A stretch of 64,000 nt of DNA, taken from contig CALGPN010000025.1 in the NCBI GenBank assembly GCA_937960435.1, positions 1-64,000 on the forward strand. The letters run 5' to 3'. Source of the DNA: an uncultured Desulfosoma sp. (GTDB lineage Bacteria > Desulfobacterota > Syntrophobacteria > Syntrophobacterales > DSM-9756). Each line of letters opens with the position of its first letter. Position 1 is the first letter of the stretch. Positions 1 through 64,000 of this stretch are shown here, one piece after another. The notes under the pieces are model-generated. The model made no database searches. It was given only the letters and a program-made list of their open reading frames with translations, and was not told the DNA's origin. The position numbers were made by a program, and so were the translations under genes.

Positions 1-38
1 CCGTTTTTGGCGATTTGTTACCCATGTGTTACCCAGGC

Positions 39-74
39 AAAAAAGAAGGGGTTGCGATGATCTCGTAACCCCTT
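39..74 (-). terminator. Rho-independent terminator of tRNA-Thr
   Basis: Read on the minus strand, an 8-bp perfect stem (AAGGGGTT at 67-74 pairing with AACCCCTT at 46-53) is followed by C and a run of six T. It lies 8 bases beyond the tRNA-Thr 3' end and so should end that transcript. Confidence 0.8.
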
Positions 75-82
75 GATTTTCT

Positions 83-157
83 TGGAGCTGGCGATGGGAT
101 TCGAACCCGCAACCTGCTGATTACAAATCAGCTGCTCTACCATTGAGCTACGCCAGC
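83..157 (-). tRNA. tRNA-Thr (anticodon TGT)
   Basis: On the minus strand the sequence folds as a 75-nt tRNA with CCA encoded. The acceptor stem is GCTGGCG/CGCCAGC, the T loop contains GGTTCGAATCC, and the anticodon stem GCTGA/TCAGC encloses the loop TTTGTAA, giving anticodon TGT, which reads ACA (Thr). It stands alone with its own terminator. Confidence 0.95.
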
Positions 158-354
158 CCGAACTGAGCTTTTTTCCTTATCATATCTTCAGGCTCATCGT
201 CAACGGGCTCTGCGGCCATGTTCGCACCCTACACGGCGACCCTCTCCCCAACCCGCCCTTTTTTTGGCCACCCATCCCCGTCGGCTGGAGGTTGCCTGAG
301 GCGTGTTTCTCATTTATCGTGCCCACCCGGAAAGCGCATCCCTTGGAGCCACCC

Positions 355-1269
355 ATGACCGACACGCAAAAGCCGCCTAGTCCCCGGACCCTTTGGCCCA
401 TCGTTTTTATCGGTATCTTGGCCATCTCCAGTGCCTCCATCCTCATCCGCCTGGCCGACGCCCCTTCTTTGGCCATCGCCGCGTACCGCGTCACTCTTGC
501 CGCTCTGTGCGTCACTCCATGGATTATTGGCGAACGCTCCGCCCCGCCTGACAAAACCGCCATCCCATGGGGGCCGCTCTTTCTTTCCGGGCTTTTTCTC
601 GCGCTCCACTTCGCCTTTTGGATCGAATCCCTCAAAAGAACCACCGTGGCCAGTTCCGTCACCTTGGTGAGCTCAAGCCCCGTGTTCACGGCGATTTTTT
701 CTTCTTTGTTCCTCAAAGAACGCCCCCGTCCGCTCATGGGGGCGGCTATCGGCGTCTGCATCGCGGGAACCGCCTGCGTCGCCGGGTTGGACTTCCGCAT
801 CGGCGCCCATTACCTCATGGGCGATTTCTTGGCCTTGCTCGGCGCTCTTATGGCTTCAGGCTATTTTCTCGCCGGCCGATACGTGCGACGAACTTTACCT
901 TTACCGACCTACATTTTTTGGACTTATGGAACCGCAGGCGGTGTCCTCATCGCCTTCTGTATGCTCAGCCGCACACCGCTCCATGGCTTTTCCATCAAGA
1001 CATCGGCCATCCTCGTGCTTCTGGCTCTGGTTCCCCAGCTCATCGGCCACACGAGTTTCAATTGGGCCTTGAAGCATTTGAGCGCGACGGCGGTCGCCGC
1101 GCTTACCCTCGGGGAACCTCTCGGAGCCACAGCCCTCGCTTTCTTGCTTTTAAAGGAAACCGTCACCCTGCCCAAAGCCCTAGGGCTCGGCCTTCTCGCG
1201 GCCGGTATCGCCCTTAGCGCCTGGGCTTCTTCTCTCCCGCTCGAGAGGTCGCCGTCCCGGCAGGCTTGA
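355..1269 (+). CDS. EamA/DMT-family membrane transporter
   Basis: A 304-residue integral membrane protein of the drug/metabolite transporter superfamily, built as two EamA repeats of about five hydrophobic helices each. Recognisable features are a first helix running into ASILIRLADAPSLAIAAYR, VTLVSSSPVFTAI in the first repeat, and the second-repeat signature LGEPLGATALAFLLLKE near the C terminus. Such proteins export metabolites or amino acids, but the substrate cannot be read from the sequence. I chose ATG 355 because GGAG lies eight bases upstream; a TTG at 292 would add 21 poorly hydrophobic residues. The gene is monocistronic, with no partner on its strand until 1612. Confidence 0.9.
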   Translation: MTDTQKPPSPRTLWPIVFIGILAISSASILIRLADAPSLAIAAYRVTLAALCVTPWIIGERSAPPDKTAIPWGPLFLSGLFLALHFAFWIESLKRTTVASSVTLVSSSPVFTAIFSSLFLKERPRPLMGAAIGVCIAGTACVAGLDFRIGAHYLMGDFLALLGALMASGYFLAGRYVRRTLPLPTYIFWTYGTAGGVLIAFCMLSRTPLHGFSIKTSAILVLLALVPQLIGHTSFNWALKHLSATAVAALTLGEPLGATALAFLLLKETVTLPKALGLGLLAAGIALSAWASSLPLERSPSRQA

Positions 1270-1280
1270 GCGACCGAGTT

Positions 1281-1311
1281 GTTGGGGTTAGCTGCGCTCA
1301 CCCCAACCTAC
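1281..1311. repeat. REP-like palindrome, family 1, copy 1
   Basis: A 31-base element: GTTGGGGT, a GC-rich centre (TAGCTGCGCTC), then ACCCCAACCTAC. The outer arms are inverted repeats able to form a hairpin. It differs by one base (TAGC for TCGC) from the copy 74 bases on. Confidence 0.8.
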
Positions 1312-1354
1312 AGAGTGTAAAAGACAGCATTTCGACAGGAAAACATCCTCCGGT

Positions 1355-1385
1355 GTTGGGGTTCGCTGCGCTCACCCCAACCTAC
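1355..1385. repeat. REP-like palindrome, family 1, copy 2
   Basis: Same 31-base element in the same orientation as the copy at 1281, with the centre TCGCTGCGCTC. It is the exact reverse complement of the copies at 38112, 38187 and 54294. Confidence 0.85.
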
Positions 1386-1514
1386 GGGAGTCCACGGGAG
1401 TCGTCTGGAGAGCCTACCCAAAAGCTCGCGGTCCCGGCACGCGTAGTCGTCGGCAGGTCCCTTTCGCGCGGAAAGCTCCGAAGCGGGCGCGGGGGGACGT
1501 CCCGGGTTTCTTCG

Positions 1515-1543
1515 TTGACACTACGCCGAGAAACGGCTAGTTT
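1515..1543 (+). promoter_or_regulatory. Candidate sigma-70 promoter for yggT run
   Basis: TTGACA at 1515-1520 is a perfect -35 box, followed by a 17-base spacer and TAGTTT at 1538-1543 (three of six consensus bases). It lies about 70 bases before the yggT start codon and downstream of the REP pair. Confidence 0.45.
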
Positions 1544-1611
1544 TCGCCCGTCAGCATGGCCGGAGAAGGTAAAAACAGGACATTCTTACTTCAAGGACCG
1601 AGGATTCCGCG

Positions 1612-1914
1612 ATGTTCGTCTTCAGCAATCTTCTTATGGCCTTTGCCAAGATCCTGGATATCGTGTTGACCACCTACATGTGGATCATCATCGCCCGAGC
1701 CATTCTTTCCTGGGTCAACCCGGACCCCTACAATCCCATCGTCCGCTTTCTTTACAGCATCACGGAACCTATCCTTTACGCCATCCGACGCCGCATTCCC
1801 GCCTCCTTCGGCGGCATCGATTTCTCTCCCATGATCGTCATCCTCGTTTTGCTCTTCCTGCAGAATTTTCTCGTTCCCTCTTTGAAAGAAATGGCCCTGG
1901 TCCTCAGGGCATAG
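1612..1914 (+). CDS. yggT: YggT family membrane protein
   Basis: A 100-residue protein with two hydrophobic segments (about 1-28 and 65-90) around the family hallmark SWVNPDPYNPIVRFLYSITE. The C-terminal half has the repeat-like FGGIDFSPMIVILVLLFLQ. YggT/YlmG proteins are small inner-membrane proteins tied to cell division, nucleoid organisation or osmotic tolerance; their exact activity is unsettled. The next gene is divIVA, 36 bases away, the same adjacency as ylmG-divIVA neighbourhoods in Gram-positives. This supports a division-related role. Confidence 0.93.
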   Translation: MFVFSNLLMAFAKILDIVLTTYMWIIIARAILSWVNPDPYNPIVRFLYSITEPILYAIRRRIPASFGGIDFSPMIVILVLLFLQNFLVPSLKEMALVLRA

Positions 1915-1950
1915 GAGGCCCTTCAATACGGCAAGCAAAGGCGATCGCTT

Positions 1951-2448
1951 ATGGAATGGACGCCCAGGGATACGGAACGCAAAAGATTTCCGGTGACGTG
2001 GAGAGGCTACAGCCAGAGGGAAGTGGACCTCTTTGTGGATCAAACGGCTTCGGAAATGGACCGGCTGAAGGCCGACAACGCCGCGTTGCAGCGCGAGGTC
2101 CAGCAGCTCAGCAAAGAGCTTTCGGAACATCGGGAGCGCGAAAAAGCCATCCGGAGCATCCTCACAAACGTTCAAAAGGCTTCCGAGCTCATGAAAGCCA
2201 ATGCCGAAAAAGAAGCCAAAATGATTATCGCCGATGCGGAACTTCGCGCGGAAAAGATCCTCCAAGCCGCCCATCAACGCCTCTCGCAACTTCATCAGGA
2301 CATTGCGGAACTCAAGCGCCAACGCATCCAGCTGGAAGCCAAACTCCGCTCGACCATCGAAACCTACAGGCAACTGCTCGATGCGCAGCGTGAAGACGAT
2401 CACGAGGCCGAGGCTATGGAAGGCAAGGTCACGTTTTTGAGTCGGTAA
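1951..2448 (+). CDS. divIVA: DivIVA-domain coiled-coil protein
   Basis: A 165-residue protein. The N-terminal DivIVA motif (KRFPVTWRGYSQREVDLFVD, about residues 11-30) precedes an almost uninterrupted coiled coil (about 30-150) rich in Glu, Gln, Lys and Leu heptads. DivIVA-type proteins recognise curved membrane through the N-terminal domain and oligomerise through the coil, placing division or growth factors at poles and septa. Its place just after yggT and before cell-envelope genes fits. The stop codon overlaps a possible ATG of the next frame by one base, but the next gene more likely starts at 2463. Confidence 0.9.
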   Translation: MEWTPRDTERKRFPVTWRGYSQREVDLFVDQTASEMDRLKADNAALQREVQQLSKELSEHREREKAIRSILTNVQKASELMKANAEKEAKMIIADAELRAEKILQAAHQRLSQLHQDIAELKRQRIQLEAKLRSTIETYRQLLDAQREDDHEAEAMEGKVTFLSR

Positions 2449-2462
2449 TGGAGGGCCATGGG

Positions 2463-2633
2463 ATGAGCATCAGTCAGGAACTTTTGGAGATTCTTGTGTG
2501 TCCCCAGTGCAAGGGAGACATCCGGCTGACGGAAACCCAGGACGGCCTCGTGTGCGAACGGTGCCGCCTCCTTTATGAAATTCGAGACGGCATTCCCATT
2601 ATGCTGCCTGAAGAAGCCAAACGGCTTCCCTGA
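2463..2633 (+). CDS. Trm112-like small zinc-ribbon protein
   Basis: A 56-residue protein of the Trm112/UPF0434 (YcaR) family. Two CxxC knuckles (CPQC and CERC) form a rubredoxin-like zinc site, followed by the typical LLYEIRDGIPIMLPEEA ending. In eukaryotes and archaea such proteins activate methyltransferases; the bacterial role is less clear, and they often lie near lipopolysaccharide genes, as here (heptose kinase next). I chose ATG 2463 because GGAGGG at 2450-2455 is spaced correctly; an upstream ATG at 2448 would lie ahead of this Shine-Dalgarno. Confidence 0.9.
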   Translation: MSISQELLEILVCPQCKGDIRLTETQDGLVCERCRLLYEIRDGIPIMLPEEAKRLP

Positions 2634-2635
2634 AC

Positions 2636-3676
2636 GTGGAGTTCGCCCGGTTTATGGTGGCCCTCCCGCGTGCCTTCACTTTTCACGTCCCGATGCTGCT
2701 CCAAGGACTGGATCGTTTCCCCCGGTGCACCATCCTCGTGGTGGGGGATCTCATGCTGGACGTTTTCCTCTGGGGGGATGTTCGTCGCATTTCCCCGGAA
2801 GCCCCGGTGCCGGTGGTGGAGGTCCGCCGAGAATCTCATCTCCTTGGAGGAGCGGCCAACGTGGTCCGCAACATCGTGACCATGGGCGGGCACGCTCGAG
2901 TCGTGGGGGTTGTGGGAAACGACACGTACGGTGCTGAAATTCGTAGCCTACTTCAGCAGGATGGTGTGCCTTGTTCCGGGGTCATCACCGTCAACGATCG
3001 ACCCACGACGGTCAAAACCCGCGTCATCGCCCGGCACCAGCAAGTCGTCCGCGTGGATCGAGAAGAAGTGCGGCCTCATGACGCCCGGACGACCCAAGCT
3101 TTGGTGCGTGCTTTGGAAGCCGTTGCCGGGGGAAGCGACGCGATCATCGTGTCCGATTATGCCAAAGGCGTCGTCTGCGCTGAAATTATGGACACCGTCC
3201 GGCTGCTGGCCGCACGGCAGGGTATTCCCGTGTTCGTGGATCCAAAAGTGACGCACACGGACCTTTATCACCACGTGACGGTCGTGACGCCCAATACCCA
3301 GGAGGCTTCGGCCATGTCGGGAATCGCCGCCGTCGACGAGTCGGCGCTCGAGACGGCCGGCCGGACCCTTCTGGAAAAGCTCCAGTGTCGCCACGTTCTC
3401 ATTACCCGAGGCCCCGAAGGCATGAGCCTTTTTGAAGCGGGAGCCCCGCCTTTTCATATTCCTACGGTGGCTCAGAAAGTGTTCGATGTCACCGGAGCCG
3501 GTGACACGGTCATCGCCGCCATGGCCTTGGCGGCCAGTTCCGGCTTGGGCATGCGGGAAGCCGCCGCGCTGGCCAACACAGCCGCCGGAATCGTGGTGGG
3601 CGAAGTCGGCACGGCTGCTGTGGACCACACACGGCTTCGCTCCGCACTGGCTGACGGCGTCGGGTACCGGGTATGA
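2636..3676 (+). CDS. hldA: D-glycero-beta-D-manno-heptose-7-phosphate kinase (RfaE1/HldA)
   Basis: A 346-residue PfkB/ribokinase-fold enzyme that phosphorylates heptose 7-phosphate at position 1 in ADP-heptose synthesis for the lipopolysaccharide core. Visible are VVGDLMLDVFLWG with RISPEAPVPVV near the N terminus, LLGGAANVVRNI, and the catalytic anion-hole motif DVTGAGDT (about residues 284-291, Asp290 the likely base). The nucleotidyltransferase half (HldE C-terminal domain) is absent, so that step must be encoded elsewhere. The GTG start at 2636 sits three bases after the previous stop; ATG 2654 or 2693 are possible. It indicates an LPS-bearing outer membrane. Confidence 0.92.
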   Translation: MEFARFMVALPRAFTFHVPMLLQGLDRFPRCTILVVGDLMLDVFLWGDVRRISPEAPVPVVEVRRESHLLGGAANVVRNIVTMGGHARVVGVVGNDTYGAEIRSLLQQDGVPCSGVITVNDRPTTVKTRVIARHQQVVRVDREEVRPHDARTTQALVRALEAVAGGSDAIIVSDYAKGVVCAEIMDTVRLLAARQGIPVFVDPKVTHTDLYHHVTVVTPNTQEASAMSGIAAVDESALETAGRTLLEKLQCRHVLITRGPEGMSLFEAGAPPFHIPTVAQKVFDVTGAGDTVIAAMALAASSGLGMREAAALANTAAGIVVGEVGTAAVDHTRLRSALADGVGYRV

Positions 3677-4239
3677 GTGTCCCCAAGCCTCCGAAACCAT
3701 GCAAGCTGGTCCTCGGGCTTCTCTTTCGGGAAGACGAAGCGAAAGTCGCTGTGCTTCGATCCTTGGCAGACCGGTTCGGTCCGCTGGACGCCGTGACACG
3801 GCCCCAGGATTTCGCCTTCACGAGGTTTTACGAAAAGGAGATGGGACCGGGCATTCGGCGGCTTTTCGGCAGCTTCGATATTTTGGTCGAGCCGGACCTT
3901 CTTGTCCCCATCAAAGCCCAAACCAACCGTTTGGAACAGGATACCGCGCGGGACGGCCGACGCACTGTCAACGTGGACCCGGGGCTTTTGTGCGAAGAGC
4001 GCCTCGTTTTGGCTACGGGAAAGAACGCCGGCCATCGGATTTATCTTCGTGACGGCATCTACGCGGACCTCACCCTAATTTATCGGGACGGTGCCTATCG
4101 GCCTCTGCCGTGGACTTACCCCGACTACGCACAGGACGAAACGCGACGATTCTTCGGGCTTCTTCGGGGCATCTTGATCGCCCGACGAAGTGGTCGCATT
4201 CCGCGATGGACACATCCTATGGAGGACCTTCAGTCGTGA
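3673..4239 (+). CDS. DUF4416 family protein
   Basis: A 188-residue protein matching DUF4416: KLVLGLLFREDEAKVAVLRSL at the start, a central FTRFYEKEMGPGIRR block, and VNVDPGLLCEERLVLATGKN followed by HRIYLRDGIYADLTLIY. No catalytic role is established. The family is common in deltaproteobacteria and related anaerobes. The ATG overlaps the hldA stop (ATGA) and its own stop overlaps the yicC GTG, so translation is coupled on both sides in one operon. Confidence 0.85.
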   Translation: MSVPKPPKPCKLVLGLLFREDEAKVAVLRSLADRFGPLDAVTRPQDFAFTRFYEKEMGPGIRRLFGSFDILVEPDLLVPIKAQTNRLEQDTARDGRRTVNVDPGLLCEERLVLATGKNAGHRIYLRDGIYADLTLIYRDGAYRPLPWTYPDYAQDETRRFFGLLRGILIARRSGRIPRWTHPMEDLQS

Positions 4240-5123
4240 TTCGAAGCATGACGGGCTACGCTCGAGCGGCCCTGGACAACGGCGTCTACCAAGCCGTGGT
4301 GGAAGCGCGCAGCGTCAACGGAAAGCACCTGGATCTGTTCATCCGCGTGCCCAAAGAGCGCCTCGATTTGGAGGAAGTGGTCCGGGAGGTGCTCCGCAAA
4401 AATCTGCAACGAGGCCGCGTGGACTGCTACGTTTCCCTCGAACCGATGGCTTCTGCGGTCAAGGTGGCCCGCATCGATTACCAGACGGCGCGTGCCTATT
4501 GGGATGCGTTGTATCAGCTTCACTTGAAACTGCCCGGATCGGATCCTCCCAGATTGGAAAACCTCCTCAAACTCCCGGGGATTTGGGAAACCGACCTTCC
4601 GGCCCCGGAAGCGGAAGGTGTCCGGGAGCTGGTTGCCCAAACCACCGAACAGGCCGTCGCAAGGCTGCTGGAAGCGCGAACGGTTGAGGGACAGGCCATG
4701 GCGCGGGACATCTTGGACCGCCTCCAGGAATTGGAAACAGACAGGGTTTTGGTGGAAGAACGTCGCCAGGTGGTCGCCCGGGAACTGCAGGAAAAGCTTC
4801 GCGCCAAAATGCAGGAGATCGTGGCCGCCTTCGGCGGCACCTTGGACGAAAACCGCCTGCTCCAGGAAGTGGCCTACCTGTTGGACCGCACCGACATCAA
4901 CGAGGAACTGGTGCGTCTGAAAAGCCATGCGGACCAGATGGCGCAGTGGATCGCTTCCGAAGAAGCCGTGGAAGGCCGCCGGCTGGATTTCATGACCCAG
5001 GAATTGCACCGGGAAGTGAACACTATCGGCTCCAAGACGACCGATCTCACGGTATCCCAAGCCGTGGTCCGCATGAAAAACGCCATCGGGAAGATTAAAG
5101 AACAGATTCAAAACATCGAGTGA
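4236..5123 (+). CDS. yicC: YicC family endoribonuclease
   Basis: A 295-residue protein. It has the YicC N-terminal signature ([11 protein letters not shown], then [19 protein letters not shown]) and a DUF1732 C-terminal domain ([19 protein letters not shown], close to the invariant family ending). YicC proteins are reported as RNA-cleaving enzymes linked to stationary-phase and sRNA control. The start is GTG 4236, overlapping the previous stop as GTGA, with GGAGG at 4221-4225; the longer upstream frame runs inside the DUF4416 gene and is not used. The order yicC-remA-gmk is widely conserved. Confidence 0.93.
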
Positions 5124-5131
5124 GGTCGCCT

Positions 5132-5413
5132 ATGGACATCAAACTTCTGAATATCGGATTCGGTAACACAGTGGTGGCCAACCGCATTGTGGCCATCGTC
5201 TCGCCCAGCTCGGCGCCTATGAAGCGGCTCAAAGAAGACGCCAAACAGGCCAATAAACTCATCGACGCCACCATGGGACGACGCACGCGCGCCATCATCA
5301 TCACAGACAGCGACCACGTGATCCTCTCGGGGGTCCAGGCGGAAACCATCGCCCAGAGGCTCATCCACGACCAAAGCCAAAAGGACGGCGCTTCGGGTAA
5401 AGGCGGAAAGTGA
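5132..5413 (+). CDS. remA: RemA-like (DUF370) regulatory protein
   Basis: A 93-residue protein of the DUF370/RemA family ([20 protein letters not shown], then [23 protein letters not shown]). In Bacillus RemA is a DNA-binding activator of matrix genes that forms ring-like oligomers. The deltaproteobacterial role is not known. ATG 5132 has GAGG six bases upstream. Downstream, gmk begins one base after the stop codon. Confidence 0.9.
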
Positions 5414-5414
5414 A

Positions 5415-6032
5415 ATGCCCTCGGTCGCTTCGGGACACCTTTTTATCGTTTCCGCCCCATCGGGTGTGGGCAAGAGCACCATCGTGCGGGCCGTGCTGGC
5501 CCGAGACCCCAGGCTGCGGTTTTCCGTCTCTTGCACCACCCGCGCTCCGCGTCCCGGAGAAACACCCGGCGTGGACTATCATTTTCTGTCCCAAGACGAT
5601 TTTGAATCGGGAATCCGGGAAGGACGATTCCTGGAATGGGCGATCGTCTACGGGAACTACTACGGCACGGATCGCCGAAAGGTGGAAGCCTGGCTTGATG
5701 AAGGCTTAGACGTGCTTTTGGAAATCGACGTTCAGGGGGCGCGCAAAGTGCGGGCCACCGATCTTGCCGCAACCACACTTTTTATCCTTCCCCCTTCCAT
5801 GGACGCCCTGGAAATGCGGCTGCGACGACGCGGCACAGAAACGGAAGACGTGATCCGCAGACGGCTTGAGGCCGCGTGCGAAGAGATCCGTGAGGCCCCG
5901 TGGTACGACTACGTTATCGTCAATGACGTGTTGGAAGACGCCGTCGCGGATGTGGCAGCGGTCATCCGCGCTGCGCGGTGTGCCCGGGGTCGGGCTCATG
6001 GCGCCTTGGCACCTTTTGTGCCCTTTTTCTAA
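5415..6032 (+). CDS. gmk: Guanylate kinase
   Basis: A 205-residue P-loop kinase converting GMP to GDP with ATP. The Walker A motif SAPSGVGKST lies at residues 13-22, followed by the GMP-binding block SCTTRAPRPGETPGVDYHFL and the conserved EIDVQGARKVR. The lid and C terminus (RRRLEAACEEI, then YDYVIVNDVLEDAV) are complete. The last 20 residues are Ala/Gly/Pro-rich and unusual for the family. In many genomes rpoZ follows gmk, but here rlmB follows after 24 bases. Confidence 0.96.
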   Translation: MPSVASGHLFIVSAPSGVGKSTIVRAVLARDPRLRFSVSCTTRAPRPGETPGVDYHFLSQDDFESGIREGRFLEWAIVYGNYYGTDRRKVEAWLDEGLDVLLEIDVQGARKVRATDLAATTLFILPPSMDALEMRLRRRGTETEDVIRRRLEAACEEIREAPWYDYVIVNDVLEDAVADVAAVIRAARCARGRAHGALAPFVPFF

Positions 6033-6056
6033 GACATCCGCCGATGGGAGGACGCC

Positions 6057-6881
6057 GTGGTGATGGATCTCCGGAGCGATCGCCCAAAGGATCGTCGACG
6101 CCGCGGCACGGCGTTTCGTGAGCCCGCGGATGAGGAACTGTGGATTTACGGGGTAAACCCCGTCCTGGAATGCCTCAAGGGCGCCCCGGAAAACCTGCAG
6201 GAAATCCTCTGCAGTCGGGAAGACCTTCGAGGCCGCGAGGTGCTCGAGGCGGCACGGCGCCACGGCATCCCCGTAGGGTCGGCGGATCGGCGCACGCTCT
6301 CGGATCGCCTGGGTCACGACCATCACCAAGGGATCGCCGCGCGCCTCAAGGCGTTTCGATACGAAGCTCTGGAAACCGTTCTTCAACGCCCCGATCCCCT
6401 GAAACTGCCCGTGCTTCTTCTTGACTGCTTGCAAGATCCCCAAAACTTCGGGGCCATCCTTCGAACCGCCTGTTTCCTCGGCAGCCGAGCCGTCATCCTC
6501 CCCAAAGACCGGTCGGTCCACGTCACGGGGGCTGTGTTCAAAGCCTCGGCCGGAGCTCTCGTGCACCTTCCCGTGGTTCAGGTGACCAACCTCGTGCGCG
6601 CCATGGAACAACTCAAAGACCATGGGTATTGGCTCGTCGGGTTGGATTTGGAGGGACATTTGTCCCTTTATGAACTGGCTTTTCCCATGCCCGTGGGGTT
6701 GGTGGTGGGAAACGAGGCCACGGGTCTTCGGGCTCTCGTGAAAAAAAAATGTGATTTCTTGGTGAAGATTCCCGGCGAGGGCCCGGTGCAGTCGCTGAAC
6801 GCCTCCGTGGCGGCGGCGGTGGCTCTGGCCGAAATCCGGCGTCGGCAAAGAAGCGCCGAAACCGCTCCGTCGTGCCCTTGA
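6057..6881 (+). CDS. rlmB: 23S rRNA (guanosine-2'-O-) methyltransferase RlmB family
   Basis: A 274-residue SpoU/TrmH-type methyltransferase. The N-terminal substrate-binding domain begins with WIYGVNPVLECLKG (about residues 30-105). The SPOUT knot has LLLDCLQDPQNFGAILRTA, VVGNEATGLRALV and the C-terminal motif IPGEGPVQSLNASVAAAVAL, which form the AdoMet pocket. RlmB methylates G2251 in the 23S P-site loop; other SpoU targets are possible. The GTG start has GGAG six bases upstream. The gene closes the left-hand co-directional run; repeats follow. Confidence 0.9.
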   Translation: MVMDLRSDRPKDRRRRGTAFREPADEELWIYGVNPVLECLKGAPENLQEILCSREDLRGREVLEAARRHGIPVGSADRRTLSDRLGHDHHQGIAARLKAFRYEALETVLQRPDPLKLPVLLLDCLQDPQNFGAILRTACFLGSRAVILPKDRSVHVTGAVFKASAGALVHLPVVQVTNLVRAMEQLKDHGYWLVGLDLEGHLSLYELAFPMPVGLVVGNEATGLRALVKKKCDFLVKIPGEGPVQSLNASVAAAVALAEIRRRQRSAETAPSCP

Positions 6882-6935
6882 GGGTGAGTGCGTCACGTGA
6901 CGCCGGGTTCCCGGAAAAAACAAGCCATCGCGGGC

Positions 6936-7100
6936 GTAGGAGCCGGCTTGCCGGCGAATAAGTAGGAGCCGGCTTGCCGGCGACCCAGCTTGCCGGCGAC
7001 TCGGTTTGCCGGAAAAAACGGGCTACCGCGGGCACGAAATCGCCCGCAAAACAGGGAATCGCGGGCAAGACACGAAATCGCGGGCAAGCCCGCTCCTACA
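6936..7100. repeat. REP-like elements, family 2, first block
   Basis: Units of the type GTAGGAGCCGGCTTGCCGGC begin at 6936 and 6962. Degenerate cores (CAGCTTGCCGGC, CGGTTTGCCGG) follow, then opposite-orientation units ending CGGGCAAGCCCGCTCCTAC near 7081-7099. The inner arms CCGGC/GCCGG and CGGGC/GCCCG form hairpins. Confidence 0.8.
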
Positions 7101-7136
7101 ATCGCCTTCGCGGGTGCAGGAAAAATCTCAGAAACC

Positions 7137-7274
7137 GTAGGAGCCGGCTTGCCGGCAAATAACCTGTAGGAGCCAGCTTGCCAGCAAATAACCTGTAGGA
7201 GCCGGATTGCCGGCGACTCGGCTTGCCGGCGACTCGGCTTGCCGGCGACTCGGCTTGCCGGCGACCCGGCGGAC
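7137..7274. repeat. REP-like elements, family 2, second block with tandem array
   Basis: GTAGGAGCC units start at 7137, 7166 and 7195, about 29 bases apart. They are followed by three perfect 16-base tandem copies of GACTCGGCTTGCCGGC at 7215-7262 and a partial fourth. The tandem piece looks like local expansion of the REP core. Confidence 0.8.
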
Positions 7275-7285
7275 GACCGAGGAAA

Positions 7286-7981
7286 TCACGAGCGTCTCGG
7301 CCCAAAGATGGCTGTGCCGACGCGAACAAAGGTGGCGCCCTCTTCAATCGCCACTTCAAAATCGTGGCTCATGCCCATGGACAGTTCCGTCAGTTTCTCG
7401 GGATGGAGCGCCTTTTGCCGCAGTCGGTCCAACCATCGGCGCAAATCCCGGAAGAACGGTCGAACCGCCTCGGGATTTTCCAAGAACGGGGGAATGGCCA
7501 TGAGGCCCCTTACCTCGAGCCATTCCATGGTCTGCACCGCGTCGAAAAGGTTTTCCAAATCCTCGGGGGAAACGCCCCCTTTGGTTTCTTCGTCGCCCAA
7601 ATGCACTTGAATGAGCACGGGGAGGGGTTTCCCGACGGCGTTGCACCGCTTGTCGATCTCTCGAGCGAGGGACAGCCGATCCACCGTGTGGATCCAATGA
7701 AACCGGCCGACGGCCTGTTTCGCCTTGTTGGTTTGAAGGTGACCGATGAAGTGCCACTCCACGGAAAGATCCCCCAGCGCCTCGATCTTTCGGCTCGCTT
7801 CCTGAACATAGTTTTCCCCAAACCGGCGAAGCCCCGCCGCCGCAGCCTCTCGAATCCTTTCCGCAGGCACCGTCTTGGAGACGCCGATGAGTTTCACGTC
7901 TTGGGGATCCCGCCCGACGCGCCGTGACGCCGCCTCGATTCTTCTGCGGAGCTCCTCCAGATTGCCCGCAACGCCGTTCAT
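7286..7981 (-). CDS. yggS: YggS family pyridoxal phosphate-binding protein
   Basis: A 231-residue PLP-homeostasis protein with an alanine racemase-like TIM barrel. The PLP-binding lysine lies in LIGVSKTVPAERI; other landmarks are FGENYVQEASRKIE, WHFIGHLQTNKAK, and the C-terminal LSMGMSHDFEVAIEEGATFVRVGTAIFG. It is thought to carry or buffer PLP rather than act as an enzyme. I chose ATG 7981 because a strong Shine-Dalgarno (GAGGGGGGAGCA) precedes it; a longer frame to 8068 runs through a degenerate REP. It overlaps or abuts maf and is probably cotranscribed with tatD and maf. Confidence 0.92.
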   Translation of the reverse strand: MNGVAGNLEELRRRIEAASRRVGRDPQDVKLIGVSKTVPAERIREAAAAGLRRFGENYVQEASRKIEALGDLSVEWHFIGHLQTNKAKQAVGRFHWIHTVDRLSLAREIDKRCNAVGKPLPVLIQVHLGDEETKGGVSPEDLENLFDAVQTMEWLEVRGLMAIPPFLENPEAVRPFFRDLRRWLDRLRQKALHPEKLTELSMGMSHDFEVAIEEGATFVRVGTAIFGPRRS

Positions 7982-8015
7982 TGCTCCCCCCTCGCTCATC
8001 CTCGCTTTTTCGTCC

Positions 8016-8042
8016 GTTGGGGTGAGCGCCGCAAGCCCAAAC
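8016..8042. repeat. Degenerate REP-like copy, family 1
   Basis: GTTGGGGTGAGCGCC continuing to GCAAGCCCAAAC resembles family 1 with changes in the right arm. It sits between the maf stop and the yggS start, so it replaces the untranslated leader of yggS. Confidence 0.5.
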
Positions 8043-8048
8043 AGAGCT

Positions 8049-8690
8049 TCAACATCCCCCAGCCACAATCACCCCGTTCTTCTGAAGCAGGGCCACCGTT
8101 TCCGCAAGGGGAAGCCCCACCACGTTCGTGTAAGAACCATACACCCCTTTGACGAACGCTCCGCCCCGACCCTGAATGCCGTAGGCTCCCGCCTTGTCCA
8201 TAGGTTCTCCCGTGCGCACGTAGGCGGCGATCTCGGCTTCGGTGAGCTCTCGGAATTCGACGCGGCTCTGAATAGTTTCCACATGGCAGAAACCGCGCTT
8301 GAGATGGATCAAGCACACGGCGGTGAACACGCTATGGCTTCGGCCGCTGAGTGAGCGAAGCATGCACACGGCCTCTTCCTGACAAGCCGGCTTGCCGAAA
8401 ATCCTTCCTCCAAGAACCACGATGGTGTCTGCGGCAAGAACCCATGAGGAGGGTTCCCGTTCTGCCACGGAACGCGCTTTCAGAAGCGCCGAGCGGCGGA
8501 CCCCGAGTTCCGGGCGCCCGTCTACAGGAAGCTCTTCCACCGGACTGGGTTCCACGCGAAAGCGAAGGCCAAGCCCAGCCAGAAGCTCGGAGCGCCTTGG
8601 GGAAGCGGAGGCCAACACGAGCGGTTCGCATGCGGTGTAAAGCGGTGTCGGATTCCCCGTCACTCTTGGGTTCTCCCATCGTTTGCCCAT
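8049..8690 (-). CDS. maf: Maf-like nucleoside triphosphate pyrophosphatase
   Basis: A 213-residue Maf/YhdE-fold enzyme that hydrolyses non-canonical or excess nucleoside triphosphates (typically dTTP/UTP, or modified pyrimidines) to monophosphates. Motifs are LVLASASPRRSELL, the catalytic region VLAADTIVVLGG and DKAGAYGIQGRG with its conserved Asp and Lys, and NVVGLPLAE near the end. The Ala/Gln context does not settle the subfamily. The first 20 residues are not part of the family core, so the start could be later. It overlaps the end of tatD by 31 bases. Confidence 0.93.
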   Translation of the reverse strand: MGKRWENPRVTGNPTPLYTACEPLVLASASPRRSELLAGLGLRFRVEPSPVEELPVDGRPELGVRRSALLKARSVAEREPSSWVLAADTIVVLGGRIFGKPACQEEAVCMLRSLSGRSHSVFTAVCLIHLKRGFCHVETIQSRVEFRELTEAEIAAYVRTGEPMDKAGAYGIQGRGGAFVKGVYGSYTNVVGLPLAETVALLQKNGVIVAGGC

Positions 8691-9475
8691 CCAAAGACGC
8701 GGTGCGCGTTTCGCGTTGTCGCTCGGGCCACCTCTTCAAAGAGACAGCCTCTCAGTTCGGCGATTTTTTCCGCCGTGTACCGGACATAGGAGGGTTCATT
8801 GGGTTTTCCCCGAAAGGGAACCGGGGTCAGGTAAGGCGCATCGGTTTCCACGAGAAGCCGGTCCAAGGGCGCCATGCGAACGACGCGCTGCTGTTCCCAG
8901 GCATTCTTGTAGGTTACCGTCCCCGGAATGGAAAGATAGAATCCCAGGTCCAGACATCGCACGGCCATGTCCCAATCGCCGGAAAAGCAATGGAGCACGC
9001 TGGGCTGAAGTCGCTCTACATAAGGGGTCACGATTTTCAGGAAATCCTCATGGGCCTCGCGGATGTGAAACACCGCGGGCTTTCGGCACCGCACCGCCAG
9101 TTCCAGTTGCTGCTCCAAACACAGGCGCTGCAACGGCCGAGGTTGCCTGTCCCTGTAATAGTCCAGCCCCATTTCCCCCAGGGCCACCACCTTGGGTTCG
9201 GCCGCCAAGCGCTCGAAATGTTCCAGATCCCTATTCGAAAGCCGCCGAGCCCCGTGAGGATGCAGCCCTACGGTGGCATACACCTGGGGATAGCGGCGCG
9301 AGAGCTCGACCGCCGCGCGGCTTGTCTTTTCGTCGATCCCGATGGTCACGATGAGACGGACACCGGCGGCATGACAACGTTGGAAAACGCCGTCCAAGTC
9401 GCCGGACAATTCCGGGAAATCCAGGTGCGCATGGGTGTCCACGAGCCATACGCCCTCATCCTGCTTGTGCCTCAT
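8660..9475 (-). CDS. tatD: TatD family metal-dependent hydrolase
   Basis: A 271-residue TIM-barrel hydrolase. Metal ligands are seen in DTHAHLDFPE near the N terminus, GEMGLDYYRD (the bridging Glu), the His pair in AVFHIREAHEDF and VLHCFSGD, and the Asp in LLVETDAPYLTP. TatD proteins act as 3'-5' DNases/RNases or D-aminoacyl-tRNA-related hydrolases. It is the first gene of the tatD-maf-yggS operon read leftward. Confidence 0.94.
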   Translation of the reverse strand: MRHKQDEGVWLVDTHAHLDFPELSGDLDGVFQRCHAAGVRLIVTIGIDEKTSRAAVELSRRYPQVYATVGLHPHGARRLSNRDLEHFERLAAEPKVVALGEMGLDYYRDRQPRPLQRLCLEQQLELAVRCRKPAVFHIREAHEDFLKIVTPYVERLQPSVLHCFSGDWDMAVRCLDLGFYLSIPGTVTYKNAWEQQRVVRMAPLDRLLVETDAPYLTPVPFRGKPNEPSYVRYTAEKIAELRGCLFEEVARATTRNAHRVFGWANDGRTQE

Positions 9476-9518
9476 ATTTGCCTCTGTCTTTTCAAAAAAT
9501 CCCCGGTGAGCCTCGGAG

Positions 9519-9540
9519 GATGGGCATCTCCATGCCCATC
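9519..9540. repeat. Perfect 9-bp hairpin upstream of tatD
   Basis: GATGGGCAT, loop CTCC, ATGCCCATC. There is no T run on either side, so it is not an intrinsic terminator. It lies 44 bases upstream of the tatD start codon and may be a single REP-like unit or a leader structure. Confidence 0.55.
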
Positions 9541-9733
9541 ACGGCGTCCGCAAGCATACCTTTGGCGGCGCTGGGGCGCAATGGCGTTGCCGGCGTACCG
9601 GGTCGGTTGGGCCACAAGGGGCGCCACGGCCCTGTCGTGTCCCGAGGGATACGGTAGAAAAAATCAAAGCGGATTTTCATAGTGAATCCGATTAGGTTTC
9701 TCTAAGTCTTCGCAGAGCAACGTTTCTTCCTCT

Positions 9734-9763
9734 TTGCCATGGGGACCTCGCTCGGCGTAGAAT
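9734..9763 (+). promoter_or_regulatory. Candidate sigma-70 promoter of nrdJ
   Basis: TTGCCA at 9734-9739 and TAGAAT at 9758-9763 each match five of six consensus bases, with an 18-base spacer. Transcription should start near 9770. An ATG at 9762 in the nrdJ frame would lie ahead of it, so the gene start must be downstream. Confidence 0.6.
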
Positions 9764-9848
9764 GCGTTCCTTAAAAAGAGCTTATGCAGACCGGCAATTT
9801 GCCGACTTGTCAGATCTTTTCGGAATCCTCCGAGGGAGTTATGAAGTC

Positions 9849-12152
9849 ATGACGGATGAGCGCGCCATGAACGCCACATTGCCCCACGCTACCGAGGAAG
9901 CTTCTCAGAAACCGGCACTGGAACGAGACACAACCATGACGGGTTCGAAACGCGGCAAGCGTGCTGTACCCCAAGACCGGATCCCCTTGAGCCCTAACGC
10001 GCTTTTGGTCATGAAGAAGCGCTACCTGAAAAAGGGGGAAAAGGGCGAAATCATCGAAACGCCCGAAGAACTCTTTCGGAGGGTGGCCCGGGCCATCGCC
10101 CAAGCCGATGCTCTGTACGGGGCGACGGACAAGGAAGTGGCGGAGACGGCCGAACGCTTCTATGCGCTCATGACGTCCCTAGATTTTCTTCCCAACTCCC
10201 CGACCCTTATGAATGCTGGAACCGAGCTGGGCCAGCTTTCGGCCTGTTTTGTGCTCCCTGTGGGCGATTCTTTGGAAGAAATCTTCGAAGCCGTCAAATA
10301 TGCCGCCAAGATCCACCAGAGCGGCGGTGGGACGGGGTTTTCTTTCTCCCGGCTTCGTCCCGAAGGGGATGTGGTCAAAAGCACCAACGGCGTGGCCAGC
10401 GGGCCCGTGAGCTTCATGACCGTGTTCGATTCGGCCACCGACACCATTAAGCAAGGCGGCCGTCGGCGCGGCGCCAACATGGGAATCCTCCGGGTGGATC
10501 ATCCCGACATCGAAAAATTCATCACCTGCAAGCATGACAACGACCGGTTGACGAACTTCAACATCTCGGTGGCGATCACCGATGCTTTCATGCGCGCCGT
10601 GGAAAACGACGAAGACTATGACCTCATCAACCCGCGTACCGGCATGAGAACCAAGACCCTGCCGGCACGAAAGATCTTTCAGGCCATCGTTCAATCGGCG
10701 TGGAAAAACGGGGAGCCGGGAGTCATCTTCATCGATGCCGTCAACCGGGCCAACCCCACCCCGCACGTGGGCATGGTGGAAAGCACAAACCCCTGTGGCG
10801 AACAACCGCTGCTGCCTTATGAATCCTGCAACCTGGGGTCCATCAATTTGCTGCACATGGTCCAAGACGGCGCCGTCCATTACGAGCGGCTCCGTGAAGT
10901 CGTCTGGGAAGCCGTGCACTTTCTCGACAACGTCATCGACGTCAACAAGTATCCTCTGGAAAAGATCCGGGAGATGACTTTGGCGAACCGGAAGATCGGC
11001 CTCGGCGTCATGGGCTTCGCCGACATGCTCATGGCCCTGGGCATCCCTTACAATTCGGACGAGGCGGTCGCAGCGGCCGAAGAGGTCATGGCGTTCATCC
11101 AAAAGGAATCCAAAGAGGCGTCGGCGGATTTGGCCAAAAAACGAGGGAATTTCCCCAACTTCAAGGGCTCCATCTACGATCCGGAACTGGGCGGTGCCTA
11201 TCCTTTCATGCGCAACGCCACAACGACCACCATCGCCCCCACAGGGACCATCAGCATTATCGCAGGATGTTCCAGCGGCGTAGAACCCGTGTTCGCCATT
11301 TCTTTTGTGCGCAAAGTCCTGGACGGCGAAGAACTCTTGGAAGTGCACCCTCTGTTTCAAAAAATCGCCCGGGAGCGAAAATTTTATTCGGAAAGCCTCA
11401 TGAAAAAAATCGCCTCCCGGGGAAGCCTTCAGTCTTTTTCGGAAATCCCCGAGGATGTCCGCCGTGTTTTCGTGACCGCCCATGACATCAGCCCCGACTG
11501 GCATATCCGCATTCAAGCGGCCTTTCAGAAACACACGGACAATGCGGTGAGCAAAACCATCAACTTCCCCAACAGCGCCACCCCCGAAGACATTTACAAC
11601 GCCTATTTCCAGGCCTTCAAAGCCGGCTGCAAGGGACTCACCGTTTACCGGGACGGCAGCCGGGACGTGCAGGTGCTGAATATCCAGAAAAAACCCGAAT
11701 TTCGGCAAGTGGAACCCAGGCCACGGCCGGACAAGACCATTGGGGCGACGGAACGGATCAATACGGGCTGCGGGAAGCTCTATGTCACCATCAATCGGGA
11801 TGAATACGGCTTTTGTGAGGTCTTCGCGCAGATGGGCAAAGCCGGAGGCTGCGCCTATTCCCAGATCGAAGCTACCGCGCGGCTCATTTCGCTGGCTTTG
11901 CGATCCGGCGTGCGCATTGAAGCCATCATCCGGCAGCTCATGGGCATCCGGTGCCCGTCGCCCATCTGGCAAAACGGGGAACAGATCCTATCGTGCACGG
12001 ACGCCATTGCCAAAGTCTTGAACCGCCACGCCCAAACCAACGTGGCGTCGGCGGCGCAAGAAATGGGGGCGTGCCCCGATTGCGGCGCCTCGGTGGAATA
12101 TGACGGAGGATGTATCGTTTGCCGGGCCTGCGGGTTTTCGCGCTGCGCCTAA
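9849..12152 (+). CDS. nrdJ: Adenosylcobalamin-dependent (class II) ribonucleotide reductase
   Basis: A 767-residue reductase making deoxyribonucleotides with B12 as radical source, hence oxygen-independent. Landmarks are [20 protein letters not shown] (substrate loop and first redox Cys), [20 protein letters not shown] (the thiyl-radical Cys lies in this NPCGE-to-CNLGS block), and [20 protein letters not shown]. The TSCPD-like domain starts at [15 protein letters not shown], and the C-terminal zinc-ribbon-like tail has CPDC, CIVC and CGFSRC cysteines. ATG 9849 has GAGGGA upstream; ATG 9936 is also possible. ATG 9762 is excluded by the promoter. No nrdD or nrdAB is nearby. Confidence 0.93.
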
Positions 12153-12171
12153 CAAAAAAAGGGAAAGCCCG

Positions 12172-12834
12172 GTGGAGCGCTTGTCCCCTCGGGAGGCCCG
12201 GGAACTTCAAGAACGATTGGCCGGCAGAGTGCGGTTGCAGCCGTTGCCGGCATCCTTTTCCGTGTTGGCTGCGGCGGATCTTTCGTACCTCAAAGAATCC
12301 CACGAACTCATCGCCGTCATCGTCACCTTTTCCTGGCCGGATCTGGAGCCTTTGGAGACGGTGCACATCAAGGCCCCCGTGCACTTCCCCTACGTGCCGG
12401 GGCTGCTGAGCTTTCGAGAAATTCCCCCCTTGCTCAAAGCGTATGAGCATCTCCGCAAGCCGCCGGATGTTTTCCTCTGCGACGGCCAAGGGCTCGCCCA
12501 CCCGCGCCGATTCGGCCTCGCCTGCCACCTGGGGGTGGTGCTCTCCGTGCCGACGGTGGGGTGCGCCAAATCGAGACTGTGTGGGGAACACGACCCTCTC
12601 GGGCCCATGCGCGGCGAGCGCCGTCCCCTGATGCTGAGCGGAGAGCAGGTCGGCTACGTCTACCGGTCGAAATCGCACGTGAAGCCGCTCTATATCTCTC
12701 CGGGCCACCTGGCCGACTGTGACTCGTCCTTGGAACTCGTGCGCCGCTGCATCAGCCGTTTCCGCATCCCCGATCCGCTGCGCGTCGCCCACCAGAGCGC
12801 CGCACGGCTGCGAAAAGCGGCGCCTTCGCCATAA
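12172..12834 (+). CDS. nfi: Endonuclease V
   Basis: A 220-residue deoxyinosine-specific repair nuclease that nicks DNA 3' to hypoxanthine. All four family catalytic residues are seen: Asp36 in AAADLSY, Glu83 in LSFREIP, Asp104 in LCDGQG and Lys133 in GCAKS. The PYVPG wedge (residues 74-78), which inserts at the lesion, is also there. I chose GTG 12172, 20 bases after the nrdJ stop, because it gives the normal family length; an ATG at 12100 inside nrdJ would add 24 unrelated residues. It is probably cotranscribed with nrdJ. Confidence 0.92.
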   Translation: MERLSPREARELQERLAGRVRLQPLPASFSVLAAADLSYLKESHELIAVIVTFSWPDLEPLETVHIKAPVHFPYVPGLLSFREIPPLLKAYEHLRKPPDVFLCDGQGLAHPRRFGLACHLGVVLSVPTVGCAKSRLCGEHDPLGPMRGERRPLMLSGEQVGYVYRSKSHVKPLYISPGHLADCDSSLELVRRCISRFRIPDPLRVAHQSAARLRKAAPSP

Positions 12835-12997
12835 CCCCAATGGCTCTAGAGGATCATCAGGACGCCATTCTGGTCGGCACGGTGCCATCACCCTAGTGGC
12901 TCTCTAGGACACATTGCAGGGCTCTCGCGCCGATCCCCTCTCAGTTGGCCTTGCGCGAAACCGGTCGATCAGGTTATGGAAGGTCTAATCCATCCCC

Positions 12998-13537
12998 ATG
13001 ACCGCTCTTTTCGATAAAAACAGGGGCGAAAAAGGCTCGGCCCCACTCAATCGACCGGGAGACGCAGCCGTGAAGACCTTGGCCAAAGAAGTGATGAGCA
13101 CCGATTTTGAAACCTTAAGGCCCGACCTTCCCTTGAGTGAAGCGGTTCGGTCTTTTCGTCGGGCCAGCGCCAAGGGGCGAAAAATTTTCGGCATGATGGT
13201 CACCGACGAGCAGAACCGTTTGATCGGGATGCTTTCCATGTACGATATCCTTCTTTTCATGAGACCGAAACACATTCACATTTGGGGGCATATGGACGAC
13301 ATCGACGTGGAAGGCATCATGGAAGTGGCCTGCGAAAGGGCCCGCTCCGTTCGAGTGGGCGATATCATGACCACGGAAGTCGTCACCGTCTCCCCGGATA
13401 CTCACGTGCTGCGCGTCATGGACCTCATGATCAAGAAACACATCCGGCGCCTTCCCGTTTTGGATCAGGGTGAAATCAGAGGCATTATCTACATCTCCGA
13501 CTTGTTCTACGAACTGCTGGAAAGCTTATCCCGGTGA
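12998..13537 (+). CDS. Two-CBS-domain protein
   Basis: A 179-residue protein with a pair of CBS motifs: about residues 27-85 (VMSTDFETLRPDLPLSEAVR, then LIGMLSMYDILLF) and about 115-175 (VGDIMTTEVVTVSPDTHVLR, then IRGIIYISDLFYELL). CBS pairs bind adenine nucleotides and sense energy or redox state. No enzyme domain is attached. It is followed 20 bases later by a four-CBS protein and then a hydrogenase operon. Confidence 0.88.
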   Translation: MTALFDKNRGEKGSAPLNRPGDAAVKTLAKEVMSTDFETLRPDLPLSEAVRSFRRASAKGRKIFGMMVTDEQNRLIGMLSMYDILLFMRPKHIHIWGHMDDIDVEGIMEVACERARSVRVGDIMTTEVVTVSPDTHVLRVMDLMIKKHIRRLPVLDQGEIRGIIYISDLFYELLESLSR

Positions 13538-13556
13538 TGCGGTTGATTCGAGGCGT

Positions 13557-14459
13557 ATGCCCATGGAAACGCAGCGCGAACGAGATACCCTGAGCCGCCT
13601 TCGGGTGGGGCATGCCATGCGGCGCCAGGTCATTCAAAGGGTGGAGAAGACTCCCATCGTCTCCGCCGTCAATGCCATGATCAAATACAAAGTCAGCGCC
13701 GTTCTGGTGACGAATCCGGAAGGAAAACCCGCTGGAGTGGTTTCCAAAACCGACATCATGGGAGCCTACTACGCCGGCATTCCCGTCGACACCCCGTTGG
13801 AACACATCATGAACGGACCGCCTCTGTTTTGCCACCCGAAAATGTCGCTTTCTCAGGCCTTAGAGACCATGCGGGCCAAGTCCGTGTATCGGCTTTTCGT
13901 CCGTGAAGATGAACACGACTCCGTTCAAGGCCTTCTGGCTTACCCCGATATTGTGGGTTTGCTTTACAGGGTCTGCCGAAACTGCCCCATAAGCCTTCGG
14001 CACAAGCGCAGGCAAGAATCTCCCGACAATGTCGCCAGGTATCGGGTCTTTGAAGTCATGACTTCGGAGGTCAAAGCTCTGGAGGATCACACCCCTCTCT
14101 ACGTGGTAATGGAAACCCTCTCCGCCTATCGATTCGGCGCGCTCTTGGTGATCGACGGCTCAGGGGTTCCCCGTGGGGTCCTTTCCAAAACAGATCTGGC
14201 GCTCGCCTATCGGCGGGGTGTTTCCCCCGAAGTACCGGCCCGGGAGGTGATGACGCCGTCGGTTGTCGGCTGTCCGGCGGACGCCCTCTTGGAAGATGCC
14301 ATTCGCCGAATGATTTTCACTGATGTTCATCGCTTGTTCGTGTATGGTGAATCTCCGGAACGTGTTGTGGGGGTTCTTTCCCTGTCCGATGCCGCTCGGG
14401 TCCGTTCCGGTTCGTGTCACGCGTGTGTGAGCAGCCGCATCCGCCTGGAAGCCGTTTAG
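13557..14459 (+). CDS. Four-CBS-domain protein
   Basis: A 300-residue protein made of two CBS pairs. The first spans roughly residues 15-140 (TPIVSAVNAMIKYKVSAVLV, GVVSKTDIMGAYYAGI) and the second 165-290 (VFEVMTSEVKALEDHTPLYV, GVLSKTDLALAYRRG, REVMTPSVVGCPADAL). A short Cys-containing linker (RVCRNCPISLRHKRR) joins them and the C terminus carries CHAC. ATG 13557 has GAGGC just upstream; a longer frame starts inside the previous gene. Only 60 bases separate it from the hydrogenase beta-subunit gene, so nucleotide-dependent control of that operon or enzyme is plausible but unproven. Confidence 0.88.
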   Translation: MPMETQRERDTLSRLRVGHAMRRQVIQRVEKTPIVSAVNAMIKYKVSAVLVTNPEGKPAGVVSKTDIMGAYYAGIPVDTPLEHIMNGPPLFCHPKMSLSQALETMRAKSVYRLFVREDEHDSVQGLLAYPDIVGLLYRVCRNCPISLRHKRRQESPDNVARYRVFEVMTSEVKALEDHTPLYVVMETLSAYRFGALLVIDGSGVPRGVLSKTDLALAYRRGVSPEVPAREVMTPSVVGCPADALLEDAIRRMIFTDVHRLFVYGESPERVVGVLSLSDAARVRSGSCHACVSSRIRLEAV

Positions 14460-14519
14460 GCGGAAAATAGCAATTTTCACGGCGCTCGTGGATCCATCCG
14501 GCCGGGAGGTCCCACAAAA

Positions 14520-15647
14520 GTGTCTCAGCTCATCCTCTGGAAAGAAGATCTCCAGCAGCTCTTCCATCGTTTGCAGGCCGCATATCGCGTGATCGGGCCC
14601 TTAGCCGCAGACGGCGTGGTTGGACTTGCAGAGCTCGAGAATCTCTCAAGCCTTCCCATTGGACACCGAGACCGCCAAGGCCCAGGGGTTTATCGTCTCG
14701 AAAACGTCGGAGATGCCGATATCTTTTCCTTCGTCGTCGGTCCCGATTCCGTCAAACGCTTCCTCCACCCGCCGGTTCAGCATCCCTACACTTTTCGCAA
14801 GTCCCGAAAGCGACTGCACATCGCAAGCCCTCGGGCGGCTCCTCAGGAAAAGCCCCTCGCCTTTTTCGCTCTTCGGCCGTGCGATGTGGCCGCGCTCAAG
14901 CTTTTGGACAAAGTCTTTCTGGAAAGCCCCCTAAAGGACCGTCGCTACCAAGCTGTTCGCGATGGCGTTTTTCTCCTGGCCGTCAACTGCCTTCACCCGG
15001 CGGAGACGTGTTTTTGTCATGCCATGCAGACCGGCCCGGAAGTTCGCGATGGCTTCGACCTCTCCCTCACCGAACTGGATGCCGGCTTTCTTGTGGAAAT
15101 TGGAAGCGAAAAGGGCAAGGAAATTCTCAACGGGGTGCCGACGGCCGAAGCCACTGCTCGGGATGCCGCCGAAAAGGCCGCCAAGCTCGAGGCGAGTCGC
15201 AGCCGCATGAAAAGATCCGTCCCGTTGCGGGCTCTTCCTCAGGTCCTCTACAACCATCTGGAACACCCCCGTTGGGCGGAGACGGCGGCGCGATGCCTGG
15301 GGTGCGGGAATTGCACTCAAGTGTGCCCCACGTGTTTTTGTACGACGGCCCACGATCACGTGTCCTTGGCCTGCCTTGCCCAAAAAGAAGCGCAATGGTG
15401 CGGTTCCAGGGTCCGCTTGTGGGATTCCTGCTTTTCCCTCAACTTCGCCCGGGTCCACGGCGGCAATTTCCGCACTTCCCGAAAAGCCCGATACCGGCAC
15501 TGGATGCTCCACAAATTGGCTTATTGGATCGATCAGTTCGGCACCCCGGGGTGCGTCGGTTGCGGCCGGTGTATCACCTGGTGTCCCGTCGGGATCGATG
15601 TCACGGAGGAACTGGAAGCCATTGCGGCATCAAGGAACGTTCCATGA
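14520..15647 (+). CDS. hydB: Sulfhydrogenase beta subunit (4Fe-4S protein)
   Basis: A 375-residue iron-sulfur subunit of a group 3b [NiFe] hydrogenase. The C-terminal part has two cluster motifs, CLGCGNCTQVCPTCFC and CVGCGRCITWCPVGIDV, preceded by the family core (FFALRPCDVAALKLLDKVF, then CLHPAETCFCHAM). It carries electrons between the flavin subunit and the small subunit. The GTG start has GGAGG about eleven bases upstream. The gene order beta-gamma-delta-alpha equals hydBGDA of archaeal sulfhydrogenase. Confidence 0.93.
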   Translation: MSQLILWKEDLQQLFHRLQAAYRVIGPLAADGVVGLAELENLSSLPIGHRDRQGPGVYRLENVGDADIFSFVVGPDSVKRFLHPPVQHPYTFRKSRKRLHIASPRAAPQEKPLAFFALRPCDVAALKLLDKVFLESPLKDRRYQAVRDGVFLLAVNCLHPAETCFCHAMQTGPEVRDGFDLSLTELDAGFLVEIGSEKGKEILNGVPTAEATARDAAEKAAKLEASRSRMKRSVPLRALPQVLYNHLEHPRWAETAARCLGCGNCTQVCPTCFCTTAHDHVSLACLAQKEAQWCGSRVRLWDSCFSLNFARVHGGNFRTSRKARYRHWMLHKLAYWIDQFGTPGCVGCGRCITWCPVGIDVTEELEAIAASRNVP

Positions 15648-16498
15648 TCCACGACCCCATGATCCCCTTCGAAGCGACAATCCGATGGATCAAGAAGGAA
15701 ACGCGGGATACGGCCACTTATGCAATGAAAATCGCGGATCGCCGGATTGCACGAGCGTATCGGTTCCAGCCGGGTCAATTCAACATGCTTTCCATTCCCG
15801 GCATCGGGGAGGCCCCCATCTCCATCAGTTCCGCCCCGGAAGAAGAGGAAATACTCCACACGGTCCGAGTCGCCGGCGACGTTACCACCCAGTTGTCCCG
15901 GTTGCGCCCCGGGGACGCGGTGGGCATGCGGGGACCCTTCGGCACCAGCTGGCCCTTGGATGAAGTGGAAGACCGGGATCTGCTCATCGTGGCCGGCGGC
16001 CTAGGCATCGCCCCCTTGAGATCGGCCATCCGCAGAATCCTCCATCTCGCAAGACGCCGAAAGACGGCATCGTGTCCGACGGGAAAAAAATTCATTCTCT
16101 ACGGAGCCAAAACCCCCAAGGACATCCTCTTTCGGGACGAGTTCCCACGGTACCGGAGCGCTTTCCAGGTGCACCTGACGGTCGACAAGGCCGACCCCGA
16201 AGAATCATGGAAGGGTGAAGTGGGCCTCATCCCGACCCTGATGCGGCACGTGTCGTTCAACCCCTTGAAAAGCATCGTCTTCCTCTGCGGACCCGAAGTC
16301 ATGATGCAGGTATTCACCAAAGAGCTCACGGCACGCGGGGTGCCGCCGGAAAAGATTTTCGTCGCCATGGAAAGGAACATGAACTGCGGCGTGGGCTTGT
16401 GCGGCCACTGTCTGTTCGGGCCCGTGTTCGTGTGCAAGGACGGGCCGATCTTTCGTCTGAGCCGAATCGTGGACTTTTGGGGAGTCCGCGAGATCTGA
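15644..16498 (+). CDS. hydG: Sulfhydrogenase gamma subunit (FAD/NAD(P)-binding)
   Basis: A 284-residue ferredoxin-reductase-like subunit. An FAD-binding barrel (FQPGQFNMLSIPGIGEAPIS) is followed by an NAD(P)-binding fold (IVAGGLGIAPLRSAI, then VFLCGPEVMM) and a [2Fe-2S] motif of the dihydroorotate-dehydrogenase-B type (ERNMNCGVGLCGHCLFG). It is where pyridine nucleotide exchanges electrons with the hydrogenase. ATG 15644 overlaps the beta-subunit stop as ATGA. Confidence 0.94.
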   Translation: MIHDPMIPFEATIRWIKKETRDTATYAMKIADRRIARAYRFQPGQFNMLSIPGIGEAPISISSAPEEEEILHTVRVAGDVTTQLSRLRPGDAVGMRGPFGTSWPLDEVEDRDLLIVAGGLGIAPLRSAIRRILHLARRRKTASCPTGKKFILYGAKTPKDILFRDEFPRYRSAFQVHLTVDKADPEESWKGEVGLIPTLMRHVSFNPLKSIVFLCGPEVMMQVFTKELTARGVPPEKIFVAMERNMNCGVGLCGHCLFGPVFVCKDGPIFRLSRIVDFWGVREI

Positions 16499-16547
16499 AC
16501 AAGGCGAAGACAAACGCCATGACTTTGCCGGGGGAACGGGGAACGCC

Positions 16548-17312
16548 ATGAGAAAAGCCCGATTGGGCGTTTTTAAGTTCACGTCCTGCGACGGGTGTCA
16601 GCTCAGCCTTCTCAATTTGGAAGAAGAGCTCCTGGCCGTCGTGGACCTCTTCGATGTGGCTTACTTTCGGGAAGCGACGGACAAACCCCTGAGGGGCACA
16701 TTCGACCTCGCCCTTGTGGAAGGGTCCGTGTCCACGGAACGACAAAAGGAGGAGATCCTCAACATCCGGGATCGGGCACGTTATCTCATCGCCATGGGGG
16801 CTTGCGCCACCTCGGGGGGGCTCCAGGCCTTGAGGAACTGGGCGAGCCTCTCGGCATACAAAGCCCGGGTGTACCCATCGCCCGAGAACGTTCACGCCTT
16901 GTCCACATCCACACCCGTATCGGATCACGTCTACGTGGATTACGAATTATGGGGGTGTCCTGTGACAAGGAACGCTCTCTCGGAAGTGCTCGTCTCTTTC
17001 ATCCTCGAAAAAAAGCCCGCCCTCAGAGGCTACAGTGTGTGCATGGAATGCAAGAGGCACGGCATTCCGTGCCTCCTCGTCTCTCAAGGAGCCCCCTGCC
17101 TGGGGCCGGTGACGCGTGCCGGATGCGAGGCCCTGTGCCCCGCTTTGGGAAAGCCCTGTTACGGCTGCTTCGGCCCGAAGGACGACGCCAACGTGGAATC
17201 GCTCCTCAGCCGATTCCGGCTCATGGGGCTGAGGTCCGAGGAGTGCCGGGCTTTGCTGGACAAGATGAACACGTACGCCTACAGAAAGGTCCAGGGTGAA
17301 AACCGATCGTAA
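16548..17312 (+). CDS. hydD: [NiFe] hydrogenase small (delta) subunit
   Basis: A 254-residue small subunit. The proximal cluster motif (FTSCDGCQLSLLNLEEELL) is followed by LVEGSVSTERQKEE, GACATSGGLQALRNW, and a cysteine-rich C-terminal half (CMECKRHGIPCLLV, GAPCLGPVTRAGC, CPALGKPCYGCFGP) that would bind two more clusters. There is no twin-arginine signal, so the complex should be cytoplasmic. It overlaps the start of the large-subunit gene by 17 bases. Confidence 0.94.
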   Translation: MRKARLGVFKFTSCDGCQLSLLNLEEELLAVVDLFDVAYFREATDKPLRGTFDLALVEGSVSTERQKEEILNIRDRARYLIAMGACATSGGLQALRNWASLSAYKARVYPSPENVHALSTSTPVSDHVYVDYELWGCPVTRNALSEVLVSFILEKKPALRGYSVCMECKRHGIPCLLVSQGAPCLGPVTRAGCEALCPALGKPCYGCFGPKDDANVESLLSRFRLMGLRSEECRALLDKMNTYAYRKVQGENRS

Positions 17313-18585
17313 GACCATCAGGGTTTCCTCGCTGTCCCGGGTGGAAGGGGAAGGCGGTTTTTTTATCGAGCTTCGAGACGACGGCACGGGCGACGTCAAG
17401 GTTTCAATCCATGAAGCCCCAAGGTTTTTCGAAGCCTTCCTGTTGGGACGGTCTCATGCAGATGTGCCGGATTTCACGGCGCGAATCTGTGGCATCTGCC
17501 CCGTAGCGTACCAGATGTCGTCTGTTCATGCCTTTGAAAAGATCTTCGGCGTCCCGGTGGAACGGTGCATCCGAGATCTGAGGCGGCTGCTTTACTGCGC
17601 GGAATGGATCGAGAGCCACGCCCTGCACATTTATCTTCTAAACGGTCCCGATTTCTACCGCCTGGAAAGCGCCTGGGCGTCCAAAGACTATCTGCCCCTC
17701 CTCACGAAAGGGCTCGGCTTCAAAAAGTTGGGAAACGACCTTTTGACAGCTCTTGGCGGCCGTTCCGTGCATCCCGTCTCCGTGCGCGTCGGGGGGCTCA
17801 CCAAGGCGCCGACGAAGAAAGTTCTGACCCCTTTCTTGCCCAGGCTGGAAAGAGCCTATGAAGAATCCTTGGCGCAGATTCTTTGGGCGGCGTCGTTACC
17901 TTTTGAGGACCACGCCTGGGAGACGCTCTGGGTTTCCCTCGTCCACGACGAGGAATACCCCATGAACGAAGGGCTCATGGCTCTTTCTTCGGGGCGAACC
18001 GTGCCCATGGACGGCTTCCTTGAGGCCGTCTCGGAGTATCAGGTAGCCCATTCCACAGCGCTTCACGCAGGGTTGAGAGAAAGTCAACGACCCGAACCGT
18101 ATCTTGTGGGGCCCATCTCGCGACTCAATCTCAACCATGAAAGACTCCCGAGGGAGATCCTGGAGACTCTTCAGAGCGCCAGCGTCCGTCTGCCTATCCG
18201 CAACACACGGATGGCCATTGTGGCTCGATCCGTGGAACTGGCCTACGCTCTTTATGAAGCGTCTCGAATCATCAAAGACTATGAGGCACCGCAAAGGCCT
18301 TACACGCCTTATGAACCCGTGCGCGGGGAAGCCGTGTGGGTCACGGAAGCGCCCCGGGGGAGCCTTCTTCACCGCTACCGGGTGGACGAGGCCGGTCGCG
18401 TGGAAAACTGCACCATCGTCCCCCCCACGTCTCAGAACCTGGCCCACATGGAAAAGGATTTGCGCCTATTCGTGGGACGTCATGCCGATCGATCCTTGGA
18501 CTGGATCCGCCGGGAAGCGGAAAAGATCATCCGAGGATACGATCCGTGCATTTCCTGCGCCGTGCACGTCATTCGTCCCGCCTGA
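17296..18585 (+). CDS. hydA: [NiFe] hydrogenase large (alpha) subunit, group 3b-like
   Basis: A 429-residue catalytic subunit. The Ni-Fe ligands are the two CxxC pairs: RICGICPVAYQMSS near residue 60 and DPCISCAVH at the C terminus. The N-terminal SLSRVEGEGGFFIEL is typical. Only five residues (VIRPA) follow the terminal His, so the segment removed at maturation would be very short. With the NAD(P)-linked gamma subunit this should couple H2 to NAD(P)H, or reduce sulfur, in the cytoplasm. No hyp or endopeptidase gene lies in the window. Confidence 0.94.
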   Translation: MKTDRKTIRVSSLSRVEGEGGFFIELRDDGTGDVKVSIHEAPRFFEAFLLGRSHADVPDFTARICGICPVAYQMSSVHAFEKIFGVPVERCIRDLRRLLYCAEWIESHALHIYLLNGPDFYRLESAWASKDYLPLLTKGLGFKKLGNDLLTALGGRSVHPVSVRVGGLTKAPTKKVLTPFLPRLERAYEESLAQILWAASLPFEDHAWETLWVSLVHDEEYPMNEGLMALSSGRTVPMDGFLEAVSEYQVAHSTALHAGLRESQRPEPYLVGPISRLNLNHERLPREILETLQSASVRLPIRNTRMAIVARSVELAYALYEASRIIKDYEAPQRPYTPYEPVRGEAVWVTEAPRGSLLHRYRVDEAGRVENCTIVPPTSQNLAHMEKDLRLFVGRHADRSLDWIRREAEKIIRGYDPCISCAVHVIRPA

Positions 18586-18752
18586 GGGCACTGCTTCCGC
18601 CGAAGCCTTGGCCGTTTTCCCCTTTGGGCTTTTTCGTCAAGGAATTGTGTCCGAATCTTCGCCGTCGTGTCACCAAATGTCTTCCCCGAGCGCGTTATAA
18701 GCCCCCCGAACAGAGACTCATGGTTTATTTCACTTAACAAAAGGAGGCTTGC

Positions 18753-20552
18753 ATGACACGCGCGAACCGAAAAAAGATCTTTTTCGCCAACCTTTTTCTT
18801 TCCCTCGTCCTTGTCCTGCCGTCTGTCGGCCTCGGCGCGGAACGGTGGATGACGGGCGATTTCCACCAGCACAGTTACTTTACGGACGGCAGTTGGCCCA
18901 TGAACGACCTTGACGCCTCGGGGCAGCCCGTGACCACGCCGCAGGATGTCCTCCCCGACGGCTACAAACAAGGGGTCTTGCCCACCGGCTATCGTTACGG
19001 GCTGGATTTCCAAGCGAATTCTGAGCATGGCAGCCGATTCGCCCGTGACGGGTTCGGGAAGAATTGGTCGACGTATTCCCCAAACCCCATTATCGGGGAC
19101 GATCCGACTTCAGGGAAAATGTGGCGCTGGCAGACCTTGATCAGCCCGTTAACGGATATTCCCGGCTACAGCGGCGCCCCGTATCTCGGCGCTTACGATT
19201 GGATCCAAGGCGTTCGAGCGAATTATCCGGATCGGATCACCATGACCGGGATGGAGTGGAACATGCCCGGGCACGAACACTGCGGCACGGGGATCATCGC
19301 CGAAAACGCTCTTCCCATCGCCGAATTTGAATACCGCTTCGACAACGGGGACACCGACGGGACTTTGACAACCCAGACGGCCACCATCATGGGCTGGACC
19401 GGAAAAATACAAAACAGCGCCTACACCGTCGAATATCCCGAACTCGGTCTCAACGCGACTCATCAAAAGGCCATCGACGGTGTTCGGTGGCTGCAGCAAA
19501 ATTACCCCACGACAAGTTGGGCCATCCCGGCGCACATAGAACGGAAGGGCTGCGGCGGTGTCGGCAACTCGGGCTATACGATCGCTGCATTGCGCGATCT
19601 CAACGACAATGCCCCGGATGTGGTTTTCGGGTTTGAAGGAATCCCCGGCCATCAAAAGTCGACGCAGCGCGGTGAGTTCGGCACGAGCTCCTGCGGCGGA
19701 GGAAGCTATGGCGGCGCCGGTATTTACGTCGCCGAGGTCGGCGGAGTTTGGGACAACCTCCTCGCCGACGGTCGCCGATTCTTCCTTTTTGCCAGCTCGG
19801 ATTTTCACGACACGAAAAACGACTTTTGGCCCGGTGAGTACACGAAGACTTATGTGAAGGTGAAAGACCAGACGGTGGGTCGGGGCGTCTATCGTGCGGA
19901 AGACGTGTTGAAAGGGCTTCGTTCCGGTAACGCCTTCGTGGTCCATGGAGATCTTATCAATGCCCTGGATTTTCGGGCTTTTCCGGGATTCTCGGTGAAA
20001 AACCAAAGCGGAAAAAACAGCGCAGGAATGGGCGAAACCCTGTGGGTCGGCAAAAATGAAAAGATCACTGTGCAGATTCGCTTCAAATCGCCGGAAACCA
20101 ACAACTGCAAACCCGGGCTGAACGCGTCGGCGAATTTCACGTGCCCCCGACCGCTCGTTCATCACGTGCAGCTTATCCAGGGGCGGATCAACCCCACCAA
20201 GGCAGCCAAATTTCTTGACTATGGGATTACCCCGAATCCCGCTTACAACGCAGTGGACAACACCGTGGCTCAAGTGGTGGCCACTTTCGACGCCTCGAAC
20301 TGGTCTGTGGACAAGGAAGGTTACACGACCATGACCTACACCTTGCGCCATGTGGACAAGGATATGTTCTTCCGAATCCGCGGGACCAATTTGGGCTATG
20401 GCGAAGTCAAAACGGACGCTAGCGGCAACGTGATCTACGGCACCGACGCCGCCGGAAACCCCTTGAAGAACACGCCGGGAACCAACAACGCCGACATGGC
20501 GTGGGAAGATCTGTGGTTCTACTCGAATCCGATTTTTGTCAGGATCCGCTAG
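18753..20552 (+). CDS. Secreted PHP-like metal-binding protein
   Basis: A 599-residue protein with a signal peptide (basic start, hydrophobic core FFANLFLSLVLVLPSVGLGA, cleavage near residue 29). The mature part opens with GDFHQHSYFTDGSWPMND, like PHP-type phosphoesterases (D-x-H-x-H-S and F-[ST]-D-G). Further candidate ligands are EHG in FQANSEHGSRF, GMEWNMPGHEHCG, PAHIERKGCGG and FASSDFHDTKND. The length is about twice that of a simple PHP domain; the last 200 residues look beta-rich and may be a separate domain. Substrate unknown. A strong Shine-Dalgarno (AAAGGAGG) precedes ATG 18753. The gene is flanked by a terminator and probably monocistronic. Confidence 0.75.
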   Translation: MTRANRKKIFFANLFLSLVLVLPSVGLGAERWMTGDFHQHSYFTDGSWPMNDLDASGQPVTTPQDVLPDGYKQGVLPTGYRYGLDFQANSEHGSRFARDGFGKNWSTYSPNPIIGDDPTSGKMWRWQTLISPLTDIPGYSGAPYLGAYDWIQGVRANYPDRITMTGMEWNMPGHEHCGTGIIAENALPIAEFEYRFDNGDTDGTLTTQTATIMGWTGKIQNSAYTVEYPELGLNATHQKAIDGVRWLQQNYPTTSWAIPAHIERKGCGGVGNSGYTIAALRDLNDNAPDVVFGFEGIPGHQKSTQRGEFGTSSCGGGSYGGAGIYVAEVGGVWDNLLADGRRFFLFASSDFHDTKNDFWPGEYTKTYVKVKDQTVGRGVYRAEDVLKGLRSGNAFVVHGDLINALDFRAFPGFSVKNQSGKNSAGMGETLWVGKNEKITVQIRFKSPETNNCKPGLNASANFTCPRPLVHHVQLIQGRINPTKAAKFLDYGITPNPAYNAVDNTVAQVVATFDASNWSVDKEGYTTMTYTLRHVDKDMFFRIRGTNLGYGEVKTDASGNVIYGTDAAGNPLKNTPGTNNADMAWEDLWFYSNPIFVRIR

Positions 20553-20573
20553 CCTGATCAAGTCCAGGAAGTC

Positions 20574-20609
20574 GCTCCGCCGCGGGTTTCTTCCGGCGGA
20601 GCTTTCCTT
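20574..20609 (+). terminator. Terminator after the PHP-like gene
   Basis: A perfect 9-bp stem GCTCCGCCG/CGGCGGAGC with an 11-base loop is followed by TTTCCTT. It lies between the convergent PHP-like gene and the hybrid kinase gene and could serve both. Confidence 0.65.
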
Positions 20610-20613
20610 CAAC

Positions 20614-22707
20614 TCAAGCCCGGTGACCCGTGAGGGGGTCGTCACGGCCCGCGGATTCCAAGACCGCCTTGCAGTGTGAGGCCAATTCGGCGATGTTGAA
20701 CGGCCTCCTCAGAAAAACGACCCCTGGTTCCAAAACCCCATGGGGGGCGATTCTTTCGTCTGCGTATCCTGACATGAAAATCACTTTGAGATCCGGGAAA
20801 AGCTTTTTCAGTTCTCCGGCAAGAACGGAGCCACTCACGCCCGGCATGACGAGATCCGTGACGAGAAGATCCGGTTTGCTTTTCATTGTTCGCGCCAGGC
20901 AGAGAGCCTCCCTTCCGTCGGCAGCGACCGTCACGCGAAAACCCAAATCAGCCAGCATCATCTCCAAAAGGCTTCTCAGGCTCTCTTCATCCTCCACCAC
21001 AAGGACATGCTCACCGCTGGCCGTCCACGTCGGCTCGTGAGCGCTTTCTTCCGATGCCCTTGCTCCCTGGGACGAGGGCAAATAAACCGTGAACGTACTG
21101 CCTTTGCCCGGCAACGATCGAACCTCGATGTGCCCACCCGATTGTTTGACGATGCCATAGACCGTCGAGAGTCCCAGACCTGTCCCTTTGCCCTGTTCTT
21201 TCGTCGTAAAAAACGGTTCAAATATTCGGGCTATGGTTGCCTGGTCCATTCCGCAACCGGTATCCGCTACCGCCAGCACCGCATAAACACCCGGTTCAAG
21301 GCTCAGCTCTCGGAGACGGCTTCCCTGGCTCACCCGCACCTCAGCCGTCTCCAGGATGATTTTGCCCCCATCGGGCATCGCATCACGAGCATTGACGACC
21401 AAGTTTAATACGACTTGCTCTATCTGAGCCGGATCGGCAAAAACACGGCAAATTTCGCTCGAGAGTCTCAGTTCCAATTGAATGTCTTCACCGATTAGGC
21501 GCCTGAGCATTTTCTCGACATTAAGAACCAGCATGTTCAGATCCAAAACTTCGGGTTTCATGGCCTGTCTGCGACTGAAGGCCAGCAGTTGCCGCGTCAG
21601 CGAGGCAGAGCGTTCACCGGCCTTGATAATTTCCATGACATCCGCCCGTAAAGGATTCTCCTGAGGGAGATTTCTGAAAATCTTTTCACCGTAGCCGATG
21701 ATAATGCTCAATAAGTTGTTGAAGTCGTGCGCCACGCCGGCAGCCAGCCTGCCGATGGACTCCAGTTTTTGTGCATGAACGAGCTGGAGACGAAGGTTCT
21801 CCGATTCTTCCTCCCTCTTTTTGCGTTCGGTCACGTCCTGCACCGTGCCGAAAACTTCCGCGGGTTGGCCGTTTGCGTATTTGACCTGAATGATGGTCTG
21901 AACGTAGATGACCGTGCCGTTTCCGCGCACCAATCGGTATTCTTTGGGCCCGTGGAGTTCCTCCCCCGATCTTAAACATTCCTGAAGCCATCGGTTGATC
22001 TCTTTCCGATCCTCGGGATGATGGATTTTCTCATCGACCGTCTCATAATCGATCGCCTGAGATTCCTCATACCCCAGGAGCTCATACATGGCGGGAGACC
22101 ATGTGACGGCCCCTGTCTTCACGTCCCATGTAAAGTCCGCCAGTCGCGAGAGTTTTTGTGCCGCGACCAATCTTTGACGGCTCTCTTCAAGCGCCTTTTC
22201 AGCCTCACGACGCGCTTGGAGTTCCCTTTCCGCCTCGAGCATCTTTTTCTCGAGCTTTCTCACAAGACGCTCGCTGTAGACCTTGAAGACTTCTTTCTCC
22301 TCCAAGGGCTCTTGTCTTTCTTGTTGCCTTTTTGTCAGAAAGGCTTCGGCGCCCACTTCTTTCACAATGTTGAGAAAGGCCTCGGGCTCGCATGGTTTGA
22401 CAACAAACCGATCCGCTCCGATCGCTTTGGCAAATGCTTCGTCCTCCGGTGCAGTGTATGTCGCTGTGTAAAAGATAAGAGGGATTCGGCAAAGACGCGC
22501 ATGGGATTTGATAGTGCGGCACAACTGAAAACCGTCCATGACGGGCATGAGGATATCCGAGATGATCAGGTCCATCGGATTACCTTGAAGCAGTTCGAGC
22601 GCTTCGGCCCCATTGGCCGCTGTCAGGACGTGATAGCCGCTTCCCTTGAGGAGGATTTCAAGAAAATAACGGCTGTCCTCTCGGTCGTCCACAATGAGAA
22701 TGTTCAT
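20614..22707 (-). CDS. Hybrid sensor histidine kinase / response regulator
   Basis: A 697-residue cytoplasmic protein. Domain order is REC (about 1-125; MNILIVDD start, phosphoacceptor Asp in LIISDILMP), a coiled coil (about 135-185), PAS/PAC (about 190-300; DFTWDVKTGAVTWSPAMYEL), HisKA (His in GVAHDFNNLLSII), HATPase (NLVVNARDAM, DTGCGMD, GKGTGLGLSTVYG) and a second REC (LVVEDEESLR, Asp in LLVTDLVMP). ATG 22707 with GGGAG upstream is preferred. It is third in a three-gene phosphorelay operon; no output domain is seen. Confidence 0.93.
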   Translation of the reverse strand: MNILIVDDREDSRYFLEILLKGSGYHVLTAANGAEALELLQGNPMDLIISDILMPVMDGFQLCRTIKSHARLCRIPLIFYTATYTAPEDEAFAKAIGADRFVVKPCEPEAFLNIVKEVGAEAFLTKRQQERQEPLEEKEVFKVYSERLVRKLEKKMLEAERELQARREAEKALEESRQRLVAAQKLSRLADFTWDVKTGAVTWSPAMYELLGYEESQAIDYETVDEKIHHPEDRKEINRWLQECLRSGEELHGPKEYRLVRGNGTVIYVQTIIQVKYANGQPAEVFGTVQDVTERKKREEESENLRLQLVHAQKLESIGRLAAGVAHDFNNLLSIIIGYGEKIFRNLPQENPLRADVMEIIKAGERSASLTRQLLAFSRRQAMKPEVLDLNMLVLNVEKMLRRLIGEDIQLELRLSSEICRVFADPAQIEQVVLNLVVNARDAMPDGGKIILETAEVRVSQGSRLRELSLEPGVYAVLAVADTGCGMDQATIARIFEPFFTTKEQGKGTGLGLSTVYGIVKQSGGHIEVRSLPGKGSTFTVYLPSSQGARASEESAHEPTWTASGEHVLVVEDEESLRSLLEMMLADLGFRVTVAADGREALCLARTMKSKPDLLVTDLVMPGVSGSVLAGELKKLFPDLKVIFMSGYADERIAPHGVLEPGVVFLRRPFNIAELASHCKAVLESAGRDDPLTGHRA

Positions 22708-22733
22708 GAGCTGTTCTCCCGGCGGCAATTCTT

Positions 22734-23102
22734 CTATTTTGGGAGGTATTGAATAATCTCTTCCACAAATGTCTCGGGGTTTATGGGTTTTTCGATATAC
22801 CCCGTTGCGCCCGCCGCAAGGATCTGTTCTCGATCTCCAGCCATGGCGTAGGATGTTACAGCAATAATCGGAATACTTTTCAATTCATCATGTTTTTTCA
22901 GTTCCTTAGCTACGGTATACCCGTCTATTTCCGGAAGTTGGATGTCCAGCAAAATCGCCAAGGGCCTGTGACGCAAGGCTTTGTCGATCCCTTCGGGGCC
23001 TGTGACCGCCTCGATAACGGAGAATCCTTTCTTCTCGAGGAGAAAGCGCATCATGTAAAGATTTTGAGCGTTGTCTTCAATGATCAGGAGAGACTTACTC
23101 AT
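22734..23102 (-). CDS. Single-domain response regulator (CheY/DivK-like)
   Basis: A 122-residue receiver domain only. It has the acidic pocket IIEDNAQN, phosphoacceptor Asp in AILLDIQLPEIDG, the conserved Thr/Ser in AVTSYAM and Lys in GYIEKPINPE. No DNA-binding or enzyme domain follows, so it passes phosphate or acts by protein contact. It overlaps the end of the upstream sensor kinase gene by eight bases and precedes the hybrid kinase by 26, which makes a relay between the two likely. Confidence 0.93.
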   Translation of the reverse strand: MSKSLLIIEDNAQNLYMMRFLLEKKGFSVIEAVTGPEGIDKALRHRPLAILLDIQLPEIDGYTVAKELKKHDELKSIPIIAVTSYAMAGDREQILAAGATGYIEKPINPETFVEEIIQYLPK

Positions 23103-24786
23103 GTTTCGGCTCCTGGATTTTGGGAAAACGAACGGTAAATGTGCTGCCTTCAGCCCATCGGCTGGCTACATGGATCGTGCCCCCCATCATCGTGACGAGC
23201 TTTTTCGAAATGGACAGCCCCAACCCCGTTCCCTCGTGTTTGCGCGCCAGGCCTGTGTCGATCTGGCGGAATGGGTGAAATATCGTTAATAGATCTTCCG
23301 GCTTGATGCCGATGCCCGTATCGGAAACCGACAAAACGTACTGATCCCCATCTGCGCTACAGGTCACCTTTATGAAGCCCTTTTCCGTAAATTTCACCGC
23401 ATTATTAAGCAAATCTAGGATGATTTGCTCCAGTCGCCTCTGATCACCCACGACTCTGGAAACATCCTTCTCAATGACCAAGATCATTTCCAATCCCTTC
23501 TTTTGCGCCAGCGGCAGCACCATTTCGAACACCTTGCGGAGGCTCTCCGGCAAATCGAATTCACGAGCGGAGAGTTTAAGCTCACCGGCTTCAATCTTAG
23601 AAATGTCCAAGACATCGTTGATGAGCGCCAAAAGATGACGCGCGCTATTCTGAACTATGCCCAGCTGCTTGCGCTGCTCATCGTTGAGAGGCCCCGCCAA
23701 GCCCTGCAGGAGAATTCCTGTAAAACCGATGATGGAATTGAGTGGAGTGCGTAATTCATGGCTCATGGTCGCCAGGAAAGCCGACTTCAACCGATCAGCC
23801 TCCTGGGCCTTTTCCATGGCTTGCGCCAACTCGGCCGTTCTTTGTTGAATCCGCGCTTCCATTTCGCGGTTCATTTCCTTTAACTCGCGCGTTCGGGCAT
23901 TGACCTGGGACTTCAACAAAGCCCCACCCCCAAGGCTCAACACCAAGAGGCCCCCGACAACGAGTCCCGTGATCTTGATCCATCGAGGAATCTCGAAGAC
24001 GACCCTCTGGGCTGTCCATCGCTTGAGGGATTCGTAATACACAGATTGTTGCTCCCTTTTCAGGCGCCTGATATGCTCATCGAGCGTCTTCAGCACCGCT
24101 TCGTGTTTCCCCTTGGGGGTCGCAAAAAACAAAGCGGTCGGGTGAAAAATAACGGCCGTGTCTTGGAGTCCGTACCGATCCGCATTCATCGCGCCGTAAA
24201 AACGATTCACAATGGCGGCGTCGGCCGCGCCCGCGGCGACTTTTTCAAAAACGAGCTGGTAATCTGGCAGAGGGACCAGCTGAACCTGAAGCTGGAATCC
24301 CCCGACAAGGTTTTCGAATGCGGCCTGTTGGACCGAGCCATCAAGAACGGTAACCTTCTTCCCTTCAAGATCCAGAATGGAACGTATGCCGCTATCCGCT
24401 CTTGCAAAAACTTGAAACCACGAAGAAAGAACCGGCTCTTTGTTGAAATCGAAAACCGCAGCCCTCTCCGCGGTGTACGCCACATCGGGCATCAGATCGA
24501 TTTCCCCCCTTCCCAGAAGGTCCAAACATTGCGCCCACGTTCCTCGACGATACCTAAGCCGCCAGCTTTCTTGGGAGGCGATGTGTTCAAGGATATCGAT
24601 GAAAATGCCCGAGGGCTTTCCCGAGTCCGCCGTAAATAATTTCGGAGGATTTTCATAGAGGCCTACGGTCAATTCCAGGTTTTCGCCGTATACCTGAAAA
24701 ACAAACAGAACCATGGAAATCAAGAAGGCAAAAAAGCTTAGCCGCAGAAAACATCTTGAGAGGGCCTTCAGAAGCCGTAATTTCAT
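23095..24786 (-). CDS. Sensor histidine kinase with periplasmic solute-binding sensor
   Basis: A 563-residue membrane kinase. A signal/TM segment (about 12-32) is followed by a solute-binding (SBP_bac_3-like) domain (about 38-255; LTVGLYENPPKLF, DLMPDVAYTAERAAVFDFNK), a second TM helix (about 272-293), a coiled coil, HisKA with the His in ATMSHELRTPLNSIIGF, and a full HATPase (DLLNNAVKFTEKG, DTGIGIKPED, GTGLGLSISKKL). The periplasmic part suggests direct sensing of a small molecule such as an amino acid. First gene of the relay operon. Confidence 0.93.
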   Translation of the reverse strand: MKLRLLKALSRCFLRLSFFAFLISMVLFVFQVYGENLELTVGLYENPPKLFTADSGKPSGIFIDILEHIASQESWRLRYRRGTWAQCLDLLGRGEIDLMPDVAYTAERAAVFDFNKEPVLSSWFQVFARADSGIRSILDLEGKKVTVLDGSVQQAAFENLVGGFQLQVQLVPLPDYQLVFEKVAAGAADAAIVNRFYGAMNADRYGLQDTAVIFHPTALFFATPKGKHEAVLKTLDEHIRRLKREQQSVYYESLKRWTAQRVVFEIPRWIKITGLVVGGLLVLSLGGGALLKSQVNARTRELKEMNREMEARIQQRTAELAQAMEKAQEADRLKSAFLATMSHELRTPLNSIIGFTGILLQGLAGPLNDEQRKQLGIVQNSARHLLALINDVLDISKIEAGELKLSAREFDLPESLRKVFEMVLPLAQKKGLEMILVIEKDVSRVVGDQRRLEQIILDLLNNAVKFTEKGFIKVTCSADGDQYVLSVSDTGIGIKPEDLLTIFHPFRQIDTGLARKHEGTGLGLSISKKLVTMMGGTIHVASRWAEGSTFTVRFPKIQEPKHE

Positions 24787-25232
24787 TGCTCACGCCTCGA
24801 TCATCGGATGAACCGATTTTCGCCGCACCCCAAATGAATCCGGGCCTAAAGAAGCTCAGCAGCCGCACAAGGGGAGGCTTTTCGTTGATTGAGGATGAAC
24901 CGAGCATGTGAAAATTCAGAATAAGTTATTATCGCTTTTTAATCCGGATCACAAAAATGTTCAAGCGAGTTTCAAATGAGCCCGCAACTTCTTAAGAACT
25001 TGATTCGAGGACAGGCATCGCGACGGGTTTCCATAATCAGCTGCGTCCTTTATCCTTTAAAGGGCAACAGACGTCGAGAAGCGACCCATGACCTTTCAGG
25101 AAGGACCGCACAAAGCGCCTTGTGTGCGGAGAAGGCGCGTAAGGGCTCGTCAAAATCCTCAGAGCCGCCGTTGGCGTTGAGCACCCTTGCGTCGGGGGGA
25201 AAAGGTTCAAGGCGACCGATGGAGGCGGAAGT
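24787..25232. other. Upstream region of the phosphorelay operon
   Basis: A 446-base gap between two minus-strand genes. A weak promoter candidate for the sensor kinase is at 24928-24954. A 7-bp stem CCGCACA/TGTGCGG lies near 25108-25131. A plus-strand frame from 24976 overlaps the carboxypeptidase gene and has no coding character. Confidence 0.4.
24928..24954 (-). promoter_or_regulatory. Weak promoter candidate for sensor kinase operon
   Basis: On the minus strand TTGTGA is followed after 15 bases by GATAAT (five of six consensus bases). The spacing is short (16 if TTTGTG is used), so this is only a candidate, about 140 bases before the start codon. Confidence 0.25.
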
Positions 25233-26678
25233 TCACGAGGGTTTCCGGGGGGATCCTCCGGTCTTGAGCGCGGCGGGTGGCGAAGTCGGTTTTTGTTTTT
25301 CCGACGTTTTTGTGCTCGGCTTTTTCGTGGTGCTCAAGGTCACGCTGACCTCAGAGGATTTTTTCCCCCCCACGCTTTTGGCCTCTTGGCTTTGGCGGGG
25401 AAGAGGGGCAGGCTGTGGTTTTTGAGGATTTTTCTTGCTTGTAACGGTCTCCGAGCGAACAATTTCCAGAGACTTTTTGTTCGCAGACGCGCTGCCAGGG
25501 CCCGAAGTCTTTTTCATGCCGCCAGCGCCGATTTGCGCCGCACTCGATGACGGCGTCGCTGGAGTCGGCTTTTTGGCGGCCATCGCCAGAGGATGGACCT
25601 GAGCGGTTTTTGGTGAGGCGGACGCAGGCGACTTTCCCTTGGTGGAGGTAGCGGTCGCCCTGGGGGCAGTAATAAGAGGCGCTTCTTGGGAAAGGCTCGT
25701 GTTTTTCCCCAAAAGCGCACCCGGTGCCGCCACTGTTTTTGTCGGCCTGCCATTTGATGCCTCAGAGATAGTGCGGGATTGTCTCCCCGATTTCGCTTCC
25801 TTCTGGGCCTGAAGGGCCGGACTGGATTCCTTGGCTAGGTAAATGGGCGGCAGTTCAATCCCCAAAGAAGCGTAGCCGTGGGTAATGAGTTTCGCCGTTT
25901 CCGCCGCCCGCACCCCAGGGCTTGGGGCTCCCAGAACCACAGCCACCAATCGATGGTCGCCCCGGTTTGCCGTCGCGATAAAATTGTAGCCCGAGGCGCA
26001 GACGAACCCCGTCTTCAGGCCGTCCACCCCGGGGTAGGTGCCGAGCAGCCGGTTGGCGTTTCGATGGGTGGAGCCCCGATACGCGTAGGCTTGCATGGAG
26101 TGAACGTCGAGGGCGTGGGGAAAACGCTTGAGATAAGCCGTCGAAAGCTTGGCCATGTCCCGAGCCGTGGTGACTTGCCCTTCGGCCGGAAGCCCGTCGG
26201 CGGTCCGAAAGACGGTGTGGGACATCCCCAGTTCGGCGGCCTTGCGATTCATCAATTGCACGAAACGTTCGACGCTCCCGCACATGTGCTCGGCGATGGC
26301 CACGCACGCATCGTTACCCGACGCCACGGCCATGCCCTTGATCAATTCGGCCACAGGCACCTGATCCCCCGCCCGAAGCCCCATTCGGGATCCCCCTCTG
26401 GCGGCGGCTTCACGGCTCACGGTCACCATCTCCCAAGGGCTCAACCGCCCTTCCTCGATGGCTTCATGGACAAGGTACAAGGTCAGCACCTTGGTGAGCG
26501 ACGCCGGCGCGATGGGAGCATCCGGGTTTTGTTCGTAGAGCACACGGCCGTCCGTAAAATCCATGAGCATCGCCGAACGAGCCTTGACGGGCGTCAGAGG
26601 CGCCGCTTCCGAGTAGGAAAGCAGGAAACAGTGCGCTACGAGAAACCAGCCCAGCACCGCGAATCTTTTCATCCCCAT
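25233..26678 (-). CDS. D-alanyl-D-alanine carboxypeptidase with long basic Pro/Ala tail
   Basis: A 481-residue penicillin-binding protein of the DacA/S11 family that trims the terminal D-Ala of peptidoglycan stems. A signal peptide ends near SEAAPLT. The catalytic triad motifs are present: SLTK (PASLTKV), SGN (AVASGNDACV) and KTG (DGLKTGFVCASGYNF). The domain ends near residue 290. The remaining 190 residues are low-complexity, rich in Ala, Pro, Lys, Ser and Thr, with no SPOR or amphipathic anchor recognised; this tail may bind the wall or simply be disordered. A good Shine-Dalgarno (GAGGAG) precedes ATG 26678. Confidence 0.92.
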   Translation of the reverse strand: MGMKRFAVLGWFLVAHCFLLSYSEAAPLTPVKARSAMLMDFTDGRVLYEQNPDAPIAPASLTKVLTLYLVHEAIEEGRLSPWEMVTVSREAAARGGSRMGLRAGDQVPVAELIKGMAVASGNDACVAIAEHMCGSVERFVQLMNRKAAELGMSHTVFRTADGLPAEGQVTTARDMAKLSTAYLKRFPHALDVHSMQAYAYRGSTHRNANRLLGTYPGVDGLKTGFVCASGYNFIATANRGDHRLVAVVLGAPSPGVRAAETAKLITHGYASLGIELPPIYLAKESSPALQAQKEAKSGRQSRTISEASNGRPTKTVAAPGALLGKNTSLSQEAPLITAPRATATSTKGKSPASASPKTAQVHPLAMAAKKPTPATPSSSAAQIGAGGMKKTSGPGSASANKKSLEIVRSETVTSKKNPQKPQPAPLPRQSQEAKSVGGKKSSEVSVTLSTTKKPSTKTSEKQKPTSPPAALKTGGSPRKPS

Positions 26679-26787
26679 GCCACACTCCTCTTCAGAACCC
26701 GCCTTGTCCCGATCGATTCTAAAGACGGCCCAGCATCCTGCATCGAAGCCTCTCTGTCAACTGACGAACACGCTTTAAGTTACGTCC

Positions 26788-27330
26788 CTAGGCAGAAAAT
26801 GATTCTAAAAACTCTTGGCGATATCGAAGCACGATCCGAGCGCAGGCTTCGGCGTCGGAAGCGGCGTCGTGGTGGTGCAAATCGATACCCAGGCGGCGGC
26901 AAACGTCGGGAAGCCTCGTCGGATAAACCTTCCAATATCGGCGGGCCAGGTGCATCGTGCAGACAAAGGGAATGCGCGGGGGGGAAAGCCCGTGGGTTTC
27001 GCAACACGCCTGAAGCACGGAACGGTCAAAGGCGGCGTTGTGGGCGGCGAAAAAGCCGGCCCCCTCCAGAATGTCCTCCAAATCCGGCCAGACCTTTTCG
27101 AAGGTCGGCTGCAGACGCACATCCGCCCATGTGATCCCGTGAAGGTCGCTGAAAAGAAACCGTCGGGTCGGCGGCCGAATCAGCCGGAAAACCCGCCGAA
27201 CGATCCGGTTGTCGTGGACTTTCACCACAGCCACGGCACAGGCGCTGTTGCGCGCCGTCGTTGCCGTCTCAAAGTCTATGGCGACAAAATCCTGATGTAT
27301 CAAAGGATCCTGAATCATGGCGGCTTCCAT
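26788..27330 (-). CDS. DEDDh 3'-5' exonuclease (DnaQ/RNase T-like)
   Basis: A 180-residue exonuclease domain. The acidic residues appear as FVAIDFETA (ExoI), FAAHNAAFDRSVL (ExoII) and HHDAASDAEACARIVL (ExoIII with His). Between them is RLPDVCRRLGI. It resembles free-standing polymerase III epsilon-like proofreading domains found in many bacteria; a role in DNA or RNA end trimming is likely but the substrate is not known. It is not fused to a polymerase or BRCT domain. Confidence 0.9.
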   Translation of the reverse strand: MEAAMIQDPLIHQDFVAIDFETATTARNSACAVAVVKVHDNRIVRRVFRLIRPPTRRFLFSDLHGITWADVRLQPTFEKVWPDLEDILEGAGFFAAHNAAFDRSVLQACCETHGLSPPRIPFVCTMHLARRYWKVYPTRLPDVCRRLGIDLHHHDAASDAEACARIVLRYRQEFLESFSA

Positions 27331-27428
27331 GGAGGCCCGGGGCGCATCGGGTGTCTGCCGGGGATGGTATCACCGCGCCCCGTTGAAGGTTTTCTCATCC
27401 GGAAAACGGGCGGCCGACGCCGCACCGG

Positions 27429-28361
27429 CTAGGGATCAGGGGCCTTGAAATCTCGGGGCAAAAGTCTTTCCGCCAGCCACGCGACCGTGACGTCCATGGC
27501 CATGGCCCGCACCTCGGGATCCGTCAAGCGATGGTCGGCCCCATCCAAAAGCACGAGCCGCTTTTCTTCCGCCGCATGACGGTAAAGCCCCACCGCATGT
27601 TCCCAGGGAACCAGCTCATCGGCCATGCCGTGGACGATGAGAACCTGGGGGACGGGCTGCACGGCATCCACGGCGTCCGGTTCGCCCAAGGGGAGGCCTT
27701 TGGGCCAAATCCGTTCCATCTCAGGTGGCCGATCCGCTGATCCGGCTCCGATCAGGCGAAGCCACGCGGGGGCCGACCACAGAACCAGGGAGCGCACCCG
27801 ACCGGGATAAGTCGAGGAAAACACGTAGCTGAGAAAGCCTCCTAGGCTGGAGCCGAAAAGTCCCAGAGCGGCTGGGGAACCCCACGGTCGGTGGGGCGAA
27901 ACGACCCAGTCCAGGACGGATCGCAGATCCTCCAAACGCGTGGCGACAAGTGACGGCCCAAACGCCGAGGTATTTTCGCCGCAGCCTGTAAAATCGAACC
28001 GCACGGCCCAGAGCCCTCGCTCCGCCAGTCGGTTGCCCATGCCGACAAACTTGGAGCTGTCTTTGGCGCTCAAAAGCCCGTGGCAGCACACCACCGCCCC
28101 CGGTTCGTTTGCCACTTTTTGATTCGCACCCCGTGTACCGAACCCGCCGATTTCCGGCGGCCTTACCTCCTCACCGGGCACGGCACCGTGAGCTGAAGAA
28201 AATCCGGGCCGAACGTCCCCGCGTCCGCGACAAATGGCCGCCTGCGCCAGACTTCGCACGGGCCGATGCACCACGGCCGGGATGAGACCGCGGCTCGAGG
28301 GAATCGAGACCCGCTCCGTCGCCACGCCCTTTTCCCAATCACATCTTTCTCCCGCGTTCAT
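27429..28361 (-). CDS. Alpha/beta hydrolase
   Basis: A 310-residue serine hydrolase. The nucleophile elbow is GLFGSSLGGFLSYVF, the acid is in LIVHGMADELVPW, and the His in LLDGADHRLTDPEV. The oxyanion region is VVCCHGLLSAKDSSKF, resembling esterase/lysophospholipase-like enzymes. About 50 residues before the fold (roughly 40-90) are non-conserved and Gly/Arg-rich. Its ATG overlaps the methyltransferase stop (ATGA), so the two are translated together. Confidence 0.88.
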   Translation of the reverse strand: MNAGERCDWEKGVATERVSIPSSRGLIPAVVHRPVRSLAQAAICRGRGDVRPGFSSAHGAVPGEEVRPPEIGGFGTRGANQKVANEPGAVVCCHGLLSAKDSSKFVGMGNRLAERGLWAVRFDFTGCGENTSAFGPSLVATRLEDLRSVLDWVVSPHRPWGSPAALGLFGSSLGGFLSYVFSSTYPGRVRSLVLWSAPAWLRLIGAGSADRPPEMERIWPKGLPLGEPDAVDAVQPVPQVLIVHGMADELVPWEHAVGLYRHAAEEKRLVLLDGADHRLTDPEVRAMAMDVTVAWLAERLLPRDFKAPDP

Positions 28362-29059
28362 GATCGGGTGGTCTCCCCGCGACGCCGCACGGCATAAAGG
28401 GCCACACCGGAAATTTCCTCATGGCCCCCAAAGGGGATGATCTTTTCTTTATAAGCGAAACGTGTCACTAGCTCCGCAAAAAAACCGGGAGCCTGAAGTT
28501 GCGTGTTTTTCGCGAGAAAAATCGTCCCGCCGGGGACCAAAGCCTGGTCCAAGAAACGGACGAGCGCCGGATAGGTGGCCCGGTCATAGATCACTTCCGA
28601 ACCCACGATGACGTGGTAAGGCTCACCGAGAAACGGATCGTTCCAGTCGATCCGCTGGACGTCGGCATAACGTTCGCATCCGTTCAGGAGAATGTTGGCC
28701 CGGGCAAACAGCAGCGCGTCCTCATTGATATCGGACAAGGTCACCCGATGCCCTTTGCACGCCATGGACACCCCTAAGACCCCGATCCCCGTGCCGATTT
28801 CCAGGATGCGCTGCCCGGGGATCACGGGCTGGCGCGCCCAATAGGACGCCATGACAAAAGACGCTTCCCAGACTTTCGCCCACAACGGCAAGTCCTCCAG
28901 GGTGAGATACTCCCGCTGGGCGAGTTCTCCCACGTAGTCCTCAAAATCGGCCAATTGCACAATGCGCAAAACGTCCGACCCGATTTTCAGCTCAACGGTT
29001 TCCGTGCGGTACTTGGCCTGAATGGCGGCCAGAATGCGGTTCAATTCGCCGTTGTCCAC
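28358..29059 (-). CDS. SAM-dependent methyltransferase (protein-lysine type)
   Basis: A 233-residue class I methyltransferase. The AdoMet loop is ILEIGTGIGVLGVSMACKGHR, with the acidic residue in TLSDINEDALLFA. DLPLWAKVWEASFVMASYW ahead of the fold is characteristic of the METTL21/nicotinamide-N-methyltransferase-like group that modifies lysines on proteins. A target cannot be assigned. The GTG start has GGAG seven bases upstream. Confidence 0.85.
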   Translation of the reverse strand: MDNGELNRILAAIQAKYRTETVELKIGSDVLRIVQLADFEDYVGELAQREYLTLEDLPLWAKVWEASFVMASYWARQPVIPGQRILEIGTGIGVLGVSMACKGHRVTLSDINEDALLFARANILLNGCERYADVQRIDWNDPFLGEPYHVIVGSEVIYDRATYPALVRFLDQALVPGGTIFLAKNTQLQAPGFFAELVTRFAYKEKIIPFGGHEEISGVALYAVRRRGETTRS

Positions 29060-29244
29060 ATCATACTCCGTTTCTTGGGCTTTACGCCGAGGTCTCGTCC
29101 CGCTTTGGACCCCTCTCTTTCGACCCCGGCTTGCCTTGCGCCCTTTGCTGTTTTATGGTGGAAGCGTCTCGGGAGGATGTTCCTGGATCCCACGGCCCAT
29201 CGCCGGACTCGCACGATGAGTCCATTGGACGGCAGGAGCTCGAT

Positions 29245-29664
29245 ATGCCTCATTCCATTCCCTTTAAAGAAGGGGCTTATCTCATCGACCACGCTTACCT
29301 GGTCACCCCTCAGCGACGCTCGGTCGCCCTCACGGACGGCGTTCTCGAAGTCTATAAAGACACCCTCGGAGAAAAACACTTGAGGGGGCGCGCTTTCGTC
29401 CACAATGCTTCTATGGTGGCTCTTCTGGAAGACGAAGAATCTTTGGACCTTGTCATGGACCTGGGGCCAGGGTTTCGCTATCGGCTCCCGCAGCCCATCC
29501 TCCAAGCCGGCAAGGTCTTCGAACCGCGCACATGGTCTATCGTGCATTTCGCCCCGTCGCAAAATTTGGTTCCCTTGGCCGACCTCGATTACGAACAATT
29601 CGCCGCGGGTCTCACCATCCTGCGGCCGGGCGACGGAGTCGATGCCGAGCCTGGGGATGGGTAA
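29245..29664 (+). CDS. Uncharacterised protein
   Basis: A 139-residue protein of no family I recognise, with ordinary codon use and a good Shine-Dalgarno (AGGAG six bases before ATG 29245). It contains YLVTPQRRSVALTDGVLEVY, followed by an acidic central stretch and LDYEQFAAGLTILRPGDGV near the end. It has no signal peptide or transmembrane segment and no cysteine. It stands alone on the plus strand among minus-strand genes. A longer frame to 29131 lacks a ribosome site. Confidence 0.65.
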   Translation: MPHSIPFKEGAYLIDHAYLVTPQRRSVALTDGVLEVYKDTLGEKHLRGRAFVHNASMVALLEDEESLDLVMDLGPGFRYRLPQPILQAGKVFEPRTWSIVHFAPSQNLVPLADLDYEQFAAGLTILRPGDGVDAEPGDG

Positions 29665-29696
29665 GGGCGTCTCTGGAGAACCCGCGAGCCGCAAAC

Positions 29697-30221
29697 TCAT
29701 AGTCTCCGGAGCGTTTTTTGGAAAATTTCCAGGTCTTCTTGAGACCACAGGCAGAACACGACCTTTTCCAGGCTGGTTTCCTCCTCGGCCAAAAAGCTCA
29801 GCACGGTCCCCAGCATAATCTTGGCGCATAGATCTTTGGGAAAGCCAAAGATCCCCGTGCTGACGGCCGGGAAAGCCATGGAGCGCAGGCCTTTTTCCGT
29901 AGCCCGCCGCAAGCTGTTGAGGGTTGCTTCCCGCAGTTTTCGTTCTTCGTCTCCTTCTCCCCATCGGGGCCCCACGGCGTGGATGACATAGCGGGCTTTG
30001 AGACGCCCGCCGGTAGTGACCACCGCGCCGCCCACGTGTGTGCCTCCGATGCGGTTGCATTCCTCCTGGATTTCCGGGCCGCCCTTGGCTCGTATGGCTC
30101 CGGCCACCCCGGCCCCGAGGATCAAATCCGCATTGGCGGCGTTCACGATGGCGTCGGTTTCCATTTCGGTGATGTCTCCTCGAAGAAGGACCACAACCTT
30201 CTCCCCTACCTTCCTCTCCAT
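29697..30221 (-). CDS. Macro-domain protein (ADP-ribose metabolite hydrolase)
   Basis: A 174-residue free-standing macro domain. It has the ADP-ribose-binding hallmarks DAIVNAANADLILGAGVAGAI, the GG in GTHVGGAVVTTGGRL, ARYVIHAVGPRW, and the phosphate loop FPAVSTGIFGFPKDL. MacroD/YmdB-like members hydrolyse O-acetyl-ADP-ribose or remove mono-ADP-ribose from proteins and nucleic acids. Last gene of a compact operon with an 81-residue protein and an RNase J-like enzyme. Confidence 0.93.
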   Translation of the reverse strand: MERKVGEKVVVLLRGDITEMETDAIVNAANADLILGAGVAGAIRAKGGPEIQEECNRIGGTHVGGAVVTTGGRLKARYVIHAVGPRWGEGDEERKLREATLNSLRRATEKGLRSMAFPAVSTGIFGFPKDLCAKIMLGTVLSFLAEEETSLEKVVFCLWSQEDLEIFQKTLRRL

Positions 30222-30233
30222 GACGACACCTCT

Positions 30234-30479
30234 TCAAAGCTTGTCCATCTCTTCCATGAGACGCACAACGGCCCGATCCAGCGGAAGCCATTCATCGCCG
30301 ATGGGAAACGCCCCATAGAACCCGCCGTGTTCCCATCGGCGCAGCTGCACCTTTTCCACAAGGCGCTTGCGCACGGCATCACGCAACGCTTCGGGGACAC
30401 TTCGCAGAGCGTTTTCCACCTGATCGGCGAGGATCCTCCTCTCCCGCGACTCAAGCCATTTTTCCACATCATCCTGCAC
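30234..30479 (-). CDS. Small uncharacterised protein between MBL and macro genes
   Basis: An 81-residue protein, mainly helical and highly charged, beginning MQDDVEKWLESRERRIL and containing RRWEHGGFYGAFPIGDEWLP. It starts three bases after the stop of the MBL-fold gene and ends twelve bases before the macro-domain gene. This tight packing supports a real gene. I recognise no family; an adaptor for either neighbour is conceivable. Confidence 0.7.
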   Translation of the reverse strand: MQDDVEKWLESRERRILADQVENALRSVPEALRDAVRKRLVEKVQLRRWEHGGFYGAFPIGDEWLPLDRAVVRLMEEMDKL

Positions 30480-30482
30480 GGC

Positions 30483-32105
30483 TTACTCCTTCGGGTGGGC
30501 ACCCGAAAGATCGTCTTCGGTCTTTCCGGCGTAGCGCTCCAAAGCTCGCAAGAACACTCGCACAGCCGCTTCCAGCTCTTCCTGAGCCTCACGGTCCAAC
30601 CCCTCGGCCCACAAATCCACTCGCCGGCGCGCTTGGGCCACCCGGGCTTCCACCCCTGCCAGAACATCCGCCCATGGGGGCTCCACTTCCCGCACCGGAA
30701 CAGGCGCCGCGGCCTTTTCAAACACCAAGGTTTCCCCCAGCTCAGGCAGAGTGCTCTCAAAACCAAATCGATGGCGAACCATTTCCGCAAAAACCCGCCC
30801 GACGTCTTTTTCCCCGTGGATCACGACCACGCGGAGTGCCGGATTCGTGAAATTTCCGACCCATTGGAGGAGCTCTTCTTGATCGGCGTGGGCCGAAAAG
30901 CCGCCGATGGTGAAGACCTTCGCCCGCACCACGATATCCTCGCCGAAGATCCTGACGGTCTTGGCTCCTTCGATGATGCGCCGTCCCAGGGAACCTTCCG
31001 CCTGATAGCCCACAATGACCAAAGAGCAGCCCCTGCGCCAGAGATTGTGCTTGAGGTGATGGAGAATCCGGCCGGCCGTACACATCCCGTTTCCGGCGAT
31101 AATCACCGCAGGACCCTTGAGCTCGTTCAAAGCCTGGGAATCCTGGGCGGTTCGCGAAAACACGAGCTCCGGGAAAATGAAAGGATCCTGACCCTGATTG
31201 ACAATCTCCTGGGTTTCCTCATCCAACTCATGGAACATTTTTCGAAAAATTTCCGTGGCCGCAATGGCCAAAGGGCTGTCCAGGTATACGGGAAGCCGCG
31301 GGATCTTCCCCTGCAGGAGCAGCCGCCTGAGGACGTACAAGATCTCCTGGGTCCGCTCCACGGCGAAGGCCGGGATCAGCACTTTCTGCCCGTGTTCGTG
31401 ACTGTAACGGATCGCCTCGGCCAATTCGGCCACGCTCTCCTCAAAATTCCGGTGCCGCCGGTTTCCGTAGGTGGATTCGATAAAAAGCACGTCGGCTTCA
31501 AAGACCTGATGCGGGTCTTTGACAAGGATCTGATCCTTTCGGCCGATGTCCCCGGAAAAGACCACTTTGAGGCCGTCATGGCCATCGCCTTCCCACAGTT
31601 CCAAAATGGACGATCCCAAAATGTGGCCGGCGTTACGGAATCGCATCTTCACCGACCGGGACAGGGTCATCAGGGCATCCTGAGAGACGATTTGGAAAAG
31701 GCCGACGGTTTTTTCCGCGTCGTCCGTGGTGTAGAGCGGCGGGACGGGTTCTCGACCTTTTCGCAGGTTTTTTCGGCTCTGCCATTCGGCTTCCATTTCC
31801 TGGATATGAGCGGAATCGAGAAGCAAAATGCGGCACAGTTCGGCGGTCGGGGCTGTGGCGTAGATGGGGCCTCGAAAGCCGTCCTTGACAAGTTTGGGCA
31901 GCCGACCGCTGTGGTCGATATGGGCATGGGTGAGGACCACGGCTTGGAGGGTCGCCGGATCAAACGGCCACTTTTGCCGGTTCAAGGCATCCATGGCCTG
32001 GCCGCCCTGAAAAAGGCCGCAGTCCACGAGAAATTGTCCGTCGCTTTGCACCAGAAAACATGAGCCCGTCACACACCCAGCCGCTCCATATGCCGTGATT
32101 TTCAC
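30483..32105 (-). CDS. MBL-fold / beta-CASP ribonuclease-like hydrolase
   Basis: A 540-residue enzyme of the RNase J/CPSF-73/YSH1 group. The metallo-beta-lactamase motif THAHIDHSGRLP is complete; DCGLFQGG precedes it. The beta-CASP insert has FIESTYGNRRH and VLIPAFAVERTQEILYVL, and the RNA-specificity end has GFSAHADQEELLQW and VIHGEKD. About 80 residues follow, rich in Glu, Arg and Ala and probably helical. Likely an RNA-processing exo/endonuclease. The GTG start at 32105 has AAGGAGG upstream. Confidence 0.92.
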   Translation of the reverse strand: MKITAYGAAGCVTGSCFLVQSDGQFLVDCGLFQGGQAMDALNRQKWPFDPATLQAVVLTHAHIDHSGRLPKLVKDGFRGPIYATAPTAELCRILLLDSAHIQEMEAEWQSRKNLRKGREPVPPLYTTDDAEKTVGLFQIVSQDALMTLSRSVKMRFRNAGHILGSSILELWEGDGHDGLKVVFSGDIGRKDQILVKDPHQVFEADVLFIESTYGNRRHRNFEESVAELAEAIRYSHEHGQKVLIPAFAVERTQEILYVLRRLLLQGKIPRLPVYLDSPLAIAATEIFRKMFHELDEETQEIVNQGQDPFIFPELVFSRTAQDSQALNELKGPAVIIAGNGMCTAGRILHHLKHNLWRRGCSLVIVGYQAEGSLGRRIIEGAKTVRIFGEDIVVRAKVFTIGGFSAHADQEELLQWVGNFTNPALRVVVIHGEKDVGRVFAEMVRHRFGFESTLPELGETLVFEKAAAPVPVREVEPPWADVLAGVEARVAQARRRVDLWAEGLDREAQEELEAAVRVFLRALERYAGKTEDDLSGAHPKE

Positions 32106-32260
32106 AGCGCCTCCTTTGGCCTTCACGTTCTAGGCATTCTGTCCGTGAATGCTCCGGCCGCGGCGTGCCCCATGATCACACCGCTTCCCAAAACGAATGA
32201 AACGATTGAATTCCCCCATGCGCGCCCCAGCTAAAATAGGCGCTTCCTAAACAAAGCACC

Positions 32261-33079
32261 CTAGAGAAAATCGGACCGAAAGGGAACTTTTCGAAAAACG
32301 TGGGGATGCGCCGAGCACCGAATCAAAGGCCACTTTCCCGATGGTGGCTTTTCTCGAGCGCCAAGGATCAAAAATCCCCCCTCCACAAGAGACGCCACAA
32401 CCCGCCCCAAGGCTGTCTCCTGTTCTCGCGGGCCATAATACGTCAAAAGGTTGTTTCGAAGAAACACAAGATGAAAAGGGGATGAAGGCGGGGGGTCTCG
32501 GATGAGGTCGCTCAAGCGCCATAAGATTCCTTGTTTCAGTCCCGACGAAATCTCGTAGCGATCGGCCGCCACGGGAACAAAAAATGCCGATCGCGCGGCC
32601 GCATCGACTTCCCGAAGACTGCTGGCATGGTAGAGCCCCTGCTGAGCGGCTTCAAGAAATTGGGTATGGAAATCCGTCGCCCACAATTCCAGGGAAGGCA
32701 GCCGTACGCCCTGCGCGGCCAATTTGTGCCACAAGATCTTGAGACTGTAGACTTCCTCCCCGCGGGCGCACCCCGCCGACCACACCCGCAAGGGATCGCC
32801 ACCCCATCGAATCAGACCCGGCAAGAGCTCCGTTTCCAAAACCGCCCACAGACGCCGGTCGCGGAAAAATCGGCTGATAGGCACAGCCAGGGCCCGCAGG
32901 GCTTGTTCCCAAAGCGTTTCGTCCCGCCGACAGCATTTTAAAAAGACCTCAACGGAAGCCGCGTCACAGGAAGCCATCACTCGGAGCAGGCGTTTTTTCG
33001 CTCCTTTTCGCACCTTACGGTACCCGCGCCACGCAAGACCAAAGGCCTCCAACACCCTCCGAAAATCGGCATCGTCCAT
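32261..33079 (-). CDS. CheR-type SAM methyltransferase
   Basis: A 272-residue protein with the CheR layout: a helical N-terminal domain, then a SAM fold with VWSAGCARGEEVYSLKIL (CheR has SxGCxxGEEPYS; here Pro is Val), LELWATDFHTQFLEAA and FHLVFLRNNLLTYYGPREQE (the usual FCRNV is LRNNL). Chemoreceptor glutamates are the normal substrate, but no chemotaxis gene is nearby and the motifs are altered, so it may modify another protein. ATG 33079 has GAGGGA upstream; ATG 33103 is possible. Confidence 0.85.
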   Translation of the reverse strand: MDDADFRRVLEAFGLAWRGYRKVRKGAKKRLLRVMASCDAASVEVFLKCCRRDETLWEQALRALAVPISRFFRDRRLWAVLETELLPGLIRWGGDPLRVWSAGCARGEEVYSLKILWHKLAAQGVRLPSLELWATDFHTQFLEAAQQGLYHASSLREVDAAARSAFFVPVAADRYEISSGLKQGILWRLSDLIRDPPPSSPFHLVFLRNNLLTYYGPREQETALGRVVASLVEGGFLILGAREKPPSGKWPLIRCSAHPHVFRKVPFRSDFL

Positions 33080-33147
33080 CCCATGTTCCCTCAGAGTACC
33101 CAATGGTTATACTGAGAACGAAAATCGCGGTGGTAGGAGCCCCTAGT

Positions 33148-33350
33148 CGCGGGCAAGCCCGCTCCTACAATCACCATCGCGAATGTAGGAGCCGGCTTGC
33201 CGGCGACATCAACCGCAGGATTCAATCGCCCGATCCAATCCCGCGATTTAACCGTGGGCAAGGGTTCAATCCCCCGATCCATCCGCAGGATTCAACCGGG
33301 GGATTCAATCGCGGGCAAGCCTCAATCGCGGGCAAGCCCGCTCCTACAAT
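33148..33350. repeat. REP-like elements, family 2, third block
   Basis: CGCGGGCAAGCCCGCTCCTAC at about 33148-33168 and again at about 33325-33345 flank a GTAGGAGCCGGCTTGCCGGC unit at 33186. Between them lie shorter degenerate pieces (ATTCAATCGC, CCGATCCA) repeated several times. These are the same families as at 6936-7274. Confidence 0.75.
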
Positions 33351-33373
33351 CGCTTTCGCCAAGGGGCTCACTC

Positions 33374-34471
33374 ATGGGTACCGTGAACAGCTTGCGTGAA
33401 CAAGTTTTGAAAAACTGCCTTATCGCCGAAGCCAACTACGCGGGCACCTTTTCCCTATGTGGCTTGGTGCTGCGGCTTCGCGATCTGTACAAATGGGAAA
33501 AGGGCCTGCGGCCTTGGGTGGAACCCGACTCCGCGGTCCTCCTCGAATGGATCGAACAGAGGGAGTCCTCCTGGGACCCCTGGGTCGATCGAGAATTCCA
33601 GCCCTTGATCGTGGGCGGAGTCGCCCGAGACCCCTTCGATGTGGAAAGCATCAACGCGCAGCTGGCCGACTTGGGCCTTGTTTACGGAGCGGGCTACGTG
33701 GAAGGGTTGCGGCCCAGCTTTTTTCTCGGCGCCGTGGGGGAAATCAGGAAAGTGGACGGCGCCGTGATCTTTTCCGTGGAACGCGAAATCGTCCGCGACG
33801 TGTTTGCCTCGCCGGCCATGCGACAAGGGGCGAGGATTTACATTCGCCACCAGCCCATGCTCTCCTTCCTTTGGGATCAGATCTTCGAAATGCGCCCGTC
33901 CGCCCGCTCCGCCCTACGCTTCGCCTTTTCCACATACAGTCTCGATGTCGACGCCGTGGCCCGGTCCCCCGAAAGGTATGCCGAGGCCCTGCAGACCATC
34001 GCTCGAGACCAGCTGGAGACGTGGACCCACCACGAACTGGGCGAATTCCACGAAGAAGCTTTCCGCGGCCATTTGTGGCACGACATCGTCGCCACATACC
34101 CCAACACGCCCATCGAGGTTTACGCTCGAGTCCTCAAAGATCTGTGCGCCGATACCGACGACAAGGGCCTCCTTCGCCATATCGTGGAAAACCGCCATCG
34201 GGCGGCTCTCGCCTTTTACGTCGCCTTCTTGAGGCCTTTCACCCGGCTGCTGTTTCCCGAAATCCTCAAAGCTTTTAGTGCCTTTCGAAAATCCGGCCGC
34301 TGGGAACTCATTGAAAACACCCGTCGGACGGCCAAAGAAAAATTCCACGACCGCGCGATCCGTCTTGCGGGGCTGCACCAACAACGCCACGAAAAAGGTG
34401 TGGAATGGACTCGGGAGAGCATTCTCAAAGAGTGCATCGCCCCGCTGGGGATCCTCAAAAAGCAGCCCTGA
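33374..34471 (+). CDS. Uncharacterised conserved protein, possibly Sfum_1244-like
   Basis: A 365-residue soluble protein with no signal peptide or transmembrane helix and no recognised catalytic motif. It is rich in Trp, Phe and Arg (LRDLYKWEKGLRPWVEPD near the start, then WTHHELGEFHEEAFRGHLWHD in the middle) and predominantly helical. From memory it may belong to a deltaproteobacterial family named for Syntrophobacter Sfum_1244, but I could not check. ATG 33374 has AAGGGG seven bases upstream; the open frame further upstream is read through REP sequence. It is a single gene. Confidence 0.7.
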   Translation: MGTVNSLREQVLKNCLIAEANYAGTFSLCGLVLRLRDLYKWEKGLRPWVEPDSAVLLEWIEQRESSWDPWVDREFQPLIVGGVARDPFDVESINAQLADLGLVYGAGYVEGLRPSFFLGAVGEIRKVDGAVIFSVEREIVRDVFASPAMRQGARIYIRHQPMLSFLWDQIFEMRPSARSALRFAFSTYSLDVDAVARSPERYAEALQTIARDQLETWTHHELGEFHEEAFRGHLWHDIVATYPNTPIEVYARVLKDLCADTDDKGLLRHIVENRHRAALAFYVAFLRPFTRLLFPEILKAFSAFRKSGRWELIENTRRTAKEKFHDRAIRLAGLHQQRHEKGVEWTRESILKECIAPLGILKKQP

Positions 34472-34512
34472 TCGGTCCCGGCACCCCTGGGTCCGTACAT
34501 TCCCTTTGAGGT

Positions 34513-34532
34513 AGCCCGATCCACATCGGGCT
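34513..34532. repeat. Short hairpin, REP-like
   Basis: AGCCCGAT, loop CCAC, ATCGGGCT: a perfect 8-bp stem preceded by GT, similar in layout to a third REP type. No T run follows, so it is unlikely to be an intrinsic terminator. It lies 42 bases after the upstream gene. Confidence 0.5.
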
Positions 34533-34620
34533 GGGGGAGGCTCGGCTCCAAACGCTCCTTCCCCCTCGCCGAGGCCCTTCCCTAGAAGATTTTCATCCCG
34601 CCACTTTAAAAAAAAATCCC

Positions 34621-34661
34621 TTGACGGGCGCGAGTCATGGGGATATTAGAGTATTCGAATA
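34621..34661 (+). promoter_or_regulatory. arsR promoter with overlapping palindromic operator candidate
   Basis: TTGACG at 34621-34626, a 17-base spacer and TATTAG at 34644-34649 form a promoter. Just downstream the perfect palindrome TATTCGAATA (34652-34661) covers the expected transcription start. ArsR-family repressors bind AT-rich inverted repeats at such positions, so autorepression is likely. Confidence 0.6.
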
Positions 34662-34687
34662 TAATGACTTTTTAATGAGGTAAGAAC

Positions 34688-35080
34688 ATGCCGAGGCCGT
34701 CCCCACATGAACGTTTGGAAAAGGCGGCGGAGGTTCTCCGTGTGGTGGCCCATCCGGTGCGCCTGGGTATCCTTGAGATCCTGGAAAACGGGGAAAAGAA
34801 CGTCACAGAAATCTGCCAGCAATTGGGGGCGGCCCAGGCCTATATTTCCCAGCAGTTGACTCTTCTCAAAGCGCGCGGTGTTTTGGCCTCCCGAAAGGAC
34901 GGCGCTCAGGTCTTTTACCGCATCGCCTTTCCGGCCGTCTTGAAAATCATCCACTGCGTGTGCGCTCAACAGGAAGGTTTTGAAGCGTCGGCCGACGAGC
35001 CGATCGACACGAAAGATCATGACCGTTCACAGGACAAGGAGGATCCATCCCATGGCAGAAGAAACACGCAACACCAGTGA
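34688..35080 (+). CDS. ArsR-family transcriptional regulator
   Basis: A 130-residue winged-helix regulator. The core runs VVAHPVRLGILEILENGEKN, EICQQLGAAQAYISQQLTLL (recognition helix) and a wing GVLASRKDGAQVFYRIA, ending near residue 97; the last 30 residues are hydrophilic. Cysteines are Cys43 in the helix before the recognition helix and Cys90/Cys92 in the last helix. The arsenic ELCVCDL motif is absent. A Cys pair of this kind, next to a DsrE-type gene, suggests thiol or persulfide sensing; the known SqrR/BigR pair is spaced further apart. It overlaps the next gene by 29 bases. Confidence 0.9.
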   Translation: MPRPSPHERLEKAAEVLRVVAHPVRLGILEILENGEKNVTEICQQLGAAQAYISQQLTLLKARGVLASRKDGAQVFYRIAFPAVLKIIHCVCAQQEGFEASADEPIDTKDHDRSQDKEDPSHGRRNTQHQ

Positions 35081-35516
35081 AAACAGGCCGTCCTGCACCT
35101 TTATCTGCAGCCGTGACACCCTGGACGGGGCATATCCGTCTTTGGTTTTGGGGCTCAACGCCGTAAGGCTCGGCATGGAGGCCACCATTTTCTACACGTT
35201 CATGGGAATCAACGTCATTCGCAAAAATTACCAGGACAAGTGCCGGTTCATTCCCCCCGGCCCCATGGGCGCCATTCCGGGCATGGCCTCCATCGCCACC
35301 AAGATGATGCGCCAAAAGATGGACGCGGCTCAAATCCCTTCCCTTGGAGAACTCCTGGAGATGGCCCAGCTCGAGGGGATCAAGTTGGTGGCGTGCAAAA
35401 TGACGGTGGACATGATGGGGATTTCCCCGGATGAATTCATCGACGGCGTGGAAATTCAAACGGCCGAAGACTACCTCAAGCATGCCGTCCATTGCCGCAT
35501 CAACATGTTCACCTAA
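35052..35516 (+). CDS. DsrE/DrsH-like sulfur-relay family protein
   Basis: A 154-residue DsrE-fold protein. The N-terminal part has CTFICSRDTLDGAYPSLVL and GMEATIFYTFMGINVI; Cys115 lies in IKLVACKMTVDMMG, where DsrE-family proteins carry the persulfide-forming cysteine. The middle (GPMGAIPGMASIATKMM) resembles the DrsH/peroxiredoxin-related subgroup. Likely a cytoplasmic sulfur carrier. AAGGAGG precedes ATG 35052. It is controlled with the ArsR gene and closed by a strong terminator. Confidence 0.9.
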   Translation: MAEETRNTSENRPSCTFICSRDTLDGAYPSLVLGLNAVRLGMEATIFYTFMGINVIRKNYQDKCRFIPPGPMGAIPGMASIATKMMRQKMDAAQIPSLGELLEMAQLEGIKLVACKMTVDMMGISPDEFIDGVEIQTAEDYLKHAVHCRINMFT

Positions 35517-35586
35517 GGGCACGGTCCCCCCTGTGTCCCTCCGGTTTGGTGTGCCCAACACCCCTCGCGCCTAAACAAAGCCCTCC

Positions 35587-35626
35587 CCAAGGCGGACCCT
35601 CGAGGCCCGCCTTGGCCGTCTTTTTT
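35587..35626 (+). terminator. Rho-independent terminator of arsR-dsrE unit
   Basis: A perfect 9-bp stem CCAAGGCGG/CCGCCTTGG around an 11-base loop, followed by CCGTC and six T. It isolates the arsR-dsrE pair from recC. Confidence 0.88.
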
Positions 35627-35753
35627 CTGCTTGGCCAGCCCACATCGTTCGGTGAAACACCGCACTGACGCACCTCCACTTGACGTCGCGCGTTCGACAG
35701 GTCACTTTAGGGGCGCGTCCCTTGGCATCCGAATCGCACGGGGGGATTTTCCA

Positions 35754-38700
35754 ATGTGGCACGTCGTCCAAAGCCAAAGGATGGAACGGCTCGTGGAGGC
35801 TTTCTTCCACGCGCTGAGAGGATCCTCGGAGCCGACGGCTTCTTCCACGGGCGCCGTCGCCGGAGGAACGCCGTGGGCGGAAGAACCGGTGAGACTTCCA
35901 GAAAAAGGGCCTCCCTTCGAGTCCGAGAATCCTCCCGCTGAAGACCCCTTCACCCCAGAGGTGGTCGTGGTCCAGGACATGGGCATGGCCCGATGGATCA
36001 CCCACCGACTGGCCCAACATTTCGGGATTGCGGCAAACTTCCGGTTTTTTTCTCCCGCGGGTTTGGCCGATCTGGTCTATGAAGCGTGGCTCGGCGAGGA
36101 ATCGCCCGAGGGGGCGCGCGAGGCGTGGAGCCGACCGGTTCTCACGTGGCGCCTTTTCCGCCTGCTGGACCATTGCCGTGGGGACTCGCGCTTCGAAGAG
36201 CTCCGTCATTACATGGCCGACGACCCTTCGGGCAGCAAGCGCTACGAGCTTGCGGCACGCATCGCCGCCGTCTTCGATCGCTACCTGGTGTACCGCCAGG
36301 ATATTCTCCTCTTCTGGGAAAACGGCGAGAGCGATAACTGGCAGGCTCACCTTTGGCGGCTTTTGGTCCAGGAGACTCCCGCCCCGCACCCCGCGAGGCG
36401 GCACCTGGCTTTTCGGAATGCGGCACGATGCGGCCGCGGGCCTCGGCATCCCACCCATCTGCCCCATCGCGTGACCTTGTTCGGGTTGGCCATGATGGCC
36501 CCGGTCCATTTTGAAGTCTTCGACGTCCTCGCATCGAGCATTCCGGTGACACTGTACTACTTAAACCCCAGCGGGGAATACTGGGGCGATGCCCGCTCAG
36601 GCTCCGAGGACGCTACCAATCCCCTCGTGGCGTCATGGGCTCACGCCGGGCGGGATCTCTTCGAACGTATCCAAAATATTCCCGGATTCCATCGGGACTG
36701 CTTCGATGATCTTCAGCCGGACACTCTCCTCAGGGCCGTTCAGCACGACATCCACACTCTGACGGACCGGCGAACCCTCATCGCCGAAAATCGTCTCGAG
36801 GTCGCCGATGTGGATTCCATTCAGATCCACGCCTGCCACAGCCCCATGCGCGAAGTCCAGGTGCTCCACGATCGCATCGCCCATTTCCTGGAAAACCTCC
36901 CCGGTCTAACCCCCGAAGACATCGTGGTCATGGCGCCCGATATCGACACCTATGCACCCTATGTGGAAGCGGTCTTCGGCACCCGGGACAATCCGCGTCT
37001 TCCGTGGAACCTTTCTGAACGGAAATCTCCTGAAGATGACCCGCTGTTGGAAAAGATCCTGGACCTTCTGCGCCTGCCCCAATGGCGCTGCACCGCCACC
37101 GACATTCTCGCCCTCCTGGAGACCCCTCCGGTGGCCGCCGCCTACGGGTTCGACGAAAAAGGGTTGGATCGGGTGCGCGCCTGGGTGCGGGAAGCGGGCA
37201 TTCGATGGGGTTTGGACGACGCCATGCGCCGGGAGCTGAATCTTCCCGGGGAACGAAACCACACGTGGCGGATGGGCCTGGACCGGCTTCTTGCGGGATA
37301 CGCCCTGCCGCCCCGGGAACTCTTTTGGGAGGACATCCTCGCCTACCCCCATGTGGAAGCCGGGGACGGTCCGTGGCTCGGCGCGCTTCATGACCTTTTG
37401 GAGACCGTGGAGGCGTGGCGCAGGGTTCTGAAAAATCTAAAGACGCCTACGGCCTGGCGAAATGAGTGCAACGCCCTTGTGGACAGTTTTTTCATGCGGA
37501 CGCCTCGGCCGAGCCATCGGGCCGCCGTGGGTCCAAAAGACGAGACGTTTGGCCTTATTCGGCCCACTGTCCTCGTCCCGAACGATCCCGCCGTGGAAGA
37601 AAGCCTCGGCCGCTTTCGAAACGCCGTGGATGCAGTGTGTCGCGCGGCGGAACGTGCCGGGTGTTCAGAGCCGGTTTCTATCGAGGTGATCCGGGAGGCT
37701 CTTCGCGACACCCTGGCGCAATCGCCCAATATCCGAAGGTTCCTTTCGGGCGGTGTGACGTTTTGCAATCTGGTGCCCATGCGGGCCATTCCTTTTCGAG
37801 TGGTTTGGCTCTTGGGCATGAACGACGTCGATTTTCCCCGAACGGAAAGACCTCCGCAGTTCGATCTCATGGCGAAGGAACCGCGTTCCGGAGACCGCCG
37901 GCGCCGATGGGAAGACCGATATCTCTTTCTCGAGGCGCTTCTGTCGGCTCGGGATGTGTTTTGCGTGAGCTATGTGGGGCGAGACATCCGAGACAATTCG
38001 GAACGCGTCCCCTCCGTCGTCGTCTCTGAACTTTTGGATTACCTGGAAGAAAGCTATCGCCCCCGTGCCGCAACAAAAACAACAGCCAACCCCAGCGATC
38101 CCTTAGATACCGTAGGTTGGGGTGAGCGCAGCGAACCCCAACTTTTTCACCCTTCCCCCCTATCGACACATGAGAACACACCGCCCGTAGGTTGGGGTGA
38201 GCGCAGCGAACCCCAACATCCCCATTCGAGCCCCACGCCCCCGCACGAGCCCAAGACCAATGTTTTTCCCGCTTCCCAAACCCTTCGGTCTCGGATTGTC
38301 GTCGAGCATCCCCTGCAGCCCTTCAGCCGCCGTCTCTTCGACGGCTCGGACCCGAGGCTGTTTTCCTACGACGATCAATGGCTCAAGGCGGTACAAACCC
38401 CAGAGGGCCTTACCCTTCCGCCATTCATGCCTCCCGAGGCGTCCTTCTCCCCAACGGATTTCGCCGAAATCGCCTTGGAGGAACTTGTCCGATTCTTCGA
38501 AAACCCGAGCGCTTATTTCCTGGGAAAGGCCCTGGGGCTCGCTGTGCTGCGGCAAGAAGAGGCCCTTGAAGAAGAGGAGCCTTTCGTCCTGGATGCCCTG
38601 AGTCGCTATGGGCTGATTTCGGAAATGGTGGACGGGCTCCTGCACGGAGAGGAGAGCCAGGAGCTGCACCGACGCATCCGTGCCCGAGGGGAACTCCCCT

Positions 38701-39335
38701 ACGGCGCGGCCGGGGATGTGCTCTTTGAAGATGCCTTCCAAGCCGCCTGCAAACTGGCTGGAAAGATCCGGTCCCACATGGGTTCGACTCCGCGTCCTGT
38801 GGAAGTGGACACCACGCTCCATGGCATCCGCCTTTACGGCTGGCTCGACCGTGTGACGGAACGAGGCCGGTTGACGTACCGGCCGGCTCAAATCAAAGCC
38901 AAGGACCGGCTACGCCTCTGGATTTGCCATCTTGCGCTGTGTGCGTCCCGTCCGGAAGGGGTATCCCTGGTCAGTGTTCATATCGGCACCTGCGAAGAGA
39001 ACGTCTTCCGGCTGGAGCCCGTTGAAAAACCGGAAGAGTATTTGGGGGACCTTATCAAACTTTTTGTCGAGGGCCAGCGGAGGCCGCTGCCGTTCTTTCC
39101 CGAATCCAGCTGGGCTTACGCCGAAAAGTGCAAGGGCACGCCCACCGCCGATCCTCCGGTGCGGATCTGCGGAACGGCGTGGAAGGAGGAATACCGCGAA
39201 CGAGGCGATGCCTACGACGCCGCGGTGCGCACGGCGTTCCGGGGAATCGATCCTTTGGACCAAAAGTTTGCCGACATCGCTTGTTGCGTTTTCGGCCCAA
39301 TCCTATCGAACACCGAGAATCACCGCAGGGAATAG
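35754..39335 (+). CDS. recC: Exodeoxyribonuclease V gamma subunit (RecC)
   Basis: A 1193-residue subunit of the RecBCD helicase-nuclease, which degrades and resects double-strand ends and recognises the Chi-type signal. Family landmarks include MWHVVQSQRMERLVEAFF at the start, VVVQDMGMARWITHRLAQHFGIA, ITVTLYYLNPSGEYWGD-like ending of the first part, SPMREVQVLHDRIAHFLE, and VVWLLGMNDVDFPR. Residues 787-821 contain two copies of VGWGERSEPQ encoded by REP elements, in a stretch with no family counterpart. ATG 35754 follows a purine-rich GGGGGGA. recB begins 34 bases after the stop. Confidence 0.93.
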   Translation: MWHVVQSQRMERLVEAFFHALRGSSEPTASSTGAVAGGTPWAEEPVRLPEKGPPFESENPPAEDPFTPEVVVVQDMGMARWITHRLAQHFGIAANFRFFSPAGLADLVYEAWLGEESPEGAREAWSRPVLTWRLFRLLDHCRGDSRFEELRHYMADDPSGSKRYELAARIAAVFDRYLVYRQDILLFWENGESDNWQAHLWRLLVQETPAPHPARRHLAFRNAARCGRGPRHPTHLPHRVTLFGLAMMAPVHFEVFDVLASSIPVTLYYLNPSGEYWGDARSGSEDATNPLVASWAHAGRDLFERIQNIPGFHRDCFDDLQPDTLLRAVQHDIHTLTDRRTLIAENRLEVADVDSIQIHACHSPMREVQVLHDRIAHFLENLPGLTPEDIVVMAPDIDTYAPYVEAVFGTRDNPRLPWNLSERKSPEDDPLLEKILDLLRLPQWRCTATDILALLETPPVAAAYGFDEKGLDRVRAWVREAGIRWGLDDAMRRELNLPGERNHTWRMGLDRLLAGYALPPRELFWEDILAYPHVEAGDGPWLGALHDLLETVEAWRRVLKNLKTPTAWRNECNALVDSFFMRTPRPSHRAAVGPKDETFGLIRPTVLVPNDPAVEESLGRFRNAVDAVCRAAERAGCSEPVSIEVIREALRDTLAQSPNIRRFLSGGVTFCNLVPMRAIPFRVVWLLGMNDVDFPRTERPPQFDLMAKEPRSGDRRRRWEDRYLFLEALLSARDVFCVSYVGRDIRDNSERVPSVVVSELLDYLEESYRPRAATKTTANPSDPLDTVGWGERSEPQLFHPSPLSTHENTPPVGWGERSEPQHPHSSPTPPHEPKTNVFPASQTLRSRIVVEHPLQPFSRRLFDGSDPRLFSYDDQWLKAVQTPEGLTLPPFMPPEASFSPTDFAEIALEELVRFFENPSAYFLGKALGLAVLRQEEALEEEEPFVLDALSRYGLISEMVDGLLHGEESQELHRRIRARGELPYGAAGDVLFEDAFQAACKLAGKIRSHMGSTPRPVEVDTTLHGIRLYGWLDRVTERGRLTYRPAQIKAKDRLRLWICHLALCASRPEGVSLVSVHIGTCEENVFRLEPVEKPEEYLGDLIKLFVEGQRRPLPFFPESSWAYAEKCKGTPTADPPVRICGTAWKEEYRERGDAYDAAVRTAFRGIDPLDQKFADIACCVFGPILSNTENHRRE
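38112..38142 (+). repeat. REP family 1 copy inside recC (first)
   Basis: GTAGGTTGGGGTGAGCGC followed by AGCGAACCCCAAC. It starts exactly on a codon boundary and is read as VGWGERSEPQ. Confidence 0.9.
38187..38217 (+). repeat. REP family 1 copy inside recC (second)
   Basis: Identical to the copy at 38112. The spacing of 75 bases is a multiple of three, so the same peptide VGWGERSEPQ is read again. Confidence 0.9.
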
Positions 39336-39369
39336 CGAACTCTACGAGCCTGGGGGAAAAAACCGCCCA

Positions 39370-42300
39370 ATGCAGCCTCTCGACCCTCTCACCCTTCCCT
39401 TGGACCGCGTTCATCTCATCGAGGCGAGCGCCGGAACCGGAAAAACCTATAACATCGTGACCCTTTTCCTCCGCCTTCTCTTGGAAAAGGAGCTGGATAT
39501 CGGCCGCATTTTGGTGGTGACCTTCACCAACGCCGCCACGGAAGAACTCCGCGGGCGAATTCGGGAGCGGCTTCGCACGGCATGGGCGGAGGTCTCGGCT
39601 CAGGCCCCGAAAGATCCCGTGTTGGCCCACTTCCTGCGTTGCCTCAATGAAGCACAAAGGGTTCAAGCGGCGCGGCGCCTTTGGGACGCCGTCCGGCGCA
39701 TGGACGAGGCCGCCGTTTTCACCATCCACGGCTTTTGCCAAAGAACGCTTCAGGAATTTGCGTTCGAATCCGCGGTCCCTTTCTCTTGGGACGTTATGGC
39801 GGACGATCGGGATCTTTATCGTGAAGCCGCGGCGGATTTTTGGCGGCACCTCATGGAAAGCGCCGATGCCGTCAAAGCCCGATGGCTGCTGGAGACGTGG
39901 AATGGTCCGAATGGTCTTCTCGAGGCCCTTCGGGTGTTGAAAAGCACCGTGCCGCCGAGGATCCTCCCGAAAGGGTCCAAGAAAACGGCCGCTGATTTTG
40001 CCTCATTACACGATCTTTTTGGAAAAATCCGCACTCTGTGGGCCGAACGCCGAAGCGAAATCGAAAGTCTGCTTCGCGATGACAAAGGGCTGGACCGCAG
40101 ATCCTACACGCCCGAGGTCATCCAAGAGGCCCTGGACGCCATGGACGTTTTGACGGCGCGTGAAACACCGTCCTTGACCTTGCCCGACTCCTTCAAACGG
40201 TTTACCCCTCGAATGCTCGCCGAAAAGACGAAGCGCGGCTCCCCACCCTGGCATCCTTTTTTCGATCTGTGCGGCCGCTTCGTGGAGGCTCTCCCTGAGC
40301 TTCTTCTCAACAATCGGGTTCTGATCTTAGAATCGGCCAACGCATTTATCGAGAAAACCGTGGCGAGGAGAAAGGAAGCCGAGCGCCGCCTCGCTTTTGA
40401 CGATCTCCTTCAGCGCCTGGACAAGGCGCTTTCGGGCCCCCTCGGACCTAGACTTGCCGAGGCGGTCCGCCGCAAATACCCCGTCGCCCTCATCGACGAG
40501 TTCCAAGACACCGACCCCCTGCAATACCGGATTTTTCGAAAGATTTACCTCCCCTCGGAAGCCCCCCACCCTTTGTGCCTCATCGGCGACCCCAAGCAGG
40601 CCATCTATAGCTTCCGAGGCGCGGACATCTTCGCTTACATGCAGGCGAAGCGGGACGCCGGTCCGGGAAATGTCTACACCATGAAAACGAACTGGCGTTC
40701 CTCATCGGGTTTGGTGCGCGCCTTGAATCACCTCTTTTCTCGGCACCCTTATCCTTTCGTTTTCCACGAAGATATTCCCTTTCATGAGGTCCAAAGCGCC
40801 GGAAAAGCCGACGCAGAACCTCTCAAGATCGATGGCACCGTCCCCGCCGCCTTGCAGATTCGCTTGATCCCATCGGAGGGTTTGGATGTCACCGATACTG
40901 GTTTGATTAAGGCGGAAGCGGCGTCCAGTGCCGCTGCCGCCGACTGCGCCGGATGGATCGTTCGGCTTCTGACCCTTTCCCAACAAGGCCGGGCCTGTAT
41001 CGGCAATCGGCCGATACAGGCCCGAGACATCGCCGTGCTCGTCCGGTCGCACCGGGAAGGGCGCATGGTTCAGGAGACACTGCGTCGACGGGGTGTTCCC
41101 AGTGTGAGCCTTCATCGGGACAGCGTGTTCGACTCCGCGGAAGCCGCCGACGTGATGGCCATCCTGTCCGCTGTCGCAGAACCCGCCGACGAGCGCCTGC
41201 TTCGCACCGCCCTGGCCACAGAAGTCCTGGGCTGGGACGCCCTGCGGCTTAGTGCACTGGAAAACAACGAAGCGCTCATGGAAAACATCCAGAATCGATT
41301 CCATCGCTACCGCGACCTATGGGTGCGTCAAGGCTTTCTTACGGCTTTCATGAATTTCCTCAGGGAAGAAAATGTTCCGGCGCATGTGCGCGCCCTCCCT
41401 AATGGAGAACGGCGCCTGACGAACTTGCTGCACCTGGCCGAATTGCTCCATAGGGCGAGCGAGGCCCATCCAGGCACGGACAGGCTCCTTCGGTGGTTTT
41501 CGGATCGATTGCAAAAAGACGACGCGCCTGAGGAAGAACAGCTGCGTTTGGAAAGCGACGAAAACCTCGTGCAGGTGGTCACCATCCACAAAAGCAAGGG
41601 GTTGGAGTACCCGATCGTGTTTGTGCCGTTTCCTTGGAGTATCAAGCCTCGCAATCGGAAGAATCCCGAAGCGGTTCGATTTCACGACCCCGACGACTTG
41701 ACGCCGTGCGTCGATTTTGGCTCCGAGAGCTTCCAAGAAAGCCGGGAACACGCCTATCGAGAAGACATGGCCGAATGCATGCGGCTTCTCTATGTGGCGC
41801 TCACCCGGGCCAAACACCTGTGCATCACGACTTGGGGCTGGATCAACGAAGCCTCGGCCTCGGCCATGGCGTACCTGCTCTTTCCCAAGCGCGGACTCGA
41901 CCCTATGAATGAATCCCCCTCAAGCGACATGAAATCCTTCGTCAACGAGGATAGGCTTCTACAAGAACTAACCGATGTGGCTCGATCGGCCTGCGGGACC
42001 ATAGAATTGAGCGACGCCCATTGTCAGTCCCGGGACCGATGGGTTCCTGAAAAGGACCGTGAACCTGTCTTTCACGCCCGGATTTTCCGTACCCCCTTGA
42101 GCCTCCCGTGGCGCGTCACGAGTTATACCCACATGGCGCACGGGGCCGAACCCCATACACCAGACTACGATGCGACGGCGGATGAGGTGGAGACCGGAGA
42201 AAAAGCCCCCCAGGAGGTGGATCCTATTTTCCTCTTCCCGAGAGGAGCTCGAGCGGGCCAGTGTCTGCACGAAATTTTCGAAAAAATCGATTTTCCCAAG

Positions 42301-43014
42301 GCCTGGTGCGACAGTCTTGAAAATGTCGTCGTCGAAACGTTGTCGCGCCACGGGCTGGAAAACCTCTGGGTGGAACCCGTGCTCACCATGGTGGAAAATG
42401 TCTTGGACACTCCGCTGACGCCCGTCGATGTTACGCTTCGCACCGTCGGGCTCAAAGACCGCCTGAGCGAGCTGGAATTTCACTTGCCCGTCGTTCGACT
42501 GGACCCCAGAGGGCTTCAGCAGGCCGTTGAAGGCGAACGTTTTTACGAACCCGCCGTCAAAGGGCTCCAGTTCGAAACTCTCCAGGGCCTTGCGCGCGGG
42601 TTCATCGACCTGGTCTTCCGATTTGAAAGGCGTTATTTCATCGCCGACTACAAGTCCAACCATTTGGGCGATCGGGTGGAAGACTACCATGGGAGTCACC
42701 TGGAGGAAGCCATGCACCGGCATCGCTACCCGCTGCAGATGCTGCTTTATACGGCGGCGCTGGACCGATACCTTACTTTTCGCCTGCCGGGCTACGACTA
42801 CGAGACTCATTTCGGCGGCGTCTTTTACCTCTTCCTTCGTGGCATGCGCCCCAAAAGAAATACGGGAGTCTTTTTTCACCGCCCTCCCAAAGCGCTCATC
42901 GATCGCCTGAACGCCCTGTTTCACGCCCCGAGCGGCATTTCCACGTCATCCCCTTTTCGGATCGAAGACCGAGTCCCCCCTGCGGGACCTGTGGATGGAG
43001 GGGGCGAGGCATGA
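39370..43014 (+). CDS. recB: Exodeoxyribonuclease V beta subunit (RecB)
   Basis: A 1214-residue UvrD-type helicase with a nuclease domain. Walker A is ASAGTGKTYNIV (GTGKT at 22-26), motif II VALIDEFQDTDP, motif III IGDPKQAIYSFRGADIFAY, motif V TIHKSKGLEYPIVFVPF, motif VI YVALTRAKHLCI. The nuclease near the C terminus shows GFIDLVFRFERRYFIADYKSNHLG with the Asp and Asp-x-Lys of the RecB family. ATG 39370 begins close after recC. Motor and nuclease of the complex are both intact. Confidence 0.96.
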   Translation: MQPLDPLTLPLDRVHLIEASAGTGKTYNIVTLFLRLLLEKELDIGRILVVTFTNAATEELRGRIRERLRTAWAEVSAQAPKDPVLAHFLRCLNEAQRVQAARRLWDAVRRMDEAAVFTIHGFCQRTLQEFAFESAVPFSWDVMADDRDLYREAAADFWRHLMESADAVKARWLLETWNGPNGLLEALRVLKSTVPPRILPKGSKKTAADFASLHDLFGKIRTLWAERRSEIESLLRDDKGLDRRSYTPEVIQEALDAMDVLTARETPSLTLPDSFKRFTPRMLAEKTKRGSPPWHPFFDLCGRFVEALPELLLNNRVLILESANAFIEKTVARRKEAERRLAFDDLLQRLDKALSGPLGPRLAEAVRRKYPVALIDEFQDTDPLQYRIFRKIYLPSEAPHPLCLIGDPKQAIYSFRGADIFAYMQAKRDAGPGNVYTMKTNWRSSSGLVRALNHLFSRHPYPFVFHEDIPFHEVQSAGKADAEPLKIDGTVPAALQIRLIPSEGLDVTDTGLIKAEAASSAAAADCAGWIVRLLTLSQQGRACIGNRPIQARDIAVLVRSHREGRMVQETLRRRGVPSVSLHRDSVFDSAEAADVMAILSAVAEPADERLLRTALATEVLGWDALRLSALENNEALMENIQNRFHRYRDLWVRQGFLTAFMNFLREENVPAHVRALPNGERRLTNLLHLAELLHRASEAHPGTDRLLRWFSDRLQKDDAPEEEQLRLESDENLVQVVTIHKSKGLEYPIVFVPFPWSIKPRNRKNPEAVRFHDPDDLTPCVDFGSESFQESREHAYREDMAECMRLLYVALTRAKHLCITTWGWINEASASAMAYLLFPKRGLDPMNESPSSDMKSFVNEDRLLQELTDVARSACGTIELSDAHCQSRDRWVPEKDREPVFHARIFRTPLSLPWRVTSYTHMAHGAEPHTPDYDATADEVETGEKAPQEVDPIFLFPRGARAGQCLHEIFEKIDFPKAWCDSLENVVVETLSRHGLENLWVEPVLTMVENVLDTPLTPVDVTLRTVGLKDRLSELEFHLPVVRLDPRGLQQAVEGERFYEPAVKGLQFETLQGLARGFIDLVFRFERRYFIADYKSNHLGDRVEDYHGSHLEEAMHRHRYPLQMLLYTAALDRYLTFRLPGYDYETHFGGVFYLFLRGMRPKRNTGVFFHRPPKALIDRLNALFHAPSGISTSSPFRIEDRVPPAGPVDGGGEA

Positions 43015-45032
43015 GTTCACAGGCCGTGACGGATCGTCTGAAAACTCTTGTGGATCGAGGGGCTCTGAGATCCATCGACCGCCACTTCGCCCGGTGGGTG
43101 GCTTCAGGTGACCCGGACGGTGTGAAAGAAGCCGTAATGCTGGGTGCGGCCTTGGTGAGCCTCAACTTGAGCCAAGGGGATGTGTGTGCCGACCTTCGTC
43201 TCCATGCGGGAAAGCCTCTTTTCGACGACACCCGCGCCGGGGATGCCAACCTCCGAGCGCCGGATCTGGAATCCTGGATCCAAAACCTGTCTCGATCCTG
43301 CGCCGTTCAGGTCGCGACGACGGCGTCGCCCGTTTCAGCCGGCCATTTCGTGGACGGAGCGGAAGACAAGGTTTCGGCAAAAATGGGGGGCACATTCCCT
43401 TCACCTCCCGTCGTCCCGTCCCGGCCTTTGGTCCTGGACGGGACGCGGCTTTATCTGGCCCGCTATTGGTTTTACGAATGCGACCTCGCCCGGCGGCTGC
43501 GGGAACGAGCCCGCGGTTGGGCCGAAATGGATCCTGAGGCCGTTCACAGTGCTGTGGAAAGCGTCTTCCCTAGGCATCCAGCCGGAGAAACAGTGGACTG
43601 GCAGCGGGTCGCCGCGGCGGTAGCCGCCATGAAAAAGCTCTGCATCATTTCCGGAGGACCTGGAACCGGAAAGACCCACACGGTGACGGCCATCCTGGGC
43701 GTTCTGCACCACTTGATGCCTCATCGGCCTCCCCGAACGGCCTTGGCCGCCCCGACGGGCAAAGCGGCGGTGCGCATCACGGAGTCCATGCGAAAGGCGC
43801 TCGCTTCCTTTCCGAAAAACACGGCGTGGACGGAGCACATCCCTCAAGAGGCCGTGACGCTTCATCGGCTTTTGGGGATTCGCGAAGGGCGCTCCGTCCC
43901 TCGATATCACGAGGAAAACCCGCTGCACCTCGATGTCTTGATCGTCGATGAAGCCTCCATGATCGATCTTCCCCTTATGGCACGAACCCTGGCGGCTCTG
44001 CCGCCCCACGCGCGGCTGATCCTCCTTGGCGACAAGGACCAACTGGCCTCCGTGGAGGCGGGAAACGTCTTTTCGGACCTGTGCGGCCCCCGGCCGGACC
44101 ATCGAGATTCTCCAGCTCGATTTCAACCGATCCGATCCCGCGAATGGGCCGAAAAAGTCGGAATCGCCACCGGCATGGATGTGCCGGAACAGGCATCTGC
44201 AGGGCCGGATGACGACTCGCCTTTGGGCGAATGCACGGTCTTTCTGGAGAAAAGTTATCGGTTTCGGCCGGATAGCGGGATCGGCCGGCTGGCGGCTCTC
44301 ATTCGAGCCGGAGCTTCCCTGAGCCGCCGACCCCATTCGAAGTCTTCCTCGGAAGCGTTTCTCGGGGCCGGTTCACCCGATCCCGAAGTGATATTCCAAA
44401 CCTTCACGGCAGACAACCTTCCCCATGCGCTGAAGTCGGTCGTGCAGGAGTTTTTCCTTCCTCTGGTGCAGGCGAAATCGGTCGAAGAGGCCCACGATCG
44501 ATTGGACGCTTTCCGGATTCTCTGTGCTTTGAGGGAAACCGCATTCGGCGTGGCGTCCGTCAACGCGCTCGTGGAGGAGGTTCTGGCCCGGATGGGGAAA
44601 ATCCCTTGGGGCTCGCGCCACTACCAGGGGAGGCCCGTCCTTGTGACCCAAAACGACTACGACGTGCAGCTCTTTAACGGCGACGTGGGCATCCTCTGGC
44701 CCGATGCAGCCGACGGGCGGCTGAAGGCGTGGTTCCGCCGGGTCGACGGCGGCTTTCGGAAGGTTCGCGTGCTGCGCCTTCCCCCTCACGAAACGGCCTA
44801 CGCCATGACGGTCCACAAGGCCCAAGGGTCCGAATTCCGCCGAGTGCTCCTGATCCTTCCCGATCAGGACGCCAAAGTACTGACCCGGGAACTCGTCTAC
44901 ACCGCCGTCACCCGCGCACGGGAATCGGTGGAAATCTGGGCCCGCGCCGACATTCTGGAAACGGCCGTCCAACGACGTACCGAACGGCGATCAGGACTTT
45001 CAACGCGCCTGTGGCCCGGTTCTCTCTTTTGA
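43011..45032 (+). CDS. recD: Exodeoxyribonuclease V alpha subunit (RecD)
   Basis: A 673-residue helicase of superfamily 1B. Walker A is IISGGPGTGKTHTVTAIL (about residue 210), motif II VLIVDEASMIDLPLM, motif III LILLGDKDQLASVEAGNVF with a family-typical DLC after it, and the C-terminal motifs YAMTVHKAQGSEF and LVYTAVTRARESVEIW. It gives the 5'-3' motor of RecBCD. ATGA overlap with recB confirms a recCBD operon. Motor length is slightly above the E. coli protein. Confidence 0.95.
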   Translation: MSSQAVTDRLKTLVDRGALRSIDRHFARWVASGDPDGVKEAVMLGAALVSLNLSQGDVCADLRLHAGKPLFDDTRAGDANLRAPDLESWIQNLSRSCAVQVATTASPVSAGHFVDGAEDKVSAKMGGTFPSPPVVPSRPLVLDGTRLYLARYWFYECDLARRLRERARGWAEMDPEAVHSAVESVFPRHPAGETVDWQRVAAAVAAMKKLCIISGGPGTGKTHTVTAILGVLHHLMPHRPPRTALAAPTGKAAVRITESMRKALASFPKNTAWTEHIPQEAVTLHRLLGIREGRSVPRYHEENPLHLDVLIVDEASMIDLPLMARTLAALPPHARLILLGDKDQLASVEAGNVFSDLCGPRPDHRDSPARFQPIRSREWAEKVGIATGMDVPEQASAGPDDDSPLGECTVFLEKSYRFRPDSGIGRLAALIRAGASLSRRPHSKSSSEAFLGAGSPDPEVIFQTFTADNLPHALKSVVQEFFLPLVQAKSVEEAHDRLDAFRILCALRETAFGVASVNALVEEVLARMGKIPWGSRHYQGRPVLVTQNDYDVQLFNGDVGILWPDAADGRLKAWFRRVDGGFRKVRVLRLPPHETAYAMTVHKAQGSEFRRVLLILPDQDAKVLTRELVYTAVTRARESVEIWARADILETAVQRRTERRSGLSTRLWPGSLF

Positions 45033-45071
45033 AATTTTCCCCTGAGGGGCTAATATGCCGAAGGACTGAGC

Positions 45072-45096
45072 CGGCACAGCGCGCTGGCCTGTGCCG
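45072..45096. repeat. Hairpin between recD and the SbcC-like gene
   Basis: CGGCACAG and CTGTGCCG form a perfect 8-bp stem with a 9-base loop, 40 bases after recD. No T run follows, so it may be an mRNA stabilising or processing structure or a weak Rho-dependent site. Confidence 0.4.
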
Positions 45097-45200
45097 AGGA
45101 CGAAAAGGCGGGCTTAAGGCTCCACCGGGCGATCGGTTCTTTCGAGGAAACCCTCACAGGCCGGGCGGGCCGGGACCGTGGCTTCAGGGAGAAAGAAACG

Positions 45201-48200
45201 ATGAAAATACTTCGGCTTCGATTCAAAAACGTGAACTCTCTGCGAGGGGAATGGGACATTCGCTTTGATGCGCCGCCGCTTTCCGACACGGGCTTGTTCG
45301 CCATCACCGGACCCAACGGCTCAGGCAAATCTTCCATTCTCGATGCCGTCACTCTCGGCCTCTACGGTGAAACCGTCCGCCTGCGCAACCCGGAAAATGA
45401 CATCACCACGTGGCTCGAAGACGAATCCTACGCCGAGGTGACCTTCCGCGTCGGCGAGGGCGTGTACTGCAGTCGATGGTGGGCCCGAAAAGGCCCCGAA
45501 GGCCTCATGGGCCCTGAAATGTCCCTCTCCTTGGTCAACGGCGGGGAGAGCATCCTGGAAGACCGCATCACCCGCGTGCGCACTCGTCTGAGTGAACTTA
45601 CGGGCCTAGATTTCAAAAGGTTTTGCCGCTCCGTCCTTCTCGCTCAAGGCCAATTCGCCGCTTTCCTCAACGCCTTGGAAAACGAACGGGCTGAGATCCT
45701 GGAAAAAATTATCGGGGCCGAGGTGACTCAAGAGATCCAGGAAGACCTCAAGAAACGCACGGCCGCGGCCCAGGAACGCTTGCTTCAGCTCAAGGAGCTT
45801 GCATCAGGCTTTCCCGCGGTCGACCGGGAACGGCTGCAGGAATTGGAGCACGAGCGCGATGAGGTGCGCGCCCAATGGGACGAAACTCTGCGGCAGATCG
45901 CCGAGGTGGAAGCGGAAAGGGAGCGGCTTCAGGTTCTGAAACAACGAGAGGATGACCTCCACGCGGCCCAAGAAGCCCTTTCGGAAGCTGAAGCCCGGGA
46001 GGCGTCGGTGCGCCGGGAGATCGAGAAGCTGGAGAAAATTCTGGCGGTTCGCCATTTGGCCGATGAGCTCCGGCATCTTCAAGAGGAGGAAGAAAACCGA
46101 AACGCCCTTGGGTTACGGCTGGACGCCCTCCGCCGGGAAAAAACCCAGGAGCAGGAGCGCCTCCAAACCGCGCGCGAACAGCTCACGGAGACAATCGAGG
46201 CCTTGGAAACGGCGCAGCGCCAATTGCAGGAAAAAGAAGAGGTCCTGCACGACGCCACACTCAGGGACGAAACCATTGAAGAGTGCTACCGTCGCCTTCA
46301 AGACGCCCTTTCGCGTTCGATGGAACGGGATCGAGCTCGACGCGACGGACAGAACCGCCTCGAGCAGCTGAAGACGCAGCTTTCCCAGGCGATTTCGCAG
46401 GCCGGCGCGCTGCAGGAACGGCTCACTCAGGCCTCAGCCGATCCGGGGTTGGAACGAGACCTGCCGGCTCTCGAAGACCTGATCCGCCGTCTCGGCGAAT
46501 GTCGAACCCGCGAAGACGTCTTGAACGCGCAACTGCCCGAGGCTCAACAACTCCTGGAAAAGGCGAACGCTGCTTTGGAACGGGCCGTAGCGCTCGAAAA
46601 GCGCGTCCAGGCCAAAGCCGGCCAAGCCGTGCTCAAAAAAGAAGCCTTGGAGCAGGCACTCAAAGCACGCCTCGGGGAAGGAACACGGGAGTCCCTCAAA
46701 GCTCGCCTCAAAGAGCGCAAGAGAGCCCTTCGGGGTTATGAGAAACTCTTGCCCATCGCCCGACGCTTCCACTCCCAGGGACTCGCTTTCGATATCCCTG
46801 CGGAACGGGAGCGTGTCTCGGCCCTTCAAAAGTCCCTTCAGGCATCGTTGGAAGAGGCCTTGGCCGAGCTCAAGAACTTTGAAAGCGAGCTGCTGTGGCG
46901 GGAAAGCTTTCAGCGGGTGAGCCCCGAACGGGAAAGGCTCCGGGAAGGAAAACCCTGCCCGCTGTGCGGATCCACGACACATCCCTACGTGAGCCAAGGT
47001 CTGCCCGACCTCGAAGCGCTCTACAAGCCCGTCGATGCGCTCCAGGACCGCATCCGATCCCTCGAGGCCGAACTGGCCGACCTCAATGACAAGGCCGCCG
47101 AGTTGGACGCGCAAGCCGAAGCCAAGGCGCGGATGCTCCAGGAATGGGATAACCTGTGCCGTCGTGCGGGGCTCAGTGTCGCCATGACGGATCCTCAAAC
47201 GATCGCCGACGCCATCCGATCCGAAAAAACGGCGATCCGGGAGGGAAAATCGGCGCTGCGTTCCACGCGTTTCACCAAATGGCGGCTTGCATGGTCGGAC
47301 ATGGTGCTTCGGCGGACGCTCGGGAAATTCGCCAAATTGGAACAGAAACGCCACTTCGCGCAGGAACAGTTCGACGCCCAAAAAAAAGCCTTCCAAGATT
47401 TGGAGGCCGATATCCGTCGTCTGAGGGAGGAAACGGAGGCGCTCAGCGCGGATCTTCGAACGCTCCTTGCCCCTTATCATGAACAAGTCCCGGAAAAAGG
47501 GGCCGAAAGGCGGCTTCTGGAACGGCTGTGGATGCGGCGGGACGCGGTCCGTCGGTGGCTGGGCGAACACAAAGAGCTTTACGAAACGATCCGGTCGCTG
47601 GAAACCGAGATCCAATCCTTTTCTCCCGAACTGGAACGACTGGAGAAAGAAGCCGAAGCGGCGGCCTCCGAAGCCGAGGCCGTCCAGGCCGAACTTGCGG
47701 CTTTAAAAGCCGAGCGCGAATCCCTCTACCCGGGGCTCGACCCCGTGGCGGAACGGCGCTCTTTGGAGGAAACCATCCATGCTTTGACGCAACGCCGTGA
47801 AGAACTCGTTCAGGAGATCGAGGCGCTGACTCGATCCCTGGCGGATCGGGACGAAGAACTTCGCGATGTGGAAGATGCTTTGGAAACGGCGCAAGCGGCC
47901 TTTGAGGCGACCCGCGCGCAGCTGGAACCCCGGATAAGAGACGCGGGGGTGGATTCTTTCGAAACGGCTTTCCTCGTCTTCCACGCCCTGGAAGAGGAAC
48001 CCATTGTGCGGCGGCACGCGGCGGAAGCGGCCGAAGCTCTTGCCGATGCCCGATCCCGCCTTGAGGCCGCCACGCGCGCGGTGCAACAAGCCGAGAAAAC
48101 GACGGCTTCCGACGCGTCCTTTGAGGCCCTTGAGCGCCGCCTGGGCGAACTGCACGAGCAACGGGAGAATCTTCGCCACGACTTGGAAGCCCTGGAACGG

Positions 48201-48782
48201 CAGTTGGTCGAAATCCGTCGGTCTCAACAAGAACGTCGGGAGCTGCTGCGGGCGATCGAGGACCAAGAACGGGTTTGCGCAGAGATGGCTTCGGAGGAGA
48301 GAGCTTTTCGAGAAGAACAGAGCGCGGAGGCTCGAGAAAAGTTTCGACGGCACCTCCTGGAGCGCCTCATCGCCCAGGCCAACACTCACCTAGAACTGCT
48401 AAGCGGCCGCTACAGGCTTCGGACCGTGGCCGACGACGGTTTCGGTCTCGTGGTGGAAGACCTCCTGCAGCACAGGAACCAACGACCTTTGCGCACTCTT
48501 TCGGGTGGGGAAACTTTTGTGGTCAGTTTGAGCATGGCTCTGGGGCTTTCTGACCTGGCGGCGCATCACCGAAGGATCGAATCCCTCTTCTTGGACGAAG
48601 GATTCGGCGTCCTGGACGAGGAGATGCTTTACCGGGTGATGACGGCACTGCGCAGGCTGCAGGCCAACGGGAAGACGGTGGGCGTCATCTCTCACGTGAA
48701 ACGCCTGGCCGAGGAGATCCAGACCCAGATCCGTGTGGAGCGCGAACCCGGGGGTATGTCGCGAATCACCGTGGTGCCGTGA
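45201..48782 (+). CDS. sbcC: SbcC-like SMC-family ATPase
   Basis: A 1193-residue protein of the SbcC/Rad50 type. The N-terminal ATPase half has ITGPNGSGKSSILDAVTLGL (Walker A at 37-44) and LLAQGQFAAFL; long coiled coils (about 190-560 and 650-1050) flank the zinc-hook motif GKPCPLCGSTTHPY (about residue 585). The C-terminal half has the signature TLSGGETFVVSLSMALGLSD and Walker B ESLFLDEGFGVLD. SbcC with the SbcD nuclease opens hairpins and blocked DNA ends. No sbcD is adjacent; the gene instead follows recCBD after 168 bases. Confidence 0.93.
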   Translation: MKILRLRFKNVNSLRGEWDIRFDAPPLSDTGLFAITGPNGSGKSSILDAVTLGLYGETVRLRNPENDITTWLEDESYAEVTFRVGEGVYCSRWWARKGPEGLMGPEMSLSLVNGGESILEDRITRVRTRLSELTGLDFKRFCRSVLLAQGQFAAFLNALENERAEILEKIIGAEVTQEIQEDLKKRTAAAQERLLQLKELASGFPAVDRERLQELEHERDEVRAQWDETLRQIAEVEAERERLQVLKQREDDLHAAQEALSEAEAREASVRREIEKLEKILAVRHLADELRHLQEEEENRNALGLRLDALRREKTQEQERLQTAREQLTETIEALETAQRQLQEKEEVLHDATLRDETIEECYRRLQDALSRSMERDRARRDGQNRLEQLKTQLSQAISQAGALQERLTQASADPGLERDLPALEDLIRRLGECRTREDVLNAQLPEAQQLLEKANAALERAVALEKRVQAKAGQAVLKKEALEQALKARLGEGTRESLKARLKERKRALRGYEKLLPIARRFHSQGLAFDIPAERERVSALQKSLQASLEEALAELKNFESELLWRESFQRVSPERERLREGKPCPLCGSTTHPYVSQGLPDLEALYKPVDALQDRIRSLEAELADLNDKAAELDAQAEAKARMLQEWDNLCRRAGLSVAMTDPQTIADAIRSEKTAIREGKSALRSTRFTKWRLAWSDMVLRRTLGKFAKLEQKRHFAQEQFDAQKKAFQDLEADIRRLREETEALSADLRTLLAPYHEQVPEKGAERRLLERLWMRRDAVRRWLGEHKELYETIRSLETEIQSFSPELERLEKEAEAAASEAEAVQAELAALKAERESLYPGLDPVAERRSLEETIHALTQRREELVQEIEALTRSLADRDEELRDVEDALETAQAAFEATRAQLEPRIRDAGVDSFETAFLVFHALEEEPIVRRHAAEAAEALADARSRLEAATRAVQQAEKTTASDASFEALERRLGELHEQRENLRHDLEALERQLVEIRRSQQERRELLRAIEDQERVCAEMASEERAFREEQSAEAREKFRRHLLERLIAQANTHLELLSGRYRLRTVADDGFGLVVEDLLQHRNQRPLRTLSGGETFVVSLSMALGLSDLAAHHRRIESLFLDEGFGVLDEEMLYRVMTALRRLQANGKTVGVISHVKRLAEEIQTQIRVEREPGGMSRITVVP

Positions 48783-48951
48783 CATCGTCACGGCGGGTGG
48801 GGCACTCTTGGATGCGACGCAATTTCTCTTCGAGCTCGGCGGTGGTTCGAAAAACCCACGTGCTAGGGTCGCAAAAACAGTAAACGGCCAAATCGCAGTC
48901 GGCGCAGGGCACGTGGGCGTCTTTGGGAGCGGGTTGAGGAGCCGATGTCAT
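48766..48951 (-). CDS. Small Cys-rich protein
   Basis: A 61-residue protein with CADC, then CFC and a late Cys (IQECPTRR), likely a zinc site. PSTWVFRTTAELEEKLRR follows. It reminds me of a small deltaproteobacterial family but I cannot name it. It starts four bases after the HNH gene stop without a visible ribosome site, so coupling is assumed, and it overlaps the sbcC 3' end by 17 bases on the opposite strand. Confidence 0.55.
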   Translation of the reverse strand: MTSAPQPAPKDAHVPCADCDLAVYCFCDPSTWVFRTTAELEEKLRRIQECPTRRDDVTAPR

Positions 48952-48955
48952 GGCG

Positions 48956-49288
48956 TCAACTATCCGTTGATCGAGAAGTCGTTTCCGCGCATCGCTTCAG
49001 ATAATCCGCCCATTCCACGGGCAGAAGATATTTCTTCTTGGAATTGCAGTCCTTGCAACACGGCACCACATTGCCCTTGGTGCTGCGTCCGCCGCGCACC
49101 AAGGGGACCACATGGTCCATGGTGAGCTCCGCGGGCGGCACCGTTTTACCGCAGTAGTGGCAGCGGCCTTTGGCCAGTTGCCGCTGCCACCACTGGGTTT
49201 TGCGAAGCGCCCGAGCTTTTTCCTTTTCGCGGCGGATCTCTTCGGGCGAAACCTCCACGATAAAACCCAAAGTCCCGCCGTCGTTCAT
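48956..49288 (-). CDS. HNH endonuclease
   Basis: A 110-residue HNH nuclease. The zinc cysteines CHYCGK and CCKDCNSKKK frame the catalytic LTMDHVVPLVRGGRSTKGNVV, where DHVVP corresponds to the HNH His and GN to the Asn. The N-terminal region is basic and helical. Such stand-alone HNH proteins may be housekeeping nicking enzymes. It starts almost at the stop of the upstream chalcone-isomerase-like gene. Confidence 0.9.
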   Translation of the reverse strand: MNDGGTLGFIVEVSPEEIRREKEKARALRKTQWWQRQLAKGRCHYCGKTVPPAELTMDHVVPLVRGGRSTKGNVVPCCKDCNSKKKYLLPVEWADYLKRCAETTSRSTDS

Positions 49289-49289
49289 T

Positions 49290-49886
49290 TTACGGTTCTC
49301 CCGTGGGGGAAGATCCTAGCATGCCTTTTTTCAGAACGTCCGACGCAGGCTTTTCACCCAAGAAAATCCCCCACAAGGCCTTCATGAAGTCGGCGCCCGG
49401 GACGATGCCTTTCTCTTGCCCCTTGATGACCACGTGGGTGCCCACGCCCGGCTCATAAAGCAGCCGCACTTCCTCCCCGCTCTTGATGGGTTCCGTGAAG
49501 TAGCCCACAAAGGTGTCCATGCGCGCTTTCAACCCAGGATCCGGATTGGGGGCGGTCTTTTCGAACCCTTCCCTCCATGTTTCCACAAGCTTGGCGGCTT
49601 CGACTTCTTTGTAGACAAAATGCATGACGATGCCCTTGGCTTTATCCTGATCGATGAGGGCCTGGGCATTGGAGGATTTTTCCGTGACGTAGAGCGCCCC
49701 GTAATAGACGTCCACCACGAGTTTCCGACGGATCCCGAAGCCATTTAAAATGCAGCGCGTTTGTCCTATGGTGATTTCACTTGGAAATTTCGGCGGATCG
49801 GCGGCTCCGGCCGGAAACGCCCACAAAGCCGCCAGCAAAAGCACGATCATGCCCTGAAAATTCTTAACCCTCCGCAAATACTTCAT
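49290..49886 (-). CDS. Exported chalcone isomerase-like protein
   Basis: A 198-residue protein with a signal peptide (IVLLLAALWAFPAGAA, cleavage near residue 29). The mature part has the chalcone-isomerase-like fold pattern: CILNGFGIRRKLVVDVYYGALYV, IVMHFVYKEVEAAKLVETW, and FMKALWGIFLGEKPASDVLKKGML at the end. Bacterial members are periplasmic and thought to bind lipids or fatty acids rather than flavonoids. GGAGGG precedes the ATG. Confidence 0.9.
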   Translation of the reverse strand: MKYLRRVKNFQGMIVLLLAALWAFPAGAADPPKFPSEITIGQTRCILNGFGIRRKLVVDVYYGALYVTEKSSNAQALIDQDKAKGIVMHFVYKEVEAAKLVETWREGFEKTAPNPDPGLKARMDTFVGYFTEPIKSGEEVRLLYEPGVGTHVVIKGQEKGIVPGADFMKALWGIFLGEKPASDVLKKGMLGSSPTGEP

Positions 49887-50014
49887 TCAATGACCCTCCG
49901 TGTCCCCAACGAGTTTCATCTAAAGCCGCCCCATCGGCTCCTTCCCCCCTCTAGGCCCTTTTCCCGCCCCATGGCCTTCACGAGACGCGGAAGGGGGCTT
50001 TCTCATCCCGCCTG

Positions 50015-51472
50015 CTAGTTTTGGGGCACTTGCAGCACCACATAGAACGTCCGCTCACCCCGCTTGACCAGGAGCAAAAGGCTTTTCTTCTTTTCGGCGC
50101 TCTTCATGGCCTGGTTGTAGTCTCTCACATTCTGAATCTTCTTGCGGTTCACTTCTTTGATGAGGTCTCCGGGTTGGAGGCGCGCGGCGGCGGCCGGGCT
50201 ATCGGGCTGGACTTCCGTTACGACGACGCCGCGTTCGGACACGTCCCAGCCGAACCGTTCGGCCAGTTCCTTGGTGACGTTTTGGACCGAAAGGCCCCAC
50301 ACATTTTCCGTCGTCTCCTCAGGCTGAGCTGCGGCCGATTCTTCGTCGGGCATGGTGCCCAGGTTGACGGTCACGACTTTCTTGGACCCCTCCCGAAGAA
50401 GCCCCAGCTTCACCTCGGAATTGGGCGGGGTCGCCGCCACCTTTCGGGAAAGTTCGTGGGCGTCTCGAACCTCTTCCCCGTTAAGCTCCAAAATGATGTC
50501 ACCCTGTTCGATTCCGGCCTTTTCGGCGGGGCTATCTTTGAGCACGTCGGAAACAAGAACGCCTTTCGCCTCCTTGAGGTTGAAGGATTCGGCGATCTCA
50601 GGGGTGACATCTTGAATCATGATGCCAAGCCAGCCGCGGATGACCTTGCCCGTGCGCAGTTGGGGCAACAGGTCCTTGGCCACGTTGATGGGAATGGCGA
50701 AGCCGATGCCCTGGCCTCGCGCCACGATGGCCGTATTGATCCCCACCACCTGGCCGCTCATATTGAAAAGAGGCCAGCCGGAATTGCCCGGGTTGATGGC
50801 GGCATCGGTCTGCAGGAAATCGTCATAGGGCCCGGCGCCGATGATCCGACCTTTGGCGCTGATGATCCCCACGGTCACCGTATGGCCCAGGCCGAAGGGG
50901 TTGCCCACGGCCATGACCCAGTCGCCGACGCGCAGCCCGGCCGAATCCCCCAGCACGGCGGGCTTGGGAAAGTTCTTGTCCGCTTCCGCTTTAATGAGGG
51001 CCAAATCGGTCTTGGGGTCGCGTCCCACGACTTTGGCGGCGTATTCTTTGCCGTTTTGCAGCTTGATTTTGATTTCCGTCGCCTTTTCCACCACGTGATT
51101 GTTGGTCAAAATGAGGCCCGAGGCATCGATGACCACTCCCGACCCCAAGGAATTGGTCTTCATGGATCCTTTGGGGATATCCCCGAAAAAGCGTTTGAAG
51201 AACTCATCGCCAAAAAATTCGCGGAACGGCGAATCCGGCTCCATGAAGGGTTGCAAGGGGTGGCCCTTGATGACCTGAGTCGTGGCGATGTTGACCACCG
51301 AATCCTTGACCTTGTCCGCCAGGTCGGCGAAAGACGGCGGAGCGTCGCCTCCGAAAGGACCCGACGCTCCGAAGGACGGGCCGGGAAACGCCCCTGTACC
51401 GACCATGAAAACCAGCATTACCACTCCCGCAATCCATGGAAAGCAATGTCCGCGGTTTGCTCGCTCGAACAT
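50015..51472 (-). CDS. Periplasmic HtrA/Do serine protease (DegQ-like)
   Basis: A 485-residue quality-control protease. After a signal segment (about 12-36) come a trypsin-like domain with His in LTNNHVVEKA, Asp in PKTDLALIKAE and Ser in INPGNSGWPLFN, then two PDZ domains (about 285-370 and 395-480; GVLVSDVLKDSPAEKAGIEQGD, GVVVTEVQPDSPAAAARLQPGD). The usual GNSGGPL is GNSGWPL here. It refolds or degrades damaged envelope proteins. It is divergent from the gene at 51609. Confidence 0.94.
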   Translation of the reverse strand: MFERANRGHCFPWIAGVVMLVFMVGTGAFPGPSFGASGPFGGDAPPSFADLADKVKDSVVNIATTQVIKGHPLQPFMEPDSPFREFFGDEFFKRFFGDIPKGSMKTNSLGSGVVIDASGLILTNNHVVEKATEIKIKLQNGKEYAAKVVGRDPKTDLALIKAEADKNFPKPAVLGDSAGLRVGDWVMAVGNPFGLGHTVTVGIISAKGRIIGAGPYDDFLQTDAAINPGNSGWPLFNMSGQVVGINTAIVARGQGIGFAIPINVAKDLLPQLRTGKVIRGWLGIMIQDVTPEIAESFNLKEAKGVLVSDVLKDSPAEKAGIEQGDIILELNGEEVRDAHELSRKVAATPPNSEVKLGLLREGSKKVVTVNLGTMPDEESAAAQPEETTENVWGLSVQNVTKELAERFGWDVSERGVVVTEVQPDSPAAAARLQPGDLIKEVNRKKIQNVRDYNQAMKSAEKKKSLLLLVKRGERTFYVVLQVPQN

Positions 51473-51608
51473 GCTGTGCGCTCCTTTCCCGAGAGCTCGA
51501 TAAAAGATGCCCCAATCTTTTCAGCCTTTGGAAAAATGTGCTATACACCATAAACGAAGTCGGCGAAAAATCAAGAACGAGCCAAAATAAGGAGGTCGCA
51601 TACCCCCA

Positions 51609-51938
51609 ATGGCATCGATGACGTTGGTCGAGGCATGTCGACTCAGTGTGAGGATTCTCCAAAGGAACCCCGAACTGGCCGCCATTTACCGAAACGCCGT
51701 GCGTCGATACGGGGAGGGAGAACTCCTTTGCGCCTTGATGGACCTCGTCGCCCAGGCCTATGAGGAGGGGAAACTGGAGGAGGAAGTCTTCAAGAATCCG
51801 CAGAGCTTATTGAGCTTTTGCTGCGGGGCGTGGATTCAGTTCCTTCTTGTGGAAGTGGCGGGCATGAAAAAAGCGGACCTTCATGCCGTGGCTCGAAAAA
51901 TTTTCAAGGAAACCCACAGCAACCGATCGCTGCACTGA
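51609..51938 (+). CDS. Small uncharacterised helical protein
   Basis: A 109-residue protein predicted helical, with EACRLSVRILQRNPELAAIYR, a central LLCALMDLVAQAYEEG and FCCGAWIQFLLVEVAGMKKAD near the end. No family recognised; there is no signal peptide. AAGGAGG lies 13 bases before ATG 51609; ATG 51618 is an alternative. It is convergent with the RSH gene, whose 3' end is one base away, and divergent from the HtrA gene. Confidence 0.65.
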   Translation: MASMTLVEACRLSVRILQRNPELAAIYRNAVRRYGEGELLCALMDLVAQAYEEGKLEEEVFKNPQSLLSFCCGAWIQFLLVEVAGMKKADLHAVARKIFKETHSNRSLH

Positions 51939-51939
51939 A

Positions 51940-54063
51940 TCATTCCCCAAGATCTACGGCGGCGTTGAGCGCCCCGTATTTTTCCACCACGACGAGGCCG
52001 GGAGGAAAGCATCGAAAGAGCCCGCGGGCCTCGTCGAAGCTATTCAAGATCACCTGAAAAGACGCCCATTGGGGAACGTCCTTCCGAAACTGCCCTTCCA
52101 GAGCGCGCACTTCGATCCTCGACGGGATGGTTCCCAAAAGAGGCAACAAAGGCTGGTTTTCCGGTGTGAAAACCTTGAGCCACATGGCGATGGGGCTGGG
52201 CCAGGGTGTGTCTTCCGCCCACAACACATCCAAAAGCTTGTGCGGCGGCAGCCCATGCCGTTGCGTCACATCACTGCACCGAGGCCGATGGAAGGTGATC
52301 CCGCGCTCACTCAGGGTGGCCAGGAGATGGCTTTCCCCGGGGTACGGGTGACAGCATCCGGCGAATTTATGGACGGCGGGATCCAATTCGCCCACCGTGA
52401 GCACGTAACGTTCGTGAGGTTCCTCCTCGGGAGGCCGGATCCTGCCCCTGGGCACGGGCTTTCTTGGCACGTCCTGCAGATAATAGAGAAAAGCGTGGGG
52501 AGAAAGAAGATCCTGCCCGATGAGGATAAAAAGGTCTTCCAAAGACTTCACATTGAGCACTTCCAGGATGAGCGGCACCTCTTCCCTTTCCAGGGCTTCT
52601 TGAGAAAACCCGTGATGCGCCAATTCCTGGAGCAGCATGTGGCGGCCGATCTCTAAGGCGCAGTTTCGCCGACGCCGGGCGATTTCCCGGGCGATGGCGT
52701 TGCGGGCCTTTGGGGTCATGCACAGGCGTTCCAAGTCGGGATCGAAAGGCACGGGTGTGTCGGCCTTGAGCACCCGGACCGTGTCGCCGTCTTTGAGCTG
52801 ATAAGTGGGGGTCACCCGCCGACCGCCGACCACGGCACCCATGCAGTGGTTGCCGAGATCCGAGTGGATCTTGAAGGCAAAGTCCAAGACGATGCTCCCG
52901 ATGGGAAACGTATGGGCATCCCCATGGGGGGTGTAGACGGTGACCTCTTCGGCTTCCGAAAGCTGGATGAGGGTGCGGCGTTGCGGGGGCGGCCCGCCGT
53001 ATTCCCCGACGCTGCGCAGGAATTCGCTGACTTCCCTGAGATAGGCGTCGGTGATCCTTTCGGGATTGTTCCACTGGCTGAGCACGCCATGGGTGGCCCA
53101 CGCGTCCATGGCGGCCGTGCGCACCTTGACCAGATAATTTTCCCCCTTGTAGTGGATCCGAGTATGCAAGCTCATGTAGCCGTTGTTTTTCGGGTTGGCG
53201 ATGAAATCCCGAAGGCTTCGCGGGACCGGCGCCAGCGTGGAATTGACCACACCCAGAGCGCAATAGCACGCGTCCGTGTCGTTTGCGGGAAGGACCACGG
53301 TGAAGTCTACCCGGTTTTCGGCGTTGTTCAACCGAAGCGTCCCTTTGGCCGCATCGTAGTAAGTGCCGAGCCCCTTGACCCGGCTGCGGATGACGACCTC
53401 CATGCCCCTTCGGGCGAAAGCCTCCTTGAGTCTTTCGGTGATCTCGGAAACGTTGGGATGGGCGTAGAGGCCGCGCAGGGCGTTGAGGATTTTTTTGCTT
53501 TTCTTGGGGTAGAGGTAGGAAAGGGCCAGGTGGTAAAGTTCTCGTTTCAGGGGAAAGATATTGAGCTTTGCCGCCAGCGGGGCGTAGATCTCCACGGTTT
53601 CTTGGGCGATCCGCTGTTGCTTGGGTTTGGGCAGGTAGTGAAGCGTTCGCAGGTTATGAAGCCGATCCGCCAGCTTGACGAGAAGCACGCCCAGGCGTTG
53701 GCTTGCCGTCTGAAGAATTTTGCTGTGAGTGAGATCCTTGAGAACGGCCCGGTCCAGGTGCAGCCGGGTCATCTTGGTGCAGCCGTCCACCAAGTCCGCC
53801 ACCGTTGTTCCGAAAGCCTGTTCAATGGCCTCGTAGTCGACGGACGGGACATCCTCGATGACGTCGTGAAGAATGGCCGCCGCCAGGATTTCCGGGTCGC
53901 GGATTCCCATCTCCTTGGCTAAAATGTAGGCCACGGCGCACGGGTGACTGATGTAGGGCGACCCCGATTTGCGGACCTGTCCGGCATGAAGCCTTACGGC
54001 GAAATCCAGCGCCCGATAAAAAAGATCGTTTCCTTCTTTTTCGGGCGGAAGAAGTTCTTCCAT
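51940..54063 (-). CDS. RSH-type (p)ppGpp hydrolase with degenerate synthetase domain
   Basis: A 707-residue RelA/SpoT homologue. The hydrolase HD domain is intact: SGSPYISHPCAVA, LHDVIEDVP (His66-Asp67) and VKLADRLHNLRTL. In the synthetase domain Asp253 remains (RVDFTVVL), but the catalytic Glu of the EIQIRT motif is Leu311 (YLVKVRTAAM) and the Lys/Arg-rich substrate strand is altered (RVKGLGTYYDAAK). A TGS domain (EEVTVYTPHGDAHTFPIGS) and a C-terminal zinc-finger-like part (FAGCCHPYPGE) follow. It is probably a ppGpp hydrolase. ATG 54063 fits the family start; a TTG at 54126 is possible, and the open frame further upstream is REP sequence. Confidence 0.9.
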   Translation of the reverse strand: MEELLPPEKEGNDLFYRALDFAVRLHAGQVRKSGSPYISHPCAVAYILAKEMGIRDPEILAAAILHDVIEDVPSVDYEAIEQAFGTTVADLVDGCTKMTRLHLDRAVLKDLTHSKILQTASQRLGVLLVKLADRLHNLRTLHYLPKPKQQRIAQETVEIYAPLAAKLNIFPLKRELYHLALSYLYPKKSKKILNALRGLYAHPNVSEITERLKEAFARRGMEVVIRSRVKGLGTYYDAAKGTLRLNNAENRVDFTVVLPANDTDACYCALGVVNSTLAPVPRSLRDFIANPKNNGYMSLHTRIHYKGENYLVKVRTAAMDAWATHGVLSQWNNPERITDAYLREVSEFLRSVGEYGGPPPQRRTLIQLSEAEEVTVYTPHGDAHTFPIGSIVLDFAFKIHSDLGNHCMGAVVGGRRVTPTYQLKDGDTVRVLKADTPVPFDPDLERLCMTPKARNAIAREIARRRRNCALEIGRHMLLQELAHHGFSQEALEREEVPLILEVLNVKSLEDLFILIGQDLLSPHAFLYYLQDVPRKPVPRGRIRPPEEEPHERYVLTVGELDPAVHKFAGCCHPYPGESHLLATLSERGITFHRPRCSDVTQRHGLPPHKLLDVLWAEDTPWPSPIAMWLKVFTPENQPLLPLLGTIPSRIEVRALEGQFRKDVPQWASFQVILNSFDEARGLFRCFPPGLVVVEKYGALNAAVDLGE

Positions 54064-54293
54064 CCGCAGACGGTACACGCCTACGTCGAAATGTCCGGGA
54101 TCTTCTGTAAAGATCTGCTGATACAAAGCTTTTCCCCTGTGCGCAAAGTGAGCGCCCGGCCTATGCGGGACGCTGCCTCGAGGATTGTATCGGATTTTCC
54201 CCAACGCGCCCAGTTCTAAATCTCGGTGTCCTTTCCCGGACGATATTTCAATGCCGGCCCACCCCTTCCGGCTTCGCCGCAGGCGTATTTGCC

Positions 54294-54324
54294 GTAGGTT
54301 GGGGTGAGCGCAGCGAACCCCAAC
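54294..54324 (+). repeat. REP family 1, copy upstream of RSH gene
   Basis: Same 31-base element as the recC copies, here intergenic and about 230 bases before the chosen RSH start codon. An open frame of the RSH gene extends through it, which would falsely lengthen the protein. Confidence 0.9.
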
Positions 54325-55082
54325 GCCAACACCCGGCCCCGCACCAATCCCTTTCAATGGAAGACATTTGCCCCGACAACCTCCGAGCGGCCCCATGAGT
54401 TCGCCCCAACAGGCGAATGCTTTCAGCTCCTAAGGATTTGCGAAACTCGGACACCCCTCGGCAGTCTCAGGTGGCATTCAAGGCCCGAACCACCATGCAA
54501 GACCCAAAAAAATGACGTCGTGCTCCTTCGCCTCCGACATTTCATGACCGACCCGGACCTGGAACCGAGACAGGATAGTGAAACGAAGATGGAAATCTCA
54601 TTCCGAACCGCCGGATATTCTCCCGAAAATCGCGTAAATGCTACGAGACTTCGCCGAATGCTGATCGGAGCTCCATGTGGTTGAAAATTGCCTCTAGGCT
54701 AAGGGTTTCACCATCCCGTTGGCAACGCTTTAAAAAGTAGGTTTTGTTTATCGGGGATAAAATCGGAAAGCCGCCCCCGGCATTGGCTGCCGAACATCCG
54801 GATCCCCTGCCCTCCAAAACGAACGCTCGGCTGCACCCAACCCGCTTCGATTGAGAGATCGACTGAAAAGCCTCTTACCCGGAGGTCGCTTTTCACCTGG
54901 CGGACGCTCAGGCTCCGCTAACGAAATACAGATGCGGTCGGCAAAATAGAGGCGCCACCTTGGAGCACGGCCTCGTAAAAGTGCTTCGAGACGCCGGCGC
55001 CGCGCGATTCGCACTCTTTGGCTCAAGAGACGCCGTCCGAGCCCGTAGGTTCCCAATTGCCCGAGACCACCCCTTCAAAGCC

Positions 55083-55352
55083 TTAGGGCATGGCCGGGTT
55101 TCTTCGTCCATCCACAGCCACCGTGATGGTCTTCGACCCAGAGATGCGGGCCGCTCCGGAAACGAAATTCGGCTTTTCGGCAGCCGCGTTGATTATGGAA
55201 ACTTTTTGGGCGCCCTCTTTCTGGACCCACAGGATATCTTCCAAAGTCCCGGTGGCCCCGCAACCATCAGGGGAACTCGGATAGTGGACCCCCTTGACCA
55301 CACGGCCCTCCTTCCTGTCCTGAAAAGGGCAAATCAAAATCGCCCGTTCCAC
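55083..55352 (-). CDS. Weak candidate small protein
   Basis: An 89-residue frame, 57 bases downstream of the SIMPL gene on the same strand. Its middle and end (GATGTLEDILWVQKEGAQKV, ISGSKTITVAVDGRRNPAMP) look more protein-like than its surroundings, but the GTG start has no clear ribosome site and I know no family. It could be a gene remnant. Confidence 0.25.
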   Translation of the reverse strand: MERAILICPFQDRKEGRVVKGVHYPSSPDGCGATGTLEDILWVQKEGAQKVSIINAAAEKPNFVSGAARISGSKTITVAVDGRRNPAMP

Positions 55353-55409
55353 CGTCTGTGCCTCGCTTTTTTCTCGCCGGACGGCTCCACTGTTGAAAAT
55401 GCCGTAGGC

Positions 55410-56129
55410 CTAATCGGAGAGGTAGTATTGCACCGTGGAAACTACGCGGACCTTTTTGATGTGGGGCGTGTTGGGATCCCGGTCTTCGACGGTAAACAGT
55501 CCCTGGCCGGCCGTTTTGATCTTCCCGAGTTTGCTTTGAGAATCGGCGGCGAATTTTTCCGCCACAGCCCGCGCGTTTCGCGTGGCCTCCTCAATCATCT
55601 GGGGTTTCAAATCATTGAGTTTCGTGAAAAGGAACTGCACCCCGCTCCCAGGGTCTTCGCCGCCCAGAGCAATCCCCTTTTTGCCCAGTTCGCCCAAACG
55701 GCTTTGCACGGCCCGCACCAGGTCCACCTTCGTCGTGTAGACCGTCATGGTCTGCTGCGCTGTGTATCGAAGACTCACGTCCTGCTGGCCTCCGTAACGT
55801 CGAGCCATTTTATCCGTCACCACCGGCGCCGCCGGTGTGATTTCCGTCGGGGAAAATCCCGCCGCTTGAAGAAAAGCGAGAACCTCACGAGCGTTCCTTT
55901 CCATGGTTTCGTAAAGGGCGCTGAGATCGTTTCCCGCCGTGGTGAAAGTGACGGGCCAGATCGCAATGTCCGCAGGCACTTCGCGTTCCGAAAGTCCTTT
56001 GACGGTCACGGTCCGATCCAGGCCCTTCACCCGCATGAGGTAGCTTCCGAGGGTGACGGCCATGGCAAACATGGCGGCGAAAAACATCATGCCGAAAATG
56101 ACGGCGGCGCCCAATCGGTCATTACTCAT
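55410..56129 (-). CDS. SIMPL-domain protein, membrane-anchored
   Basis: A 239-residue protein with one N-terminal transmembrane segment (AAVIFGMMFFAAMFAMAVTL) followed by a SIMPL (BP26/OMP28-like, DUF541) domain: TVTVKGLSEREVPADIAIWPV near the start and ALVEAVRAKAEKFA-type helix here as RNARAVAEKFAADSQSKLGK, ending VVSTVQYYLSD. These envelope proteins form oligomeric rings of unknown function. ATG 56129 has GAGGAA upstream. Confidence 0.88.
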   Translation of the reverse strand: MSNDRLGAAVIFGMMFFAAMFAMAVTLGSYLMRVKGLDRTVTVKGLSEREVPADIAIWPVTFTTAGNDLSALYETMERNAREVLAFLQAAGFSPTEITPAAPVVTDKMARRYGGQQDVSLRYTAQQTMTVYTTKVDLVRAVQSRLGELGKKGIALGGEDPGSGVQFLFTKLNDLKPQMIEEATRNARAVAEKFAADSQSKLGKIKTAGQGLFTVEDRDPNTPHIKKVRVVSTVQYYLSD

Positions 56130-56289
56130 GGTCGATTCCTCTGCAGAAGAAAGCACTCATTATCTCAACCGGTTACCAAGGTCCATCGCGCATGTCAAGC
56201 TGCCATGTCGGCGGCGCCACGGGGGGAGCCCTGCGCGCGATCGGGGGAGATCTGTCGAGGAACTTCGCCGTGGGAAAAGCTTTTGGTCC

Positions 56290-56318
56290 TTGACTTGGCA
56301 GGGAGATTCCATTATTTT
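56290..56318 (+). promoter_or_regulatory. Promoter of the tRNA-Gln/Glu unit
   Basis: TTGACT at 56290-56295, a 17-base spacer and TATTTT at 56313-56318 end 12 bases before the first tRNA. A GC-rich stretch (CGCCGCTCG) follows the -10, as in stringently controlled stable-RNA promoters. Confidence 0.7.
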
Positions 56319-56330
56319 CACGCCGCTCGT

Positions 56331-56404
56331 TGGGGGATCGTCTAGCGGCAGGACGGCGGACTCTGGATCCGCTAGCCTAGGTTCGAATCCTAGTCCCCCA
56401 GCCA
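56331..56404 (+). tRNA. tRNA-Gln (anticodon CTG)
   Basis: A 74-nt cloverleaf with CCA encoded. Acceptor TGGGGGA/TCCCCCA, anticodon stem GCGGA/TCCGC with loop CTCTGGA giving anticodon CTG (reads CAG), T arm CTAGGTTCGAATCCTAG. It is transcribed with the tRNA-Glu seven bases on. Confidence 0.95.
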
Positions 56405-56411
56405 TTTTTTT

Positions 56412-56487
56412 GGTCCCATCGTCTAGTGGCCTAGGATACTGGCCTCTCACGCCAGAGACACGGGTTCGAATCCCGTTGGGACTACCA
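56412..56487 (+). tRNA. tRNA-Glu (anticodon CTC)
   Basis: A 76-nt cloverleaf with CCA encoded. Acceptor GGTCCCA/TGGGACT with a G-U first pair, anticodon stem CTGGC/GCCAG with loop CTCTCAC giving anticodon CTC (reads GAG), T arm CGGGTTCGAATCCCG. Confidence 0.95.
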
Positions 56488-56498
56488 AGATGGATGCA

Positions 56499-56532
56499 GG
56501 GGCTCGCGCTGAAAGTGAGCCCCTTCTTTTTT
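56499..56532 (+). terminator. Terminator of the tRNA unit
   Basis: A perfect 7-bp stem GGGGCTC/GAGCCCC around an 11-base loop is followed by TTC and six T. It starts 12 bases after tRNA-Glu. Confidence 0.88.
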
Positions 56533-56590
56533 CCCCACACCTTTCGGCCTTCTTGAAGGGTCGGCCCCGGATTCGCCAGTGGGAAAGCCC

Positions 56591-57742
56591 TTACGAGAGG
56601 ATATGAATTGCCTGCAGGCTCCGGTGCAGATCACGGGCGTGGACGGCGATGGTGCGGGACCCCAAAGCCTCTTCTTCTGGGTCGACCACGAGGTCGTCCG
56701 CCAGAAGATGCCCCACGGCCTCCCAGTCTGCGGCGCCGAAGGCCCGAAATGCCTCAAGAATCTCGCCGCAAGAGAGAACTTCATCGGCCGGCGCCCCATC
56801 GGCCCATCCTCTGAAAAAGCCGTCCACGACGGCGGGAAGCCACCGTTCGGTCGCCCAGACCAAGTCGCCCGATCCTTGTTCCCGATCCAGTCTCATTCGA
56901 AAAGTCAGGACGAAGAAAAAGGCGGCCAGAGCCGACAGGCGTTCGTGGTGTTGCGGGCCCGGTGCCACAAGCACCTCCAGGCCTCGGGCGGCAATGAGCC
57001 GCACCGCCACTGTTTGACCGTGGGGAGCCACAACGAAATCTCCCGCCGCATGGTGCCACGGGTAAATGTGGCGAAATTCGCGCCGATCCAGAGCCAGAGT
57101 CAGGATGTAGGCCGCCTGTTCCATGAGCTGAGATGCCTGCGCCGCGCTCAGGATAGCGCCCGAAGGCGAATCGTCCCAAACTTCCACCGATTCGGCATCA
57201 CTTCCAGGTCCTTTTTTGAGATGCCATTCGTAAAACCCATCGAACCACTGCGCCAGAAAAAAGCCAAAGGAGCCATGTCGTCCGGCACTGTCTTCCCAAA
57301 ACCCTTGACCTCGATAAAGCATCTTGGGCACGTAAGGTGCCGCCGCCGTTTTTGAAAGGCTTTGCAGCGTGTCCGATTCCCGCACCAAGGCTGCCTGGCG
57401 CTTGGGATGCACAGCGGAATTCATGGCCATGGAAAACCAGCGATCTCCGACACGCACCGTGACTTTCGCCACGTGATAAAGAGCGCCGTGTTTCACACTG
57501 TCGAGACACACTTCGTCGATTCGCTCCGGCGCAAAACGTTCCCCGGTAAGCGCCTCCAGGCTTCGACGGATGGGTTCGACAGCCCTTGCCCGCAAGGCTT
57601 GTACCAGAGCGCGGAAATAAGTGGCATAGGTTATCTTGGGAGCGTCTGTGGATAATCCCGTAGGAAGGACCCGGGTCAGGGCGTCGTCATAGGCGGGTTT
57701 GCCGTCAATGAGGGGGACAAAGGCCGGGACCGAACCCCTCAT
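56591..57742 (-). CDS. Kinase-fold-like uncharacterised protein
   Basis: A 383-residue protein with the outline of the aminoglycoside phosphotransferase/choline-kinase fold: HGALYHVAKVTVRVGDRWFS followed by a hydrophobic strand and RESDTLQSLSKTA, then FLAQWFDGFYEWHL. A central HHAAGDFVVAPHG stands where the catalytic loop H-x-D-x4-N would be, and the ATP lysine is not evident. It may be a pseudokinase or a variant enzyme. Its ATG overlaps by four bases (ATGA) the end of the frame that follows the TGA in the small upstream gene. Confidence 0.6.
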   Translation of the reverse strand: MRGSVPAFVPLIDGKPAYDDALTRVLPTGLSTDAPKITYATYFRALVQALRARAVEPIRRSLEALTGERFAPERIDEVCLDSVKHGALYHVAKVTVRVGDRWFSMAMNSAVHPKRQAALVRESDTLQSLSKTAAAPYVPKMLYRGQGFWEDSAGRHGSFGFFLAQWFDGFYEWHLKKGPGSDAESVEVWDDSPSGAILSAAQASQLMEQAAYILTLALDRREFRHIYPWHHAAGDFVVAPHGQTVAVRLIAARGLEVLVAPGPQHHERLSALAAFFFVLTFRMRLDREQGSGDLVWATERWLPAVVDGFFRGWADGAPADEVLSCGEILEAFRAFGAADWEAVGHLLADDLVVDPEEEALGSRTIAVHARDLHRSLQAIHILS

Positions 57743-58020
57743 GAAGACTCCTCCGGCGGAACCTTCTCATCTTCTCGACGGGTCTTGACAGCTGGACAGG
57801 GAGGTTTCTGAAAGGGAAACGCGCCGGTCTTTTCCGTGAGCACCCGTGTGGCATCCAGCCACCAGTCGGCGAAGCCGCACCCCAGTCAGTGGCGGGAACG
57901 GCTCAGGCACCCCTGCAGGGCTTCTTCCAACTCCTTGACCCGTTCCCGCAGGTGGTCGCGTTCCTTTTCGAGGGCCGCGATCCGATCTCTCAGGCCTCTC
58001 TCGTCATCCTGGGCGCTCAT
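57739..58020 (-). other. In-frame continuation past TGA: candidate selenoprotein frame
   Basis: The frame of the 44-codon gene continues after its TGA (57886-57888) for 48 more sense codons to a second TGA that overlaps the next ATG as ATGA. The added part reads GCGFADWWLDATRVLTEKTG and ends KVPPEESS. The TGA plus LGC gives a U-x-x-C motif. Short hairpins follow the TGA (CGGC/GCCG at 57867-57877; GTGGC/GCCAC at 57848-57862), neither a clear SECIS. A nonsense mutation or a second separate small gene are the alternatives. Confidence 0.35.
57886..58020 (-). CDS. Small coiled-coil protein (minimal reading, to first TGA)
   Basis: A 44-residue protein starting MSAQDDERGLRDRIAALEKE, with leucine heptads through KELEEALQGCL, then CLSRSRH before TGA. 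GAGGT eight bases upstream of the ATG supports a real start. Alone it would be a tiny coiled coil; the frame goes on beyond the stop (see the 57739-58020 entry). Confidence 0.55.
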   Translation of the reverse strand: MSAQDDERGLRDRIAALEKERDHLRERVKELEEALQGCLSRSRH

Positions 58021-58052
58021 GGGTCTACCTCAGCAAAAAGTCGAGCCCACCC

Positions 58053-58379
58053 CTAGGTGAGGCCGTGTTCGCGAAAGAGCCGTTCCAAGAAGCGAGCCTC
58101 TTTCCCTTTGTCCATGCAAGGATCGTCGCCGTTTCTTGAGACCTCCTGAACCTGGAAAACGCAATCCACCAAGATTTCGTAAGGCGTGACCGTCGTGTGG
58201 CTCCGAACGTAACCGTTGCCGTTGGGTTGGTAGACGTGAAGAAAAAGGCTTTTCTTTTTTTGAAGGGATTCTTGAAGAGCCGCCTCAAACGTGTTGCGAT
58301 CCATGTCCGTGTAGAGGCGGATGCAGCATCTGGTCCGTTTAAAAATGACGTAAAGCCGACTGAATACCGGAGATTCCAT
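58053..58379 (-). CDS. Small uncharacterised protein
   Basis: A 108-residue protein with RLYVIFKRTRCCIRLYTDMD, then KKKSLFLHVYQPNGNGYVRS and PYEILVDCVFQVQEVSRNGDD. Cysteines occur as CC and two singles. No family recognised, no signal peptide. ATG 58379 is chosen for the AGAGGA seven bases upstream. It lies 32 bases before the TGA-interrupted gene and may be cotranscribed with it. Confidence 0.6.
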   Translation of the reverse strand: MESPVFSRLYVIFKRTRCCIRLYTDMDRNTFEAALQESLQKKKSLFLHVYQPNGNGYVRSHTTVTPYEILVDCVFQVQEVSRNGDDPCMDKGKEARFLERLFREHGLT

Positions 58380-58449
58380 AAGGGCTTCCTCTGCATACCT
58401 GAATACCTCGCGACGCACCGGGATCCGGGAGCGAGGAAGCCCCTGGCTA

Positions 58450-59292
58450 TCATGATCTTTCCTTTTTCGCAACGGCGGATCGCTCTTTCAGCTGCTTCCA
58501 CACGGGACGATCCACGAAACTTCCGGAGACGTTTTCTTCCAGTTCCAGAAACAGCCGCCACGGCGCCGCGAAAGTAAAGAGGTCGTCACCCATGGTTTTG
58601 GCCACATTGAGACGCGCCGAAAGGTCTACCTGTCCGATGACCCCTCGTGGTCGCTCCCGGGCGGCTTCCCGATAGGCATAAATGCCGATGCTTTGGCAGC
58701 CCGCCGCAAAGGGAACGATCACGTTTTCGTTCCCGGGGCGTCCGTAGTTGGTTAAAACGACCAGGGCCGCCAATTGGTGCGGGGCGGCCCAAAAGACCAC
58801 CACCTGGGGCGGTGTCGTTGTCGGGTCGAGGGCCTTGAGGGGTTGAAAGACGACATAACGGGTCGGCACATCCATGATGGGCAAATCCTGGATAAACCTC
58901 TCCACAAGTGGGGGATCCTTGAGGTAGCCTTCACCGTCTCGAAACTCCTCCACGAACCCTCCACCGCCGGAAGCCTCCATCTGAGCGGTCACCGCGCGCC
59001 CTTGTTCCCAGTTCCGATTACCAGTGGAAAGGAAATAATGGAAGCAGGCCTCACCGCCCGGAAAGGCCGTGTATTGGTTGCCGAAGCCCAGCCCTACGCC
59101 GCCGCCCCAGCACCCGTAGGATTCCCTGTCGAAGGCGGCAGGCTTCCCGCGGGACGCCCCCGCAAGCATCCACATGACACAGCCCCATTTGCCGGGGCGG
59201 AAGACGGACGCCCCTTCGGGCTTTTTATCGGCCCACAGGACGGCGACAGGATCGTGCTGCAGCCCCAAAGCGTGGACAACGCGGCTCTCCAT
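58450..59292 (-). CDS. DUF169 family protein
   Basis: A 280-residue protein of the DUF169 family: LGLQHDPVAVLWADKKPEGA, WMLAGASRGKPAAFDRESYGCWGGGVGLGF, and PFAAGCQSIGIYAYREAARE followed by DLSARLNVAKTMGDDLFTFAAPW. The conserved Cys residues (CVMWM, CWGGG, GCQS) suggest a metal or cofactor site. The family is frequent in anaerobes and methanogens; its role is unknown. Confidence 0.85.
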   Translation of the reverse strand: MESRVVHALGLQHDPVAVLWADKKPEGASVFRPGKWGCVMWMLAGASRGKPAAFDRESYGCWGGGVGLGFGNQYTAFPGGEACFHYFLSTGNRNWEQGRAVTAQMEASGGGGFVEEFRDGEGYLKDPPLVERFIQDLPIMDVPTRYVVFQPLKALDPTTTPPQVVVFWAAPHQLAALVVLTNYGRPGNENVIVPFAAGCQSIGIYAYREAARERPRGVIGQVDLSARLNVAKTMGDDLFTFAAPWRLFLELEENVSGSFVDRPVWKQLKERSAVAKKERS

Positions 59293-59403
59293 CTTTGATC
59301 TCCTTGCGCTTTACACATGCCCCTTTCCTCGGCACAATGACCTTGAGGCGACGCCGAGGCCCCCGGCCTATTTTCCGACACATCCCGCGAGGCCCAAGAC
59401 GGC

Positions 59404-60045
59404 ATGAACGGCTACGACTCTTTTTCCACCCTCCTGCGCCATGAAATCCCCGGCCGGGACTTCGTCATCGAATGGCGGACCGGCCGCTCCGGCCTTGCGG
59501 TCATGGCCCCCCACGGGGGCGGGATCGAACCGGGCACATCCGAAACCGCCCGATCCATCGCGCGGGGGCTTCACACGTTTTATCACCTAGATGGGCGAAA
59601 AAGAAAACACAACGCCGCATTGCACATCACCAGCACCCTTTTCGACGAGCCCGCGGCCCAAGCCCTTGCGGCAGCCTCGTGGAAAATCATGACCCTCCAC
59701 GGCTGCACCGATGAGGACGCCGACGTGTTCCTCGGCGGCCTCGATACCGGCCTGCGGCGCCTGTGCGCCGAAGCCCTCAGTGAGGCGGGCTTTACCGTCG
59801 CCGCCCATCCCATTTTCCGAGGAACACAGCCTGAAAACTTGTGCAATCGAGGTCGCGCGGGCATGGGGGTGCAGCTGGAATTGTCCCTCAAACTTCGGCG
59901 GCGCCTTTTCCGCGGCATGGATCGCCTTGGGCGGCGCTTTCCCACCGCCGTTTTTCACAGCTTCACGGAGGCGATTCGTCGGGCGCTCGACCAAGAAACC
60001 CTTCGCGTGCCCCCGAAGCCGGATCTGAGAACGGATCCCCGATGA
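59404..60045 (+). CDS. Poly-gamma-glutamate hydrolase-like protein
   Basis: A 213-residue protein matching the phage-derived PGA hydrolase (DUF867) family. The zinc-site motif is MAPHGGGIEPGTSE; LHITSTLFDEP and VFLGGLDTGLRRLC follow, and GVQLELSLKLRRRLF near the end supplies the catalytic Glu-type region. The known enzyme cuts the capsule polymer poly-gamma-glutamate. Here it sits in a bacterial operon with a glycosyltransferase, overlapping it as ATGA, with no phage genes nearby. The substrate may differ. Confidence 0.8.
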   Translation: MNGYDSFSTLLRHEIPGRDFVIEWRTGRSGLAVMAPHGGGIEPGTSETARSIARGLHTFYHLDGRKRKHNAALHITSTLFDEPAAQALAAASWKIMTLHGCTDEDADVFLGGLDTGLRRLCAEALSEAGFTVAAHPIFRGTQPENLCNRGRAGMGVQLELSLKLRRRLFRGMDRLGRRFPTAVFHSFTEAIRRALDQETLRVPPKPDLRTDPR

Positions 60046-61166
60046 AGATTTTGCACTATTGCCAACATGTGCTTGGGATCGGGCATTTTTTGCGGAGCAT
60101 GGAAATCGCCTCGGCTTTTTGCGATCACGCCGTGTTTTTTGTGGAAGGCGGCGATCCTTTGCCCGGCTTCCGGGCGCCGGACCATGTGCGGCGCATCGCT
60201 CTGCCCCCTCTGCGCATGGATCCCCAGTTTCGAAGCTTGGAAGCGGCCGGAGGGGACATCCGAGAAGTGCAGCGGCGGCGCACGGCGATTCTCTTGGACC
60301 TCTTCGTCGCCGTTCGCCCGGATGTGCTGCTCATCGAACTTTTCCCCTTCGGCCGAAAACGCTTCCAGTTCGAACTCATCCCCCTGTTGGAAAAAAACGC
60401 CGCATCACCCCACCGGGCCCTCGTCGTGTGCAGCCTACGGGATATCCTGGTGGAAAAAGCCGACCCGGACGTTTACGAAGAAAAAGTGCTCTCCCTCGTC
60501 AACCGCTATTTCGACCTCATCTTGATCCACGCCGATCCGAACTGCGTCCGGCTGGACGAAACCTTTCGGCGCGTTCGGGATATCCGGCCTCCCGTGCATT
60601 ATACGGGCTACGTGACCCGAACTTTACCGGGTCCCCCGCCTGAAAGAGTCCCCGGCAGGATTGTGCTCAGCACCGGAGGCGGCCGAGTCGGAATCGATCT
60701 CATTGAAGCCGTGTTCCTCGCCTTTTCAAGGCTTTCGAACCCGGACATCCGCCTCCATGTCCATGAAGGCCCCTTTATGGAACCCCGGGACAAGGAGGTT
60801 CTTTCGGCTCGTGCTGCGGCCGATCCGCGCATTTCTTGGCATCCCTTTTCCCATGAATTTCTGAAAGAATTGGCGCAGGCGGAGCTGTCCGTAAGCATGG
60901 CAGGCTACAACACCTGCATGGACATTTTGGCTTCAGGAGTCAAAGCCCTCGTCTATCCCTTTCCGCAAAACCGGGAACAGGCGCTTCGGGCCGATCGGCT
61001 GGAAGCTCGAGGCACGCTCCATGTCCTTCGTTCGCTGGATCCCGGAATCGTTGCCGCCCGGATCTGTGAAGCCCTGTCGGCTCGGCGGCCGACGGCCGAG
61101 CCATTGCAGACCGACGGCGCCGGAGAGACTGTTCGGGCCATTGAAAACTTTCAAACGAGAGCTTAA
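60042..61166 (+). CDS. Glycosyltransferase, MurG-like (GT28-type) fold
   Basis: A 374-residue protein. The N-terminal loop HVLGIGHFLRSMEIASAF is typical of GT-B enzymes with a glycine-rich first loop; the C-terminal domain has VLSTGGGRVGIDLIE and the donor-site region SVSMAGYNTCMDILASGVKALVYPFPQNREQALRA. Closest in outline to predicted glycosyltransferases of the MJ1255/undecaprenyl-GlcNAc type. The acceptor is unknown. Followed after 56 bases by the ABC genes. Confidence 0.85.
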   Translation: MKILHYCQHVLGIGHFLRSMEIASAFCDHAVFFVEGGDPLPGFRAPDHVRRIALPPLRMDPQFRSLEAAGGDIREVQRRRTAILLDLFVAVRPDVLLIELFPFGRKRFQFELIPLLEKNAASPHRALVVCSLRDILVEKADPDVYEEKVLSLVNRYFDLILIHADPNCVRLDETFRRVRDIRPPVHYTGYVTRTLPGPPPERVPGRIVLSTGGGRVGIDLIEAVFLAFSRLSNPDIRLHVHEGPFMEPRDKEVLSARAAADPRISWHPFSHEFLKELAQAELSVSMAGYNTCMDILASGVKALVYPFPQNREQALRADRLEARGTLHVLRSLDPGIVAARICEALSARRPTAEPLQTDGAGETVRAIENFQTRA

Positions 61167-61222
61167 ATGATTGGTCGCGGCGTGTGTCTTTTCTCGAAGG
61201 CAGCCCCACGGGGACCAAAGTT

Positions 61223-61879
61223 ATGGCCAAAACTATCGACCGACAGATCGTCCTCCCATGGCGCCAGGTCATCCGCATTTCGTTCAACGCCCTGCGGGCG
61301 CGTCTCTTTCGCTCCATGATCACCACCAGCACTCTTGTGTTGGCCGTGGCTTTTCTTTCTTACACCTTCGCGGTCTATGCGGTCCTGGAAGGCCTGTGGC
61401 CTGCGGCCGACGTGGCCCTTCAGGACAAGATCCTGGCCACCGGCTTTACGCCGACGGACGGCCACTTCGGCACCACGGCCAAAGACCGTTGGCTCGTGGT
61501 GCTTTCTCTTCTGGTTTGCACTGTCGGGATCATCAACGCCCAGCTCATGGCCGTGACGGAGCGCTTTCGGGAAATCGGGACCCTGAAATGCCTTGGCGCC
61601 TTGGACAGTTTCGTCATCAAACTCTTTGTCTTGGAAGCCGCCTATCAGGGTTTTTTGGGCGGTGCCGCGGGCAGCGTCTTGGGTGTGGGCACGGCGGTGC
61701 TGACCCTGTGGGCCCGATTCGGCTTTCCCGTGATCAGCCATGTGCCGGCGGTTTCCCTTGGCGTTCTTTTCGTCAAATCCTCGGCCCTGGCGGTGGGTTT
61801 GAGCCTCATCGGGGTCATGTACCCGGCGTGGGTGGCGGCACGGATGCAACCGGCCATCGCCCTGAGATCGGAGCCCTAG
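61223..61879 (+). CDS. ABC transporter permease (FtsX/MacB-like, short)
   Basis: A 218-residue membrane protein with four hydrophobic segments and FtsX-type features (RISFNALRARLFRSMITTST, then VTERFREIGTLKCLGALDSFV, VMYPAWVAARMQPAIALRSEP). It lacks the large periplasmic domain of MacB or LolC, which may be supplied by the gene at 62788. ATG 61223 has GGGGA nearby; GTG 61184 is an alternative. Confidence 0.88.
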   Translation: MAKTIDRQIVLPWRQVIRISFNALRARLFRSMITTSTLVLAVAFLSYTFAVYAVLEGLWPAADVALQDKILATGFTPTDGHFGTTAKDRWLVVLSLLVCTVGIINAQLMAVTERFREIGTLKCLGALDSFVIKLFVLEAAYQGFLGGAAGSVLGVGTAVLTLWARFGFPVISHVPAVSLGVLFVKSSALAVGLSLIGVMYPAWVAARMQPAIALRSEP

Positions 61880-61884
61880 CTTTT

Positions 61885-62619
61885 ATGAACGGCAACGGCA
61901 CGCACAATGTGGTTCGCCTCGTGGACGTGACCAAGGTCTTTCGCATGGGGCAGGAAGAGGTCCATGCCCTCCGAGGGGTGACCTTGGAAATCAAAGCCGG
62001 GGAATACATGTCCATCATGGGCCCGTCCGGATCGGGCAAGTCCACCCTGTTCAACATGATCGGCGCATTGGACAAGCCCACATCCGGCCGCGTCTTTATC
62101 GACGAAGTGGACGTGGCTCAATTGGACGCCTATGAATTGGCATGGCTTCGGTGCCGCAAGATCGGCTACATCTTCCAGACTTTCAACCTCATCCAGGTCA
62201 TGACCGCCATTGAAAACGTGACGCTCCCCATGATCTTCGCCGGCATGGGCCGGGACGAATACATGGACAAGGGCATGGAGCTTCTCAAGCTCGTGGGCCT
62301 TGCGGAACGCTTTCAGCACAAGCCTGCCGAATTGTCCGGCGGGCAGCAGCAGCGGGTGGCCGTCGCCCGGGCCTTGGCCAACGACCCCGCCATCATCTTG
62401 GCCGACGAACCCACGGGGAACCTGGATCTAACCACGGGAGAGGAAATCATTTCGTTGCTTAAGGAATTGTCTCAGCAGCGGGGCGTGACCATCATTTCGG
62501 CCACCCACGACATCAAGATGATCAACGTGTCGGACCGTGTCGTCTGGATTCGGGACGGGCGGATCGACCGCATCGAGGATCGGGAAAAGCTCCAAGTCTC
62601 CGTTGGACAAGTGTTCTAG
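61885..62619 (+). CDS. ABC transporter ATP-binding protein (LolD/MacB-like)
   Basis: A 244-residue ATPase. Walker A is GPSGSGKST, Q-loop in IFQTFNLIQVMTAIENVTLPM, signature LSGGQQQRVAVARALAND, Walker B IILADEPTGNLD, and H-loop ISATHDIKMINVSDRVV. The family powers lipoprotein release or mechanotransmission efflux rather than import. It begins five bases after the permease stop. Confidence 0.93.
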   Translation: MNGNGTHNVVRLVDVTKVFRMGQEEVHALRGVTLEIKAGEYMSIMGPSGSGKSTLFNMIGALDKPTSGRVFIDEVDVAQLDAYELAWLRCRKIGYIFQTFNLIQVMTAIENVTLPMIFAGMGRDEYMDKGMELLKLVGLAERFQHKPAELSGGQQQRVAVARALANDPAIILADEPTGNLDLTTGEEIISLLKELSQQRGVTIISATHDIKMINVSDRVVWIRDGRIDRIEDREKLQVSVGQVF

Positions 62620-62787
62620 GTCTCAGGGTCGCTTCTTGTGGCGCCGAAGTGAGCGAAGCTGATCCCGCGGCATCGCCGTCAGCTTGGGAACACAGAGCAC
62701 GTCGCAGGCCTTTGGAAAAGCCTGAGGCCATGCCAAGGCAAAATTCCGGAGCGATCCCGAACCGAAACCCCAAACTCAAGGCTCATT

Positions 62788-64000
62788 ATGGGCGCAGGGC
62801 AAAAAACTCGTTGGCCTGAAATGACATCGCGACGAGGCGCACTCCGGGTTTGCTTTTTCCTTGTTCTGGCCGCCCTAAACGGCATATGGGGCGTCCAGAG
62901 GGCCAGCGGTGCCGAGGAATCCCTCCGCCGGCACGTGGAAGCCCTCACCCGCTTCGACGACCGGTCCACAGGATCTGCGGGCTGCACGGCCGCCGCCGAC
63001 TATATCGCCGAAACCTTCCGTCGCGCGGGTCTGAACTCCGTGGGCCGTCAGCTCTACTTCGTTCCCGTACCCGTTTTGGATGTGGGACGGATCACCGTGG
63101 GCTCGGAAAGTTATCCCCTTTACCCCTGGGCCCCAAACATGGCCATGCTCTCCCAAACCCCGCCTGAGGGCCTGGATGGGCCTCTAGTGGACGTTGGCGA
63201 CGGGGCTTTGGGCCGCTTCGACGGGCAGGTCATCCAAAATTCCTTGGTGCTCATGGATGTTTCTTCCGGCGAAAATTGGTGGTTTGCCGCCCAGATGGGG
63301 GCTAGAGCCGTCATTTTTCTCGGAGGGTCGGAAGAAACCCGCGATGAGTTCGCCGTCAAAGGGATCCCGACGCCTTTGGATTTTCCGAGATTTTACGCAC
63401 CACCCGAAACGGCGGCGCTTTTAAGGCAGGCCGCGGTCCGAAAGACCCGGGCGCATGTGCTTGTGCGCAGTCATTGGGAACACCGCACAGCACAGAACAT
63501 CTACGGCCTGATTCCGGGCTCTTCCCCGCAATTCGCCAAAGAGCTCGTGATTATCGAAGCACCTTACGATGCGGCATCCCACGTCATCGGTCTGGCGCCC
63601 GGCGCGGACCAGGCTTTTTCTGCCGCCGTGCTGCTTCACCTGGCCGAGTCTTTCGCGGCCCACCCTCCGGCCCGAAGCGTTCTCTTGGCGGCGGTTTCCG
63701 GGCACGGCCAGAGCCTTCTGGGCACGCGCCATTTCCTCTGGACACTGGAAGCGCCCCGTCGCAACCTTCGCCATGAACAGCGCGCGCTTGCCGAGAAACA
63801 AAAGGATGTGCAGGAGCTCCTCAGGGTCCTTTCACGGCCCGACCCGCTGGAGCCCGATGCGGAAAACCCCGCGACCATGACTAAAGTCTGGAGCTACGTG
63901 GTGGGACGGGCCAAGGACGAGGCGGATCGTTTGACCCGGGAAGCCCTCCATGAAAAAGAGCTCGCGGCGCAGGCGCTTCGCTACCGGCGCCTGAGCTGGA
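62788..64000 (+). CDS. Exported M28-like protein, degenerate; runs off the window
   Basis: At least 404 residues; the frame is open at the right edge. A signal-like segment (VCFFLVLAALNGIWG) is followed by a region typical of M28 aminopeptidases: a PA-like ENWWFAAQMGARAVIFLGG and IYGLIPGSSPQFAKELVIIE. The metal motifs are altered: AHYDS is APYDA, the GADDN site is GADQAF, and the Glu-Glu motif is SGHGQSLLG. Around 330-404 it becomes helical and charged. It may continue as a large permease subunit. ATG 62788 with AAGG upstream is preferred to ATG 62821. Confidence 0.75.
   Translation, partial: MGAGQKTRWPEMTSRRGALRVCFFLVLAALNGIWGVQRASGAEESLRRHVEALTRFDDRSTGSAGCTAAADYIAETFRRAGLNSVGRQLYFVPVPVLDVGRITVGSESYPLYPWAPNMAMLSQTPPEGLDGPLVDVGDGALGRFDGQVIQNSLVLMDVSSGENWWFAAQMGARAVIFLGGSEETRDEFAVKGIPTPLDFPRFYAPPETAALLRQAAVRKTRAHVLVRSHWEHRTAQNIYGLIPGSSPQFAKELVIIEAPYDAASHVIGLAPGADQAFSAAVLLHLAESFAAHPPARSVLLAAVSGHGQSLLGTRHFLWTLEAPRRNLRHEQRALAEKQKDVQELLRVLSRPDPLEPDAENPATMTKVWSYVVGRAKDEADRLTREALHEKELAAQALRYRRLSW

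Follow-up and report, generated by a model that had tools for sequence, protein, structure and literature searches.

A predicted hydrolase-only long RSH protein and its Rel partner with an altered hydrolase site in Desulfosoma and its relatives

The window analyzed here is a stretch of 64,000 nucleotides from an uncultured Desulfosoma sp. (contig CALGPN010000025.1, positions 1 to 64,000). Its minus strand encodes a long RSH protein, P0001, whose closest neighbours are listed in Table 1. The Pfam matches of P0001 above cut-offs were HD_4, RelA_SpoT, TGS and RelA_AH_RIS, with the HD, SYNTH and TGS domains in long-RSH order; the ACT_4 profile did not match. The RelA_SpoT match covered part of the profile only (positions 34-108 of 113) and scored a low 52 bits, compared with 141 bits over profile positions 1-111 in the other long RSH of the genome. 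The score with NCBIfam TIGR00691 (RelA/SpoT family protein) was 392 bits, which is below the curated cut-off of 499.

Table 1. Features of the P0001 locus and the partner Rel. Positions are those of the window, except for the partner Rel, which is encoded elsewhere on the same contig. Residue equivalences refer to RelSeq unless stated otherwise.
Feature	Position	Strand	Remarks
P0001, type I long RSH, hydrolase-only (RshD-like) as judged by residues	51940..54063	-	707 aa
P0001 HD hydrolase domain	53557..54012	-	PF13328, 127 bits; all nine checked residues present
P0001 pseudo-synthetase domain	53029..53505	-	approximately residues 187-345; Pfam RelA_SpoT match confined to 53065-53283
P0001 Asn250	53314..53316	-	aligned with catalytic Asp264
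P0001 Leu311	53131..53133	-	aligned with catalytic Glu323
P0001 TGS domain with His400	52765..52944	-	His400 aligned with E. coli RelA His432 (tRNA CCA-end contact)
P0001 zinc-finger region	52264..52368	-	C570, C571, H592, C596, R587 = E. coli RelA C612, C613, H634, C638, R629
109-aa ORF	51609..51938	+	convergent with the P0001 gene; no Pfam match; may not belong
DegP/HtrA-type protease	50015..51472	-	trypsin and PDZ domains, named from Pfam; downstream neighbour of the P0001 gene
Partner Rel (second long RSH)	142257-144131	-	synthetase residues intact, HD residues changed

Residues were numbered by reference to RelSeq (1vj7). A first reading of the DNA, made from the sequence only, had described the HD hydrolase motifs as complete. 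This held for all nine residues checked: R44, Y50, H53, H77, D78, E81, D82, D144 and N148 of RelSeq correspond to R31, Y37, H40, H66, D67, E70, D71, D133 and N137 of P0001. The synthetase site is a different matter. The sequence-only reading had placed Leu311 at the position of the synthetase glutamate and had noted differences at neighbouring substrate-binding positions, and the alignments agree, with E323 replaced by Leu311, Q325 by Lys313, K251 by Ala238, R269 by Thr255 and Y299 by Phe287; ATP/Mg positions are among those lost. Its further statement that the catalytic aspartate remains, as Asp253, is probably not correct. Both a multiple alignment and an hhalign comparison of profiles placed Asn250 at D264, with Asp253 three residues later, while pairwise phmmer placed Asp253 on or adjoining D264. 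RelSeq D264 is reported to lie in the alpha13/beta2 loop (PMC13299517), and in the AlphaFold model of P0001 a strand begins at residue 252. It is therefore likely that Asn250, and not Asp253, occupies the position of the catalytic aspartate. The variants D264G and E323Q are reported to abolish synthesis by RelSeq (PMC13299517, citing Hogg).

The AlphaFold model of P0001 had a mean pLDDT of 85.5 and a pTM of 0.70. Its N-terminal region superimposed on 1vj7_B (Z 29.0, 2.5 A, 300 residues aligned) and 7oiw_A (Z 30.5, 3.2 A, 312 residues aligned), and these matches to Rel structures suggest that the pseudo-synthetase has a synthetase-like fold. The N-terminal fold is thus predicted to be like that of the bifunctional Rel structures, but with the synthetase site destroyed. 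When Foldseek hits were ranked by E-value, the first rows were Acinetobacter baumannii SpoT (7qpr).

The genome of P0001 (3.0 Mb, 95% complete) encodes one other long RSH and one small HD protein; no small stand-alone synthetase was found in it at this completeness. In the other long RSH, a Rel, every checked synthetase residue is present, while the residues at E81 and N148 are both Asp. The sequence-only reading had proposed that a hydrolase-only SpoT-like enzyme works with a separate synthetase elsewhere, either a second RSH or a small alarmone synthetase to be sought in the genome. The residues support this proposal, and the search turned up the former kind of protein, with a complete synthetase site, but not the latter. 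The pairing of a putative hydrolase with a putative synthetase was thus borne out, although neither the loss of hydrolase residues in the partner nor the recurrence of the arrangement in the phylum had been foreseen. With an HD motif that reads as intact, the small HD_4 protein (213 aa, locus L005, positions 1423-2064 of contig C11 of the same genome, G000) is a candidate small alarmone hydrolase, and P0001 may not be the only enzyme with this activity in the genome.

Within the window's order, P0001-like proteins (called type I below) were present in every genome searched except G037 (38 of 39, the genome of P0001 included). In the same class they also occurred in the single genome of family f4 and in one of the three genomes of family f6, whose other two are 83% and 68% complete. 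None of the 12 genomes of family f5 had one. Named relatives of P0001 belong to Desulfacinum (order Syntrophobacterales, phylum Thermodesulfobacteriota). All 40 P0001-like proteins of the class have Leu and Lys in place of E323 and Q325, and their HD residues are intact except for Y50 in three. The 42 Rels of this class, which include two from genomes without a partner found (G037 and G043), all keep D264 and E323, and N148 is lost in all 41 that cover it. A family profile searched against 395 genomes of the phylum scored at least 674 bits in 31 genomes and at most 496 among the other matches listed. Of these 31 genomes, 15 come from other families (f20, f68, f80 and f104) and form a second type I group, in which the same split recurs in 15 of 15 genomes, with D78 of Rel replaced by Gly and N148 lost in every case.

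Across the 55 type I proteins examined, both synthetase carboxylates (D264 and E323) are lost, as are K251 and R269, while eight HD residues are fixed and Y50 is Phe or Asp in three proteins. The fixation of Leu and Lys at E323 and Q325 in 55 of 55 orthologues rules out a sequencing accident as the cause of their absence from P0001. The HD domain is the most conserved domain of type I, with dN/dS of 0.025-0.048 in three close pairs (dS 1.0-3.1). For the pseudo-synthetase domain, three genome pairs were compared; one was saturated, and the other two gave dN/dS values of 0.048 and 0.050 at dS 1.3-1.7. Between close relatives this domain looks to be under purifying selection. Mean identities in the HD and SYNTH domains were 0.71 and 0.53 in the window family, 0.53 and 0.68 in the matching Rels, and 0.64 and 0.57 in 42 other Rels; the window family and its matching Rels thus diverge as mirror images of each other. 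In one orthologue (L125, in G014) a charged stretch of about 21 residues is inserted into the pseudo-synthetase, ahead of the LVKIRT strand.

Two control samples were drawn from the phylum. The first consisted of 42 Rels, one per family, picked among those most similar to the window family. All 42 were intact, but this control favours intact HD sites, and one of its members (G384) has a partner of type II. The second control consisted of 60 genomes chosen by eye among those that scored lowest or were unmatched in the profile search of the 395 genomes; eight of the 60 had no Rel match at E <= 1e-40. It uncovered two further kinds of partner, types II and III, and thereby changed our conclusion. 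Type II was found in 8 of the 395 genomes; its open frames span 483-544 aa and have no zinc finger. Type III was found in 11, with open frames of 694-999 aa. With TIGR00691, one type II protein scored 322 bits, two type III proteins 318 and 292, and one type I protein of the second group 368. In all 74 partners (55 of type I, 8 of type II and 11 of type III), R44, H53, H77, D78, E81, D82, D144 and N148 are intact and both D264 and E323 are lost; Y50 is intact in 70. Type I proteins carry Leu in place of E323 and type II proteins Arg, while in type III the position is occupied by Arg, Ser, Thr or Asn. In one genome (G367, C1:2707743-2719114) the genes for the type II partner and Rel (L385, L391) lie about 8 kb apart, and they are also close together in G384.

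In order to relate the partner to the state of Rel, we tallied 185 Rel sequences from 184 genomes at seven core HD positions, which 181 sequences cover and four cover incompletely. At least one core position was changed in 69 of 72 Rels with a partner found and in 2 of 109 without, these counts not being independent of one another; D264 and E323 were intact in all 185. A genome was scored as having no partner found on the basis of profile searches that scored two to four candidates per genome or, outside the 395-genome sample, of a search with P0001. Two or more core changes were present in 67 of the 71 HD-changed Rels. The other four had a single change (N148D in G031 and G329, D82E in G225 and E81A in G312), which may or may not abolish activity, and we count them against a full split. 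The same applies to the intact Rels beside a type II partner in G350, G367 and G384, which are three of the eight type II genomes; in G350 the partner itself carries Y50C. Conversely, the two HD-changed Rels without a partner found are from G037 (97% complete, 9% contamination) and G248 (81% complete), and two genomes of the genus of G248 carry type III.

Left out of the tally were ten fragment loci (L307, L308, L311, L314, L318, L319, L320, L322, L323 and L324), odd third copies (in G016 and G027) and 16 named loci. A fragment in G089 that had seemed HD-damaged was rejected as such, its HD domain being intact in another frame. The third copy in G027 (L181, C1:438821-439816) is an RSH-like protein whose synthetase string is mostly intact but whose HD domain is degenerate, and that in G016 (L180, C206:2932-3828) is an RSH-like piece with both sites degenerate. 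G409 has two long RSHs (L221 and L237) with HD and synthetase residues intact in both.

Activities are read here from what was observed across the genomes examined: which residues are present, how well they are conserved and how they co-occur. On this basis P0001 would hydrolyze (p)ppGpp at its intact HD site and, with both catalytic carboxylates lost, would not synthesize it. Its former synthetase domain would be retained as a folded regulatory pseudo-domain, to which both conservation and the predicted fold point, and synthesis would be left to the second long RSH, a Rel with its hydrolase site altered in return. That the pair divides labour in the manner of RelA and SpoT seems to us very probable. 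There would be no full split, however, if the partner Rel still hydrolyzed ppGpp and its HD changes merely weakened it. Some observations fit such a residual activity: of the 40 window-class Rels covering the sites, all 40 have H77, 39 have H53 and 31 have D78, and there are also the four Rels with one core change and the three type II genomes with an intact Rel. We nevertheless consider it unlikely in view of the uniform loss of N148 in both groups of type I hosts, the Gly at D78 throughout the second group, and the presence of two or more changes among the nine HD positions in 53 of the 54 complete Rels from type I hosts and related genomes. Moreover, substitution of Y51, E82, D83 or N147 is reported to render Acinetobacter SpoT hydrolase-inactive (PMC9974481). 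We mapped these residues to Y50, E81, D82 and N148 of RelSeq, respectively.

The pseudo-synthetase could also have kept some transfer of pyrophosphate or nucleotide, catalyzed by Asp253 or a different acid and directed to another acceptor. Asp253 is present in at least 90% of 20 aligned type I sequences, Glu being frequent there in the second group, and several synthetase residues persist among the 55 type I proteins (K304, Y308 and H312 in all, R241 in 52, K243 in 53 and R327 in 54). The invariable substitution of E323 and Q325, the loss of K251 and R269 and the lack of any invariant acid near L311 in the type I alignment make such a reaction highly improbable. We give just as little credence to P0001 as a regulatory RSH without catalysis, with the small HD_4 protein of the same genome hydrolyzing instead, because its eight fixed HD residues and the strong conservation of the HD domain argue against it.

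The division of labour between P0001 and Rel, which we favour, also raises the question of its history, which we approached with quick trees of chosen rows. In an 88-row tree built without the HD domain, the HD state changes seven times, and at least five of these changes are forced by starred branches. A single clade of all HD-lost Rels was rejected (p-AU 2e-58), but one clade for the Rels of both type I groups was not rejected in two AU tests (p 0.391 and 0.163); the best trees favour a separate loss of HD in each of these groups. Independent-pair tests gave no significance, the pairs being too few. All three partner types fell on one side of a branch with SH-aLRT 86, and a single origin is neither demonstrated nor rejected. 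Both type I groups, the window family and the second one, shared one side of a branch with SH-aLRT 100. The nesting in one tree suggests transfer of type I between these groups, while another tree gives no resolution on this point. A branch with SH-aLRT 100 separated P0001 from E. coli SpoT in a quick tree with one SpoT. As to the order of events, it is likely that a hydrolase-only copy would appear or arrive first and that the HD site of the resident Rel would then decay. This order fits the type II lineage, in which Rel is still intact in three of eight genomes. The HD site is retained in two f102 genomes and in G350, and E81A is present in G312, a near-identical relative of G350; type II may thus show the decay of the Rel HD site in progress.

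The pseudo-synthetase of type I is not merely rotting, since K304, Y308 and H312 are kept throughout and the type I sequences aligned share four new, fixed residues (Tyr248, Arg297, Leu323 and Lys325). Other positions, such as N306, are relaxed. The TGS histidine is present in every one of the 55 type I proteins and the CCHC of the zinc finger in all 54 that cover it. In RelA, H432E is reported to abolish activation by deacylated tRNA (PMC7058999). E. coli SpoT also has the TGS histidine, so its presence alone proves nothing. Starved ribosomes or guanine nucleotides may still control hydrolysis by type I proteins. A more far-reaching scenario, possible but in our view doubtful, is that at least three partner types arose or spread, repeatedly letting the HD domain of the resident Rel decay, and that type I reads starved ribosomes (deacylated tRNA, via His400 and the zinc finger) and binds a guanine nucleotide in the pseudo-synthetase pocket. 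If this were true, amino-acid starvation and GDP/GTP would directly switch ppGpp breakdown in type I.

Among described systems, RshD resembles P0001 in being a second, divergent long RSH beside Rel in deltaproteobacteria. RshD is reported from four deltaproteobacteria, its supported pair being Syntrophobacter fumaroxidans and Desulfotalea psychrophila, with the Pelobacter and Magnetococcus members outside (Atkinson et al., 2011, PMC3153485). Both proteins are labelled there as competent at both sites, RshD[HS] and Rel[HS]; here the residues read [Hs] and [hS], which calls these labels into question for these bacteria. The same source notes a diverged HD domain in RshB of Bacteroidetes. Acinetobacter baumannii SpoT[Hs] (Moraxellaceae) likewise combines an active HD domain with a pseudo-SYNTH domain and has a synthetase-only RelA beside it. 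It differs in that its TGS histidine is replaced by Ser407 and its guanosine tyrosine by Asn304 (PMC9974481), whereas P0001 keeps His400 and Tyr296, and in that the partner of P0001 is a Rel of its own class and not a beta/gamma RelA. Plant RSH1 is likewise reported to be a hydrolase-only long RSH beside synthesizing proteins (RSH2/3 and CRSH), but it belongs to a chloroplast lineage and its loss of synthesis is put down to one Gly-to-Ser change (PMC5633626), while in P0001 both carboxylates and further positions are gone. The partner Rels resemble E. coli RelA in their intact synthetase and lost hydrolase residues; RelA, however, has lost H53, H77 and D78 too, whereas H53 and H77 are still there in most partner Rels.

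The titles and opening lines of abstracts returned by a literature search contained no report of such a split in this phylum, and in the bacterial literature covered a full RelA/SpoT split was described for Moraxellaceae only, plants having their own. A division of labour like that of RelA and SpoT, known from E. coli-type bacteria and from plants, appears by its residues to recur in another bacterial phylum, with several origins. Three hydrolase types and several separate losses in Rel make the order and cause of RSH subfunctionalization testable, not least in the near-identical G312 and G350, one of which has an intact Rel HD domain.

The neighbourhood of the type I gene was compared across 13 loci. 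A homologue of the 109-aa ORF lies beside the gene in seven, an ORF of 482-508 aa follows it in seven, and little else is shared. Scans for tRNAs and Rfam families over window positions 53500-57500 and 44000-62000 returned two tRNAs and nothing else, namely adjoining genes for tRNA-Gln (CTG) and tRNA-Glu (CTC) at 56331-56487 on the plus strand. An ORF of 1193 aa on the same strand (45201-48782), whose N-terminus resembles an ATPase and which contains long coiled coils, is presumably SbcC-like, as judged by eye.

Follow-up and report, generated by a model that had tools for sequence, protein, structure and literature searches.

A conserved in-frame UGA in a Desulfosoma genome marks a very probable small selenoprotein of one bacterial family

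The window, a stretch of 64,000 nucleotides from an uncultured Desulfosoma sp. (contig CALGPN010000025.1, positions 1 to 64,000), contains a run of minus-strand genes in which one reading frame is interrupted by a TGA codon. The features of this region are the following.

56591-57742, minus strand: gene for a 383-aa protein of a family without a name, downstream of the selenoprotein gene and overlapping its stop; found widely across the phylum in genomes that lack the selenoprotein
57739-58020, minus strand: putative selenoprotein gene, 93 residues with selenocysteine (Sec, U) at position 45; the range includes the final stop TGA
57848-57862, minus strand: bSECIS-like hairpin GUGGC-UGGAU-GCCAC, with an apical loop that begins 28 nt after the UGA
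57886-57888, minus strand: in-frame TGA, codon 45, very probably read as Sec; each of the seven genomes that have the gene carries TGA here
58053-58379, minus strand: gene for a 108-aa protein with invariant C18, C19, C73 and C88, the constant upstream neighbor of the selenoprotein gene
58450-59292, minus strand: DUF169 gene, the first of the same-strand run; not present next to the pair in the relative G003

The interrupted frame runs from M1 (ATG at 58020) to H44, meets TGA as codon 45 (57888-57886), continues for 48 codons and ends at the TGA at 57741-57739. The residues on the 5' side of codon 45 are MSAQDDERGLRDRIAALEKERDHLRERVKELEEALQGCLSRSRH, and those on the 3' side are LGCGFADWWLDATRVLTEKTGAFPFQKPPCPAVKTRREDEKVPPEESS. 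The final stop forms an ATGA overlap with the start codon of the 383-aa gene (57742-56591), an ATG at 57742. The initial annotation had placed the frame correctly at 57739-58020 and had described the TGA after 44 codons, the open extension and the overlap as they are found here, leaving the strand unstated. The strand is minus; read on the plus strand, the same positions give something different. The ribosome site, described as good, is present: in the window (GAGGTAGACCC-ATG) its quality is moderate, and a congener has a better one (AAGGAGGGATCC-ATG). The window member does have the U-x-x-C context, as U45-L46-G47-C48, and this goes beyond chance, the same TGA, frame and context being found in all seven genomes with the gene.

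The internal TGA is highly conserved. Short exact motifs taken from the frame, the only means by which phyla beyond its own were covered, were scanned against 84,980 species genomes and returned three Desulfacinum loci, each with TGA at codon 45. Among 60 relatives searched, eight matches were obtained, seven of which contain exactly one stop, a TGA at the position of codon 45; the remaining match is a weak one of coiled-coil type (E 0.009). The gene is present in seven of the eight genomes searched from the bacterial family, distributed over three genera including Desulfacinum, and the eighth genome (G005) lacks it. In these seven genomes the final stop differs (four TGA, three TAG) and the internal TGA is constant. 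No homologue with a sense codon at the site was found, and none without the extension. A nonsense mutation, which had been offered as one explanation of the frame, or a sequencing error in an ordinary gene could not be excluded from one genome alone. However, the same TGA in seven genomes of three genera, isolate assemblies included, excludes the mutation, and the probability of either event is practically nil.

The region after the TGA evolves under constraint. In the 17 codons 3' of the TGA, 2, 5 and 12 columns vary at the first, second and third codon position, respectively, and pairwise comparisons between genomes after the TGA give a pS of 0.13-0.70 and a pN of 0-0.23, pN being far lower than pS. 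Together, the third-position variation and these pN and pS values indicate that the extension is translated in the selenoprotein frame. Purifying selection with third-position variation is seen on both sides of the UGA. Within the protein, conservation peaks in the segment U-[LS]-G-C-G-F-A-[DE]-W-W-x-D-A, which starts at the TGA itself, and the best conserved residues straddle codon 45; the invariant ones include C38, S40, R41, R43, U45, G47, C48, G49, F50, A51, W53, W54, D56 and A57.

UGA 45 might also be a genuine stop, in which case a 44-aa protein would be followed by a second small gene or a leaderless frame. Standard gene callers would end the gene at this codon, and two tiny genes had been proposed initially as a further option. 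Against this, the stretch from the TGA to the conserved block contains no ATG, GTG or TTG, the codon immediately 3' of the TGA differs (CTG, CTT, TCG), and the type of stop is constant despite heavy synonymous change. A second gene is implausible because conservation sets in at the TGA itself and is not preceded by a start codon, and a genuine stop is considered extremely unlikely.

The genome of the window encodes SelA, SelB and SelD, and a tRNA-Sec with a UCA anticodon and G73, so that all the sel genes that the initial annotation had proposed to look for were found. Its SelD carries an in-frame TGA of its own at GAG-U-ASKL, the known Sec site of this protein. This TGA is an independent sign of UGA-Sec use in the genome. 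Because the TGA is conserved in all homologues, the extension is conserved, the Sec machinery is present and SelD has its in-frame TGA, the 93-codon frame is regarded as a single gene that very probably encodes a small selenoprotein with Sec at UGA codon 45. Of the three options considered at first, the conserved TGA and the sel genes thus favor Sec insertion over two tiny genes and over a nonsense mutation. The ribosome would read UGA codon 45 as selenocysteine by means of tRNA-Sec(UCA) and SelB.

A second decoding system is found in the same genome. A second SelB (G000:C34:5214-7100) is located beside a tRNA-Sec-like tRNA with a GCA anticodon and U73 (L002, G000:C34:8244-8331). The same pair, GCA anticodon and U73 included, occurs in five relatives, and in G003 the tRNA carries UCA and A73 (counterparts L066-L071). 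G005 lacks the pair. It matches the selC* tRNA-Cys/SelB* system, which is described in Syntrophobacterales and Desulfobacterales, sometimes with a UCA anticodon (PMC7609411, citing Mukai et al. 2017). UGA 45 might therefore be read as Cys through such a tRNA of Cys identity, or as another ordinary residue by near-cognate readthrough (Trp), and the UCA anticodon in G003 is in favor of such decoding. However, the anticodon is GCA in the genome of the window and in the remaining members of genera g1 and g3. The selC* tRNA of the window's genome cannot read UGA, since a GCA anticodon reads Cys codons. In addition, a canonical tRNA-Sec(UCA) was found in every genome examined, SelD uses UGA-Sec, and the base after the UGA is not fixed (C in six sequences, U in one). 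Reading as an ordinary residue is therefore very unlikely; in G003 alone, given its UCA anticodon, UGA 45 may be read as Cys. The anticodon switch of the selC* tRNA within one bacterial family is worth attention in its own right.

The hairpin just 3' of UGA codon 45 would be the likely bSECIS element of the selenoprotein gene. A published bSECIS model requires a hairpin 16-37 nt after the UGA, a G within the first two loop positions and a minimum free energy of -7.5 or lower (PMC13188914). The stem is found at the same position in all seven sequences, with an NGGAY loop and GG at loop positions 2-3, and both its spacing and its loop agree with that model (PMC13188914). The energy of the bare stem is borderline, at -4.7 to -7.4 kcal/mol in six of the seven sequences, and no significant difference was obtained against either synonymous-codon shuffles or dinucleotide shuffles. 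Covariation in the hairpin is uninformative, because most of the hairpin is fixed by the Trp codons and by constraint on the protein, and RNAalifold favored an alternative pairing. The SECIS check proposed in the initial annotation thus gave a fit in spacing and loop, without significance against shuffles. Being borderline in energy and indistinguishable from shuffles, the hairpin is compatible with a bSECIS element and was not counted as evidence for Sec.

A profile built on the 37-residue core was searched against 395 genomes of the phylum and retrieved only members of the selenoprotein family, with no Cys or other sense-codon homologue. Nine further genomes of the phylum gave borderline matches (E 0.0009-0.008), considered as possible Cys homologues; on translation, these proved to be chance matches. 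Sets of plasmids, phages and viral contigs yielded no homologue either, and the Cys homologues hoped for at the outset thus did not appear in any of these collections. The seven members gave no match above noise in NCBIfam (June 2026), nor did the window member in Pfam. Sequence searches of the PDB returned only noise from coiled coils and weak similarities to designed proteins, and a text search of the literature for the motif letters gave no match. As far as searched, this unannotated family appears confined to one bacterial family; it would be new as a family, with an ordinary decoding mechanism. According to the deep-Sep paper, Cys homologues now seem to exist for every known selenoprotein, and its own method may miss families that lack them (PMC12013277). 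The absence of a Cys homologue is unusual for a selenoprotein and counts against this reading of the gene.

The 108-aa gene occurs in six genomes of the phylum sample, the same six that have the selenoprotein gene, and the two genes are adjacent in each one examined. On the plus strand beside this pair, at 59404-62619 of the window, lie genes for a poly-gamma-glutamate (PGA) hydrolase family protein, an MJ1255-like glycosyltransferase, an FtsX-type permease and an ABC ATPase, and the synteny of this cluster is held in all genomes examined, G005 included. G005 keeps the wider cluster and the 383-aa gene, which there directly faces the PGA-hydrolase gene, and the DUF169 gene, the 108-aa gene and the selenoprotein gene are all missing at this place. 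In G003, only the 108-aa and selenoprotein genes stand beside the cluster, with neither DUF169 nor the 383-aa gene. From these two arrangements, the unit is the pair formed by the 108-aa gene and the selenoprotein gene, and does not include the 383-aa gene. Neither Pfam nor NCBIfam has a match for the 383-aa protein, which belongs to a widespread uncharacterised family; it was rejected as a functional partner, because it has relatives in 59 of 385 sampled phylum genomes, of which nearly all lack the selenoprotein, and is missing from the selenoprotein-bearing G003. Just past the end of its gene, tRNA-Gln(CTG) and tRNA-Glu(CTC) are encoded on the plus strand (56331-56487), and the ORFs listed there are artefacts.

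The predicted structure of the 108-aa protein is confident (pLDDT 87). Foldseek with this model returned nothing at E 0.001 or better. With VIA-align, the top rows were Rv3208A chains, above the rest (Z 8.4, rmsd 1.8, 64 residues aligned). Both proteins have a beta-beta-alpha-beta core of moderate resemblance, but they share only 8% identity, and the 108-aa protein adds a C-terminal helix and the four invariant Cys. Such a middling Z shows no function for the 108-aa protein.

The selenoprotein was modeled with Cys in place of Sec. The model places residues 3-44 in a helix, U45 and C48 in a loop, and residues 50-64 in a second helix; it is weak around the Sec loop, and confidence is low outside the first helix. 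The product would thus consist of a long N-terminal coiled-coil helix, a short loop with Sec45 and Cys48 (UxxC) and a Trp-rich second helix. The invariant Cys38 precedes the loop, which would create a C-x6-U-x2-C arrangement. With a Cys-containing partner encoded next to it, this arrangement suggests a thiol/selenol redox function, which we regard as probable from the residues only. Sec45 would attack the substrate, and Cys48 or Cys38 would resolve the bond. The selenoprotein would work with the Cys-containing 108-aa protein encoded just upstream, although a specific partnership of the two is proposed only tentatively. In comparison, known UxxC selenoproteins of the UGA/bSECIS type (for example Sec-thioredoxin, GrdB and DsbG-like proteins; catalogue PMC13188914) have the same in-frame UGA, genomic Sec machinery, UxxC motif and hairpin at the usual distance. 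In contrast to them, the window protein has no NCBIfam or Pfam match and no Cys homologue was found for it; its model is a helical coiled coil and not a thioredoxin fold.

Selenoprotein genes are often mis-annotated as truncated. Current finders filter candidates by their Cys homologues, and a conserved family for which no Cys relative is found would be dropped. This family is possibly a Sec-only one, with the profile search covering 395 genomes of the phylum. It could perhaps represent a small helical C-x6-U-x2-C selenoprotein that was founded on Sec within one bacterial family, is without a Cys counterpart in any organism and forms a redox pair with a lineage-specific, Cys-containing partner; we consider this full picture conceivable, at somewhat below even chances. 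If the family truly is without a Cys relative, it would offer a direct case for asking whether Sec can found a protein family, beyond replacing Cys. The constant 108-aa partner gene provides a concrete handle on the function of the selenoprotein.
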